Part shown: piece after piece, positions 1-64,000 of the stretch
How positions within the stretch are numbered: position 1 is the first letter of the stretch
Layout of the letters: each line of letters opens with the position of its first letter
Assembly: GCF_029168945.1 (NCBI RefSeq)
Contig: NC_083610.1
Location: 47,819,429 to 47,883,428 of the forward strand
Source of the DNA: Cannabis sativa
Taxonomy: Eukaryota > Streptophyta > Magnoliopsida > Rosales > Cannabaceae
DNA: 64,000 bases
Direction of reading: 5' to 3'
Made by a program: the position numbers and the translations under genes
The notes under the pieces: model-generated
Database searches by the model: none
Seen by the model: the letters and a program-made list of their open reading frames with translations, nothing else
Told to the model about the DNA's origin: nothing

Positions 1-963
1 TAAAGGCAATTAGCACTAATTTTTATTATTTTATTATTATTTGTGAATTTATTTAATAATGGATCCCAATATTTAGAAATAAATATTAGAGTTATAATTT
101 CTCAATTCCGGAGATTTTATTAGACTCTAGGGGTATTATTTAGTTTATATGTGGAATATAATATTTTTGTAATTTTTGTTCGACGACAACGAAAAATGCG
201 ATGGATGGCTAGATTGATCACATGGGTAAGTTTAGAACCGTATTTCTTAGTGGGAAATATTTTAAAAGGAAATAATTATCGGGATTGAGCGGGGTTATGG
301 AATTTGACTATTTTACCCCTAGCTTTAGAAATACCTAAGTTATAACTTAAAGGGCATTTTAGTCTTTTCCTTGATGAGGATAGGTGGCTGCCCTAGGTGA
401 TTGACACCTAGCCAAGTGATTTATTCAGCATGAATTAATTTGGGGAAAAGTCTTTTTTTCATTTAAGGAAAGAAAGAAAAATTAGAAATTTAGACTTTTC
501 TTGAAATTCTCTCTCTCTTTCTTTCGGCTGGGACAAGCTAGGGCAAGGATCAATCCTCTCTTCCATTTTTCTGAGTTTTCAGCAAGTAATCCAAGGGGGG
601 GATCAACCTAAGGTAAGTTCTAATGAAACCCTTTTTAGTTTTCAAGCTTTTGGGTTAGGTTGAATATGTAATTCTTGGTTTTAGGAGCTGTTTGAGTTTA
701 ATATTGGTTTGGTTCGAATTCTAGGGTTAGGTTGAGTTGAATTTAGCTCATAGCAGCTGGTTTTGAGGTTATTGATTGGTTTTATGCAACTTTGAATAGT
801 GAGTTCAAAGCTTTGAGCTTTAATGGCATAAATTGATTTGGTGTGTTTTTCTGTGAAATACTGGCTGGGGTTTATTGTTTATGCTTTGAATAGGTGCTCT
901 GTAAAGTTTGGTAACATTTGGTGGAAAATTGAGCAAGAGATGAAGTGGTTTGGGATTACTGGT

Positions 964-1014
964 GCAAACCGGCTAGCCGGTTTGCAGTGCCACAAAAACC
1001 GGCTAGCCGGTTTT
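964..1014. repeat. Two perfect palindromes sharing an ACCGGCTAGCCGGT core
   Basis: 964-985 is a 22-base perfect palindrome and 995-1014 a 20-base perfect palindrome. They share the core ACCGGCTAGCCGGT and are separated by nine bases. Both lie inside the LTR, in its transcribed or U3 part. Either could form a cruciform or hairpin, or bind a dimeric protein. Confidence 0.85.
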
Positions 1015-1369
1015 GGCAGGGTTCCCCGGGCCTTTCATTTTCTCAATTTTTGCCATTTCGATGCCTCGGATGGGTGTTTCCCCATTTCCAGAGTTAGAAT
1101 AACCCATTAAGACCATAGCAGAACCTAGGGTTTTGGTTTTGGATTTCCCGGGATTAGGGTTTTGAATCATGTAACTTACCCGGTTTCAAAATGTGATTAG
1201 GGCATCCATCTAGCACGAGATTTCCGTTCAGGTCGGCCAGCACGTTTGAATTCAGAAAACAGGTAAGAACTGAATATAACATGTGATATAAATATCTGGG
1301 TGTATGTATATGTATGATATATATATATATATGCATGTTGTGTGTATCCTTGTATATGTTTGGGTGATA

Positions 1370-1630
1370 TCATAGCGACACAACCATTGTGTCGGTTCAG
1401 CAGTACAGGCATCGTACTGGTTAAGAGTGTTATTCACCCTGGAAAGTATGATTTGGTACTATCATAGCGACACAACCATTGTGTCGGTTCAGCAGTACAG
1501 GCATCGTACTGGTTAAGAGTGATATCATGGCCAATCATACTTTTAGATGCTATTGATGCTATCATAGCGGCACGAACATAGTGCCGGTCCTACAACACGA
1601 TTATAGTGCTGGTAGGAGTGATATCATGGT
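1370..1630 (+). repeat. Tandem repeat of about 91-100 bp, three units
   Basis: Units begin near 1370, 1461 and 1560, each with ATCATAGCG. The first two are nearly identical for about 60 bases; the third is diverged. Each unit contains short inverted pairs such as ACACAACCATTGTGT and CAGTACAGGCATCGTACTG, so each could fold into a two-hairpin structure. The array is internal to the LTR. Confidence 0.8.
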
Positions 1631-2121
1631 CAGTAGCACAAGCAGTTAGAACGTTCTTGCTCATCTGTTAAGCCCTGTAGATAGGTGTATGGGCGCCTAT
1701 TTACAGGTCGGAATTTATGTGATATGTTATATGCATTTCTTACTGAGTCTGTCGACTCACAGTTTCTACTTTCATGTGTAGGTAAAGGAAAGGCGAAGGC
1801 TGAACAGGAGTGAACCTGAGCTCGGGTGAGATTGTACATGTCAAAGCAGCGCGACCTGGAGTGTTCGGTCTCGGGACATCTGGGGATTTGTATTTTGGTA
1901 GTCGCTGTGCGACCTGTAATAAATGTATATTTTAAAAAGTTAATTTTACAAAGTTTGAAAATGGGATCCCGATATATGTAAATATTTTATTATATTATAA
2001 AGTTTAATAATTAATATTAAAGTTTTAAATTGACACGTTTTTTGAGAAAATTCTTTGATTAGCAAAGATTGCACAATAATTGAAAAAGCACTGTAGCGTG
2101 CCTTAGCATTAGGGCGTTACA

Positions 2122-5100
2122 ATCCAGGGCCTGAAAAATTCTCCACGCACCAGGCCAAAAAATCCATGTTTTGTTGCACACCCGTGCCTATTCCCACTCT
2201 GTCCCAACAAAGCTTAGCCACTGGACAGATAATTAAAACATGTAGGATGGTTTCATCATCAAGAGAACACACCGGACAGAGAGAGTTTGCCACCGCATGT
2301 TTAGTCCGAAGCTGAAACATGGTAGGAAGACAATAGATACCCGCTCTCCAAACAAGATTCTTCATCTTAGGGGGCAGCTTGAGAGTCCAGGATTTTTTCC
2401 AAATTTTTTAACCAAAGACTCATCCAAGTCCACGCCACTTTTAAGATCCTGAATGAGTTTATACGCACTTTTAACAGTGTATAATCCAGATAATTCCCCA
2501 CTCCAAATTAGTTGATCATGAGCCGGTGTAGTGTGGAGAGGAATTTGAAGAATCAACTCTTTGTCTCTTAAGTCGAATAAATCATTCAATACCTCCACAT
2601 CCCATTGGCGACCACCTGAAGTCATTAGATTGGCAACTTTAGCATTTGCAAGACTCGGATGCAAAGATGTAACCAAGGGATTGCCTTTATCAAGTAACCA
2701 CGAGTCACCTATTACATTGATTGTTTTGCCATCCCCAACTCTCCAACCAACTCCACTAGCCACAAGATTTTGAGCCTCAAGAACACTCCACCACACAAAA
2801 CTTGGATTGGAACCTATAGTAGCTGTAAGAAAAGTTCCTGTGGGGTAGTAACGAGCTTTAAACACACGAGCCACCAAAGATTCAGGTTTAAATAGTACCC
2901 GCCACCTTTGTTTTCCCAACATTGCTAAATTAAACTCCCTTAAGTTAGGAAATCCCATACCTCCCTTCATTTTGTGATTACAAAGCCTCTTCCTTGACAT
3001 CCAATGAATATCCGTATTGTTGTCAGAAGAAGACTGCCACCAGTACTTGGACATAAGACTCTCCATATCTCTGGTTACCTCAAGAGGTAAAAGAAAGACA
3101 TTCATGGCATAACTTGGGAGCGATTGGGCAACAGACTTTATTAAAACTTCTTTTCCTGCTCTAGATATGAATTTAGTTCCCCACCCTTGAAGTCTTTTTT
3201 GAACTTTCTCCTTCAAGTAACCCAAAGCTGCTATTTTATGACGTCCCATTGAGCTTGGAAGGCCCAAATAAAGACTCCCATCCAACACAGCACTCATTCC
3301 CAATAAACCACAAAGTCGGTTCCTCATTGTCTCAATAGTGTTAGAACTGAAAAAAAATAGAAGACTTAGATAAATTGACTTTCTAACATGAAGCCAATTC
3401 AAACTTATGGAGAACTTCTTTGATTTGCATAGCTTCTTATTTCGTGGCCTTGCAATATAAATAGTTATCATCAGCAAATAGCATGTGAGAAATCCTCGGA
3501 GCACCATTAGCAACTTTACATCCATGAAGCCAACCTCTTTGTTCATACTTGCAGAGTAGCGCAGTGAGACCCTCAACACAAAGAATAAACAGATACGGTG
3601 AAAGAAGATCCCCTTGTCGAATGCCTCTCGATGGAATAATCAGCCCAACTTCGTGGTTTGCATGAATAACTTTGTACCTTCCCGATGTTACACATTTCAA
3701 CACCAATTGAACCCAATTTTCTGAAAAACCCATTTTACGGAGCATCGTTTCAAGGAAAGACCACTCAACTCTATCATAAGCCTTGCTCATATAAAGCTTG
3801 AGAGCCATGTACCCTTCTTTTCCTGTGCGTTTTCTTTGTAAGTAATGCAGAATTTCAAATGAAACCAGAACATTACCAAAAATTAAACGACTTGGGATAT
3901 ACGAACTTTGATTATCTGAAATGACCGTATCAATAATCAGCTTCATTCTGTTGACCATAACCTTAGTGATAATCTTGTACATGATATTACAAAGTGCAAT
4001 TGGATGGAGATTAGACATAAGTTCTGGATTTTCCTTTTTCGGTATAAGCACAACATTTGCCTCACTATAATCGTCCCCCAACGTGCACTGATTAAAGAAA
4101 TAACAGATGCATTGCACCACATCACTTCGAACAATCGACCAACATTTCTTGTAAAAAGCAGGGGTCATGCCATCCGACCTTGGGCTTTTATCCGGATGCA
4201 TCTAAAATAAGACTTTCTTCATTTCTTCTTCGACAATAGGCTGGCATAACTCCATGTTAACACCGTCAGACACCACCTTTGGAACACAATCAATTACCTC
4301 AGCACAATAAGTGTTTGCAGTTGCGAACAAACCATTGAAGTAATCAGATACGACATTAGATAAACCCGACTCCCAAGTTACCCAATTTCCATGATCATCC
4401 TTCAACTGCTCAATCTGATTGTTCTTTTTTCTGCTGCTTGCTGCCTTATGAAAATAGCTACTATTTTGGTCACCTTCACGCAGCTAAAACTGTTTGGCTC
4501 TCTGCTTCCAATAACTCTCTCTCTCTCTCTCTGATGAAGGGCCTTGAATAGTTTTTTCTTGACCTCGTTATAACATTGAACTAAAGCCTCATCCCTCTTA
4601 CCATGAAGCAAACTCAACTCCTTTTTGTGCTTTTTTATACGGTGATTAAGCGTATACATGCTATCTCTTTTCCCCACTCTTCAAATTTTTCAGCACACAG
4701 ACTCAACTTTTCACCGAAACTAGTAGCTTGACCATTCTCCCAACAATCTTTCACAATTTCGTAACATAATGGTTCCTTCAACCAGGTATTTTCAAATCGA
4801 AAACGACGAGTTGGAACAAAAACATTGCACACCGTGGGCTCAAAAAAAATAGGAGCATGATCAGAAGTAGAAAAATTTAAGTTTAAAAGATTAGCAGAAG
4901 GAAAGACTTGAAGTCATGATGACGTGACTAAAGCTCTGTCCAATCGACTTTCAATCCAGTGATTAGTACCTCTTCCTTTCTCCCATGTGAACGGGTGGCC
5001 TTGCAACTCCAAATCTGTCAAGTCGCACCGTTGTAACACTCAGTTAAAACCTGCAAGGAGTCTTTGGGGGGTAAGGTCAGCCCCCTTTTTATCCTTTTGT

Positions 5101-5500
5101 CTGACAATGTTGTTCATATCTCCAATTATGCACCATTGCAACTCCAAACGAGAGGATAAAGTTTGAATAAGATTCCAAGTGTCTTGCCTTCTATTACAAT
5201 TTGGCTCCCCATACATACCCGTTAGCCTCCAATTACCAAATTGAACAGAGTTAACAACAAAGTCAATATAGTGATTTGAGTAACCCAACAAAAGGCCATC
5301 TTCTTTATTTTTCCATAAAAAACCAAGTCCACCAGCCAATCCAATTGAATCTACAGTAAACACCCCATCAAAGCCCAATAATCTAGCAAGCCCATCAACT
5401 TTTACTTTTTGACATTTTATTTCACATAAAAATACAAAATTGGGTTGCTTTTGAGAAATAATTTCTCTAAGGGATTGAATACTCTGTTGGTTTCCAAGCC
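2122..5500 (-). pseudogene. LINE ORF2 remnant: endonuclease, reverse transcriptase, zf-RVT
   Basis: ORF2 proteins nick target DNA and copy the LINE RNA there. From right to left I see an endonuclease/exonuclease/phosphatase-type part near 5378-5040 (CIIGDMNN), connecting pieces at 4832-4202, the RT at 4201-3437 (HPDKSPRSDGMTPAFYK, RQGDLLSPYLFILC, FADDNYLY), a C-terminal region at about 3310-2362, and a zf-RVT-like end at 2365-2117 (SLCPVCSLDDETILHVLIIC). The pieces lie in different frames with stops between them. In the RT motif normally written KLDMSKAYDRVEW, the first Asp is Tyr (KLYMSKAYDRVEW), a further sign of decay. The reading ends where the LTR begins at 2121. Confidence 0.85.
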
Positions 5501-5524
5501 CCCGATAATTCTAACTTATTACAT

Positions 5525-6799
5525 TCATAATTCTTGGCGGGTCTGGTAACCAGAGCCCGCCCCAAATAAGTTTTTTGAACCCACCACATCATTCATCACA
5601 ACATTACTAATGATAACATTTATTTTTATGGCATTTTGCACGTTTTCACTTGAAGAAGTATGGCCCACCTCCACTTCTTTTTCATCACTTGGCCCACTAT
5701 CTTGGTCCATGATCATTCTTCTTCTTTTGGAGTCAATAAAAATCAGCCCCTCATTAGATTCTTCCTCCAACTTTGCCATGTTTTCCTCCCCCATAATCAC
5801 GTCCCCTGATATATGGGATTTAATTTGATTGGCAATCCCATTATCCATGGCTCCTTGATTATTCCTCCCTACAGTCAATCCCGAATTCCTCTCCTGCATT
5901 AAATGGTCACCCTCACTCCCCACTAGCGCCAGAATTACAGTCCGGCCACCACTGTGATTACTTGGAGTCCCACCCGCACGATAACCGACCCTAGTAGCCA
6001 ATCCTGACCTTAGGCATTTAGAACCATCAACATAATTACGTCGTCTCGGAGCCGCTTTCAACTCTAATCCATATCTCTTTATGATCTGATCTTTTGGAGT
6101 GTCAAACAACCTTTCACAAAATCTTTCTGAATGGCCGAGGATTCCACAGATAAAGCAAAACGTAGGTAAATGTTCATACTTAAAACAAACATGGCACACC
6201 AGCCCTCCCTGGATTTCTAGTTTCTTCTTCTTCTTTAATGGAACATCAATTGGAAGCTTGACTCTAATCTGTAAATAATCACGCCACACTCCGGAAAAAT
6301 TATTCAGATCCGATTTGACAAAGGTCTCGATATAATTGCCTACCCCCTTAATAACCTTCTCTAACATAAAATCGATTGTCATGTTATGAAGTTGAACCCA
6401 AAGCTTGAGTTTCGTTAGCGCAACCAGCCGGGGATTCACCCCTTGTGTGACGCGTTCAAAGATTAGTGGAGCTCGATCGAACGTCCATGGACTTTCTTCG
6501 ATAACACGCTCGATATCCACTTCGTGGTAGAACTGAAATAAAAAGAGATTTGAATCTAGTTGCTTGACATATAGACCTCTTCCCAGTTGCCACAACGTGG
6601 CCATCTTATTCTGCATGGCTTGATAGTCAATGGATCGGTTGGTTAAGAATCGACCCACTAGCAGCCATCGATCATCGATATCTGTTAAGCCATCCTCCCC
6701 CGCATCAAACACCAACCCTTTCTCATCTTCATCTTCAATCGTGAAACTAGCATAGTCATCAACTATGTTCTGATGTTGGGATTGTCGTTGATTCATCAT
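5525..6799 (-). CDS. LINE ORF1 protein (DUF4283 plus CCHC zinc knuckle)
   Basis: This frame encodes a nucleic-acid binding, gag-like protein expected to coat LINE RNA. Starting at the MMNQRQSQ methionine (6799) it has about 424 residues; the open frame extends upstream to 6880 but those hydrophobic residues look like chance. In order I see an acidic N-terminus, a DUF4283 region beginning WLLVGRFLTNRSIDY, a second block around LWVQLHNMTIDFMLEKV, and a zinc knuckle FCFICGILGHSERFCE (CX2CX4HX4C). The C-terminal third is polar and low in complexity. The frame is uninterrupted, unlike ORF2, which starts downstream on the same strand after a short gap. Family assignment is secure from the knuckle and its place before an endonuclease/RT. 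Confidence 0.8.
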   Translation of the reverse strand: MMNQRQSQHQNIVDDYASFTIEDEDEKGLVFDAGEDGLTDIDDRWLLVGRFLTNRSIDYQAMQNKMATLWQLGRGLYVKQLDSNLFLFQFYHEVDIERVIEESPWTFDRAPLIFERVTQGVNPRLVALTKLKLWVQLHNMTIDFMLEKVIKGVGNYIETFVKSDLNNFSGVWRDYLQIRVKLPIDVPLKKKKKLEIQGGLVCHVCFKYEHLPTFCFICGILGHSERFCERLFDTPKDQIIKRYGLELKAAPRRRNYVDGSKCLRSGLATRVGYRAGGTPSNHSGGRTVILALVGSEGDHLMQERNSGLTVGRNNQGAMDNGIANQIKSHISGDVIMGEENMAKLEEESNEGLIFIDSKRRRMIMDQDSGPSDEKEVEVGHTSSSENVQNAIKINVIISNVVMNDVVGSKNLFGAGSGYQTRQEL

Positions 6800-6900
6800 A
6801 GTCGTATAAAACAAAAAAATAGCACAATCGGACAAGACTAAACTTTTGAAAATACTCAAAACAACCATGTCAAAAAACAAGACACAACAATCAAAAAAAA

Positions 6901-7352
6901 ATTACGATTAGTTTTTACTAATTTAAATCTACCGTATTTAAGTAAAAAGTTTTCAAAACCACATATTGAGTGTAAATTCTACTAATTCATATATTTTTAA
7001 GGAAAAGATTCATTTTTTTACTTCCAAAATGTTATATTTTAAATTTTTTCTATTATATACTAAAAAAAATATAATTTCGGTTGTTTAGAAAAAGTCCAAT
7101 TTATAATATTTTTTTTAGAACCCTAAAAAATAATTTTAAGAAATAAATATATATCAATAAAAAAAACTTGAAAAAATGTCGTTTTTATAGCTTAATCATA
7201 GCTTCATTAATTAAAACCTTAATTCACATAGCATTCTAAAATATCATAATAAATCAAGTAATATCATGTTGTATATATATAGATAAATATATATACATAT
7301 AGTGTACGTACAGAATTACTAAGAAGAATAGTGTGCTATATAATATTATATA
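6901..7352. other. AT-rich spacer between LINE and PHT1 gene
   Basis: A/T runs and short AT repeats with no coding frame. It includes the 3' UTR and polyadenylation region of the phosphate transporter gene, which ends at 7353 on the minus strand. I see no transposon termini in it. Confidence 0.6.
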
Positions 7353-9751
7353 TTAACTAATAGTCGATGATTGAGATTGAGGGTTATACGTAGTAGTAGT
7401 TGTAGTTGTAGCAGTGTGGCCAAAATCATGATCATGATGATCATACTTAAAACATCTCACAAAACACTTTGCCTTATTATAATCATCATCATGACCTAAT
7501 AATTCATCATTCACAATCTCATTCTCTTCTAATGATCTCCCATTGGTTTCAACAGTGAAAAGATAAGTGATTACCATACCCACCAAGCACACTCCTCCCA
7601 TAATCACCAACGACGCAATCATTCCAATTCCTTCAGGGTATCCTTCTTCCGCTTTATTGTGAGAAGCCCACAAGAACCCTAACCCAACAATGGCTCCCAC
7701 CTTTCCAGAAGCCCCAGATATTCCATGACACGTGGATCTAAACCTTGCCGGGAAAAGCTCAGCAGGAACTATGAAAGTGGTGGTGTTTGGTCCAAAGTTA
7801 GCGAAGAAGAATGTGAGTCCGTAAAGAACCATGAATCCTTTACGGTGGTCGTGATTCTCCCAAAAACTGTAGTAAGGTATACCAATGGAGATGTAAACAA
7901 TGGCCATGACTAGAAACCCCATGAGCTGGATTCTTACCCTTCCTATACGGTCAATGAAGTAGACTGTGAACCAGTAGCCAGGGATGGTGGAGCAGATGGC
8001 TACGATGGCTTGGAGTTTGGCCACGTCATATGCGTCTCTGAATACGCTGACTTCGTTGGCCGGCTTAAGAAAGTTGTTGTAGACGTGGGACTGGAATAGG
8101 TTGCTGCTGTAGAAGACAATGTCGACGAGGAACCAGGCGGCGGAGCAGGCGAAGAGATCCCGCCCGTGGCGGCGGAAGAATGTTTTTGAGAAGAAAGGAT
8201 ATTGGTGTGTTTGGTTGTTGGGGAGTTGTACAAGTGGTCCATCTTCTGTGATTTGGCTCATCGAAACATCTAATACCTTCTCCATGTCCTTGGCTGCTTG
8301 TACCAAATTTTGCTCAACCAAAGCTGTATATCTGATCAACATAAATTTATATAATTTCTACTTAATTTAATAATTTGATAAATATAAAAAATAATGATGA
8401 TTTTTGTATAAATAATACTAGTTAAAATGATTATTAGCTAAATTAATGTATAAATCCATGAAAATAATAAATTAAATGATGACTACTACTGGTCAATTAG
8501 AAAGTTATTACGAGTGAGTACTCTAATGTCACATATATATATATGACTTAATTCATAACAATATTGTCTACATTCCAATAAAAATATAATAATGATAAAT
8601 TTAAATCACACTCTTTCATTTATCTAATTACTAAAACTTCATAGAATTATCACTTGAGATAACTATATGTGTGAATATTATGATTATTATTATCATTATT
8701 ATAACGTTCAACAAATTACAGGCAAGAACTCATTAATCTAGCAAATGAATCATCATCATCACACCACTACTAATTAATTATTACTATAGCAAATATTTAA
8801 AATTATAAAATAAAATAATTAATTATTAATATGATATAAATATTTTCTTAACTATATATAGATCGCATATATATGTATATATTTATACATGCATGAACGA
8901 GTCAAATCAGTTAATGATGATTTATTTAACATATAGGAATAGGATATATTTAATTAAGAGTTAGTCAATGATGATGATGATGATATATACATACATATTA
9001 TATATATAGTACTTGTTTACCTGGCAGTTTCAGGCATCATCATACGCCAATAATAGGTCATGGCAGCGGGGATGGCACCAATCATCACTATGATTCTCCA
9101 AGCAATATCAGCCTCTTCCGGCGTAGCAGATCCACCCTTCAGTCCATTATTATTTGACGACGAAGAAGAAGAAGAAGTCTCCTCAAATATCCTACAAACG
9201 ATCATGGTCACCATGGAGCTGGCCAGAATCCCAATCCCCTGCATCGAAAACACAGCCGCTATAAACGACCCACGTGTCTTCTTGTTAGCAAACTCAGACA
9301 TAATGGTGGCTGATAACGGATAGTCTCCACCAATCCCAACGCCGAGCAAGAAACGGAAGAATCCAAAGCTAGCAAGAACACATCCCCTCTTTGTGCATAC
9401 TGAGAATCCACACCCTATGGCGCTAAGCACCATCATCATCAGTGACATGCCGTACACCCTTCTCCTTCCTATCAGATCCCCTAAACGCCCAAACACCAGC
9501 TGTCCTATCACTGTCCCCAAAAGGGACATGCCAACCATGATGGAAACCACTGCCGGCGGGACCTGGAATCTGAGGTCTTGGGGGTTTTTGGTTTCTTGGT
9601 AGTAAATTCGACCAAGGAGTCTCATGATTGGTGGTATGCAGAAGAGGTCGTAGGCATCGGTGAATAGCCCCATCCCTGCTATGATTATGGCCTTGAAGTG
9701 GTACCATTGTGTTCGTGCCGTGTCAAGAGCCGACAGTACTTTCAAACCCAT
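7353..9751 (-). CDS. PHT1: High-affinity inorganic phosphate transporter, PHT1 family (MFS), two exons
   Basis: This protein would import phosphate with protons across the plasma membrane. Exon 1 is 9751-9021, the intron 9020-8332 (CAG|GTAAAC to GATCAG), and exon 2 8331-7353; joining restores PETA-R-YTALV, as in PHT1 proteins, and gives 569 residues. Seen in order: N-terminus LSALDTARTQWYHFKAI, FTDAYDLFCI in TM1, the MFS loop GRLGDLIGRRRVYG, the PHT1 signature GGDYPLSATIMSE, and ETNGRSLEENE after TM12. The start is the only Met in family position. The protein is longer than the usual 520-540 residues because of a Ser/Asn run between TM5 and TM6 and a tail rich in Asp, His and a Thr run. The N-terminus recalls the PHT1;8/PHT1;9 side of the family; that placement is inference. 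It is the only host gene I can support here. Confidence 0.93.
8332..9020 (-). other. Intron of the PHT1 gene
   Basis: About 690 bases, AT-rich, with a GTAAAC donor and a GATCAG acceptor on the minus strand. It contains short AT and ATG repeats but no transposon termini that I can recognise. Confidence 0.85.
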
Positions 9752-10355
9752 ATCTAGATCGATCGATATCTCTCTTTGATGAAATATTGAACTGATTGAT
9801 ACGACTGTGATATGATCAAATATATCTATGGTGTCCCCCTAGACAACAATAACAAAATCCAAATCCATATATATATATATATATATATATGTGTGTATGT
9901 GTTACGAGTAACAATATTTATTAAATTAAAGTGTATGACTACAGTTCAGGTGCATTAATTTCGTAGCCAAATATATATGTAATCGAAAGGTGTTGACTTG
10001 TGTAGTCAGTTAATATTCCAATAAGATGCGGATCCTATTACTGCAACCGCGTCATATTTCTATATTTTAATACACATAATTGATCCCCTTTCTCATCTCA
10101 CTATTTACATATTCCATCATTGAGTATTGCTACATTAGCTTAAAATATATATTTTTAATTTTTTATCCCATTTACTTTGATACTTTTGATTAAATTTTAT
10201 ATTTATATATATTCTTTCTCCCAAAAAATAAAAAAAAAATTAAACAATATCATATATTCATTGCCCATTTTGAACAATGATGTTTATAAAGTTGGTTTGA
10301 AATGTTAACCAAAATGTATATGTAAGAAAGACTACTCCATGGGCAACTCACTTTA
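9752..10355 (-). promoter_or_regulatory. Upstream region of the PHT1 gene
   Basis: About 600 bases between the PHT1 start codon and the first MITE. It holds an (AT)n run at about 9866-9890 and is otherwise AT-rich. I looked for a phosphate-starvation P1BS site (GNATATNC) and saw none by eye. Promoter function is inferred from position only. Confidence 0.4.
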
Positions 10356-10583
10356 GAACATCTCCAATGGTAATATTTTGGAGAATGCTTGATGAGGTCG
10401 AAAGCTTATGTGGTAAAATATAGAGATGATATACTATTGGAGATAAAAGAATATTATTCGTAAAATTTGCATTGATGCTATGTCTTTTTTATACAATAAA
10501 AAATTAAAAGTGGAATATATATATATAATAGTTTAATAAAGAAAAAAACTTATATATATATATATATAATAATATGTGATATC

Positions 10584-10816
10584 TGTTATAAATATTAATA
10601 ATTATGTGGATGCCCAAATCTTTTATTTATTACTATGAATTGTAATCAACATTCCTCTTTTTTTTAGTTTCCCTTTTTCTTAGTTTCTTAATATCTCACT
10701 CTTGTATTTGTATAAATAGGGGTTCACCCCATTGGAATAAAGAACTCAGAAATTCTCATTCACTTTCTCTTTCTCTCTTCATCTTCTTCTTCTTTCTTCT
10801 CATCTACTTTATATTG
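10584..10816 (+). repeat. Left LTR of the Copia-derived element, last ~20 bp deleted
   Basis: It matches 14506-14738 with about two differences that I can see (TATTACTATG/TATTACCATG and CATTGGAATA/CATTGAAATA). It contains the promoter-like TGTATAAATAGGGG and a CT-rich segment ending CATCTACTTTATATT. After 10816 the sequence jumps directly into interior sequence. Confidence 0.9.
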
Positions 10817-13800
10817 TTTGCTACTCAAATATTTCCAGAAGAAATTGGAAACAACCAAAAGATGAAATACCACACACAATCAAAGTGCATGAAATCTATA
10901 TATCATGTGTGGAATTGAATAATAGTGGTCGCGTACCTGTAGTACGGACACACTTATAATCAAGATAAAAGTATACTTGATTATTTAATAGAATGTGAAT
11001 TGTACAAACTTATTGTACATTTAGAATATTTAAATATCATTACCTAAAGAGAATGAATAGACATGAAATTCTATTTCAAAGAATATAGATTTCACATATA
11101 TTGGTAATGCCAGAAGCAAATTAATATATACATATTTTATTATTTCTTGAAATCAATAGTTTCAAACTATTGTTGGCACAGGATATGTATATATATATAG
11201 TTACTATATAATTCAGTTTGCATATTCCCAAAAGTGGATATATAATTTACTAATATTTGTTAGTGATCCAATATAATCAAAGTGATAAAGAATCACAAAA
11301 TGATTATTTGAAAAGCTTCCTGAAGAAGTCTTACATACAATTGCTACTTGGAGTAGTAAAATATATTTGTATGTACCTAGATGTATAACTTTTATCTAGT
11401 TATAAAAGTGATAAGAAATAACTTATTATATGTACTGGTTGTACATTTAAATATATAATATATCAAGTCATGATAATTAGACTGATGAATAGTCTATTAA
11501 TAAATTAGACGACTTGTTAAAAAGATACCAGGAAAAATGAATGATATATTATGGTTATATCTATTTGACCATTACAATAACATGATGAAGTTGTCATGTA
11601 TCTTTTAAATTATACACATCATTGAATTGATGATAGTGATTCCTGAAGAAATATAAAGTTTGATAAACATAATAGTGACTCCTGAAGAGCGTATATGTTT
11701 TGGAGAATAATATAATTATATTATTCGTGTATATAAAAAATGAAACTTTTTATGATTACTTATATGTTGTAGTGATTTTACATTACCTTGTGAAAGTTTC
11801 ATTGAAATACAAATTATAGTGAACCTGAAGTTCATGAATTGAATTATTTTGACATGATCAATCATATGCAATAAATTGTCAAAGAATTTGACTAAATTTT
11901 GTTGAAGAACTAGAAGATTCTTCTCATTATTAATTTATAATGATCAAAAGAAGAATGTGCATATATTTGCACATAGAAAATATTTAAATTATATTTCCTT
12001 AACAATCTTGAGCTATTGTTAGATTTTTATTGCATAGTTTCTTATCGATGTGATAAGATTATATAATCATGCATTTACAAAATGTGTAAATTTATGTATT
12101 TCTAATTATACACGTATGACTCATTCTTAGAAATGAATTAAGTTCATAAGGATTGAACTTGAAACTGAAGTTTATTGAACCTGAAGTTCAATGTCATATA
12201 GTATATATGAGTTTAAACAAATATTGATTCATTGTGATATACTGAAATCCCTACAGGTATATTAATATTATTAGATATCACAATTTTTAAAAAATTCTCT
12301 CGATCAGGGGGAGAGAAGCAGTTGGGATCGATGATAATTTTTGAAAAATGATCCTTGCACAAAGTATATAAGAACAATATAGTTCAAAATGATATATACC
12401 AACTGCAAATCAATATTATTCAAAGTTGAGTTAGAATGAGTTGAAAACGCCTGAAGCGTAAATGAACAATATAGAAATTATTAGTAAATATTCATTTGAT
12501 TTGCCGTGAAATTGTTAAATCTAGAGGTACTCATGGAGATACCTTAATGTTATAAAGTATTAAAATGATAACCGTGATGAAAACGGTACTTGAAGAGACT
12601 CCCAAAAGAAGTTAGACATAACACTTCTAATCATAATTGAATCCCTGAAGTGATTCTATATAGGTACCTATAAATGATAAACATATTTGAAAAATATGTA
12701 ATTTAAAGAGATCTCTATAAGTTATGTCAATATGGGAGGAAATTATCATTTATTGAAATTTTTGTCGACAATAAATATTGAATGTTTGCATATGCAATAA
12801 ACTAACATGAGATAGCAAGGATCATGGTATTAGATTTGTCGAGAATCATCGACATACATTTTAATTTTTGGCAAAAATATTATGACGCAATCCAGGCAAA
12901 TTTACTCACATAAAGTGAAGTAAGACCTGTAGGGTGTGCAAATAAATATTTCTAATGAGAAATTTGCATATATGTATTTGTACATAATGAATTGTTGTAC
13001 AAAGTTTGCATAGACATGAGATTGATTGAAGTAAGGCTTAAATATTGAGAAAATATAATCATGATTTGATTATAGCCTGGAATATATTTTATGAGGATTT
13101 ATAAGCGTCACATAAATGTTGCAACAAAAGGTTATTTATTTGGAGCTCCTAATATAGTGAGAATTTGAAATAAGCCTTATCTAAAAATTCTAGAAGAATT
13201 TAATACATGTCTTAAGTGATATAAATTCAAAGTCGCGCGCACTATATGACAAAGATCTTTGTATGAAATAAAGACATGTAAGTAAATTATTATTTGAAAA
13301 ATACCTATGGTTGTCTATGCAATATAAATACGTAAATTATACGTTGTGATAGACTCTTGAAGAGTTTTTGATTAATTGCAAAACAAACTTTTATTTCTTT
13401 TGTATATCGACAAATATTAAATGTATAAAGTTTGTTCATTAGTATTGAAGTCCTGAAGTACTTCATATGTATCAAGAATTATAGATATATGATCTTTTGA
13501 TATGAAAATTAAGATCATACAACAAGATGGAACAAATATATGGTATTGGAGTACCATCATTGTCACAAATGAAATTTATATTATCATTAATGTGTTATGT
13601 TCATATCTACTTGAAATGTTAAATTTTAGTATGAACAAGATTGTATATACACATGAATGATACAATTAGTTGGATAAAGATTAATGTTCCACGAACCCGT
13701 CATCTATAATTTAGAAGTCCATACATACTCTGGAAGAGTTATAGAAAATATATGATCAAAGATTGTATATTGTGATATTTTAAAAGTGATAACAATAATC

Positions 13801-14130
13801 TTATGAGATTTATTATCACCAAAAGAATTATGGATCATATGTGCATGAGGGGGAGACATATTCATGTTGCACTCTTTTTCCCTTGGTTCAGGTTTTGTCC
13901 CAATGGGTTTTCCTGGCAAGGTTTTTAACGAGGCAACTTACAAATAGTTATGAATATGAAATATATATTGTATTCTTTTCCCTAGCTCAGATTTTGTCCC
14001 ACTGGGTTTTTCTGGCAGGGTTTTTAACGAGGTAACTATAAATCATGTTAACATACTTGCATTTTATGAAGCAAGTAGAAAATGTGTGTGAGTGAGATGA
14101 TTGACATAACATATTCGGGAAACATATAGA
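10817..14130 (+). other. Non-coding interior of the Copia-derived element, with a dispersed CCTGAAG motif
   Basis: I see no gag or pol coding frame in this 3.3 kb AT-rich stretch. The heptamer CCTGAAG recurs in the same orientation near 11323, 11644, 11682, 11826, 12180, 12452, 12645 and 13450, with near-matches such as CTTGAAG between them. 10823 onward matches 63495-64000 closely, so the interior is shared by both family members and is not random filler. Confidence 0.7.
13882..14036 (+). repeat. Duplicated ~54-bp Copia 3' interior motif
   Basis: Two imperfect copies, 13882-13937 and 13983-14036, share TTTTGTCCCA.TGGGTTTT and GTTTTTAACGAGG. This sequence commonly lies downstream of pol in plant Copia elements. 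The duplication is about 100 bases apart. Confidence 0.7.
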
Positions 14131-14415
14131 TTGCACTCAATAAAGAAGTATCAACCCAAGCAATTCTCTATGGATAATATTGCTTGCATCGCTCAACTAA
14201 AAGGAGGTACATTGAAGGAGATAGAGTTAGAACACATTTCACGAAATTCTTCTTTATACGCTTCAAGAAAATGCATATTGGTGTTCAACATATTCAATCA
14301 AGTGTCAATCTTACAAACTTATTCACAAAGTTATTACCAACATCAATATTTGAGAAGACGGCAAACAAGATCGAAATTCGTCGATTAGAAGATCTCCACA
14401 AATGCCTAAATGAGG
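14131..14415 (+). pseudogene. Remnant of Copia RNase H C-terminus
   Basis: Fragments of the last part of a Copia pol protein survive in two frames: MDNIACIAQLKGG, then HIGVQHIQSSVNLTNLFTK and LLPTSIFEK. They correspond to the conserved end of RNase H (D-N-A-A-C-I-A, N-L-A-D-L-F-T-K). The frame changes near 14215. No other part of the polyprotein is recognisable upstream, so the element depends on enzymes from elsewhere or is dead. Confidence 0.8.
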
Positions 14416-14505
14416 GGGAGTTAGTTTACACTATACTCTTTTTCTTTGATCAAGTTTTCAGCAAGATTTTTAATAAGGCAGTTATTATGGACATCCAAGG
14501 GGGAG

Positions 14506-14758
14506 TGTTATAAATATTAATAATTATGTGGATGCCCAAATCTTTTATTTATTACCATGAATTGTAATCAACATTCCTCTTTTTTTTAGTTTCCCTTTTT
14601 CTTAGTTTCTTAATATCTCACTCTTGTATTTGTATAAATAGGGGTTCACCCCATTGAAATAAAGAACTCAGAAATTCTCATTCACTTTCTCTTTCTCTCT
14701 TCATCTTCTTCTTCTTTCTTCTCATCTACTTTATATTATTTTATATTATTTTATAACA
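14506..14758 (+). repeat. Right LTR of the Copia-derived element
   Basis: A complete 253-bp LTR from TGTTATAAAT to TTATAACA, preceded by the purine-rich GGGGGAG that would serve as polypurine tract. TGTATAAATAGGGG lies near the middle. It is followed by the target duplication ATATC. Confidence 0.92.
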
Positions 14759-14923
14759 ATATCATAATTATAATATTTTTAAAAGGTATTATATCAATAG
14801 AGTGTTTTTAAAAGTAAAGATGCCAAAAATGATGTGGAAGAAAAATAAAATAAAATATTATATTTTGGATGATGTGGAGATATAGAGCATCTTCAAAGAA
14901 TGCTACCATTGGAGATGCTCTTA

Positions 14924-15293
14924 GAGCATCTCTAATAGAAGACGACATTTAGTTGTTAAAAGTGTACACATCATCTTAAAATATTAATTTTTATTTTCTC
15001 TCTCATGATTTGACAACTTTTCATATAAAAATTATTCTAATGGTTGACAACTCTAAAAGTTGCCCACCATGGTTACACATGACACTATTTAAATGATTAA
15101 ATTTTATTAAATACTATAAAATAATATCATAAAGTAATTTTTTTGATAAAAAAAAAAAGAAAAAGATAAAGTAATGTCACATGACTGGTGTCAAATATAG
15201 ACAATAGTGTTGATAAAATTACATTAAAACATGATGATTACATTCCATATGTGGTAAAAACAATTTCATGGGTAACTCTCATTGGAGATGCTC
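14924..15293. mobile_element. Second Tourist-like MITE, adjacent to the first
   Basis: It begins GAGCATCTCTAATAGA, ends CTCATTGGAGATGCTC, and is followed by TTA at 15294-15296. The TTA at 14921-14923 serves as flank for both this element and the first MITE. About 370 bases, no coding sequence. Confidence 0.8.
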
Positions 15294-15813
15294 TTATGAT
15301 GCGCAACATCATATATCAATGTAGTGCGTTATGAGTCATATATCAATGTAGTGCGTTATGAGTGGTTAATAATTTTTTATATTATTAATTAAATCAAGGA
15401 TTCGATATTAATTTGCACTAATAATATCCTACCTCATTGACACCCCATAGCGTTTCTCTCTATTATTTGATATGACTTTTTTTTTTTTTTTTTTTTTTAT
15501 TTCTAATATATAGTTTTATTATATAAGAAAGGGACTAGCTAGCTAGTTGGACTTTTTTATTTTTCGAATTAAGTTTTGGGTTTGGTGTGGAGGGTTGTGA
15601 TGAGGAGTGACGGGATTTAATATGAATTTAAATCCATTGTTTGACATCTTCATGGTATTGTTTTGTCCCCCTAAGTTGAGGTTTCTTGTATATATGGTAC
15701 TTAATTTGGTTTGTCGATTCCCTGCATATGCCAATATTATTCTAAGTGCTTACTTGTACGGATATTATTGCCGTTTCCTTTCTTTGCTTTAGGTTTTGGT
15801 TGGAATAATAATA
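15294..15813. other. Spacer with a poly(T) run
   Basis: Holds a duplicated 27-mer (listed separately) and a run of about 22 T at 15478-15499. The rest is AT-rich with no supported gene. Confidence 0.6.
15310..15363 (+). repeat. Perfect 27-bp direct duplication
   Basis: 15310-15336 and 15337-15363 are identical (CATATATCAATGTAGTGCGT and seven more bases). A simple recent tandem duplication next to the MITE. Confidence 0.95.
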
Positions 15814-17108
15814 TGGGTTAATATTATGTTGGACTATGTAATTTATAAAAATTATAGATTCGACCTTTTATTTTATTAAATGATAAAAATAATTTTGTAT
15901 ATTCTAAAATAGTACAAAGAGGATCCTGAACTTAATTTTTTGATAATTTTTTTTAATATAACTAACTTCAATATAATTTTTAACACAAACAGATATAGAA
16001 TATGTAACCAATTTTGTCATAACACCTCTATATTGAGTTATTATTAAGTTTTATTTTGACAAAAAATCGATTCAAGGTACTCTTTCAGAAAGGGATTATT
16101 ACATAAAAATATAAATTGACATTTTATTTACAAAAATACCTCAATAAGGTAAAGACAACATTTATACTTTTTATGTGATTTTAATTACCAAAATACTACT
16201 TACACTATCATCACTTACAAAATTAGACGATTGTTGCAGGGTGGTTGCTGCATGGTTGCGCGGTGGTTGCATCAGACGAATGTTTCAATCAGACGAAAGT
16301 TTCTGGGTGGTTGCTGGGTGGTTGGCTGAAGGCTACATCAGATGAAGGTTTCAATCAGACGAAATAACTATTAGCAAAATGTTTAGGCAACTGTAATGCA
16401 ACTGTTGTGAAACATTAAAAATCAGAACAATGTTTCCATGTTTAACTACATGTCTTTTAATAATTTAATATGAATAAATTCACTATTAGAAATTTGGAAA
16501 ACAACAAAAACACACCAGGATAAATATTTTACTATAGTATTGATGTAATTTTTTTTAGATTATACTTGAGTTGGATTGTTTGGGAACTCCAATTCAACTT
16601 TTTGAGATCTGTCTTTCATGGATCTAAAAATTGAAGTCAAGACATTAGTTTTATGTAAATTAAACTGGATTTCCAGTTAAATTTTAGTTTCGTAGTAGTT
16701 TTTCTACACTTTTTTTATGAATTCGAAGCAACCCCTGTTTTGATTGATTCTAGTCGTCTTCTCAGGTGAAGTTGCCAAAATTAATAGTGGTTCTCTTTCT
16801 GATTGAATTTTCGTTTCAGCTGCGTTGGGTTGCTGCATAGTTGTGCGATGGTTGCGCGATAGTTGCCTAGGAAGCATGGATCCTGGGTTGAAGGTATGTG
16901 TAAGTGGTATTTGTGTAATTTTTTTTTATTTGGGCTGTATATTTTTTATTTGGCCAGTTGGAAGTATTTTTGTAATAATGTTACTTTTTTTGGTTAAAAT
17001 TGAAAAAAAAAAAAACCTTTAGAAAATATGCGGTCCAATTTGTCATTTTACAAAATAGAGAATCTGATTTGTAACTTGCAAAACATAAGGTTCAAAATAA
17101 TATTTACC
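15814..17108. mobile_element. Mutator-like non-autonomous element, ~1.3 kb
   Basis: The ends are long, diverged inverted repeats: GGGTTAATATTATGTTGGAC at 15815 against the complement of the end at 17108 (GGTAAATATTATTTTGAACC). The same terminal sequence in cleaner form defines the 45439-45815 MITE. A 9-bp duplication ATAATAATA can be read at 15805-15813 and 17109-17117, but the right copy lies in a trinucleotide repeat, so it is weak evidence. The interior has GC-richer patches with repeated GGTTGCTGCATGGTTGCG-like words near 16240-16330 and 16820-16865. They might be captured host sequence; I do not recognise them. Confidence 0.55.

Positions 17109-17182
<74 letters not shown>
17109..17182. 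repeat. (ATA)n trinucleotide microsatellite
   Basis: About 24 uninterrupted ATA/AAT units beginning exactly at the right end of the Mutator-like element, where its target duplication would be. Confidence 0.97.
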
Positions 17183-17185
<3 letters not shown>

Positions 17186-18349
17186 CCCTATCATGTGCAG
17201 CTATGGATGGAACCATAACCTTATTTTTAAACGAATAATTACATGAAACATCATTTTTGGTAAAAAAAAAATAGAACTTTTTATTTTTACATTTCAAAAT
17301 AGTTTTTTGTATTTTTACGGAATTCTATATAGAAACTTCTATTACAACTAGCGCTCCAACCTAAATTTTAATAAAAAAATTGTATAGAAACCCCTATTGC
17401 AACTAGCGCTGCAACCACTTTAGAACCCCGAACCGTAAATTTGAAAAAAAAAAAGTTAAAAAAAACAGTATATGAGATAATTCCCCCCCAAAAAATACAA
17501 TTTTATGTTTAAAGATTTATATATATATTTACGGTTTTTTATAAAAACAACGCGAAAACAACAAGAAAATTACATAAAAGTAATAGGAAAATAATATCCA
17601 AACAACAACAAAAAAAATAACTTACAGATAACAAAAAATCAACAACAAATTAATACGAGTACAATATAAAAAGACTGTAATTTCTGTCAATAAAACATAA
17701 AAATCGTAAAAATATTTTAAATTCCGTACAACTATATATTTTTTTTAATTTTTTTATTATTTTTGTGTATTTGTAAAATAATCCTCTTTTTAAAAAATTT
17801 ACATAATATACTAAAAATTAAAAAAAAAATACGTCTATATAGAAATTTTTTCATTTTTATGTTTTAAATTTTTTTATTTGCAAAAATACCTCTTTAATAA
17901 AAATAATAAACTATTTTTTTAGCTGTTTTATAGTTTATTTATAATTGTATTATAGTTATCGTTAGGTTGTTTTATAGTTTATTTATAGTTGATTTATAGT
18001 TGTTGTGAGGTTGAAATGTGTTTGTTTTATAGTTAATATTTTTGTTATTTTAGAATTTTACTAACGTAATTTTCTAAATAAAAATTTTAGATAGTAAAAT
18101 TAGAAATAAAATAAAAAAAATGACATTTTTGAAAATTCATCTTATTTTTTTATGTAAAGGAGAAACTTAACACATAAATCATTTACAAAGAATCTAAATT
18201 AATAATGACAAGCACAAAGTGCAGGCTAATTAAATATATATACATTAATTGGGTTGATTAATGAATAATCTGGACCTTAAACATTAATATCCAAGTATTA
18301 CTGGCAAGAACATGCCACCCACCAAAGACCAAACTGCCGAAAGGGTAGT
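17183..18349. other. AT-rich spacer before the large MULE
   Basis: No gene. Two imperfect copies of AGAAACTTCTATTACAACTAGCGC-like sequence lie near 17322-17350 and 17385-17413. TTTATAGTTTATTTATAGTT-type repeats lie at 17920-18005. Probably old transposon debris that I cannot classify. Confidence 0.5.
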
Positions 18350-18358
18350 AAAGGAAAA

Positions 18359-18381
18359 GGGTTATTTACATAAATATGGGA
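18359..18381 (+). repeat. Left terminal inverted repeat of the MULE
   Basis: Starts GGGTTATTTACATAAATATG directly after the AAAGGAAAA duplication. It pairs imperfectly with 29078-29101, the shared core being AAATATGGGA. Confidence 0.75.
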
Positions 18382-19353
18382 AAATATACTATAGTTTACA
18401 TATATATGGCAAGAAAACTTAATGCCACTAAATATGGCATTCAAAACAAAAAAGTTAACAAATATGGGAAATGACATGTCTAATACCATAAAAAAATATT
18501 AAAAATCAAATCAGATTTTTTCTCCTTTAAATTTAAAAACTAACCAAAAACAGAAAAGCTAAAAACACTCTCCACTTTTTTTCTCTCTCTACAATTTCAC
18601 GATAGCTTCTCTCTCTCACTGTTAATTCTTCTCTCTCCCATAGCGATTCAACCTGCGATCAAAATCGCAGTCAAATTTTCTTGGATCGAAATCTGCAAGC
18701 ATCAATTAATATTTTCTCCACACCGATCAATCAGTTCTCCAGCAAACAATCTACACAAATCAAATCTGACAACAACAATCAAACTCATCTCCAATATCCA
18801 TCATCGGCAGCAACAATTGAAGAATACTCAAGAGAAATTCACATCATCCTATCTACACATATTACAAGGTTAGATAAATCATAATAAATGATCATCTTTT
18901 CATGATATATTCAATGATTATATATATATGCATTATGCAAAAATTCAAAACAACTCATTTTTATCATAACATGTTTCATTATCATCTTCCTATAAAGAAA
19001 AAAAAATGTATATATAAATTAATGTAAAACTATAATTTTTAATAAATATATATATAAGTACTATATAATATCACATAAAAAACAATAAATTTGCAAATAA
19101 ACTTGAATTGAATACTGAAATAAATCAAATACGAAACCAGTTTAATAAACTACACTATTAGACAATATACTTTATACAACAACTGAAGATAACTTTAAAA
19201 AAAAAACAAAATATGAAAATTAAAAAAAAAAAAAACCAGTTACCATAACTAAAATAATAACACTACAACAAACGAAACTGGTTTTTTTTTTATATAGATG
19301 CATACGAAACTGGTTTTTTTTTTTTTTAATGATATGTTGTAATTTATTCAGGA
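18382..19353 (+). promoter_or_regulatory. 5' region of the MULE transposase gene
   Basis: Contains a CT-rich leader-like segment (18570-18640), a short frame at 18681-18884 that I do not trust, and then AT-rich sequence likely to be a 5' UTR intron ending at TTATTCAG before 19352. Four ACCAGTT/AACTGGT motifs lie at 19136, 19235, 19276 and 19308. Promoter role is inferred from position. Confidence 0.45.
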
Positions 19354-22017
19354 ATGGAAACAATCATGTGTGTTATTCAATATGGAGGATATTGGACAGA
19401 TGACAATAACTACCAAGACTACACAATGACTGGACTGCTAATACCAACAAAATGTTCTCTGAAAGAATTAGTTGAATTGGTAAAGAATGAGATCAACTGC
19501 AACACACCAATTGAAATGAACTACCAGCTAAGCCCCGGTTCATTACCAATGAAGATCATAAGTGACAACTCACTATTGTTTTACATTGAACTAAGAAAGA
19601 AGCAGCTTGGAGTGAGCGACTCTCCACTTTGCATCACAAGAATTGAACAGCATGCAATGCAACTAAATCCACAACAATTCACTGACACTGGAACAGTAAC
19701 ACAAAACACCGATGTTCAACAACTGGTTTTACAAATTACAAACCAGCCATCATTTCAAGACATAGAATATGAAGATGAGGCATCCGAAACAAATAACCAG
19801 TTCCTATCAATGTCAAACATATTTCAGGTAGCTGACAATGTTGCTGATTTTATAATTGAGAAAACAGAAGAACACAAGAAGAAAAGGAATGAAGAAGAGA
19901 AGGAGATTATAACAGATCATAGGGTTTTCAAAATTGAAGAAGGACAAATTTACAAAGATAAAAAGATGCTGAAATGTGCACTATGCTTTTATGCTATATT
20001 GCACAACTTTCAATTTAAAACAAAGAGATCGGAACCAAGGGAGTACCTGGTTACATGTATTGATGATAACTGTAACTGGTTACTTAGAGCATCAAAATTC
20101 AAGAATACAACAACATTCAAAGTGAGGAAGTATGTCCAGGATCACAAATGCTCATTGGATGTAATCATGGGAGACCACAGACAAGCAAATAGCAATATCA
20201 TTGGAGAAATAGTAAAAAAAAAATTCCTAGATATCAAAAGAATACATAGACCAAAAGACATTGTAATGGACACACTATATGATTATGGGGTGTCAATGGG
20301 ATATCAAAAGGCATGGAGAGCAAGAGAAAAAGCATTAGAATTGGCAAGAGGGAGACAAGATGACTCTTATCAACAGCTACCAATGTACTTACACATGCTG
20401 AAAGTATCAAATCCAGGAACAATCACACACTTGGAAACAGATACAAAAAATCGTTTCAAATACTTGTTTCTAGCATTCGCAAATTCAATAAGAGGCTGGA
20501 AACATTGTAGACCAGTCATTGTCACAGATGGAACCTTCTTAAAAACATCATTTGGCGGGACTTTATTTTCAGCTTCTACAATGGATGCAAACAACAACAT
20601 TTTCATATTGGCATTCGGAATAGGGGACTCAGAAAATGATGACTCTTGGGATTGGTTTTTCAACAAGATAAGAGAAACATTTGGTGATAGAGAAGGTACA
20701 ATATCAAAAACTGGTTTTATGTTTATTTTTATATATACATAATATATATTTTTTGAATGGTAACAAGTTACAATAAAATTCAAATTCAATAAAAAAAATC
20801 ATCATTAATCACTTTTAATCCTGTTGAAGAAACCAGTTACTGACATAATACAAATATATATATGTCATACATAACTAAAACCAGTTTTAACATGCAGGAT
20901 TAACAATAATATCAGACAGACATAAAAGTATTGAAAAAGCAGTGAAGAATGTTTACCCGGACCACTTTCATGGAGCTTGCATATTCCACTTGCTTAACAA
21001 CATCAAATCACACTTTGGTGGACATGGAGATGAGCTCACTATAAACTTTGTGAAAGCTGCCAAAACATACAGGGTCAGCTCATTTGAGCATTACATGTCA
21101 GAAATAGACAAAATTGACATTCGCATAAGACCTTACTTGGAAAATATAGGACATCATAATTGGACTAGAAGCCACTGCCCAACAAGGAGGTACACTATGA
21201 TGACTTCAAACATAGCAGAGTCAATCAATTCTGCAATCACAGCTGCAAGATCAGTGCCTATTACATTAATGATTGAATGTCTAAGAAGTTTAGTTCAAAA
21301 ATGGGTGTGGAAGAATGGAAATGAAGCTAATGGAATATTCACAGAAGTATCTGTTGAAGCTGAAACAGTACTTAGAGATAATCTTGTTAAGGGAATGAAG
21401 TACCAGGTATGTATACTATATTTATAATAAGTTGAGAAACCAGTTATTACATATATAAAGAAAATACATATTAATACATAAAAACCAGTTACTAACATGT
21501 GCTTATAATTTTTCTTACTTGTTACAATTTCATATATAAACAGGTTGAAGCAATAACTACTATACTATACCAAGTAAAAGTGGTAAACAAAGGGGATTTC
21601 ACAATAAACTTACTTGACAAGACATGCACATGTAGAAGGTTCCAACAAGATCAGATACCATGTGCACATGCAATAGCAGTTTTTGCTAAAAGAGGACTAA
21701 AAACTTATGACTATGTGGCTGACTACTACAAAACATCAACTATGAGAGCAACATATGATACAACCGTACATCCTCTACCTAATGAAAGTGAATGGAGACT
21801 ACCTGAGAGCTTGGAGAAGATTGTCATGCCACCAAAAACAAAAAAGACCTCAGGGAGACCTAGAAAAAAAAGAATCAGATCTAGAGGAGAACCAAAAGTT
21901 GTAATGAAATGCTCAAGATGTGGACAGCTTGGACACAACCGACGAACATGCAATAATCCACAGATTTACAAACAAACCAATCGGAAGAAACAGAAGATGG
22001 ACACAAAGCAACAATAA
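19354..22017 (+). CDS. MULE transposase (mudrA-type), three exons
   Basis: This enzyme cuts and moves the element by recognising its terminal inverted repeats. Exons 19354-20695, 20898-21406 and 21544-22017 join in frame at GT-AG sites to give about 774 residues with no stop. Domains in order: an N-terminal PB1-like part (METIMCVIQYGGYW), a MuDR DNA-binding domain around KMLKCALCFYAILHNFQFK with C-C-H residues to about 270, and the MULE DDE domain beginning VIVTDGTFLKTSFGGTLFSA and continuing across the first junction at LTIISDRHKSIEKAV. A SWIM zinc finger (CTCRRFQQDQIPCAHAIA) and a C-terminal CCHC knuckle (CSRCGQLGHNRRTC) follow. The DDE aspartates in VTDGTF and SDRH are visible. It is convergent with the DUF1985-Ulp1 gene. 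Length and domain set are typical, so the frame may still be functional. Confidence 0.92.
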
Positions 22018-22796
22018 GTAATAGAACAAACACTTGGAAAAAAAAGTAGCTTTCAAAAATTACAATTACAAAAGCTACAAACTGGTTACTTTGCTATTAT
22101 GACATTTGATAAAATTGCTTTGAAACTAGATTTTTTTTATTATTATTATTTTATTTGCTTTTTTTAGAGAGGAAAATAGATATTTGATATTAAGGCAGCT
22201 TAAAAATAATTTTTTTAAGATTTTACCAAGATAAATAATATATAATTATCATATTTACTATAAATATTAATAAAATTAAAGAAACTGGTTATGCATCAAC
22301 AATAAAAATTACAAAATATAGATACCTTGAAATTTGAATAATATGTGCCTCCTAGTACTCGCAAAACACACCATATCCTACAAAACAACATTAAACAAAA
22401 CAAAAAACCAGTTATAACCAAATTAATAAACAAAAAAAAAAACACCCACAATACATAACCAGTGAAAAAATTACCTTCACAAATTTCTAATAAAATAATA
22501 AACAACATTATAAAACCAGTTTTACCTGAAATACAAATTAGCTACAAAAATAGATTTTTAAAAATTGAAAAAATTAACGCAAAACTACTTATAAAAACCA
22601 CTTTTTGGATATAACATCTATTTCCATTAATAACCATAACACAGTGTGTTTAACATATATCCAAGATAACAAAAGAGAAACAAAAACATTTAAACCGTTA
22701 AGTATCATTGTCATTACTAAAACCAGTTATCTAAATGAAATAAAAAAATTAACAAAAAGACTGCTCTAGAACATCAACATCCTCTTCTCAAACTTC
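22018..22796. other. Intergenic region between the convergent MULE genes
   Basis: AT-rich, without coding frames, containing the 3' ends of both transcripts. It holds five exact ACCAGTT/AACTGGT copies (22080, 22283, 22407, 22515, 22732). Confidence 0.7.
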
Positions 22797-25700
22797 TTAC
22801 CCTTTGCCTTTAGCATTTTTCTTCTCCTTTAGTTTCTTTGACTTCTCCTTTCTGACTTGAACATCATCTTCAGTCTGATACCCACCAATCTGTTTCCTCC
22901 AAGCATGAGTAAATAAACTAACAGCCAAATCATCTCTGTAAGTTGCAATCCTATCAGCCATATTTTGTGGTATCTCATTTATCTTCCCATTGATGAACAA
23001 ATCAGCAAACTTAATCACAAAAACTCCACAATCACTGTATTTAATAAAAGTTTTAACAAACAAAAATATAAAAATATCAAACATAAAATATATATTATAA
23101 AACTGGTTATAATAAGAAAATTAAAGGAATATTAATAAACAGTATTAATAAAACTAGTTTCTATTATAGAGTTAGAAAATTTACCTCTTCTTTTGAGTAG
23201 GCAGCCCCTTAATGAAGGTATAATTAATAGGCTCCCTAATTCCCACAGAATATGGACCAACTTCCATGCTAAGATCTGGCCTCGATGCATAAAAGTTGAG
23301 GAATTCCAAGAAATAAGGCAACATCACAGAATATGCCTTAACATGGGGCAAGGCCTTGTTCTGATTGCGTAACCCAGATAAAGAGTTGTAAACATTAAGC
23401 ATCCTGTCCTTGATGCTAAAATGGATCAAAATCCAGTGAGATTGATCTTTCACATGAACAATTATAAGAACATGATCTGTGAAAACCCAAGCAGTATTTG
23501 AAAACAAATATTCTCCAAGAATATAGCGAGATATAACACTATCAAAATTAATTGTGCTCGGATTGGAATGATTTTCCAAAAATTTGTTATATTCGCTGAA
23601 AATCAACTGATCAAACACACAATCGGTTGTTGTTATCCTTTGGTTCAAAGATTGATCTTGTTTAACTTTCTTTCTTAGATAATAGAAAGCAACATTCATA
23701 TGCTACACAGGGAAAAAAAAAACAACACAAGAAACCAGTTATTAAACAAATAAACTAAAACTCGTTATTCAAAAATAAAACACATAATAAAACTAGTTTT
23801 ATACAAACATTAAAACAACAAACACAAAAAATATAATGTATAAGAAAACAATTAAAAAAAACTTACAGAATCTGAAAGGAACTTCCCACAAGTTTGGAGT
23901 GTGTAAAACCACATTTTCTCATCAATTTGAATAAAACTGAAGTCCATAGGGGGATCAATCTTATTATCAATGTCGGAGTATTTCTTCTTAGTTCTACATA
24001 TAAAAAAATAAAGAAAAAATTAGAAAGCTAACAAAAACACATATATACAAAACGCAAAATAAAAAACTAAAAAACTTAGATTACCTTTTCATATTTATAT
24101 TATGCTCTAACCATTGAATGAACTTCAAACACTGCTCACTAGTGTTATTATCTCCAATCTCATTTTTAAAAGGATTAAGCCCATCAACTATCAATTTATC
24201 TCCAATCAAAATATTCATCAAGCTGTCTTTGCCTGAATCAGATGATCCAAAATCAGTTATAAAAGGAGACAATACAATAGAACTCTCCTTCCGAATGCGC
24301 TATGGGTTTTCTGGCGTTTGATAAGAATCATCAAACACAACCATTTCCATATTATTATTTTTTTCACAAGAAGGCTGATCTTTTGAACACAAAACGTCTT
24401 TGATTGTATTGTCAACAACTTTCATAACATCAGGAGACAAATAATATTGACCATAATCAACATTGTCCTCATGAACCTACATAACAAAAAGAAACTAGTT
24501 ATATAAAAAGGGAAAAAAAAAGATTCAAAATCACATAAACTGGTTTCAAAATATAACAAAAAAATGGTTAAAACATGTACCGCAGACTTAACACTGGGAA
24601 CTGACAATTCTAGACCACCAACATCATCAGACAAATCCCGATAATAAGCCTGTAAAAAATTAAATAATTTGATTAAAAGATAAGAAAACCAGTTTCATAC
24701 ACAAAACAATAAGAAAAAAATAAATATTTTGACTAAAAGAGAAGAAAACCAGTTTCATACAAAAAACAATAAGAAAAAACATAAGGGTAACTATATTAAA
24801 AAAGTCATATTAACTTCAAAAAGCTATTTCAACAACAACATAAAAAAAATAAAATAATGGAACAAAAAATAACTTAAAAAACGGTGCCAACATTAAAACT
24901 AGTTTAATCAACAACAAATTAAACTAATTCTTCAATTTTTTTTTTTTAAAAAAAGAACAGTTTCTTTAAAAAAACATAAAGGAAAAAATACAATACAAAA
25001 AGAAAAATTAATCAAAAAATAGTAACAACTTAAAAAAAAAAAAAAAAAAAAACCAGTTTCAATGTGTCAATTATACTAAAGAATAATTACATATAAAAAA
25101 TTAAAAGAAACTAATAATTTCGTTAATATAAACAATAATAAACGATCTACCTCTCTATCAGAAGCACCAAACAAATCGGTTGTGTCCATCTTTTCATGAT
25201 TTTTGGAGGTCATCTTTTCAATCATCCCACTCAACTTAGCCAAATCCCCAGAGAACTCATCTTTGAAGATTGCCATCTCAATACGAATAGATGCTTGAGA
25301 ATCTTTAATAAATGATAAATTTCTGCAAATATTCTCAAACTTCTCCTCAAAATCCTACAAAAGACACAAAAAATATTAAATAAGATAATATGAAATGTTA
25401 GCAAAACAATTTGTAAAAAAAATGTTTGAAAACTGGTTTCTTACCTTCTCATCATCCACACTCTTAGGAAGATACACGGGTTGAAACTTAAAATTCTTCA
25501 AAAGACGATTACGTCTCTCAGCATCAGTAAGACGAAAATCATCTACAATGACCTGTTAAAAACCAGTTTCTATACTATAAAAAAGGCCAAATAAAAAAAA
25601 TCTAATAGTAAAACCAGGTACAAAGACTATTATACCTCAGGGTTATTGAAAACCTTTTCGAGTAAAGTCACAAAACCAGGAACATCGAAACTTTGCCAAT

Positions 25701-27143
25701 TAAGTATTCGGCGAAACTCAGAACCTTTCCTCACACAATATTCAGGGGACAAGCTAGGAATAATCTCATAAAGCCAAACATGAAAGGGAACAACAAATCC
25801 AGGAAGTTTGTACTTCTTGAAATTCTTACCCTTTGCTTCAAGTTCATCAAATATAGAATTACCATCCTTAATAGCAATTGTCAAATAGTAGAATGTCCTC
25901 TCCCAAAGCATTTTTCCAAATGCAAAACCATTTAGAACATCTAGATAATCATCACCATTAACAAGCCCAAAAAGAAAATTATCTACCTTTTTGTCATGTG
26001 TAAATCCAAACAAGTAGCAAGAGAGTAAATACACAACACCCATCTTAACTACATCATCATCATCAATGAGAAATTCTTGATCAAGAAAAACATCTCTCAC
26101 ATCCCTTCTTGTGACTTTGTCAGTAATGCCAAAGTTAGGAAACATCCTAGATTTAAACTTTAACATCTTCTTTTTGCTAAGAGGTTTCAAGTCGTATTGA
26201 CCACCACAATTAAAACCAGTTATAGCGGAAAACTCCTCTACTCCAAATCTAACGGCTTTAGAACCTATCTTATACCAACACTCCTGATCATCCCTCTCTG
26301 TGTTAAGTTGCCTTAATAACATAAGATGCACCAATTCTTTTTGAAAAACAAGTGTATGCATATCAAACAAAAACCCAAATGGCGTCTTTCGAAAGATTTT
26401 TTCTTGCTCACGTGAAAATCTTAACTTCATTTCAAGGAGGACACTTGTATCGTTGAAATCTTGAGCAACACCTCCGAATCTCTTTTTGGGTTTAATTTTA
26501 AAATAAAACACCTGAGATATAAATTCAAGAAACAAACAGAAAAACAATTTAAAATATCAAATAACAAAAATAAACAAACAAATACAAAAACAAAAAAAAA
26601 AAGTTTCACAAAAATCAAAACAACTTTGATGTACATAAAACCAGTTTAATAATGAAATATATAACCTACAAATAAATATATAAGGGATAAAAACCAGTTT
26701 CACAACAATAAAACTAAATTATAACAAAATATACAATTGACAAAAAGAAACCAGTTTCCTGTTATAATTACCGTAGGGGCAGCAGGAATAGATGAAACAC
26801 TCGGTTCCGTCGGGCGCTTTCTTCTTGTCACAGACTTCAACAGGGTTTTCTTTTTATCTTTACTTATAAAATCAACAATATGCTCATCATCTATGGAATC
26901 AGACAACTTTTCCTAAAAAATAACAAAAAAATAATGTAAATAATAATGAAACATTTTCAAATTAAAAAAAAAAAAAAGAAAAAAAAAACATATCTTAATA
27001 CAATAATACAAACACATACCATGTAAAATGTATAAACATACCATATTTTTCTTTGCTTTACCCTTTTTTGATATACCACTAATATTACGAGAAGATTTTC
27101 TTTTACCGCCAACGACTGAACCAGTTTCAGCAACTTGTTCCAT
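22797..27143 (-). CDS. DUF1985 - Ulp1-like cysteine protease gene of the MULE, ten exons, damaged
   Basis: Exons on the minus strand: 27143-27042, 26912-26772, 26511-25636, 25552-25445, 25354-25151, 24649-24581, 24476-24085, 23994-23867, 23702-23185 and 23034-22797, all with GT-AG sites; about 925 residues. Exons 1-2 are Lys/Arg-rich. Exon 3 is a DUF1985-type domain (FGFLFDMHTLVFQKELVHLM, FSAITGFNCG). Exons 8-10 are a Ulp1/C48 protease: HWILIHF holds the His, LPTQKK the Gln, and DCGVFVIKF the Cys. The catalytic Asp expected in VYDSL is Asn (VYNSL). Exon 7 has an in-frame TAG at 24302-24300, and an extra T near 23940 breaks the frame in exon 8. Ulp1 enzymes remove SUMO, and DUF1985 is found in transposon-borne plant genes. 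This copy is probably inactive as a full-length protease, but the N-terminal part up to the TAG stays open. Confidence 0.8.
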
Positions 27144-27877
27144 CTGTTAAAAAACATAAATACAAAGTGAAAACGAAATAAAATAGAAAGGATGATAACA
27201 AACACAAATAAATACAATTTAATAATTAAAGTCTAAAACTGGTTTATGAGCTCTTCCATAGCTACCAAAATTTAATAAATAAAACCGGTTTATAACAAGT
27301 ACAATAAAGACATTCTTTTTCTAGAAAAGATAAAATAAAGAGTATGAAAAATAGTAATGGTTGAGTAAAATAGTAAAATGTCAAAAGCAAGACCATGAAC
27401 AGAGAATATGGTGGGCAATGGTTGAGTAGTGTGACTCGACATGTGAGGATCTATGCATCTTATATAGACCCTGTTACATGCGAATTTGATCAAACCCATA
27501 TGGATAAGCTCACCTTTATTCTTGATGATGAGATAGGAAACTGCAGTGTATATGTTTAATGATGATGAGATACAAACTGAGTGACAATGAAATTAACATA
27601 AAGGAATGTAACATCTGGAAAACAGTTCAACAACCAAAGCATTACTCATATGATGTGTGTGTGGCATGGTACATCAAGCAATATGCAAAAGACACAAACA
27701 ATGATCAGAAATCTAATCAACAGTTGTAGTGTTCAACAATTTCCAACTTAAGATAAGACTTTGAAACAAAGATTGGGTCAGAAATGTTTAAGAAGATAAA
27801 ACAGGAAAAACAATTAGATCTAACAACGCTTACCCATTCAACGTTGAAACTCACACTCTTCACTATTGATCATTACC

Positions 27878-27963
<86 letters not shown>

Positions 27964-28800
27964 ATTGTATTAACTCACAACCATAAATCTCAAAAAAGTA
28001 CAACAAAACAAAACACATCAAAAAAGTACAACAAAACATAAACACATCAAAAAAGCTAATAAACAGTCCCCCACTTATTCTCATTCTGCTCTACATTTTG
28101 ATAACAAAATTTTTAACTCAAAATAGCAACCGATACTCTAACACCCATTCCCCCAACACTCGACACACACCTACATAAACTCAGCAAAAACAAGACAAAC
28201 AACACCTATTCAAAAGCACAAAACTTGCTTCACAGCATCATTATGAGGCTTGAAAAATTAAGAGAACAACATCAACTTACCACCTTATTAAACACAACAA
28301 AAAATGAAACACAAAACCACACACCCACCAACAAAAATAAATTCAAATATAAAACTAGAAATTTAAAACAACCCATAAAAAACAAATATAACCCGAACCC
28401 ATAAATCAACATAAATAATATAACATTTCCATATTTGAAACTTGTAACAACAACAACAACACTAAGATACCCACTAATCAAAAACATAAAAAAAAAAATC
28501 AAAAGATAATATGAACAAACCTTATAGCAACTCCAATCCACACCACAAACGAAAATGCAAACCGGTTTTCGCCGATGACTTGCGTGAGGATGACGCCGTC
28601 GAAATATGAAGGGAAAAAACTGTTAAGAAAAAGGAATAAAAAGAAGAACAAAACAAAGATAATGGGATGAATATCAACGAAGAGAAGAAAAAAATAAAGA
28701 GAAAGAAACCCTAGAATGGGATGCACAAACTGGTTAGAAGAGAAACTTTGAAATGATATGAAAGGAAAATGGTAGATGAGTAATAGAGGTACTCATTACA
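27144..28800 (-). promoter_or_regulatory. 5' region of the DUF1985-Ulp1 gene
   Basis: No supported coding frame. It contains a long (CT)n tract, A-rich sequence with repeated AAAAAAGTACAACAAAACA words near 27995-28045, and a GC-richer patch at 28558-28605. The patch may be a first non-coding exon. ACCAGTT-type motifs are sparser here (27237, 27284 variant, 28561 variant, 28728). Promoter role is inferred from position. Confidence 0.4.
27881..27958. repeat. (CT)n microsatellite
   Basis: About 39 uninterrupted CT units upstream of the DUF1985-Ulp1 gene; on that gene's strand it reads (GA)n. Confidence 0.97.
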
Positions 28801-29077
28801 TGCAGAAGTTGAAAAGACAAAGGCTGGTTTTGATTTTTTTTTTATTTTTTTTCTTAAAAAAAAAAGAACAACCCATGAAAAAAAAACGGTTGGCAAAAAA
28901 TAATATAAAATTACAAACATACCCTTTCAAATTGGGCTGAATACACAATATGGGATTTAAAATTGAATTTACAAAAATGTGGCAAAGTAAATACCATATA
29001 TAACTTTAAATTTAAATAAATGCCATATAAGGGTGGTAAACTTAAAAAAGCCATATTTTTCAAACTTTTTTGTAGAA

Positions 29078-29101
29078 TCCCATATTTGGTGTAATTTTCA
29101 C
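29078..29101 (-). repeat. Right terminal inverted repeat of the MULE
   Basis: On the minus strand it reads GTGAAAATTACACCAAATAT then GGGA. It is followed on the plus strand by the AAAGGAAAA duplication at 29102-29110. Confidence 0.75.
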
Positions 29102-29110
29102 AAAGGAAAA

Positions 29111-29591
29111 AGGGTCCATGTGGGCCTCTAAACACTTGTGAAATCTTGAGCATTGACACCTACCTTGGAATGTAAATTCTAACATTGGATCATTATTGAT
29201 AGCTTTGTAAACAAATTAATTTGACTAAGTCATTTTTTAAGAAAAACTCTACCATATTCTTTTCAAATAAGAGTTTATAATTTGAATGTTTATTCATAAA
29301 AATAACAAAGACAATTTAGATAAAACATTCTTAAATTTCAAAAGGGCTATGTATCGAGGTACTGTACTTTAATGTTATAAATACTACACACTTAAATTAT
29401 GAAATACAAATTAGACAAACCACTATATTACACAAGCTAATAATATAAAGTATTAAATTAAGGTTATTCTCAACCTTTGACTACTTGCACTACATCCAAG
29501 AACAACCTTGAAAGATGTGAGCTTTTGGATACCACTTCCACCAGATGGGACACCAATACCACCGTCAAGGGAGAAGACAAGCACATGTGAA
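29111..29591. other. Spacer with a GC-richer exon-like patch
   Basis: Mostly AT-rich. 29475-29590 is GC-richer and on the minus strand is open for about 35 residues, including DGGIGVPSGGSGIQKL. It could be a leftover exon of a host gene broken by the neighbouring insertions. I do not recognise the family. Confidence 0.4.
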
Positions 29592-30191
29592 CACTATTAC
29601 AAAAATTAATCAATTTTTTTTTCGAAGATTAACGCTATTAAAATTGACTATCGGTTTAAAATCGTTGGCAATTCTAACCCTCTAAAACTGTCGGCAATTC
29701 TATAGATTTGCCAATAGTTTTTAACCGATACTCGATTTTCCTCTTTTTCTCTCTTTCAAATGGTAATTATATATAACCCTAAACACGATTTGGATTATTT
29801 CTTAACAGATGAAATATTTTTCTTAAGATTTTAGTATTATTGTTGTTGTTGTTGATATAGTGTGGATTTGAGACTGTTTGCATTATTGTCGTTTGTTGGT
29901 ATGGATCTAAGATATATCTTGTATCTATATAATTTTTTTAATGTGTCCGTCGACAATTGTGGCTTACTATAGTCGATGTTTCGGCAAAGGAATTGTCGAC
30001 TGTTATAAATTGTTGGCTATAGTGCCAGATATTGCTGATAGTTTTAAACATTCGAGACATAGGCATTCTCTACTATCTTTTACTGATGCCTATTCCACTT
30101 GCGACAGTCGAATAGGCATCGGTCATAGAGACCGATGGTAATACCATACTTGGCTACTTTTAACAATCGAAAAATCCTTTTTTTAGTAGTG
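29592..30191. mobile_element. Possible short CACTA-type MITE
   Basis: The ends CACTATTACAAAAATT and, on the complement, CACTACTAAAAAAAGG resemble CACTA termini. The flanking triplets (GAA and AAA) do not match exactly, so the duplication is not proven. The interior has repeated, partly inverted CGGCAATT/AATTGTCG words and GCATCGGTC...GACCGATG pairs, as in CACTA subterminal repeats. Confidence 0.5.
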
Positions 30192-30780
30192 AAAATTCCA
30201 TATTGTATAAATACCAACTTATTAATTAATTAATAAATTAATAAAATGTAGAACAATAAAGTTAATACTGAAACAAATATTCTGTAATTATAGGCTGAGA
30301 TTTTGTAACTACATACCAGAAAATACAAATAAAGAGCAATAGTGCAGAAAAATAAAAACATACAAGATTTTTTATATGTAGTGTCAACAATCATTGGAGA
30401 ATGTTAATAGTCTATGATACCACACTTAGAGATAAGATTCATTAGTCCAATTTCAATAAATATAAAGTAATTGACTTAAACAAAATTTAGACTCCCTCTA
30501 ATGATTTTGTCACAATTGATGTACTCCTATTTGTTGAATTAATATCATTAAGCCACCAAAGTTTGACTCCCTTCAAATTACCTGCTGATAAATGTTTGAT
30601 TTCCTCCAATATAAGACTTATAGAAATCTTCTCTCGCAGAAAATAATACTTGCTTCTTCCAAATGCAAGAGTTGAATGAACATTCTCAAGGTTTGCACTT
30701 TATTCTTCTCTTTGTTAAATTGTTTCAATCACTAAAACAATTACAGAGATTCAGTATTACTGAGGTATAGTTGAACCACT
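30192..30780. other. AT-rich spacer
   Basis: No coding frame or transposon end recognised. It runs into the second LINE relic, whose 5' limit is unclear. Confidence 0.5.
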
Positions 30781-30789
30781 ATCCTCCAC

Positions 30790-31727
30790 ACGAGAAAGAC
30801 TCTTTACTATACTAGCCAAATTCATCTTGCTTCTTGGGATCTTGTTTGTACTAAGTGTTATGGAGGCTTCGGGTTTCGTGATAGATTAAGTGGAATAAAA
30901 TCTCGATTGCTCGGTTTAATTTGTGTGGGCTCTAACCACGAAGCAAGATGTTCTTTGGGTTAAATAGATTATTCCATCTACTTAAAGCACCAAGATTAAT
31001 TCTTGGATGTGAGAGAGAAAATGGGATATGAGTTGGTATTAGCGCAACTTTCTCAATCTCAGGAACCTGTTCTCTCAGGATGCAATTTTGGAGGTTAGAA
31101 AAGGGGGAAGATTTTGGGTACGTTAGTAAACTCTATAATATTTTGCTCACTCTTTATGCAAAGGTGGATAATTGTAAAGTGATTTGGTGTAAATTATCCA
31201 CATTAAAGCATAGATTTTTTCTCTGACAAGCCTCTCATAATTATTATTAACTAGAGACCACTTCATGACAAGAGGTATTCTTATTACGTGACAAAGTGCG
31301 CGATATAGGTGATGACTGTCATGCCATGCATCTTTTCTTTGAGTGTGATCATTTCTCCAAAAAAAATTATGGAGATGGTTCAGTCTTGGCTTGGTGTGGC
31401 CATTTGGCCAAATAATTACTCAGATTGGTTGGCGTAGATTTCCACAAAGAGACAGCATAGTTTACTTTTTGATGTTGCAACGGCTACTTATGCGGCAACA
31501 GTTTACTTTGTCTGGTGGAATCAAAATACTTTTATTTTTTAAGAGAAAATATTTATGCTTTCCTATATTGATCGTTTGATTAGAATGATCTTAAAATCTA
31601 GATTGTTGCTTGTTTATAGAAGGAAAATCTCTAAAAGAGATCAATAGTTTTATAATTTTGTTTGTAATATGTAAGTGTTCTTAGCTTTAATTAGTAGTGT
31701 GTCGGGTGTCGGTTGTTGCAACATATG
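30790..31727 (+). pseudogene. LINE ORF2 relic, RT C-terminal part and zf-RVT
   Basis: Translation in shifting frames gives CYGGFGFRD, AKVDNCKVIWCKLSTLKHRF and CHAMHLFFECDHFS followed by WLGV, the usual end of a plant L1 ORF2 (zf-RVT: H-L-F-F-E-C). Frameshifts and stops are frequent. The 3' UTR is interrupted at 31727 by the Gypsy element and continues at 44065. Confidence 0.75.
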
Positions 31728-32507
31728 TGTTGACCGAGATTTTCGGCAACTATTAAAATATGATTATAGTAGTGAGCTGTAAGAAAGCGAGATGAGGATT
31801 TTTACGTGGTTGGGGTGTTAATGAGCCTTAGTCCACGAGTCTTTGTTATTAATGGATGTATTTAATACAGATTCCACACTTGAGGGAATGTAGTCCTCAT
31901 AAATACAGAGAATGTTCTTGGTGAGTATTTACTCTTCTTGCTCATATGCAACCCAAGATTCTCGACCCCATTAAATGAGCTTTGAGGGGGTATTTATAGT
32001 GTTTTGGTGGGGTAATCCCTAGAATTGTTCTTACAAACGTATCTGTAAGTATCCATAAAGTTGGGTATTCCCAATGAATATACCATGGGTGATGCATGGT
32101 CAAATCCCTAGGTGCTGTAGGGTTTTTATGAGGAATGTCCTTTTTGCCTTGTGATTGACGCGACTCTTCGCAGAGTAGCCGTCGCTAGACTTAAATGATC
32201 ATTACTGTGGCGCTGCTGTTTGGGGGTTGTGCCGTCAGACTATATTGCGTGTTACAGTCCCAACACGCTTCCTCCCATGCGGCATTAAATGCGACTTGAT
32301 TGCTCAGGAGAGGCCTGACACATCCCGGAGGGGCTTCATGCTATGCGAGCTTCCGGGAGTACCTTGTACTCCGGGTGCCTCCTCCGGGACCTATGCCCAG
32401 GGTGCTTCCTTGGGGCGTACAAAGACTTATCAAATATTTACAAGTTATCTGATCCACGTGTCCCTATTCGACTGGTCCACGTATTTTGGGCGAATTCAGG
32501 GGCAACA
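31728..32507 (-). repeat. 3' LTR of the Gypsy element
   Basis: 780 bp; on the minus strand it begins TGTTGCCCCTGAATTCGCCC. It is preceded on that strand by the polypurine tract. It matches 43286-44064 except for scattered single differences and one T-run length change. Confidence 0.95.
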
Positions 32508-32520
32508 TTTACCCCCCAAG
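32508..32520 (-). other. Polypurine tract of the Gypsy element
   Basis: On the minus strand the bases before the 3' LTR read CTTGGGGGGTAAA, a purine-rich primer for plus-strand DNA synthesis. Assigned from sequence and position. Confidence 0.75.
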
Positions 32521-32940
32521 CCTTGTTTACTTGGAAAAATAAACCAAGGCTTGCTTAGGTGACTCCGGTTGACTCCTCGGTTCCCTGGCTCAAGCCCAGA
32601 GCGCGTGAGGGCACATTTAATGATGACATTTAATGCAGCGATTCGCTTTTTGCAGAGATGTCTCCGGCCGCCTCCTCGGTTTCTTGACACGAGCTCGGGG
32701 CGCGTGAGGGTGTGTCTAATGATGGCATTAAATGCAGCGATTCGCTTTCCTGCAGAGGCCGATTTGTTTCATGCCCTTTGATTGATGCGGCGCATTAATG
32801 GTGTCAGACGGATACTCAAACGTTTCCACCGCCTTTATGGCAGCTCGATCTGATCCGTTGATCTTTGGGTATTCGAATCGTGCATCTCCCCCACCGTACG
32901 ATTGGTAGGTGGTGACGCCTGTTCCTCATGCACTTTTGCC

Positions 32941-32948
32941 TATAAAAG
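32941..32948 (+). promoter_or_regulatory. TATA box of the antisense gene in the Gypsy element
   Basis: TATAAAAG preceded by TTTTGCC, 675 bases before the ATG at 33616. Downstream lies a leader with a likely 5' UTR intron: donor ACT|GTAAGT near 33145 and acceptor TTTTCACAG near 33607. The site is outside the LTR, so the gene would have its own promoter. Confidence 0.65.
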
Positions 32949-33615
32949 CCACCATCTTTCCTTCATTTTGGTTACTTTCCATTCCTTGCCATTTTTGCTC
33001 GAATTTCCCAGAGAGAAAATTCTTCAAAACAGCACGAACCGTCTTAGCACTTCGCCATTTCTTCCATTTTTCCGTGTTTGCTATCATCAGTTCTCCTCAA
33101 CTTTACTCGGCCACACTCAGGACCCCCAGTTCAACAATTTACTGTAAGTTTCTTGCATCCTTTGATAGTGGCATGCTTTTACTTGCTTTGTTTGTTTTTC
33201 TGGGTTTGTACTTTGAGATTTCTGGGCATGCAAGTGTTTAGGTTCTTCAGGCGTTCTGTTTTGTGTCTATTGCTTTAGTTGTAGGACCGCCATTATCATG
33301 CCTCTGTTATAATCGTGCATTTTTGTTGAAGAGAGCCATAGGTTCTTCGTTCGACGGTTGCTTAGGGCATAGAATGAGGTCTTTTCCCTTCTATTTCTTT
33401 TACTCTGTAAAACCATTTTCTGCGATTTTACTGCACCCGACACTTGTCCAGGGAATCTTTCTAGGGTTTTCCATGTGACACGTGTCTGGAGGGGGCCTCT
33501 TTCCAGCGGTTAGGGGACCCCCACTCCCTTTTTCTTGACTTAGGGTTTGGTATGGGACCTAACTGCTGGAATTTTCTCTTTCTCTCTTTTTTTTTTGTTT
33601 TTCACAGAATACAAA

Positions 33616-36600
33616 ATGTCTGCTTCTGGTTCGAAATCTTCGAAGAAGAGCGGGAAAGGCATGGCCACTCTGGAGGAGGTTTCCCTGGGACCCGTTGCCC
33701 AGGAGGGGTACAAATCCCGAGCGACCGGGTGGGAAGCGGCTGAGCTTCGTTCCACCCTAACTTGTCCTCGCCAGCTGGAGAATATTATAGACGTTGCTGG
33801 GATCAAACCTTCCACTTCAGGGACCTATCACCGGCCACCTCGCGACTCGGAGACGCCTAATCACAATTATGACGGCTTCGGGGCTTGGAGTCAGACTCAT
33901 CTGATGGCCGGTGCCATGCTCCCGCTTCAAGATTATTTTGTTAATTTCCTTGTATTTGTCGGCCTTGCGCCATATCAACTCATTCCTCAAGCTTATCGCC
34001 TGCTTTCAGGCTTGTTTATTTTTTATACCGCCCGCGGATGGGGATCCCCCAGCCCGGGGGAAATTTTGTATTTTTATGAACTTGTATCCGTCCCCAAGAA
34101 AAGGGACAAACTTAAGGACGGTTTCTATGGGTTTCGGATCCATCCCGCCAACGAGGGGGTGGTTCCGTACAATAGGCAGACTCACGTTAAGGAGTATCGC
34201 CATCGCTTTTTCTTTTCCTCCGGGTTCAGGGCCGTGGACCACCCGGAGCTCCTTACTGAGTGGGTGCGGATCCCACCCTATCAGCGGACGCCCCCTACTC
34301 AGACCTTCCTCCGGAGGGCCCAAGCCTTTGCCTCCTACGACCGCGCCGATCTCGATGTCGGGGGTTTGGTCACCACGGAGAATTGCAGGAAGGCCAAACT
34401 TATCCTTCCTCATCAGTCCGTGGAGGACTCCAACCTCTCACGGGTCATCTGTCCCAACGTAAGGGTGCCAGTCGCGGAGAAGGCCTTCCGGGATGAGCTT
34501 ATTGCCACGGCGGAGAAAAAATATCAAGATTATCTCTACCGGAAGGCCCAGGAGAAGGCATACTCTCAGGCCCAGGCTGCCTCTGGGAGGGGACTTCGCG
34601 TGGGGAGCCCGGTGGTGCGGAGGAGTTAGGCGATTGCCGGGAAGTCCGAAGCTAAATTTTTTGACAAGATTCTTCAAGAAGAGATTGGGGATCGTCCTGC
34701 CAGGAGGCCCCTTCGTATTGAGGATTCTTCTGAGAAGCAAACTCCCCGGCCACAGCTTTCGGTCCCAGAGCCAAACTCGGGGGCTCCTGGTGCTAGCACC
34801 TCCGGTGCCGGCGGTAAGTCTCCTTTGATAATTCGTTATGTTCCTTCCGTTGGTGAATACGCCAGTCATAGGCCCGTAGGGTTCGACGAGCGTCTTCGTA
34901 GGTTTAGGATGCCATCGACTCGGTGGGGGGATCGTTTGAAGAAATTTTATTTTTCGAACTTAGGAGATTACTTAGGTCGGTCCCGGATGGGCTCCGGCCC
35001 TCCGGAACCTATTCCCTTAGGTCCTTCAGCTTATATAACGTCCACCTGGTTCCGGCCCTCGGACAGTTATCTCGGAGATGACGCTGCCAGCCTTAAAGTT
35101 CAGGACTTTGCTAGGGCCGAATTAGGAAGTTCGGGTAGGAGTAGCTTATTTGTTGTATCTTGTATAAGTGGTTCCTCACGGACATCTAACACTTGCTTAT
35201 TTTGTGAAACAGGTGTCTCCATGGATGCCATTTTGGAACAGCTTGCCGGAGTTCATACTCCCGTGGCTCCTCCGGCCTTTACCTCTTCCCCCCCGGCCCC
35301 TTCCCTGAAGGTTTCTTCCAGCGCTCCCCCCGACACTATTGACTTAGTGGATGACGAGGAGGTGCTTCCGGGAGAAGGCCAAGGGAAGCAGTGGGACTTC
35401 TCGGAGGAAGTTGCTGATGGTACGGGAGAGGCCCGAGCCCTTCCAGAGGAAGCTGAGGAAGGTGAAGAGGAGCCCGAGGTGGTTCTGATTCGTAAGCGCA
35501 AGGGCAAAATGATTGCCCAGGATGAGCCCAAGAAGCCTCGGAGAGCCGACACTCCTGCTCATGGTCTTGACGGCGGGGTTTCCCCCATGGACGAAAATCC
35601 TGCTCCTCCCAACATCATGCTTACCCCGGTTCCGGGGGACGAGGTGAGGCAAGAGCTTCGGATAGCCAAGCATAACTATGCTATGGACGAGTACTCCCGG
35701 GGGTACACCGAAGTGGAAGCCCTTAGGAGGATGTTGCGGGCGGAGGTTGAGGCGAGCATCAACCACCCGGAGTACCAGGATCCGTGGGACCTTAATCTGG
35801 ACCCCTTATCGGACTGGTTCCGTCGCTTCCTAGGGCCCACCTTGGCTCCTTTGGCCGCGGAGATGACCGGCGAGTTCGCTTCTCAGCTCACTCGATGCGC
35901 GCCTAAGCGGTACGCCACTTGTGCTTCCCTGAACTCCATCTTCCAGGTCCAGGACCTCAGTCATTCTCTCACGGTGGTAAGTACTTCGCAATTTTTGCTT
36001 TTCCTTTTATTTTTTCTCCTTGAGAAACTTCTCCTTCTTACCCTTGCATTATGGTTCAGCTTGCTGCTGAGGCTGGCCGCCTCTCCAAGAACATCATAAA
36101 TCATGGCTTCGTTCTGTCCGACTTTGGGGACATGAACGATGTCAGGAAGGTCCTTCAGGACCTCACGGGAGAGGCGGATCTACCAGAAGCCGCCGAGCCG
36201 CCGGGCGGCTGCCAAGGCCAAGGAAGAGGAGGCCAAACGGAGGGAGGCTCAGGCGGAAGCCATGATCCGGGACGAGGCCCAGCGGAGGGACAGGATGGAG
36301 GCCCAGCACCAGGAGGAACTGAGGGCTCAAAGCGAGGCTGCTGATAAGGTCAGGCGAGACCTCCGGGAGGCCAGGGAGGCTTTGGATGAAATGGTCGCCA
36401 AGGTGAGATCTTTAGAGGAAACTCACCAGGCGAACATAGAGTCCAAGGCTGCTCTAGCTGCGGAGCTGAAGGAGCTTAGGGACTTCAAAGAACAATCCAT
36501 CAAGAAGGCCAAAAGAGCCGAGCTCCTCTCTCCTGTTTCCTGTGCCCGGTGTCCGAAGCGCTTTGACGATGGAGTCTACATGGCTTGGTCCACCAACGAC

Positions 36601-36729
36601 CAAAATATCAAGCTTACTTTTTATCCCAAACCCGAGGAAATGATTGCCAAATTTTGGGAAAAGAAGAAGAAGCTTGATGTCGTGTTAGAGGCACGTATCG
36701 GACCTCGCCTTCCTCCGCGGGCCAACTGA
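33616..36729 (+). CDS. Antisense extra gene of the Tat Gypsy element (PF04195-like), damaged
   Basis: The gene lies on the strand opposite gag-pol. The start is MSASGSKSSKKSGKG, right after a likely 5' UTR intron acceptor. The first part (to 34629) contains LAPYQLIPQAYRLLSGLFIF and RGWGSPSPGEILYFYELVSV, resembling the plant family PF04195 (putative gypsy-type transposon). A single TAG at 34627-34629 interrupts a frame that stays open to about 35976. An acidic, Pro-rich middle follows (VEEL-type runs, IRKRKGKM). An intron fits at 35977-36059, and a further one, still open if retained, at 35135-35212. The last part is a coiled coil rich in Glu, Lys and Arg (36210-36510) ending LPPRAN; a frame break lies near 36180-36215. 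Extra antisense ORFs of this kind are known in Tat elements. Function is unknown; structure suggests a nuclear or coat-like protein, but that is a guess. Confidence 0.7.
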
Positions 36730-37223
36730 GCTGCTGTACAACCGACCAAGTATAACCAAGATTCCACCCGGTTCTTTTATTATTCTCTTTTCTTCTTTTT
36801 TTTGTTTGTACATACTTGCTGCTGCCTTAGAACAATATATATATAGGTAGCAGTTTTTATTCGAAGGGGAGACAATTATATTTTAAGGCCTGTCCCCGGG
36901 CCATTTATATGTATATGACCTGCCCTTTGGGCTAGGATATTTTTTATGTGATCTTTCTTTTGTCACACTTATGTTTTTTAAACTGTCCTTTGGATCAGGA
37001 TTTTTATGCTTATGCTTTTTATTTTTGTGCATACTTTCTGACCTGCCCTTTGGGTCAGGATATTTTACTTAGTTTGTTTTTCTGTTTGTCCGTGCGGTAT
37101 ACCCTAGTACCCCCCTGAGTGGCATAGAAACTTTGTTTTTAAGGCACTCAGTTTTATTTAATATAGAGGAGGTATACATTTGGACGGTACAAACCCTTTG
37201 AACAAAGTCTAAGTTTTATTTCG
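36730..37223. other. Tail-to-tail gap between antisense gene and pol, with short repeats
   Basis: The two genes converge here. A 20-30 bp phrase recurs four times between 36885 and 37065: GGCCTGTCCCCGGGCC, GACCTGCCCTTTGGGCTAGG, AACTGTCCTTTGGATCAGG and GACCTGCCCTTTGGGTCAGG. Each copy can form a small hairpin (CCTGCCCTTTGGGTCAGG). They may mark 3' ends or terminators of the antisense transcript. Confidence 0.6.
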
Positions 37224-40200
37224 CTACTGGTAATATTTTCTGAGGTGATCGGCATTCCAGGCTCTTGGGACGGTGGTTCCGTCCATTCTTTTTAGTTTGT
37301 AAGTGCCGGAACCGATCTCGTCCTCGATTTCATATGGTCCTTCCCAATTTGGTCCAAGTACCCCCACTCCGGGTTCTTGGGTGGCTGGGAAAACCCTTCT
37401 TAGGACCATATCCCCAATAGCGAATTTTCTGTTTTTAACTTTAGAGTTAAAATACTTGGTCACCTTCTTTTGATAAGCAACCATCCGTATTTGAGACTCA
37501 TCCCGGAGTTCTTCGACTTGATCCAAAGCTTCTTGGAGCAGTGCCTGATTAGTGGCAGGATCGTAAGTCGTCCTCCTGTGGGATGGGAATAATGTTTCTA
37601 CCGGGACCATTGCTTCGCAACCGTACGCCATTGAGAAAGGCGAGTGGCCGGTTGTGGTTCTGGGGGTCGTCCGGTAGGCCCATAATACCCTTGGCAATTC
37701 TTCAGGCCAGTTATTTTTGCAGGCCAACAGCTTCTTTTTCAAGGTGACCTTTAGGATTTTATTGACTGCTTCCGCCTGGCCGTTTGTTTGAGGCCTGGCT
37801 ACCGCGGAGAAGCTTTTCACTACTCCGTGTTGGTTGCAGAAGTCAGTAAATTCCTCGCAATCAAATTGCTTTCCATTGTCTGAGACTATTTTGTGAGGCA
37901 AGCCGTATCGACACACTATGTTTTTGATAACAAAGTCCAATGCCTTCTTGGCAGTTATTGTCTTCATAGGCTCAGCCTCTGTCCATTTGGTGAAGTAGTC
38001 TACTGCTACTATTGCATACTTTACCCCTCCTTTCCCTGTAGGTAGAGACCCGATGAGATCTATTCCCCAAACCGCGAAGGGCCAGGGACTGGTCATCAGG
38101 GTGATCTCGTTTGGAGGAGCTCTCGGTATGTTCGCGTACCTTTGGCCCGAGTCACACTTTTGGACATAGTCTATACAATCTTTTTTCATTGTTGGCCAGA
38201 AGTACCCTTGCCTCAATATTTTCTTTGAGAGGTTGGGTCCTCCCGTATGATCTCCACAGAACCCTTCATGGACCTCTAGCATGATTTGTCTAGCTTCAGG
38301 GTCCGATACACACCTTAAATAAGGCATGTTGAGTCCTCTCCGGTAGAGAATTTGGTCCATCATTACGTAACGATGAGCCTGATACTGAATCTTTCGAGAC
38401 AATGCCCTCTCTTGGGGCAACTCACCTGTGGTTATGTATTTTATGATGGGGACCATCCAGCTGGGTTCTTGCCCAACCGTTAGTGTGGTCTCTTTTATTT
38501 TGATGCTTGGCTCTGCCAAGCGTTCCACTGGTACTACCCCCAGCTCTTCGATTTCGCTATCCGAGGCTAACTTAGCCAAACAGTCCGCGTGAGCGTTCTT
38601 TTCTCGGGAGATCCTTTCTATTTTATAGTCCGCGAACTCGTGGAGCAGTTCTCGGACTATTGTTACGTACGCGGCCATCCGTTTGCCACGAGTTTGGTAT
38701 TCTCCAAAAACCTGGTTTACGACCAGTTGAGAGTCACTGTAGACTTCTACTCTTTTGGCTCCTACAGCTTTTGCCAATTTCAGTCCTGCTATCAAGGCTT
38801 CATATTCGGCTTCATTGTTTGAAGCTGTAAAATCAAATCGGAGTGCTGCCTGGAGCCGCAGTCCAGTTGGTGATATCATAGCCACTCCGGCTCCTGAACC
38901 GTTCTCATTAGAAGATCCGTCTACAAATACCCTCCAGGTGGGGATTGGTGGTGCCAGCGTATATACTGTTGCCTCGGCTTCATTGCATTCAGTAATGAAG
39001 TCTGCCAAGGCTTGGCCTTTTATGGAAATCCGGGGGACGTAGTGTAAGTCGAATTGACTTAGCTCCATCGCCCACTTGAGGAGTCTTCCGGATGCTTCAG
39101 GCTTCTGGAGAACTTGTCGGAGCGAATGATTGGTTAGGATTTTGATTGGATGGGCTTGGAAGTATGGCCTCAGCTTCTTTGACGCCATCAGGAGGAAGAA
39201 TACTAATTTTTCAATGACCGGGTACCTTGTCTAAGCCCCTATTATGCGCTTACTGACATAATACACGGGATGCTGAATTTTCTCTTCCTCCCGGACCAGG
39301 GCAGCGCTGACCGCGTGCTCGGAGACGGCCAAGTAAAGAAACAAGTCTTCTCCAAGGATAGGTTTCGATAAGATAGGGGGTTTGGCCATGTGGTCTTTTA
39401 ACCTCTTGAATGCCTCCTCGCATTCATCCGACCATTCGAACTTCTGGCATTTCTTTAGCACGTTGAAGAAGGGTATGCATTTGTCCGTGGATCGTGAGAT
39501 AAAGCGACTCAGTGCGGCTACCTTTCCGGTCAAGCTCTGCACGTCTTTATGCTTCTTGGGGGATGGCATGTCCAGGAGAGCTTGGATTTTCTCCGGGTTT
39601 GCCTCGATCCCCCTTTGGCTGACTATGAAGCCCAGGAATTTTCCTGACTTGACCCCAAAGGTGCACTTTTTTGGGTTGAGCTTCATACCGTATCTCCGGA
39701 CGACTTCGAAGCATTCTTCTAAGTCGCTTGCATGGCTGTTGCATGCTTTGGATTTGACGAGCATGTCGTCCACATACACCTCCATGTTTCGCCCCAGGAG
39801 GCCTTTAAACATCCAGTTAACCCTTCTTTGATAGGTTGCTCCGGCGTTTTTCAGTCCGAAAGGCATGACTAGATAGCAGTATACCCCCTTATCGGTCCTG
39901 AAGCTAGTGCACTCCTGGTCTGTCGTATGCATTTTTATTTGGTTGTAACCAGCATAGGCATCCATGAAAGACAGCAGTTTAAATCCGGACGTGGCGTCTA
40001 CCATCTGGTCGATCCTGGGTAGCGGGAAGCAGTCCTTTGGACAAGCTTTGTTTAGATCTGTGAAGTCTATACAAACTCGCCAAGTCCCGTTCGGCTTGGG
40101 CACCAGGACAGGATTGGCCAGCCATTCCGGATAGTATACGTCGCGGATCATGCCGCTGGACAAAAGTTTGTCCACCTCTTTCTCTAAGGCCTCGGCTTTC

Positions 40201-41030
40201 ACCGAGTCGAGCGGGCGTCTCTTTTGCTGTACAGGGGGCATGTCCGGGTTGACATTGAGTACATGTGTGATGACATGAGGGCTTATGCCGGTCATGTCTT
40301 CTTGGCGCCATGCAAAGATGTCGATGGCGCCCTTCAGTGTTTTTATTATTTTGTCCTTTTCCTCCGGATCCAGGCTTTTCCCTATCCGGAGTACTTTGGT
40401 GGAGTCGTCGTCGCACACTGGTATTTCTTCGACGTCCTCCATTGGTTCCACGACCCTTTCGGATCCTATGCGAGGATCCAACTCATCCTCTTCAGCCTTC
40501 TCTGTCTCAGGGGACTCCCGGACCATGAGTACGGGTAGGTGGGTGGCAACATTGTAACATTGTCTGGCTTCTCCTTGATTTCCCCTTACAGTTCCGACCC
40601 CGGCTTCATGGGTAGGGAATTTTAGGCACAAGTGTCGGATTGAAGTAATTGCACCAAAGTCCACTAGGGCTGGTCGGCCGAGGATCGCGTTGTAGGCTGT
40701 CGGACAGTCTACTACCACGAAGGTGCAATATTTGAATGTGCTCTGGGGGGTATCCGGGCACAGGGTAACCGGGAGCCTTACTTTTCCCATCGGGATAAGC
40801 GTCGTCCCGTTAAACCCTGTGAGCTGTGACCCACTAGGCGAGAGGTCCCGGTCGGTCAACCCTATCACAGTGAAGGCTTCTTTGAAGAGCAGGTTCACGG
40901 AACTCCCATTGTCAATTAAGACCCTAGCCACCACTTTATTTGCGATGGGGGTCTCTATGACCAGTGGGTCGTGATGAGGAAAACGCACCGTCTTGGCGTC
41001 TTCTTCCGTGAACGTGATGGGTTGGTCCAT
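37224..41030 (-). CDS. pol: Gypsy pol: protease, RT, RNase H, archaeal-type RNase H, integrase; one nonsense codon
   Basis: pol copies the RNA into DNA and inserts it. From the ATG at 41030: protease (VVARVLIDNGSSVNLLF), RT (DAYAGYNQIKMH, YVDDMLVKS), RNase H, a second RNase H with its four acidic sites (FVDGSS, NNEAEYEAL, YSDSQLV, NAHADCLA), then integrase with DDE residues in WGIDLIG, VSDNGKQF and GQAEAVN. The frame is open from 41030 to 37224 except for TAG at 39233-39231, where RNase H normally has Glu before TRYP. In the integrase zinc finger the second Cys is Gly (KCDSGQRYA). The same frame stays open upstream of the ATG (RKRYAEAAKHNEVWEV), so pol was once continuous with gag. Confidence 0.92.
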
Positions 41031-43222
41031 CAGCCGAGGCCTTTGAGCTGGGAGTTGAGTAACTTCCCATACCTCATTGTGCTTCGCGGCCTCGGCGTAT
41101 CGTTTTCGCTCCTTGCGAGTGTTCCCTCAATATGGGGACCTCCGGAGATCATAGCTACCCGCCCATTAGGCCGGGGCGGCAGCCCGGGAATATGCTGGGC
41201 GTCACCTGCGGGAGCAGCCGGAGCCAATACTCCTGCTGTACCCCCTGGTGTTCCCGGAGGCATACCCCCAGCCACCTGCCCCGGATTAAGGTGGGGAAAC
41301 CTATTTTTGATCCACTCATAGATGTGGCCCAAACGGATTAGGTTTTCAATCTCGTCTTTGAGATTTTTACACTCATTGGTGCTATGACCAATGTCGTTGT
41401 GGTACTCGCATCTTTTACTCGGATCTCTCCGGGAGCTGTCTTTGTACAATGGCTGTGGTCTCCGGTAGTGCGTATTTTGCCTAGTGGCAAAGTACACCCG
41501 TTCCTGGGAGTCTGATAGCTCCGTGTACTGAGTATATTGGGGTGTGTACCCCTTCTTCTGGCGCTTTTCTCCCGTTCGGGTGCTGCCTTTGGAGGACCTT
41601 TTGCTCCTCGACCCCTGGGTAGGGCCTGTTAAGCTAGCAGTCGGGGCAGCCTGTGAAGGAGCTTGTCCATTCACTCCGGACGGGTTGCCATAATGGGAAG
41701 ATGCTGGCGCCAGAGCTTGGCCCTGGCTGTACCCGGGGGTAGCAGAGAACTGTATGCCACTCACCTGTGGAGTTGCGGCCGGGGTAGTACCCGAGGGCGA
41801 TACTCCGGGCCTGTACCCTGCTATCCCGGTGGGATAATAGCCTCCATAAGCTACGATCTGGGCTTCCTCGAGGTTGATATACTTTTGGACTCTTTTCTGG
41901 AAGTCCTGGAGGCTAGCAGCCCCCTCTTGTTGCAATTCATTCCAGAAGGGAGTCCCAGTGCGGATTCCTGCCTGGAGAAGGGCAAGCTGTTGTCCGTCAT
42001 CAACCTTCTTGGTCTTCGAGGCTTCCTCCCGGAACCTCTTGATGTAATTCTTCAAGGTCTCGGTGGGCAGTTGCTTGATATTGGTCAAGGCACTAACCTC
42101 CAAGTTAACCTTTCTGGCGGCGACAAACTGTCTCCGGAAGTTGGTCTGGAGCTTGTTCCAACAGCCCACGGATCCTGGTTCCAGCTTTTTGAACCATTCC
42201 TCCGCTGACCCGCTCAGAGTGAGGGGGAAGCACAGGCATTTGGCATCATTGCTGACCCGCATGACTGTCATGACATGGTTGAACCGCGACAGGTGGTCAC
42301 TGGGATCGGAGTTCCCGGTATATGCCGCCATTTCAGGCATCTTGAAGTTTTTAGGGAGCTCTGCCTCCAGGATGTGCTTGGCACATGGCTCCCGATCCTC
42401 GCTGTCCGAGTCGGAGTCGTCTCCCTTCTGCCTCCGGGAGACTCGAGCAATGTCTTTTCGAAGTATGGCGAGTTCCGCCATAATCCCTTCGTTTAACGTA
42501 CCCGAGGAAACCACAGGCCCGTATCTTTTTTGGTCAAGGTGATCCCGGAGGTCACCTTGATTCCCATTGATTTGATTTCTCAGATCAATGGGAGGACCTC
42601 TCTGTCCTCTTCTCCCTCTACCCCCTGGTTCCTGGTGCACAGAAATGCTTTTTCGGTCCCCTCGATCCTGAGGGCCAAGACTCCCTTTTTGGGGCTTGCC
42701 CTTCTGCGGACCTTTCCCTTTAGGGAAATCCGAGCGGACCCTTCGCGGATCCTGCACCTTTTTCTTTCGCCCAGGGGTAGAAGTAGGGTTTTTTGTTTGA
42801 TTTTCCTCAGCAGGGTACCTTATAGGGCTAGGTTCCCTAGATTTTTGCTGCTGGGAATTAGGCGAAGACGTCGCTGGCTCTCTATTGAGCCCAGCGGTCA
42901 TTGCCTTGGGGTGCACGTGAATACCAGCTGCCTCCATGGCTTTCTGCATGGCTAGCATCACTTCCTGCATTTTCTGGTTTTGCGCTTTCTGAGCTTCGAT
43001 CTCAGCTTCATGATCGATAGGTTTTTGTCTGAGAAGCACCAGTTCTGAGTAACTTCCCTCGTCATAGGCATACTCGTCGAGGTTCCCCTCGTAGTCCTCG
43101 TCGGGGACTATTTCTCCTTCTTCCTCGGACTCCTCTGCCGCTCTTGAGGCCACATCTTCCTCATTTGGATCTTGAGCATCTTCCAGAGGGCGAGGCTGAC
43201 GTGTACTTCTTGTCTCCACCAT
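41030..43222 (-). CDS. gag: Gypsy gag polyprotein
   Basis: Gag forms the virus-like particle. The frame from MVETRSTRQPRP has 730 residues: an acidic N-terminus, a basic Pro/Arg-rich region, the retrotransposon gag domain (around AAYTGNSDPSDHLSRF to LALLQAGIRTGTPFWNEL), a Gly/Pro/Ser-rich stretch, and a zinc-knuckle-like CEYHNDIGHSTNEC. It stops at TGA 41032-41030, overlapping the pol ATG as TGATG. The last 30 residues look out of frame. After HIEG near 41122 the pol frame carries the expected family sequence, so a one-base loss there probably created this stop. The TGATG overlap is then accidental and not a designed restart signal. Confidence 0.92.
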   Translation of the reverse strand: MVETRSTRQPRPLEDAQDPNEEDVASRAAEESEEEGEIVPDEDYEGNLDEYAYDEGSYSELVLLRQKPIDHEAEIEAQKAQNQKMQEVMLAMQKAMEAAGIHVHPKAMTAGLNREPATSSPNSQQQKSREPSPIRYPAEENQTKNPTSTPGRKKKVQDPRRVRSDFPKGKGPQKGKPQKGSLGPQDRGDRKSISVHQEPGGRGRRGQRGPPIDLRNQINGNQGDLRDHLDQKRYGPVVSSGTLNEGIMAELAILRKDIARVSRRQKGDDSDSDSEDREPCAKHILEAELPKNFKMPEMAAYTGNSDPSDHLSRFNHVMTVMRVSNDAKCLCFPLTLSGSAEEWFKKLEPGSVGCWNKLQTNFRRQFVAARKVNLEVSALTNIKQLPTETLKNYIKRFREEASKTKKVDDGQQLALLQAGIRTGTPFWNELQQEGAASLQDFQKRVQKYINLEEAQIVAYGGYYPTGIAGYRPGVSPSGTTPAATPQVSGIQFSATPGYSQGQALAPASSHYGNPSGVNGQAPSQAAPTASLTGPTQGSRSKRSSKGSTRTGEKRQKKGYTPQYTQYTELSDSQERVYFATRQNTHYRRPQPLYKDSSRRDPSKRCEYHNDIGHSTNECKNLKDEIENLIRLGHIYEWIKNRFPHLNPGQVAGGMPPGTPGGTAGVLAPAAPAGDAQHIPGLPPRPNGRVAMISGGPHIEGTLARSENDTPRPRSTMRYGKLLNSQLKGLG

Positions 43223-43265
43223 TCTTGTGAAGTCAAATGCTTGTTATGTAGCAGCTTTCCTCAGC

Positions 43266-43283
43266 TCTCAATGAAAGCACCAA
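43266..43283 (-). other. Primer binding site of the Gypsy element
   Basis: On the minus strand the sequence just inside the 5' LTR reads TTGGTGCTTTCATTGAGA. This is the position where a tRNA 3' end would pair. I have not identified the tRNA. Confidence 0.55.
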
Positions 43284-43285
43284 AA

Positions 43286-44064
43286 TGTTGACCGAGATTT
43301 TCGGCAACTATTAAAATATGATTATAGTAGTGAGCTGTAAGAAAGCGAGATGAGGATTTTTACGTGGTTGGGGCGTTAATGAGCCTTAGTCCACGAGTCT
43401 TTGTTATTAATGGATGTATTTAATACAGATTCCGCACTTGAGGGAATGTAGTCCTCATAAATACAGAGAATGTTCTTGGTGAGTATTTACTCTTCTTGCT
43501 CATATGCAACCCAAGATTCTCGACCCCATTAAATGAGCTTTGAGGGGGTATTTATAGTGTTTTGGTGGGGTAATCCCTAGAATTGTTCTTACAAACGTAT
43601 CTGTAAGTATCCATAAAGTTGGGTATTCCCAATGAATATACCATGGGTGATGCATGGTCAAATCCCTAGGTGCTGTAGGGTTTTTATGAGGAATGTCCTT
43701 TTTGCCTTGTGATTGACGCGACTCTTCGCAGAGTAGCCGTCGCTAGACTTAAATGATCATTACTGTGGCGCTGCTGTTGGGGGTTGTGCCGTCAGACTAT
43801 ATTGCGTGTTACAGTCCCAACACGCTTCCTCCCATGCGGCATTAAATGCGACTTGATTGCTCAGGAGAGGCCTGACACATCCCGGAGGGGCTTCATGCTA
43901 TGCGAGCTTCCGGGAGTACCTTGTACTCCGGGTGCCTCCTCCGGGACCTATGCCCAGGGTGCTTCCTTGGGGCGTACAAAGACTTATCAAATATTTACAA
44001 GTTATCTGATCCACGTGTCCCTATTCGACTGGTCCACATATTTTAGGCGAATTCAGAGGCAACA
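43286..44064 (-). repeat. 5' LTR of the Gypsy element
   Basis: 779 bp and nearly identical to 31728-32507. It carries the promoter for gag-pol on the minus strand. Confidence 0.95.
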
Positions 44065-44106
44065 ATATGTTTCGTTTGATTAATAAAATCCTTTCTAATT
44101 CAAAAG
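44065..44106 (+). mobile_element. 3' tail of the LINE relic, right of the Gypsy insertion
   Basis: After the duplicated ATATG the sequence reads GTTTGATTAATAAAATCCTT and ends in TTCAAAAGAAAT. This type of tail is common in plant LINEs. With 30790-31727 it makes one LINE 3' end split by the Gypsy element. Confidence 0.65.
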
Positions 44107-45429
44107 AAATAACCTTACTCTAGCATACAATATGAGTTTTTATAGATAAAAATACTTATATTGAACAAGAAAACACAATCTAAAACCAACCTAAGCCCAC
44201 AAGAAAACGTTCCAAAATAATTCTTCATTTTCTTCTAATTTCCAAATTCTATAGCTACAAAATAGTCAAAAAAATAGGCAGCACGACAATATCCAATCTT
44301 CGGCTTTAATGAGGATCAATCCGACTCTTTCTTGTTTAAACTTGTTCACATAATTAATAATAATCTTTGACTTAAAATAATAAGAACTAAATATATAGTC
44401 CATCTTACGAAAGATAAGTTGAAATATATTTCCTTTATGATTTTAATTAAATTAAAAACATAAATAATATATTAATTTTTAAATCACAATTGTGGGAGCA
44501 ATAAGCGAATCTAGACTTGATCAAGTCTCATTCTTACTTTGATTTTCTTTGGGAAGTTTTCTGATCTTGATTCTTGACTGATTGAGATTTGTTTAGAGAG
44601 ATACTCAATCGTCAAAGAAAATCTCAAAAAAAAATTAAACATTTTTAGTAACAAAATAAAGTCAAAATAAATATGAGAATAAATAATTAATTTTTGTTTA
44701 AACTTACCAAAAACTACACAATACAATACATACAAAATATAATAATAATTTAACACTACAAAAAAATCTTAATTACTTTACGTCAATTATAACCTCACAA
44801 CTAGGTTATTAATTTTAAGTATTTTTAATTTAGCCCCTCAATAAATTAGAAATATCGCTTAGGGTATTTACACATTTAGTTCATGATACTTAATATCCAA
44901 TGACTCACAATTACTAAAATTATCACTTTGTTTTGAGTCAAAAATTTCAAATAGCAATATACTAATATACATATGAGTCCATATTGAAGATTTTAATCCA
45001 ACATAAGAGAGCAAAGTTGCTAATTTACAAAGACATGTCAATATTTAAACAGAATAATGGGACGGAACCTAATAGAAGAACTAAATTTCCTTAACTTTTA
45101 AAGTTCATAAGTGATTCTTAACCAGTCGTATATTTTAGAGGGCAGAATCAGTATTGTTGAAAGTTTAGAGGAATAATAGAATAAAACCTAACAGAAGAAC
45201 TAAATTTCTGTAACTGTAAAAAATCCAGGAAAATTCTTAACAAGTAGTATACATTTTTATTTTAGGAGGCAAATTCTTTTTTGAATTTTCACTTTTATAC
45301 TATTTATTTAAATATATGTAAAAGACATACATTGAATTTCCTGAATTTAAATGGTGTGTTTTATAAGTGTGTGTTATCATACAAATTGCAATTTTGCAAA
45401 AAGAAAAGTAAGTTATACAAAAATGAAAA
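44107..45429. other. AT-rich spacer with a diverged direct repeat
   Basis: No gene. Two diverged copies of about 105 bases (near 45058-45150 and 45172-45265) share AACCTAATAGAAGAACTAAA and AATTCTTAAC.AGT. The rest is AT-rich. Confidence 0.5.
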
Positions 45430-45438
45430 AACTTTAAA

Positions 45439-45815
45439 GGGTAAATACTATTTTGGACATTGTGTTTTGCAAAAGTTATTAATTGGACCCTCTGTTTTGT
45501 TAAATGATAAAATAGACCCTATATTTTCTAAAATGGTACAAATAGGACTCTGAACTGATTTTTTATCTAAATAAAAAATTTATTAATAATCTGATTTAAA
45601 GGTATCATGACAAAATTATTTACATTTTCTGTATATGTTCATGATAGGAAATGTCTTCAAATTGGTTATATTAAAAAAAAAAAGTTGCCGAAAATTAAGC
45701 TCAGGATCTTATTTTTATCATTTTGGAAAATACAAGGTCCATTTTGTCATTTAACAAAACAAATGATTTAATTGGTAATTTTTGTAAAATACAGGATTTA
45801 AAATGGTATTTACCC
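45439..45815. mobile_element. Mutator-like MITE with 9-bp target duplication
   Basis: Long inverted repeats of about 120 bases start GGGTAAATACTATTTTGGAC on the left and GGGTAAATACCATTTTAAAT on the complement of the right. A perfect 9-bp duplication AACTTTAAA lies at 45430-45438 and 45816-45824. 377 bp, no coding sequence. The termini match those of the larger 15814-17108 element. Confidence 0.9.
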
Positions 45816-45834
45816 AACTTTAAAAACTGTATAA

Positions 45835-47147
45835 AAAAAGATGAGAAATGTAAGTAAATGACCCTATTTCTAACTCTATAGATAGTTAATGTCTCTTTTT
45901 CAAAATAATAAAGCAAATGTCCTTTTTTATTTTTTAATACCTAAAATACCATTCATTATATAAAATGTATTATATGTTTTATTCCTTTAATAGAAATTAT
46001 GAAAAATAATAAATCAAAACCTTTTTACTAAATTTTTGTCAACTATTTTTCCATTATATAAAAGGTATTATATATTTTATTCTTTTACATTTTGCTGTTG
46101 TTGTTGTTGTTGTCTAATATGTTATTTAACCATATAATTAATTTTTTAGTAATATATCGTATGATATACAAACAATATACCTTAAACCAATATACATATA
46201 TCACAAACTTAAATTAATATACTATTAAATGAATTATTTTCCACAATATACAGTAGCATACAAAAATTATGTATCACAATCATAACCAGATATACCATAG
46301 TCAAAAATTAATATACCACCAGCATAGTAAAAAAAAAAATTATACAAAAAACTTAATTTAATATTCCACAAGTTTTTCTTTTCTTGTTCTTTCCTTCATA
46401 AAATACCAATGAACATAAAATCAATATACCTCAGTCAAATATAACTATACCTCATACTTAAATTAATATTTAATAGTTTTTTTTTTTCTTTATATCCTTC
46501 ACGATATACATATCACATACAAACGATATAGCTTAGACCAATATAAATATACCATAAACTTAAACTAATATACTATTAAATGTTTTTTTTTTTCACGATA
46601 TATAATACATATAAAAACTATATTTTGCAATCATAAGCAGAAATACTATAGTGAAAAATTAATATACCACCAATATAGTAGAAAATATATATATACTAAA
46701 AACTTAATTTAATATTCCACATGTTTTTTTTTTCTTTTTCTTTCCTTCATGATATATTAATGAACATAAAGACAATATTTTCTAGTGAAATATAACTATA
46801 CCTCAAACTTAAACTAATATTCCATATTTTTTAATTTTCGTCTTTCGTTCATTATATACCATAGCACATTAAAATAATATACTGCAATCTTAAACTAATA
46901 TACTATCTTTCAGTTATTTCAAAATATATGTATATACAACCTTTCAGTTTTTTTTAATATATTATTGCACATAAAAATGATATACTATTGTGCAAAATAA
47001 CTACACCAAACACTTAATTATTCAAGGTTATAATTGTAATTTTATCATCAAATTTTTAACTAAAAGGACATTTTGTTAATTTTTTTAAAAAATGGACATT
47101 TATTAACTTAATTGTTAGATTTAGGGCCATTTTTCATCTTGACCCAA
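45835..47147. mobile_element. AT-rich inverted-repeat element with ~350-bp internal tandem repeat
   Basis: The left end (GATGAGAAATGTAAGTAAAT, then GACCCTATTTCTAACTC) is matched by the complement of the right end (GATGAAAAATGGCCCTAAAT, then CTAACAATTAAG). The target duplication is unclear because of A-runs. The interior is a tandem repeat (46150-46870). It begins just after the Mutator MITE. Confidence 0.5.
46150..46870. repeat. Tandem repeat, unit about 350 bp, about two copies
   Basis: 46167 onward and 46521 onward share the order AATATACCTTAAACCAATATAC-like, TACTATTAAATG, ACCATAGTCAAAAATTAATA and TTAATATTCCACA. They are diverged by point changes. Confidence 0.7.
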
Positions 47148-47533
47148 AAAAGATTTGCATTATGTATGTATTAATTTGTGGGTTTGCAGGGGTCTACCCC
47201 AAGACCTTCCATCCAGACTCAAAAATTCATTTAACAACAAAATTCTAAATTTATTTTTTAAAAAAATGCATAATTTATGTTTTTATTACTATTTATTAAA
47301 AAATATATCTATTTTCTAAAAGAATATACTTAATTTAACTCTTAAGATACTACGTTAGATATTTTATTAGTAAGAAAAGAGGTTTAATTATATTTTTAAA
47401 ATATTATATTTTAAATTTTTATCATTATATATATAAAAAAACCATAAATTTTTCATATATAAAAAAATTATTTGATTTTTTTGGCCCAAAACTCCCAATT
47501 AACTTGAGACGAATGGATTATTAAAAAAATATA
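47148..47533. other. AT-rich spacer
   Basis: No gene or element end recognised. Confidence 0.5.
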
Positions 47534-48786
47534 TCTATTCTATATAAAGTGTGCCTATATAACAAAATTCTTGATTTATGAGAAATTTATGGGTGACTTT
47601 TTATTTATATTAAAAATAAAATAGTTTATTATTAAAAATAAAATAATTTATGAGAAATTCATGGATCACTTTTTATTTAACTATAATAAAATAAATAAAA
47701 TAAATCCCATTAAATCTAAAAGAATACGATTGGATTTTTGCTATTATACATCTACGATTGGGTTTTCATTAATTATTTATTGTATTTCTTTTCCTATTAC
47801 AATTTGGACATTCACATGAGATCACATATAATATTCCAATCTGCACTTCTCTTTTTTCTTCTTCACAAGTTAATAACAAAATATATAAGTAATAATAATA
47901 ATAAAAAAGAAAGCGTGACTTTTATCGTTCACAAAACCAAGCATCAATGGTGAAAAAAACCCAACAAAATTTACAGCTAACAAATGATTGTAAGTGCTCG
48001 GCATATGCATTAGTTTCCAGGAGCAAAGTTTTTTAAAGTTACGTAATAATTTACATATATGCTGCAAACACAATATACAAAAAATAAAGAAGAATATGGA
48101 AGAAAGAAGAGACCATTATTCACATATAGAAAGGCAGTAGAGATAATAATAAAAAAATTTCATTTTTTTTAATCGCATAGAGTTTTATTTTAATAAAATA
48201 TAGTATTTTAAAATAATTTAAATTCAAATAATTTAATAGTATTTTGTTATAAAATACTGCCATATTCAATTTATCAACGAAAAAATAGATAATCCAAATA
48301 TATGCGGATCCAGCTAGAATGAAAAGTGCAAAATACAAAAATTACACTATTGTTTCTATCGAAGCAAATGAAGATTGAAATCCACCAATGACTATCATTA
48401 GTTTTCTTATCTACAATTTTTAAACAAATGCTATCTTCAATTATCAACAATTTAGAGATTGATTTTTAATTTTCTTTTTATCTTACACCCATTTAAGTAA
48501 TGTTTCTTTTAAGTATTGGAACATCAATTTTTAATTTATTTTTGGATTAACTTAAGAACATATTTAAATCATCAAGCTTTCTTAAACACTAATATATTGC
48601 ATTCGGTATTCACTTTTAATTGACAACATTATAAACTATAATATTTAGATACACATAATAATAATCTCACCTAATAACTAATAATATTTTTTCTTTAATT
48701 TTTTAATTGTATCACTTTCAAATAATATAGAAAAAACTAACATAAAATTTAGTATACGTGCCTCCTCGCACGTAGCTTTTTGCTAG
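47534..48786 (+). mobile_element. Non-autonomous Helitron, 1.25 kb
   Basis: The 5' end TCTATTCTATATAAAGTGTG follows an A, and the 3' end CTAG is followed by T, as in Helitron insertion between A and T. Just upstream of the 3' end is a hairpin, TACGTGC at 48755-48761 and GCACGTA at 48768-48774, 8 bases before CTAG. No terminal inverted repeat, target duplication or coding frame is present, as expected. Confidence 0.75.
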
Positions 48787-48862
48787 TATATATATATGTA
48801 TGCCAAAACGAACTTAATTCTATCCGTATTATTAAAGAATGATTTTGTATATATATATATAT

Positions 48863-49807
48863 GGAAGAGGTTTCAATGGTTACATTTTTATTGTAACCAT
48901 CATGGTTACATTTTTTTAAGCCATTGGATTACTATTAAATGGTTGTGATTATTTTGGAAATTAAATAAAAATAAATAATAAATAACTGTAACCTGAAAGT
49001 AACCTAATCATTTATTTCCTTATAAAACTTTAATTAAGATTAATTATATTTTAAAATTAAATTAATTATAATTATTAATTAATTTTTTGCAATTCATTAC
49101 TATATAAGGATCTTTTAGCAATTTATTTTTTTATACTTAAATTATTTAAAATTTTATAGCAAAACTTTTTATAATTTAAAATTATACACATATAATTTCA
49201 TAATTTAAATTTTATTATACTTGTAATCTTAATTTTAAATTATTACACTTAATTATTTAATTTGTTTATTTAAATATTTAAAAAGTAAAAAATGAAATAA
49301 GTTGAAGGATTTTTTAGAAAAAAAAATGGCTGCACTTGTTATCGATTTATTAGCTTGAGGCCTCACACTTAGTTCATATAATTGTAACAAAATAATTAAA
49401 TATCATTTAAAAATAATTAATTATTTGAAAATTTATTATAAGAAGAGAATTTTAATTTGTGTCAAAAGAAGTTTAATTTTTGTAAAAAAAAATAAATTTT
49501 ATTGTAAATATTATAATTAAATGGTTTAATTATTAAAATAAGTCAAGTAAGGATTTAAATATAAATATTAATTGCTAAAAGAGGTCTTGTTAAATATTTA
49601 ATTAATTATTTTAAGAAAATAGTTAATTATAATTAAATAATTCTAAAAAAGGAATGTCTATTTAATTAATTATTTTAAGAAAATAGTTAATTATAATTAA
49701 TTAAATCTAAAAAAGGAAAGTTTACCTATTAGTAACCTGCTATTACAGGTTAAAAAAAAATGTAACCATATGGTTACAATAAAAATGTAACCATTGAATA
49801 GTCACCC
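48863..49807. mobile_element. Inverted-repeat MITE, ~945 bp
   Basis: Terminal inverted repeats of about 55 bases share CAATGGTTACATTTTTATTG and a second GGTTACATTTTTTT. They sit between AT microsatellites, so the target duplication cannot be read with confidence. A 66-base direct duplication lies at about 49598-49726. Superfamily unclear, perhaps Mutator. Confidence 0.7.
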
Positions 49808-50837
49808 ATATATATATATATTCATATATATATATGTTAGTTCAATTGGGTTGGTTTTAAATAATGGAATCGAGTACTACGTTCTGCGCCTCTGAGTGAG
49901 AGAGAAGAGAGGCGTTACTTAAGGAGAGTAGGTGGATGAATGGTGTTGGCACTTGGCATTTGGCAGTGGGGGCCTGCCAACTCCCAACTCATTTATTACT
50001 TATAGCTCATACTATTTCTTTCTACACTTTCTTCACTCCAATCCAATCCACCATACCTTTTTCATTTATATTTTTTTGACTTGAATATTCTATCTGTTGT
50101 TTAATTTGGGTTTGGGCATGCCAGTAGTGGGGTTAATTTTCAACCTCACTGTTGCATTAATTACGTGTTGTGTGGTGTAGTGGTAAAGATTGTTTTTATT
50201 GGCATCATTCTTCACTTAAGTTAAAAGGTTCAAAACACACCACAACTCTTCTTGAAGGGCTAGCAGGTATTATCTGTGTGATGAAAATCTTTAAAAATTG
50301 AGATAATTACAAATAACCTAATTAAAGAAAACTGAAGTATAAAACTCTTACAGCTAAAACATGGTGCTCAGAATGATCAAATTGACTGAACAGATAGGAA
50401 ACGAAGCTGCACTACATGAACTCTTTTTTCGAGAAAAAATTTATTGGTAGATAGGCAGCATCAACTTTTTTTTTTCCAAATTCCAAGCTTAGCTCGGTCA
50501 TTTTCTATATGTACTAAATATATAAATGTACACATCCAATAATATCTAATTCTAACCTGTCTATATTCAGCTAGGTTATAATAATCATAATAACAATATA
50601 AGGTGGGTTGGGTTCAGATCACAATTCACACACAACGATTCCTTTAGATTCTGTGGTCGGGATCCAAAATTACATATGCTCCCAATTATAATACTGAATA
50701 AATTTTATCTACTCATATATATAGAAGATACTTTTACAAGGCACTTTTTAATAAAATTTATTGATGCATCATTTATTTGCTTTACTATTTAAGAAAATTT
50801 TTTAGTTTATTTTTGTTATGGTTGCCAATGTTGTAGT

Positions 50838-51005
50838 TATTTAAATATTTTGTAAAATTTTAAAAAATTTAATACACTAAAAATAAAGTTTAAATAATTT
50901 ATTGTACATGAAACTCTTTTATTTTGTAGGCTTGTTTAAATCCCATTTTTAGTGTTAAATTTTTTGAAATTTCTAAATATTTTACAAAATATCTTAAATA
51001 ATTAA
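50838..51005. repeat. Inverted repeat, arms ~55 bp
   Basis: The arm ATTTAAATATTTTGTAAAAT at 50838 pairs with the sequence around 50950-51005 with a few mismatches, spaced by about 55 bases. Probably the core of an old foldback or MITE. Confidence 0.6.
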
Positions 51006-52213
51006 AAAAAAAATTAGACTAAAAAAAATTTTCTGAAACACCACCACATAGATAAAAATACATAAAGGTATTGTAAAATTTTTCAACATATATTTACAAA
51101 CATTTTTTACTATAAAAATAAATAAATAAATAAACAAACTTTCTTCACCAAAAGAAAAAAGAAAATAATTTTTTACTACTTACAGTGTGGTTCCAACCCA
51201 TTTGTCAGCCAATTTTCCGCTGTCAAATAAAGACGAAAAACAACATTATTTTTCATTGGCATGTCTTCTTCTGTAGTGATATATTAAAATTTATTTTCAA
51301 TTTTTTTTTTTAAAAAAATGAACATCAGAAACATTATCCATTTTCAAATTTCATATAATAAAAGTATAATATAGTTATTATTAAATTTAAAAGTGGCATA
51401 TTAAAATTAATTCTCTAAAAATTATTTTAATAATTTGATACTTAATTATATTAATAATAATATAATATTAAAAAAAATATTAAACACACCATCACTTATA
51501 ATCTCTTTTAGTAATTCTGTATTATAATAAGCGAAGGGTTCCATTATGGATTAATTTATTTTTATTGGATTGGAAGTATATCGAGGTAATCAATGAGCTA
51601 AGAAGGAGGGAAAAGGTGTACGTACGATTCACATAAAGACATCCATGGTTGTAAAGGTAATGCTATATATCACAATTCATAAAATCACATGTACACAGCC
51701 TAATAAAGCCGATACAGAGACTCACAGGCCTACCTATATATATATAGCTATACATTTTTGTTTTTCATAAAAATAAAGATATATATTCTGAAAAAAGAAA
51801 AAAAAGGTAATTTATATATGTTATTAATTTGTATTTGCAGGTGCTAAACATATAATAGGCTTATGTAAGCTAAGTAGTCGTTATTATGTCTTAATTAATA
51901 AATGCTTTGTGCATGGGTATCAGAATACACTTTAATAATAATTAATAAAAGTTGGAGGAAAAAGATTGATCAATGATGATGATGATGATGTACATGATTA
52001 GGTTAGATACAAATTAAAGAAAATAATAATAATGCATGCACGTGTAACGCCAGCCAAGTTTAATTGCGCACACATGCAGTTACTTCTGCCACACACACTG
52101 CCCTAGCTAGCTAAGCTAGTAAGTAATGACTAAAGACAATAATAGAAGAGAAGAGGAAAACCAGCCTCCATGTTTGTATGCATTATTATTCTTATTTTCA
52201 CACTATGTTAGGA

Positions 52214-52269
52214 TGAGAGAGAGAGAGAGACAGGGAGAGGGAGAGAGAGACACAGAGAGAGAGAGAGAG
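52214..52269. repeat. Imperfect (GA)n tract
   Basis: GA units interrupted by CAGG, GG and CACA. Confidence 0.9.
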
Positions 52270-52507
52270 GCAAGGAATGAAATGGTAGAAGTGGAAAAAT
52301 ATGAGAAAATAGAACACGAAGAAGGATATTAACAAATTAAGGAAAAAAAATGATAAAAGACACTAATGGTGTCTAGTTTCTTCCTCAGTGTTACATTGTT
52401 ATTAATATAATTAAATATCAAATTATATATAACTTAAGGTAATAATTTTTTAAAAAAATATTGCTCATTAATAATGCGTAACAATAGTGTTAGATACCAC
52501 TTATACC

Positions 52508-52786
52508 CAGGGCCGGCCCTGAAAATATATGGGCCTAAGACAAATTAAATTTTGGGGCCCTCAAAAATATATAAAAAAAAATTAAAAGAAGAGTGTTATG
52601 AGATTTGAACTCAGACTTTATGCCATCCACCTCAACCAACTAAGCTATAAATATTTATTGCTTATAATACACTTAAATTTTACTTAAATAAAAGCCTAAT
52701 AATTTTTTTATTTTTTTATTTCGGGCCCCCGGAAAGTGTGGGCCCTAGGCACGGGCCTAGCCCGCCTATGCCTAGGGCCGGCCCTG
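52508..52786. mobile_element. hAT-type MITE with internal tRNA-like sequence
   Basis: Both ends read CAGGGCCGGCCCT and are flanked by a perfect 8-bp duplication CTTATACC (52500-52507 and 52787-52794), the hAT length. On the minus strand, 52600-52650 reads like a tRNA-derived segment: an A-box-like TAGCTTAGTTGG and a B-box-like GAGTTCAAATC. It lacks tRNA stems, so I do not call a tRNA gene. Confidence 0.88.
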
Positions 52787-52794
52787 CTTATACC

Positions 52795-52894
52795 TAACAA
52801 CAATACTCATAGCAAAATGCATGAATAACTCCATTAATATAGATATATATATAAATTCCATACTATTTTATTTTGGAAAAAAAGTAGTGAGAAG
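52795..52894. other. Short spacer between hAT MITE and LTR
   Basis: AT-rich, no features seen. Confidence 0.5.
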
Positions 52895-53609
52895 TGTTAT
52901 AAAATATTATAAAATAATATAAAGTAGATGAGAAGAAAGAAAAAGAAGATGAAAAGAGAAAGAGAAAGTGAATGAGAATTTCTTAGTTTCCCTTTTTCTT
53001 AGTTTCTTAATACAGTAGAACCTCTATCCAAGAATACACTTGGGACCAAGTAAATTATATTCTAATTTGGAGGTTATAATTAAATAGAGTTACACTAGAA
53101 AAAAAAATTAAAAAACCAAAAAATATCAATGTAACAATAATAACAATAAATAATCATTAATACTATATCATAATAGAAATATTTTAGAGTAAATATAATT
53201 TCATACATGTATTATAATTTAAAATAAAATTATTAATTTTACATAAATAAATTTATAAAATACATGTATATATTTTATTAAGATGTAATTATTCTTATAT
53301 AGAGGTATACTTTGTTAATACGAGACTTAAAAAATGTATAACTAATTACAATTTAGAGGTTATTCTTATTTATAACTGGCTGGCCCAAATCGGGACATGA
53401 TTTTTTTTTATAACAAATTAGAGGTTATTCTTGAATAGAGTATTCTTAAATAGAGGTTCTACTGTATCTCACTCTTGTATTTGTATAAATAGGGGTTCAC
53501 CCCATTGGAATAAACAACTCAGAAATTCTCATTCACTTTCTCTTTCTCTTTTCATCTTCTTCTTCTTTCTTCTCATCTACTTTATATTATTTTATAATAT
53601 TTTATAACA
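52895..53609 (+). repeat. Left LTR with an inverted copy of its own tail, interrupted by a MITE
   Basis: The right part (52981-53012 plus 53467-53609) matches the family LTR. The first ~89 bases are not the normal LTR head. They are the reverse complement of the LTR tail (53521-53609), with one mismatch that I can see. The LTR thus begins TGTTATAAAATATTATAAAA and ends in its complement. Confidence 0.85.
53013..53464. mobile_element. Pogo/Emigrant-like MITE nested in the LTR
   Basis: The ends are CAGTAGAACCTCTATCCAAG and, on the complement, CAGTAGAACCTCTATTTAAG, flanked by TA on both sides (53011-53012, 53465-53466), as in Tc1/mariner elements. The terminus resembles the Arabidopsis Emigrant MITE. 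Removing it restores continuous LTR sequence (CTTAATA joined to TCTCACTC). Confidence 0.88.
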
Positions 53610-53936
53610 CGTTATCAGCACGAGTCTCTGCCCAAGCTTCAAGCATGAGTCTCTGCCCAAGTCCCAATGTAAGTATCTTGTTAAAGTTCTTGAATTGTTT
53701 CAAAGTCAGAATACACTAAATATATATTTATATATATACTCCTCTGACTGAAACAATTTCAAAAATCATTTGGTTTCTTTTTTCTTTTTATCTATATATC
53801 TATATATTATATATGTATGTATATGTTTTTATATATTTATTATTGATTTCATATATATATAATGTTCTTATCATTCATAATATTTACAATATATGTGTGC
53901 CTATGATATGATAGAGAAAATCTATATAAATTATAC

Positions 53937-54152
53937 ATATATCCAGAAGATTATGTATCATCGATAAAATATTGCATATATCCAAAAGATTATGCATCAT
54001 CGATAAAATATTGCATATATCCTGAAGATTATGCATCATCGATAAAATATTGCATATATCCTAAAGATTATGCATCCTCGATAAAATATTGCATATATCC
54101 TGATGATTATGCGTCCTCAATAAAATCTTGCATATATCCTGAAGATTATGCA
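53937..54152 (+). repeat. 39-bp tandem repeat, about 5.5 units
   Basis: The unit begins ATATATCCTGAAGATTATGC and ends AAATATTGC. Copies differ at a few positions. It includes the CCTGAAG motif that recurs through the interior of this element family. Confidence 0.95.
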
Positions 54153-54360
54153 AACATAATATTCATTATATAGTTGATGGATATATAATAAAAGAGATGA
54201 GTACATATTTATATATATGTTCTTGTATTCTTTGAGGACAATGAAAAGTAATCTAATATCGATATAGATTTTGACAAACATTTCCTGAAGTAAATGTTTT
54301 ATATTTATCGAAGAAAAAAATGATTGTATTTATGTGAATACACTACAAGAAAAGGTGTTT

Positions 54361-54784
54361 TTGCCGGCGCATTTAGTGACATGCGCCGGTAAAAGTTGTC
54401 GAGACTACCAAAATTGTGAAATCCCAAATTTATTTTGGGTTTACTTTTACCGGCGCACAAATGCGCCGGTAAAACATTGCAATGCCGGCGTAGTGAAGTA
54501 AAATGCGCCGGTAAAACGTAACACCATTAGGCGCGAGAATTTGCCGCCTTTGATTTCATTTTTGGGGCGCATTTGTTCTTTTACCGGCGCATATATGCGC
54601 CGGCAAAAGGCTAAAAAAAGTTGGAGGGAAAATTCCCGCGTGTGTTTTATTTGGTAGGTGAGGACACTTTTACCGGCGCACTTATGCGCTGGCAAAAGTG
54701 TTAGTAAAACGCGCGTTTTACTGGTAGGTCAGAGTAAATTTTTTAAAGAACTTTTACCGGCGCAATTAGATGCGCCGGTAAAAG
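54361..54784. repeat. Left subterminal palindromic repeats of the CACTA element, six copies
   Basis: Six copies at 54361, 54444, 54483, 54580, 54668 and 54752. Each is an inverted pair TTTTACCGGCGCA...TGCGCCGGTAAAA with a spacer of a few bases. Such repeats bind TnpA-type proteins in En/Spm. Confidence 0.9.
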
Positions 54785-55132
54785 TTATAATATGTATCAG
54801 GGGGCACGAAGCCCCCTTTCTTCCCCATTTTCCTTTTCCACAAACAGCCGCCCCTCTCTCTTTCTCTCTGGTTCTCTCTCTCTCGTTCTCTCTCGTTTCA
54901 CTCTCAATCTCTATCAAACTCTCTCAATCTCTCTAAATTTTTCTCAAAATCTCTCTTTCTCACTCAATCTCTCTTTGTTCATCTATTTTTTCCCCAAAAA
55001 AAATAGTCCGATCACCATTTGTCTTCACCACCGCCGGCTGCACCACCGCACCGCCGCCGTCCGCACCACCGCACCCCCCAAACGCCGGCTGAAAGGTATT
55101 TTTTAATTTTAATGTATTGTTTAAAAATTTAA
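54785..55132 (+). promoter_or_regulatory. CT-rich leader region of the CACTA element
   Basis: CT-rich sequence at 54845-54985, then GC-rich CCGCCGGCTG-type sequence ending at a possible donor GAAAG|GTATTT (55095). It is likely the 5' UTR of the transposase transcript. No coding frame is trusted here. Confidence 0.45.
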
Positions 55133-55555
55133 ATTTATATATATGTGTATGTGTATGGTATATATGTATGTATATGGATGTGTATGTATGTATATATGTG
55201 TATGTGAGTGTATATACGTATATTTGTGTATGTGTATGTAGGTATATATGTGTGTATGTGTATGTATGTATATATGTATGTATGTATGTATGTATATATG
55301 TATGAATATATGTATGTAAAATGTATGTGTATATATGTGTATATGTGTGTATGTGTATATATGTGTATATGTGTATATATGTGTATATGTGTATATGTAT
55401 GTATATATGAATGTGTGTATGTATGTATATATGTGTGTATGTATGTATATATGTATGTAAATATATATGTATATATGTGTGTATGTGAGTGTATAAGTGT
55501 ATGTGAGTGTATGTGAGTGTATGTGGTTGTGGTTGTATGTGTTGATATGTATTTA
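55133..55555. repeat. (TATG/TGTA)n microsatellite, ~420 bp
   Basis: A long imperfect TATG/TGTG repeat inside the likely first intron of the CACTA transcript. Open frames through it are products of the repeat. Confidence 0.95.
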
Positions 55556-57246
55556 GATATTAAATTTTTAATTTGATTTTACTATTTATGGAATTAGGTC
55601 CGTGTTCAACCGCTCGGGATTACCGCAAGCTGCCACAAGTTGTTATTTTTGCACTCGATTCAGGTATATTTTTTTGCTTTTGCTTAGTACGTAGTAGTTT
55701 TTGATATTAGTTTATATGTATATGCATGTTAGTGAAGTAGGTTACGTGATAAAATTGATTTGTTGGATGGGTGGATTATTTTTTTGTTTATATATTGTCT
55801 TGCAATATTTGTTTGTGTTGTTTATAGTTTTTGAAAATTTTTGGTTTACAATTTTTAAGCCGTTATCTTCTTAGAAATTTTAGTAGGTAAAATGTAAAAT
55901 TAATTAATTGTTTAAAAAAAAATTAAGAATAACTAGCTAAAGTAATTGTTGATAAAATAAAATAAATAAAGTAAAACATAAAATTGAAATTGGAACATGT
56001 AATTTAAAAATTTAGTGAAGTAATTTTATTTAAAAAAAATATTTTCAATTTAAATAATAAATAATTAGAAAAATATTTAATTAAAAAATGTAATGTATAA
56101 GTTAAAATGTAATAAAGTGGTATTAAATGTTTTTAAAAAGTTAGTAATTTTAATGTAAATAATAAATGATAAAAAAATATTAATAAAAGTAAAAAATAAT
56201 GTAATATATAATTTACTATATATTAAAATTTTTAAAAAGTTAGTAACTTTAATTTAAATAATAAATGACAGTGAAAAAAAAATAAATTAAAAAATGTAAT
56301 ATATAAATTAGTATATATTATAATCTATAATAGGTAATCAATTATTTATTATTTTAAAAAAAATTTAATCTTAAATTTAAATGAATAAATGTGAAAATTA
56401 TAAATTACTACTTATTGTTTAATTTTAAAAAGTAAGTAAGTGATATTATTAACTTTAAAAAGGTTGTAATTTTTAAGTTAAAAAAAGAATAGAAAATTAT
56501 GAAATAACTTTTATAATAAAAATTAAAATTTAATAAAGTGATATTTTTAAAATTTTAAAACTTTTATACTTATAATCTAAAAATAAAATAAAATAAAATT
56601 TTAAAGTAATTATATTTAGAATTTAATCAAGTTATCATAAAGTAAGTGTAACTATAAAGTAACTATAAATGAGCATAAGATATTAAAATAGCATAAAATT
56701 AAATTGTTTTTATCTTTTCTTCATCTTTTTGGTTATACACCAAAGATAGGATAGAACAATTGTATTTGTATTATCACATAGTGATAATTAATTTTTTTTT
56801 TCAATTTTACACATGCACGAAATACCTTAGACCCGTTTGGAGAGGCTGAGTCAGTAAGGACTCTTAAATACGCTTCTCCAAATTATCCAGATCGTTTGTC
56901 CGCATGGATAGTTTGGGCTTGTTTTATACTTATAGTATGATCTATTGCTTATTTGATTATTTCATTAGTAGATATTTTGGTACAACGTCTTCTTACACGT
57001 TCTTGTAAGTCGGCAAACTTAATTACTACAAGTTTGCTAACTTATAAGAACTGTGGGGAGGTGTTTAGAAATTTTTACAAAAATGAAATAATCTTAAGAG
57101 CGTAGATTGCACTATATGTATATTACAAACCTGAATGGGATAGGTTCTTTACCCTTTTAGTAATGGAGTGAGAAGGTGGATTAGGACACTTGCACATTTT
57201 TTTGTTTGCTTTTAAATTGTTTTTGTTAAATACTTCGTAGTGGAAG
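55556..57246. other. AT-rich region before the TNP2 gene
   Basis: A short GC-richer patch at 55600-55660 with GATTCAG|GTATAT looks like a leader exon. 56820-57060 is less AT-rich and may be another leader exon or relic. The rest is AT-rich and non-coding. Confidence 0.45.
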
Positions 57247-60200
57247 ATGCCTGCCAACCGAAGTTGGATGAAGGCGCACCGGCGCTCTGCAGAGTTTCGA
57301 AGTGGCGTTGACGAGTTTGTTGCGGTAGCAACAAACCACGTGAACGCTGACAGATTAGCTCGATGCCCATGCATGCGGTGTTTGAATGTGAATTTTCACA
57401 CACCTGCAACTATAAGGGTTCATTTATTTCTCAGCGGGATCCAACCTTCGTACAACCCCTGGTATTTCCACGGGGAGACTTTCTCTCAGCCCGCAGTTGA
57501 ACTTCACGAAAATGACGAAGAGGAAATGGCGGATGTGTTGGCCGAGCATGTTAAGAGGGGACCACAGGTTTGACGAATCTGCTAACACTGCGATTCTTTC
57601 AATGAACCCCCTATCAACGACAACAACAAGTTCGATGACTTGTTTAAGGAGATGGAGGTCGAGTTATATCCGGGTTGCAAAAAGTCGCACTTAATGCACT
57701 GGTAAAGCTTATGCACTGCAAGGTTTTGAATAGGTGGAGCAACCACTCTTTCGATATGTTGCTGTCCATCTTGATTGATCTATTTCCAGAGGGGACAAAA
57801 TTACCGAAGTCGCATTATGAGTCGAAGATGCGATTGCGCAATCTAGGTTTGGGTTACGACTCAATAGATGTGTGCAAGTATAATTGTGCTATTTTACAAA
57901 GGAGAATGAGAAAAAGGAGTTTTGCCTGTATGTGGCGAATCACGATGGGTGAAAAGAAAGGGTAAGGGGAAAAAAGTTCCTCACAAAGTTATGCGTTACT
58001 TCACACTCACACCTAGGCTGAAACGATTATATTGATCAAGACACCTTGCGGAGGATATGCGGTGGCATTACTCGCAGAGACCAAAAGAGGACGGTGTGCT
58101 TAGGCATCCTGCGGATGCTTTGAAGAATGGAAGCGGTTGACCGCCTTCATCCGTCTTTTCTTGTTGAACCTAGAAATGTCGGATCGGGATTGGCGGCGGC
58201 GGTTTTAATCCATTTGGCAACATGAGCAACTCTTACGGCTCGTGGCCAGTTATTTGTGTCCCATATAATTTGCCACCGTGGAAGTGTATGAGTTCTGAAT
58301 CGTTGTTGTTGACCTTATTAATTCCAGGTCCATCATCTCCTGGGAAAGACATAGATGTATTCATGAGACCGTTAATTGATGAACTGAAACAGTTGTGGGA
58401 GACGGGTGTTGAAACCCGAGATGCCTACAACGGAACTGTGTTTTCAATGCGTGCGGCAGTGTTGTGGACAATAAATGACTTTCCTGCTTATGCTCTAATG
58501 TCTGGTTGGAGCACAAAAGGGTATATGGCGTGTCCCACTTGCAATGAACATACTCCTTCCATTGGCCTAAATAGTAAGATTGGATATGTTGGCCACAGAC
58601 GCTTTCTCGAAATGAGTGATCCGAGAAGGAGAAGCAGAAAGTACAATGGTAAGCCTGAGAAGAGAGCACCACCTCCTGTATTGACGGGGGATGATATTTT
58701 ATCTCAATTAGACCGAATTCCATTGACGTTGCCTGGAAAACACAAACAGTTCGGGGGTGTGAAACGGAAGCGTTCTAGTGAAGAGCTCAATTGGTCTGAA
58801 AAAAGTATTTTTTTTAGCTTGAGTATTGGAAGTCAAAGTCCTTACGACATAATCTTGATGTAATGCACATTGAGAAAAATGTGTGTGATAGCTTAGTAGG
58901 TACTCTTCTAAGTATCGACGGGAAGTCAAAGGATACCGACAAGGCGAGAATGGATTTGCAAGACTTGCAAATACGACGAGAGTTGTGGTTGTATGAAGAC
59001 CGGAATGGGAAGTAGAAGAAGCCTCCAGCTAGTTACACACTTAGTGTTCAAGAACGGATTGAATTTGCAGACTTCATAAAGTCTGTACGATTTCCTGACG
59101 GTTTTGCAGCAAACTTAGACAAAAATGTCAATTTGGATACGGGCAAGATTTCCGGGCTCAAATCACATGATTGTCATGTGTTGTTACAACGTTTACTACC
59201 GGCAGGTATCCGTAAGTTCTTGAAAAAAGAAATCTGGGACACAATCATTGAGCTGTGTGTGTATTTTAAACAATTATGCTCAAGAACACTTCATGTTTCG
59301 GATTTAGAAAAAATGCAAACAAATATTCTAACTATTTTGTGCAAGTTAGAAACAATTTTTCCACCGGCATTCTTCGACATAATGGTTCACGTAGTAATGC
59401 ATCTCCCTAAAGAAGCTATACTAGGTGGACCAGTGCAGTACAGGTGGATGTATCCCATTGAACGCTCAATGTCTGTGTACAAGCAATATGTCAGGAATCG
59501 TGCCCGTCCGGAAGGCTCTATTGCTGAATCTTTTGTGGTTAATGAGGCATTAACCTTTTGCTCAATGTACTTTTGGGAAGTGGAAACTCGATTCAACCGT
59601 CCTGACCGGAACAATGACATTGTCCAAAACATGCCAACTCGACAATTTTCTGTATTCAAGCATGTTGGCCGACCCCTCGGTATGAGGACAGTCGACACCT
59701 TACCCATGCAAAGCAAGCGTAAGGCGGAGTGGTACATTTTGAACAATTGCACAGAGGTTGAACCGTATATCAAGTAAGTATAAATTCCATAAACACAAAC
59801 ACACAATAGTCGACTTCATCTAAAAAATTCTTAACTTACTAATAAGTGGATTACATTATATAGTGAGCACAAGGAGTTGCTTCAAGCAAGGGGTGTAGGC
59901 AATATTGAGACAGTGCAAGAGACTGAGTTCCCTGAATGGTTCAAAACTCAAGTAAGCCTTGTTGCCTCTCAATACTGTTAATCTTGTTCTCAATAACTGT
60001 TCAACTTTTCTTAATTTAATATTTTCCCTGATATGTAGATTAATGAACTACGGTTGAGCAACCAGGGTGCAGTGTCAGATGAGTTGTATGCTATCGCTAA
60101 CCCAGCGAATACAGCAATTTATTTTTATCCAGGGTGCATAGTGAACGGTATTAAATTTTTGGTCAAGGAGAGGGATGATAACCGCAAAACACAGAATAGC

Positions 60201-60766
60201 GGTGTCATGGTCCCCGGTGAAGATGGCCAAAATTTTTACGACACACTTGAAAAAATTATGGAGTTCACTTATTTGAAAGATTGCAGTGTTCTCTTATTTT
60301 TTTGTAAGTGGTTTGACACTAATGGGAGTAGAATGGATAGTGACGGTGTTATTACTAGCATCTGCGTCAACCGACAGTGGTACCAAAATGAACCGTTCAT
60401 ACTTGCATCTCAAGCAAAATTGATCTACTACATTCCTGATTTAAAGAACGGTAAAGGCGGGCCGATTGTAAATGAGTACATACCGCGCAATGTTTGGGAC
60501 TTCCGGACACGGATGGGGAGACACCCTTTGTACAGAAAACAATTCGAGTGAGCGAGTTCGTTGTTCAACTTCCACAGTTGGATGATGTTGACTATGTTCG
60601 CCATGATGTCGACCCAACTGAAGTTGCAAACATCCATCGTGTGAATTCACAGCCTCAACAATTAGATGATTTCATTGTCGATGATGACAACGAGGGTCTA
60701 AATACCGAAGAAGACAACTCCTTAGAATTAGAGAGTGACAGTGATGATAATGTTTTGTATATGTAA
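57247..60766 (+). pseudogene. CACTA TNP2-type transposase, decayed
   Basis: TNP2 proteins cut CACTA ends. In order I see a transposase-associated domain (RSWMKAHRRSAEFRSGVDEF, CPCMRCLN, WYFHGE; from 57247), the TNP2 region (LMHCKVLNRWSNHSFDML from about 57700, GYMACPTCNEHT, LDVMHIEKNV), DUF4218 (LLPAGIRKFLKKEIWDTI, LGGPVQYRWMYPIERSM), two short introns (about 59775-59862 and 59952-60038), and DUF4216 (VNGIKFLVKERDD). An acidic C-terminus ends at 60766. Lesions that I can read: stops near 57571, 57692, 58139 and 59013, and frame changes near 57898, 58812 and 60500. Domain order is complete, so this is a full-length but dead gene. Confidence 0.9.
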
Positions 60767-60898
60767 TCGATGATGAGGATGATGAATTGTAATTGACATA
60801 GTGTTTTAAATAAAATAAAAATTACAACCCTTCTTCTTTAATATGTTTGCAATATGTTAGTTTATTTTAAATAAACAATATGTGTTGTATATGTAGTA

Positions 60899-62481
60899 TG
60901 TCTACACCGAGGTGGCGACGGTTCGAAAAAAGAAAGGCGTCGAGGTAAATACAAGGGCAAGAATGTTGAGGAGGAGCTCTCCAAAACACAATACGCCAAG
61001 TTACCGATTGAGGTGCACGCAGACCGGCACCCCCGTAGGCAAGAACGGAAAAAAATTCAACAATATGGCCAAATGGATGACTCGGATGTCTATCCCCATT
61101 AATAAATTCAAATGGGAAGATGTCGGTAGCCGACATCAACGCAACGTGGGATAGACTTGAGGTATGCCTTACTAATTTTTTTAATTTCTAAATTACTATA
61201 CTCTTATTAAATTGTAATTAATGTATTAATGTGTAACTTTTTGCAGACCAAGTTTATCCTCCCACGAGATAACCCTACATTCGTAGACTACGGTGAGTAC
61301 GAGATGTCAAAGGGTTTACGTATTTGGAGGGCGAGGCAAGAAGAAGTGGATACAAAACATTGAGGAGCTTGGACAGAGAGGGCCGAGCATGTCACCTCCG
61401 AGGGAGTAACTCAAGAGGTGTGGAGTGACTGCATCGCTTATTGGAGCACAGACAAACAAAAGGTACATTTTTTAAAATTTTAAATTTTGGTAATGTTTAA
61501 TTTATATAGTCAATAATAAATAATTAATTGTTAGAAAAATTATTAATTTCAGGCGAGAGCAGCGAAAAATAAAGAAAGTCGGGGTAAGATGAAATTTTTA
61601 GGAGGCTGGGGCTCCAAGCCCATTGTTTCACATGTTGTCGAAGGGGTAAGTTTATATTTAACTATCATTCATTTAACTTTTTCTAGTAAAATAACAATAC
61701 TAATATATTTTCTCTTGAAAATAGGCTAACCCCGACACGGGAGAAGCGCAAGCTTGCGGTGGAAACTTTTCAAAAGTTTCACCATAAAGGCAACGATTGG
61801 CGCAACGAGTTCGCGCAACAAGCTTACGTAAGTTTACGTTTTAATTCAATTTTTATTTATTTCTTTCAATTTATTTTGTGTTAAAATTAACCATTTAACT
61901 TACTTGTTTAATTGTTTTAGGAGCAAATGGTTGAAATAGCGGCAACTCAACCAGCGCCCCTTGCGAGATGAGCCCGAAGAGCCCTGTTGTCGATCCTACA
62001 CGCACCCCGAGACTTACCTGTTATGACGCAAGTACTCGGGGAACGATCTCGGCATCTTAGAGGCTTTGGTCATCTCCCCAGACTGAAGGGAGTTGGGGCC
62101 AAAAGAACACATGCCACGCATCCTTCAGCCCAACCGACTGTTACAATGGAACAAGACGAGGCTTTACGAGAAAAAGTGGAGGAAGCGGAGCGAACAACTC
62201 AACATACGAGGCGGCGGTATGAGACACAACAACTCTACCTCGGACGATTCCAAGATCGGTTGAGTATCTTTCTCGAGCCGTGCCGGTTTCAACTTGCCTC
62301 CCATGGATCTTCCACCATTGCCCACTCTGGTCTTTGGATCATCGAGTGCTTCTTTGGTCTTTGGATCGTCATCGCGGCCTCCCGAGACTCGAGAGAAACA
62401 ACGATGACGACATTACCCGCCTATAGAACCGTACTTTTTTATTATCCGGTTCGAACATTTAACATTTTGTTTATATACTGA
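60899..62481 (+). pseudogene. CACTA second gene, TnpA/Transposase_24-like, decayed
   Basis: This gene follows TNP2 on the same strand. Exon-like pieces at about 60899-61160, 61246-61463, 61553-61647, 61725-61828 and 61921-62481 are separated by short AT-rich GT-AG introns. They include INKFKWEDVG, FILPRDNPTFVDY, and EGVTQEVWSDCIAYWSTDKQ followed by KARAAKNKES and GRMKF-like sequence, as in the plant Ptta/En/Spm family (PF03004). A coiled-coil-like end contains ALREKVEEAERTTQHTRRRY. Frame changes and stops (for example near 60950 and 61970) break it. In En/Spm such a protein binds the subterminal repeats. Confidence 0.7.
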
Positions 62482-62652
62482 TTTTAGTAGTAATTAATGT
62501 TGGTTTATCTTGTAATGTAAATTATGTTGGTTTATTTTGTTAATATAATATTATAATTATTTAAAAAAATATAATTAATTATATTTAATTAATTAATATT
62601 AAAATTAATTAAATATAATTAATTAAATATTTTTAAAAATAAAATTTAATAC

Positions 62653-62976
62653 TTTTGCCGGCGCAGTAGTGCGCCGGTAAAAAGTGGCAAAAACAATTGG
62701 CGCCAATAGTTTTGCCGGCGCACTATTGCGCCGGCAAAACCTAATCATAGCAGGTTCAAGGCGGATAAGGGCATTTTTTAACACCGGCGCTTATGTTTTG
62801 CCGGCGTTATTCCTCGCCGGTAAAAGGACGTTTTACCGGCGCAGTTAATGTACGCGCCGGTAAAAGTCCTTTACCGACCAAGCTTCCCGGATAAGCTTTG
62901 CGGCGCACAAGCTGCGCCGGCAAAGCTGCTCGCGCGATCAGTGTACTTTTGCCGGCGCAACAATGCGCCGGTAAAA
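62653..62976. repeat. Right subterminal palindromic repeats of the CACTA element, six copies
   Basis: Copies at 62653, 62710, 62782, 62830, 62896 and 62947 with the same CCGGCGCA...TGCGCCGG core as the left end. The third and fifth are imperfect. Confidence 0.9.
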
Positions 62977-62997
62977 GCTGGATTTCTTGTAGTGATA

Positions 62998-64000
62998 CAA
63001 CTAAAGAATCATTAAAAATGATTATTATTGATGCAATTTTATAGTGGATTTTGAATACCCAAAAAAATGTTAAGAAAATTGCATTGAAACATTAAAGTAT
63101 AAGAATAACAATGAGCATGACTAATGTTATTTAAATACATGAGGCAGTATTTATTGTTCATCATTCCCTACAAAGAATGATACGAATTGAAGTCAATCAC
63201 TTTTAAAGATTCCTCGTATTAGTCATGTTATTGTACATTGTTATTACTTGCAATGTTAGAAATTATTGAATCTGACATATGTTAAAGATTAAATTTTGCA
63301 TACATCTTGGAGACTATGCAAAAATTGCATTCATATATTCTTTGAAATATCGTAAAAGAAATTATTGAATAATTTCTTATATTTTTTATGGATGAACAAG
63401 TAATAAATTTTTAAGAAATTTATAATAATGTTCTACTTGTTCAACGTTATTCCCCGAAGTGAATGTAATGATTTTAAATAATCAATGGCATTATTTACTA
63501 CTCAAATATTTCCAGAAGAAGTGGAAACAACTAAAAGATTAGATACCACACATAATCAAAGTGCATGAAATTTATATATCATGTGTGGAATTGAATAATA
63601 GTGGTCGCGTACCTGTAGCACGGACATACTTATAATCAAGATAAAAGTATATTTGATTATTGAATAGAATGTGAATTGTACAAATTTATTGTACATTTAG
63701 AATATTTAAATATCATTCCCTAAAGAGAATGAATAGACATGACATTCTATTTCAAAGAATATAGATTTCACATATATTGACAATGCTAAAAGCAAATTAA
63801 TATATACATATTTTATTATTTCTTGAAATCAATAGTTTCAAACTATTGTTGGTACAAGATATGTATATATGCAGTTACTATTTAATTTAGTTTGCATATT
63901 CCCAGAAGTGGATATATAATTTACTAATATTTGTTAGTGATCCAATATAATCAAAGTGATAAAGAATCACAAAATGATTATTTGAAAAACTTCCTGAAGA
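62998..64000 (+). other. Interior of the second Copia-derived element, continued
   Basis: Non-coding and AT-rich. From about 63495 it matches 10823-11327 of the first copy nearly base for base. CCTGAAG or near-matches occur at 63456, 63513, 63902 and 63992. It runs off the window. Confidence 0.8.

Follow-up and report, generated by a model that had tools for sequence, protein, structure and literature searches.

The window analysed here, a 64,000-nucleotide stretch of Cannabis sativa DNA, contains a Mutator-like element (MULE) of 10,743 bp (18359..29101, no strand assigned), which carries MULE transposase domains and is flanked on both sides by an exact 9-bp target-site duplication, AAAGGAAAA (18350..18358 and 29102..29110, likewise unstranded). 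Its left end (18359..18382, plus strand) and right end (29078..29101, minus strand) form a degenerate inverted repeat matching at 13 of 24 positions without gaps, and the end regions are common to the related loci L011, L012, L013 and L016. According to gene models drawn by eye, 47% of the element is coding. The transposase gene (19354..22017, plus strand; exons 19354-20695, 20898-21406 and 21544-22017) is preceded by a 5' UTR intron at about 18869-19351 on the same strand, with splice sites placed by eye. Its frame is open in the window copy and encodes a protein of 774 aa with the Pfam domains DBD_Tnp_Mut, MULE and SWIM, PF10551 and PF03108 exceeding their cut-offs; a search of viral contigs with this transposase returned no match.

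The second gene, on the minus strand (22800..27143), encodes DUF1985 and Peptidase_C48 domains, and was modelled by eye as ten exons (27143-27042, 26912-26772, 26511-25636, 25552-25445, 25354-25151, 24649-24581, 24476-24085, 23993-23867, 23702-23185 and 23034-22800). DUF1985 is borne by the exon at 25636..26511 (minus strand; PF09331, E = 3e-17, exceeding the gathering score), and all eight relatives scanned for this domain were also above the Pfam cut-off. AlphaFold gave no confident fold for DUF1985 (18 sequences; mean pLDDT 39.8). The last two exons encode the Ulp1-like domain (22800..23702, minus strand; PF02902 (C48) above the Pfam cut-off), in which the His and Cys of the catalytic triad are present and Asn occupies the position of the SENP1 Asp; a PDB search with this part gave weak matches to SENP1 and SENP5 only, the best with E = 0.005. 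In the window copy, codon 559 of the gene is an in-frame stop, which lies ahead of the Ulp1 part. Protein searches, with about 8,000 candidates scored in each, gave only Cannabis proteins among the matches listed. Thus the MULE, the DUF1985 domain and the Ulp1-like part named in the original prediction were all confirmed, as was the motif array described below.

Word array in the window element

As originally counted, the window has 34 copies of ACCAGTT, of which 32 are in the MULE (19136-28734) and two lie outside it (38722 and 43038), compared with a mean of 8.0 and a maximum of 17 in 100 dinucleotide shuffles of the window. All 32 copies inside the element are instances of the 8-mer AACCAGTT, for which 0.85 copies are expected in the element under an order-2 Markov model and which does not occur in the approximately 53,200 bases of the window outside 18501-29300. 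Single-mismatch neighbours of this word are present in at most four copies each inside the element, and the six variants already noted are four copies of AACTAGTT and two of AACCGGTT. The sequence flanking the AACCAGTT sites differs from site to site.

The preference for introns and intergenic parts was borne out as well, with 33 of the 38 AACYRGTT sites in the element being non-coding (two-sided binomial p = 1.2e-5 against 47% coding) and 12 of its 14 non-coding segments holding at least one site. On the transposase side, and without strand assignment here and below, four AACCAGTT sites lie in the 5' UTR intron (19135..19315; at 19135, 19234, 19276 and 19308), three in intron 1 (20709..20886; at 20709, 20831 and 20879) and two in intron 2 (21438..21490; at 21438 and 21483), followed by five between the two genes (22080..22728; at 22080, 22283, 22406, 22514 and 22721). 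The introns of the DUF1985 gene contain pairs of sites at 23101..23159 (23101, and 23152 as AACTAGTT), 23733..23798 (23733, and 23791 as AACTAGTT) and 24493..24545 (24493 as AACTAGTT, and 24538), four sites at 24687..25058 (24687, 24747, 24897 as AACTAGTT, and 25051), single sites at 25431..25438 and 25561..25568, and three at 26639..26756 (26639, 26692 and 26749). Four more are located 5' of the start codon of this gene (27237..28735; 27237, 27283 and 28560, both as AACCGGTT, and 28728). The coding sites comprise three in transposase exon 1 (19721..20081; 19721, 19795 and 20074), one in the DUF1985 exon (26214..26221) and one in that gene's first coding exon (27119..27126).

A 60-bp tandem duplication holds the two sites at 24687 and 24747, and the remaining sites of the window element are dispersed. 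Neighbouring sites are 40-62 bp apart in 10 of 21 gaps (p = 0.0002), a descriptive figure as the range was picked post hoc.

Related families and non-autonomous elements

The Cannabis assembly has 134 DUF1985 hits. Among the loci chosen by DUF1985 identity, AACCAGTT was found 15 times in L029 (82% identity in DUF1985), 16 times in L037 (49%) and 12 times in L030 (42%), where two of the 12 copies (206 and 3933) lie within an identical 32-base context. For comparison, 11 random 10-kb control regions (110 kb) contain five copies in total; this set excludes L020, which had been drawn as a random control and was removed because it overlaps a DUF1985 match. Genome-wide, AAACCAGTTW occurs 13,678 times versus 8,778 for the reversed control. 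In L029, whose DUF1985 exon carries two stops, 10 of 27 alignable non-coding positions have the identical word as in the window element, which is no better than the background of equal-GC 8-mers (102 of 303, 34%; p = 0.43), and 17 of the 27 still read AACYRGTT.

At 30-35% DUF1985 identity, AACCAGTT is absent from L031, L036, L033, L034, L035 and L020, and present three times in L032. L031 and L036 are near-identical copies of one family (35%) with 15 and 14 copies of AAGTAACC, respectively; their word is AAAGTAACC(WG), and most sites are AAAGTAACC half-sites, with one full palindrome, AAAGTAACCAGGTTACTTT, and others close to a palindrome. L038 (40% identity over DUF1985 residues 3-173) has eight copies of AACCGGTT and five of AACCAGTT in 4.2 kb. 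Its main word resembles AACCGGTT, the site consensus of the animal and fungal protein family Grainyhead/CP2; this likeness is probably due to chance and no relation is claimed. No clear word was seen in L032, L033 and L034, and the signal in L035 comes mainly from one local run. L020 contains 33 copies of AATAAAC versus 5.3 expected, and this may tentatively be taken as its word. The check suggested originally, on whether families with diverged DUF1985 domains have other motifs, was favourable where its answer was clear: the word is unchanged at 42-100% identity, another one is present at 35%, and at 40%, measured on part of the domain, its centre is shifted. Four further loci lacked a clear word. 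The DUF1985 tree sets the AACCAGTT loci apart from the rest on a branch supported at 0.61 only.

In a k-mer baseline scan, 15 control regions peaked at 8-mer scores of 23.5, 16.3, 8.7, 7.4, 6.8 and lower, and we suspect tandem repeats behind the two highest. The window element (38.0) alone exceeds all 15 controls, and the arrays of L031 (19.0; L036, 18.8), L037 (17.1), L029 (16.6) and L038 (15.4) exceed 13 or 14 of them. Scores of 12.4, 10.0 and 9.0 were obtained for L030, L035 and L020, respectively, and those of L034 (6.1), L033 (4.7) and L032 (4.2) are in the usual control range; L014 (13.3) and L015 (10.4) were chosen for their motif cluster and are thus biased as a test.

Helical phasing of such motifs has been published for Arabidopsis. 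Phasing of the sites was not seen in the window element (p = 0.63) and is weak in a pool of eight loci (p = 0.016 over 71 distances, post hoc); only the family of L031/L036 shows it strongly (21, 22, 30, 31 and 52 bp), on eight distances that all come from one element type.

The four loci with common end regions match the window element at the ends only, over roughly 115-170 bp each, and show no match to its proteins, and they carry 9 (L011), 13 (L012), 12 (L013) and 10 (L016) copies of AACCAGTT. These end-matching elements are 2.3-4 kb in size; L013 and L016 are flanked by exact 9-bp target-site duplications, and three sites in L013 are spaced 19 bp apart. The motif had been proposed to be specific to the MULE, which is true of AACCAGTT within the window (32 copies versus none in the rest) but not beyond it, as sister families and non-autonomous elements also have it.

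A candidate anti-silencing system

That VANC proteins carry DUF1985, as stated in the original prediction, is in print in a figure legend of PMC5735166, where these Arabidopsis proteins are described as binding short motifs in their own family's non-coding DNA and removing methylation. The Kaonashi/KIU genes, which are Ulp1-carrying VANC genes of non-TIR MULEs, have been reviewed as motif-recognising, hypomethylating within their own group and conserved in eudicots (PMC13317346). The Cannabis array has the pattern that a VANC/KIU-type system predicts, with a DUF1985 protein reading the word of its own family, and it is quite probable, judging from sequence, that it represents such a sequence-specific anti-silencing system. 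The DUF1985 and Ulp1-like protein of the family would recognise the near-palindromic AAC-YR-GTT, mainly AACCAGTT, and the palindrome suggests that it may do so as a dimer. Bound at non-coding sites (introns, leader and intergenic DNA), it would keep the element free of DNA methylation; non-autonomous followers would likewise be kept unmethylated through their own word arrays, and the unmethylated state would allow the transposase to be expressed and the elements to move. In this scheme we infer that DUF1985 is the reader of the word and that methylation loss is the outcome of its recognition.

The word could instead be a transposase binding site spread inside the element, which we consider unlikely. 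The non-autonomous elements retain both ends together with the word, and since the transposase and DUF1985 diverge together broadly, association alone does not separate these two proteins of the same element as word reader. However, the termini are without a nearby site, the closest being 776 bp off the left end and 366 bp off the right end. Moreover, an element at C9:28684257, whose transposase matches at 62% along the entire exon-1 query, has kept AACYRGTT, and the other-word family matches at 61% in residues 111-446 and at about 40% in the N-terminal part, coverage being unequal so that the two are not compared like for like.

There is a smaller chance that a host transcription factor binds the word and that the elements accumulated such sites to drive their own expression. 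Some MYB sites resemble the word, and the leader and introns are possible enhancer positions; a common host factor, however, would hardly predict a related DUF1985 family with another word and zero AACCAGTT, of which there is at least one. The use of 12 of the 14 non-coding segments also speaks against it. It is very improbable that local duplication or base composition produced the array, as the 60-bp duplication with its two sites and the controls reaching 8-mer scores of 16 and 23 (two of 15, perhaps via tandem repeats) might suggest, given the Markov expectation, the differing site flanks and the same word in elements without detectable shared internal sequence. Equally improbable is a host mark for silencing the elements: host RdDM targets are reported to overlap VANC targets in Arabidopsis VANDALs (PMC10398659), but a host silencer should select the word away, and it is very uniform in what seems to be a recently copied element.

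Read as an anti-silencing system, the array belongs to a kind already known from VANDAL/VANC and from Ulp1-carrying VANC genes, and what is new is the Cannabis member and its candidate words; literature searches met no description of this Cannabis family or its words. VANDAL21/VANC21 and VANDAL6/VANC6 (Hosaka et al. 2017, PMC5735166) share with it a MULE-type element, a DUF1985 protein and a short, family-specific word repeated in the element's own non-coding DNA. The words differ (YAGTATTAY and AGTTGTCC/AGTTGTAC versus AACCAGTT), and the Arabidopsis sites are in tandem repeats, whereas those in Cannabis are mostly dispersed and near-palindromic. A further difference is the Ulp1-like part of the Cannabis gene. 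VANDAL21 has three genes (VANA, VANB and VANC) and the Cannabis element has two recognised among ORFs of at least 80 aa, a search that a short-exon gene could escape; because the three-gene layout was not found, the element is not filed as a VANDAL proper. Kaonashi/KIU, for which the primary paper is said to be Sasaki et al. 2022, differs in that the Cannabis family has its own candidate words. What the two have in common is a VANC-type gene that lies within a MULE and carries an Ulp1-like domain (PMC13317346).

A more tentative possibility, which we would not yet favour, is that Cannabis DUF1985 MULE families have a shared palindromic code, AAC-NN-GTT, read as dimers. Specificity would then be switched by the two central bases, CA in this family as in two others and CG in that of L038, and by how long the half-site is (AAAGTAAC in L031/L036), and the non-autonomous elements would be hyperparasites reduced to the ends and the word array.

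Sequence-specific anti-silencing has been worked out experimentally in Arabidopsis, and Cannabis is a plant of another order. Related families in its genome differ in their candidate words (AACCAGTT, AAAGTAACC(WG), a AACCGGTT-rich array and others that are tentative), and with matched proteins and natural non-autonomous followers in the same genome, the co-evolution of protein and word would be testable by swaps. Such families may also be a source of new short words by which epigenome editing in plants could be directed to chosen targets.

Motif array in the window element

The Mutator-like element (MULE) at 18359-29101 is flanked at both ends by an exact 9-bp duplication, AAAGGAAAA, and carries two genes, whose models were drawn by eye from splice signals: a plus-strand transposase gene of three exons (774 aa; DBD_Tnp_Mut, MULE and SWIM domains) and a minus-strand gene of ten exons encoding DUF1985 and a Ulp1-like peptidase. 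Over residues 1-558, the DUF1985 product shows a 99% match to P0001, an annotated Cannabis protein; in the window copy, codon 559 is an in-frame stop. The Ulp1-like part retains the His and Cys, with Asn at the position of the SENP1 Asp. The homologous proteins among the matches listed are from Cannabis sativa. The 292 residues encoded by a DUF1985 exon at C4:65819317 are identical to those of the window element, which means that this family moved or was duplicated recently.

By exact word count, the 8-mer AACCAGTT occurs 32 times within 19135-28735 and is absent from the remainder of the 64-kb window, as compared to 0.85 copies expected under an order-2 Markov model; the 7-mer counts on which the original prediction of a MULE-specific array was based were exact on recount. 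Four AACTAGTT and two AACCGGTT bring the AACYRGTT sites in the element to 38, and the two central bases of AACNNGTT in the element read CA/TG 32 times, TA 4 times, CG twice and otherwise 5 times. According to the by-eye gene models, 33 of the 38 sites are non-coding, and at least one site is present in 12 of 14 non-coding segments; no helical phasing of sites was seen in the element. A perfect (CT)39 repeat at 27881-27958, in the DUF1985 gene's leader region, is surrounded by a stretch without motif sites (27300-28550). Elsewhere in the window, frames judged by eye resemble a LINE reverse transcriptase (2362-4201), a phosphate transporter gene (7353-9838), a Gypsy-type retrotransposon polyprotein (long minus-strand frames, 37224-43243) and a CACTA-type transposase (58174-59777).

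Words in related DUF1985 families

At least 134 DUF1985 matches are listed in the Cannabis genome, and DNA was examined at 13 of them, including the window, L020 (a chance hit among the controls) and L038 (part only). With the identity of each DUF1985 protein to that of the window element in brackets, AACCAGTT was identified 15 times in L029 (82%), 20 times in the single element spanning L014 and L015 (49%), which was chosen for its motif cluster, 16 times in L037 (49%) and 12 times in L030 (42%); eleven random regions of 10 kb contained 5 copies in total. The 4.2 kb of L038 (C9:28679000-28683200; 40% over residues 3-173) contain 8 AACCGGTT and 5 AACCAGTT, possibly reflecting a shifted central dinucleotide. 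Three copies were counted in L032, and none in L031 and L036 (35%) or in L033, L034, L035 and L020. The branch separating the AACCAGTT loci from the others has a support of 0.61 in a DUF1985 tree of 12 loci. The non-coding bias of sites recurs in L029, L037 and L031, where 4 of 23, 4 of 26 and 3 of 18 sites lie within protein-match footprints of 62%, 47% and 51%, respectively; it is not significant in L014, L015 and L030.

At the 27 alignable non-coding positions of L029, the words are not better conserved than equal-GC 8-mers (10 of 27 identical vs 34%; p = 0.43), and AACYRGTT is still fitted at 17 of the 27. Judged by eye from the alignment table, with the direction assumed to be from the window to L029, 16 of 21 base changes are C-to-T or G-to-A transitions, a pattern that would be compatible with a methylated copy in decay.

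It had also been asked whether families with diverged DUF1985 carry other motifs. This appears to be so for L031 and L036, which have AAAGTAAC and no AACCAGTT. In L032, L033 and L034, no word stood clearly above the 15 controls of a k-mer baseline, in which 2 of the control regions reach the scores of the arrays in the relatives. L031 and L036 are near-identical copies of one family with 18 AAAGTAAC in each, and their word, AAAGTAACC(WG), is palindromic at times, being found mainly as half-sites, with one full palindrome, AAAGTAACCAGGTTACTTT, and other sites that are nearly palindromic. Same-orientation sites are spaced by 21, 22, 30, 31 and 52 bp, close to multiples of the helical turn. Genome-wide, 738 AAAGTAACCWG were counted, as compared to 589 occurrences of the reversed pattern; AAAGTAACCWG clusters at two copies of this family and elsewhere on contig C1. 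L020 (C2:5000001-5010000), drawn as a random control, overlaps a DUF1985 match and contains 33 AATAAAC and 29 GTAAAC, possibly a further word; GTAAAC is also common in L032 (23) and L033 (17).

Non-autonomous elements and other derivatives

When the first 100 matches to AAACCAGTTW along contig C1 are taken, 63 are grouped in 7 clusters of at least 4, all of which were fetched, one being the autonomous element L014/L015. Four more clusters are non-autonomous elements. Three of these, of ~2.35 kb, are 93-95% alike, namely L011 (3724-6091 in locus coordinates, as for those that follow), L013 (3642-5978) and L016 (3808-6149), the latter two with an exact 9-bp duplication and L011 with an offset 8-base match in its place; L012 (about 2473-6450) measures ~4 kb. 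The ends of all four match the window element over ~115-170 bp at 77-85%, the same search found no match for their interiors, and neither the transposase nor the DUF1985 protein of the window element has a match in them. These elements share the ends only, yet carry 9-13 AACCAGTT each. The word has thus been kept without the sequence around it, suggesting that the word is the relevant part. Of the two clusters left, L009 has 4 sites and matches the window element at its left end alone (70%); L010 has 5 sites, and no match to the window element was found.

A family copy at G000:C10:68048833-68052143 has 1.1 kb between the DUF1985 exon and transposase exon, vs 4.9 kb in the window, and has therefore probably undergone an internal deletion. 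Transposase exons at G000:C6:66067888-66069228 (99%) and G000:C5:74318315-74319655 (96%), with no nearby family DUF1985 among the matches listed, may represent derivatives without the DUF1985 gene.

A candidate anti-silencing system

The general kind of system is already known. For Arabidopsis, PMC5735166 gives YAGTATTAY in non-coding DNA as the word bound by VANC21 and reports AGTTGTCC or AGTTGTAC in VANC6 targets, and targets of RNA-directed DNA methylation overlap VANC targets (PMC10398659). A 2026 review (PMC13317346) describes motif recognition by Ulp1-carrying VANC genes (KIU) as exclusively within their own group, and the Ulp1 part as strongly conserved in eudicots. Unlike Arabidopsis VANDAL proper, the window element has no recognised third gene, and was not classed as such for this reason. 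Literature searches, only a small part of them naming Cannabis and none the letters of the words, found no description of the Cannabis family, its word, the words of its relatives or the dispersed near-palindromic layout.

The window element is best read, from its sequence, as a putative VANC/KIU-type system. Its DUF1985 protein would bind AAC-YR-GTT across the non-coding DNA of the element, and silencing would be removed or prevented by this binding, to the benefit of both the element and its non-autonomous followers.
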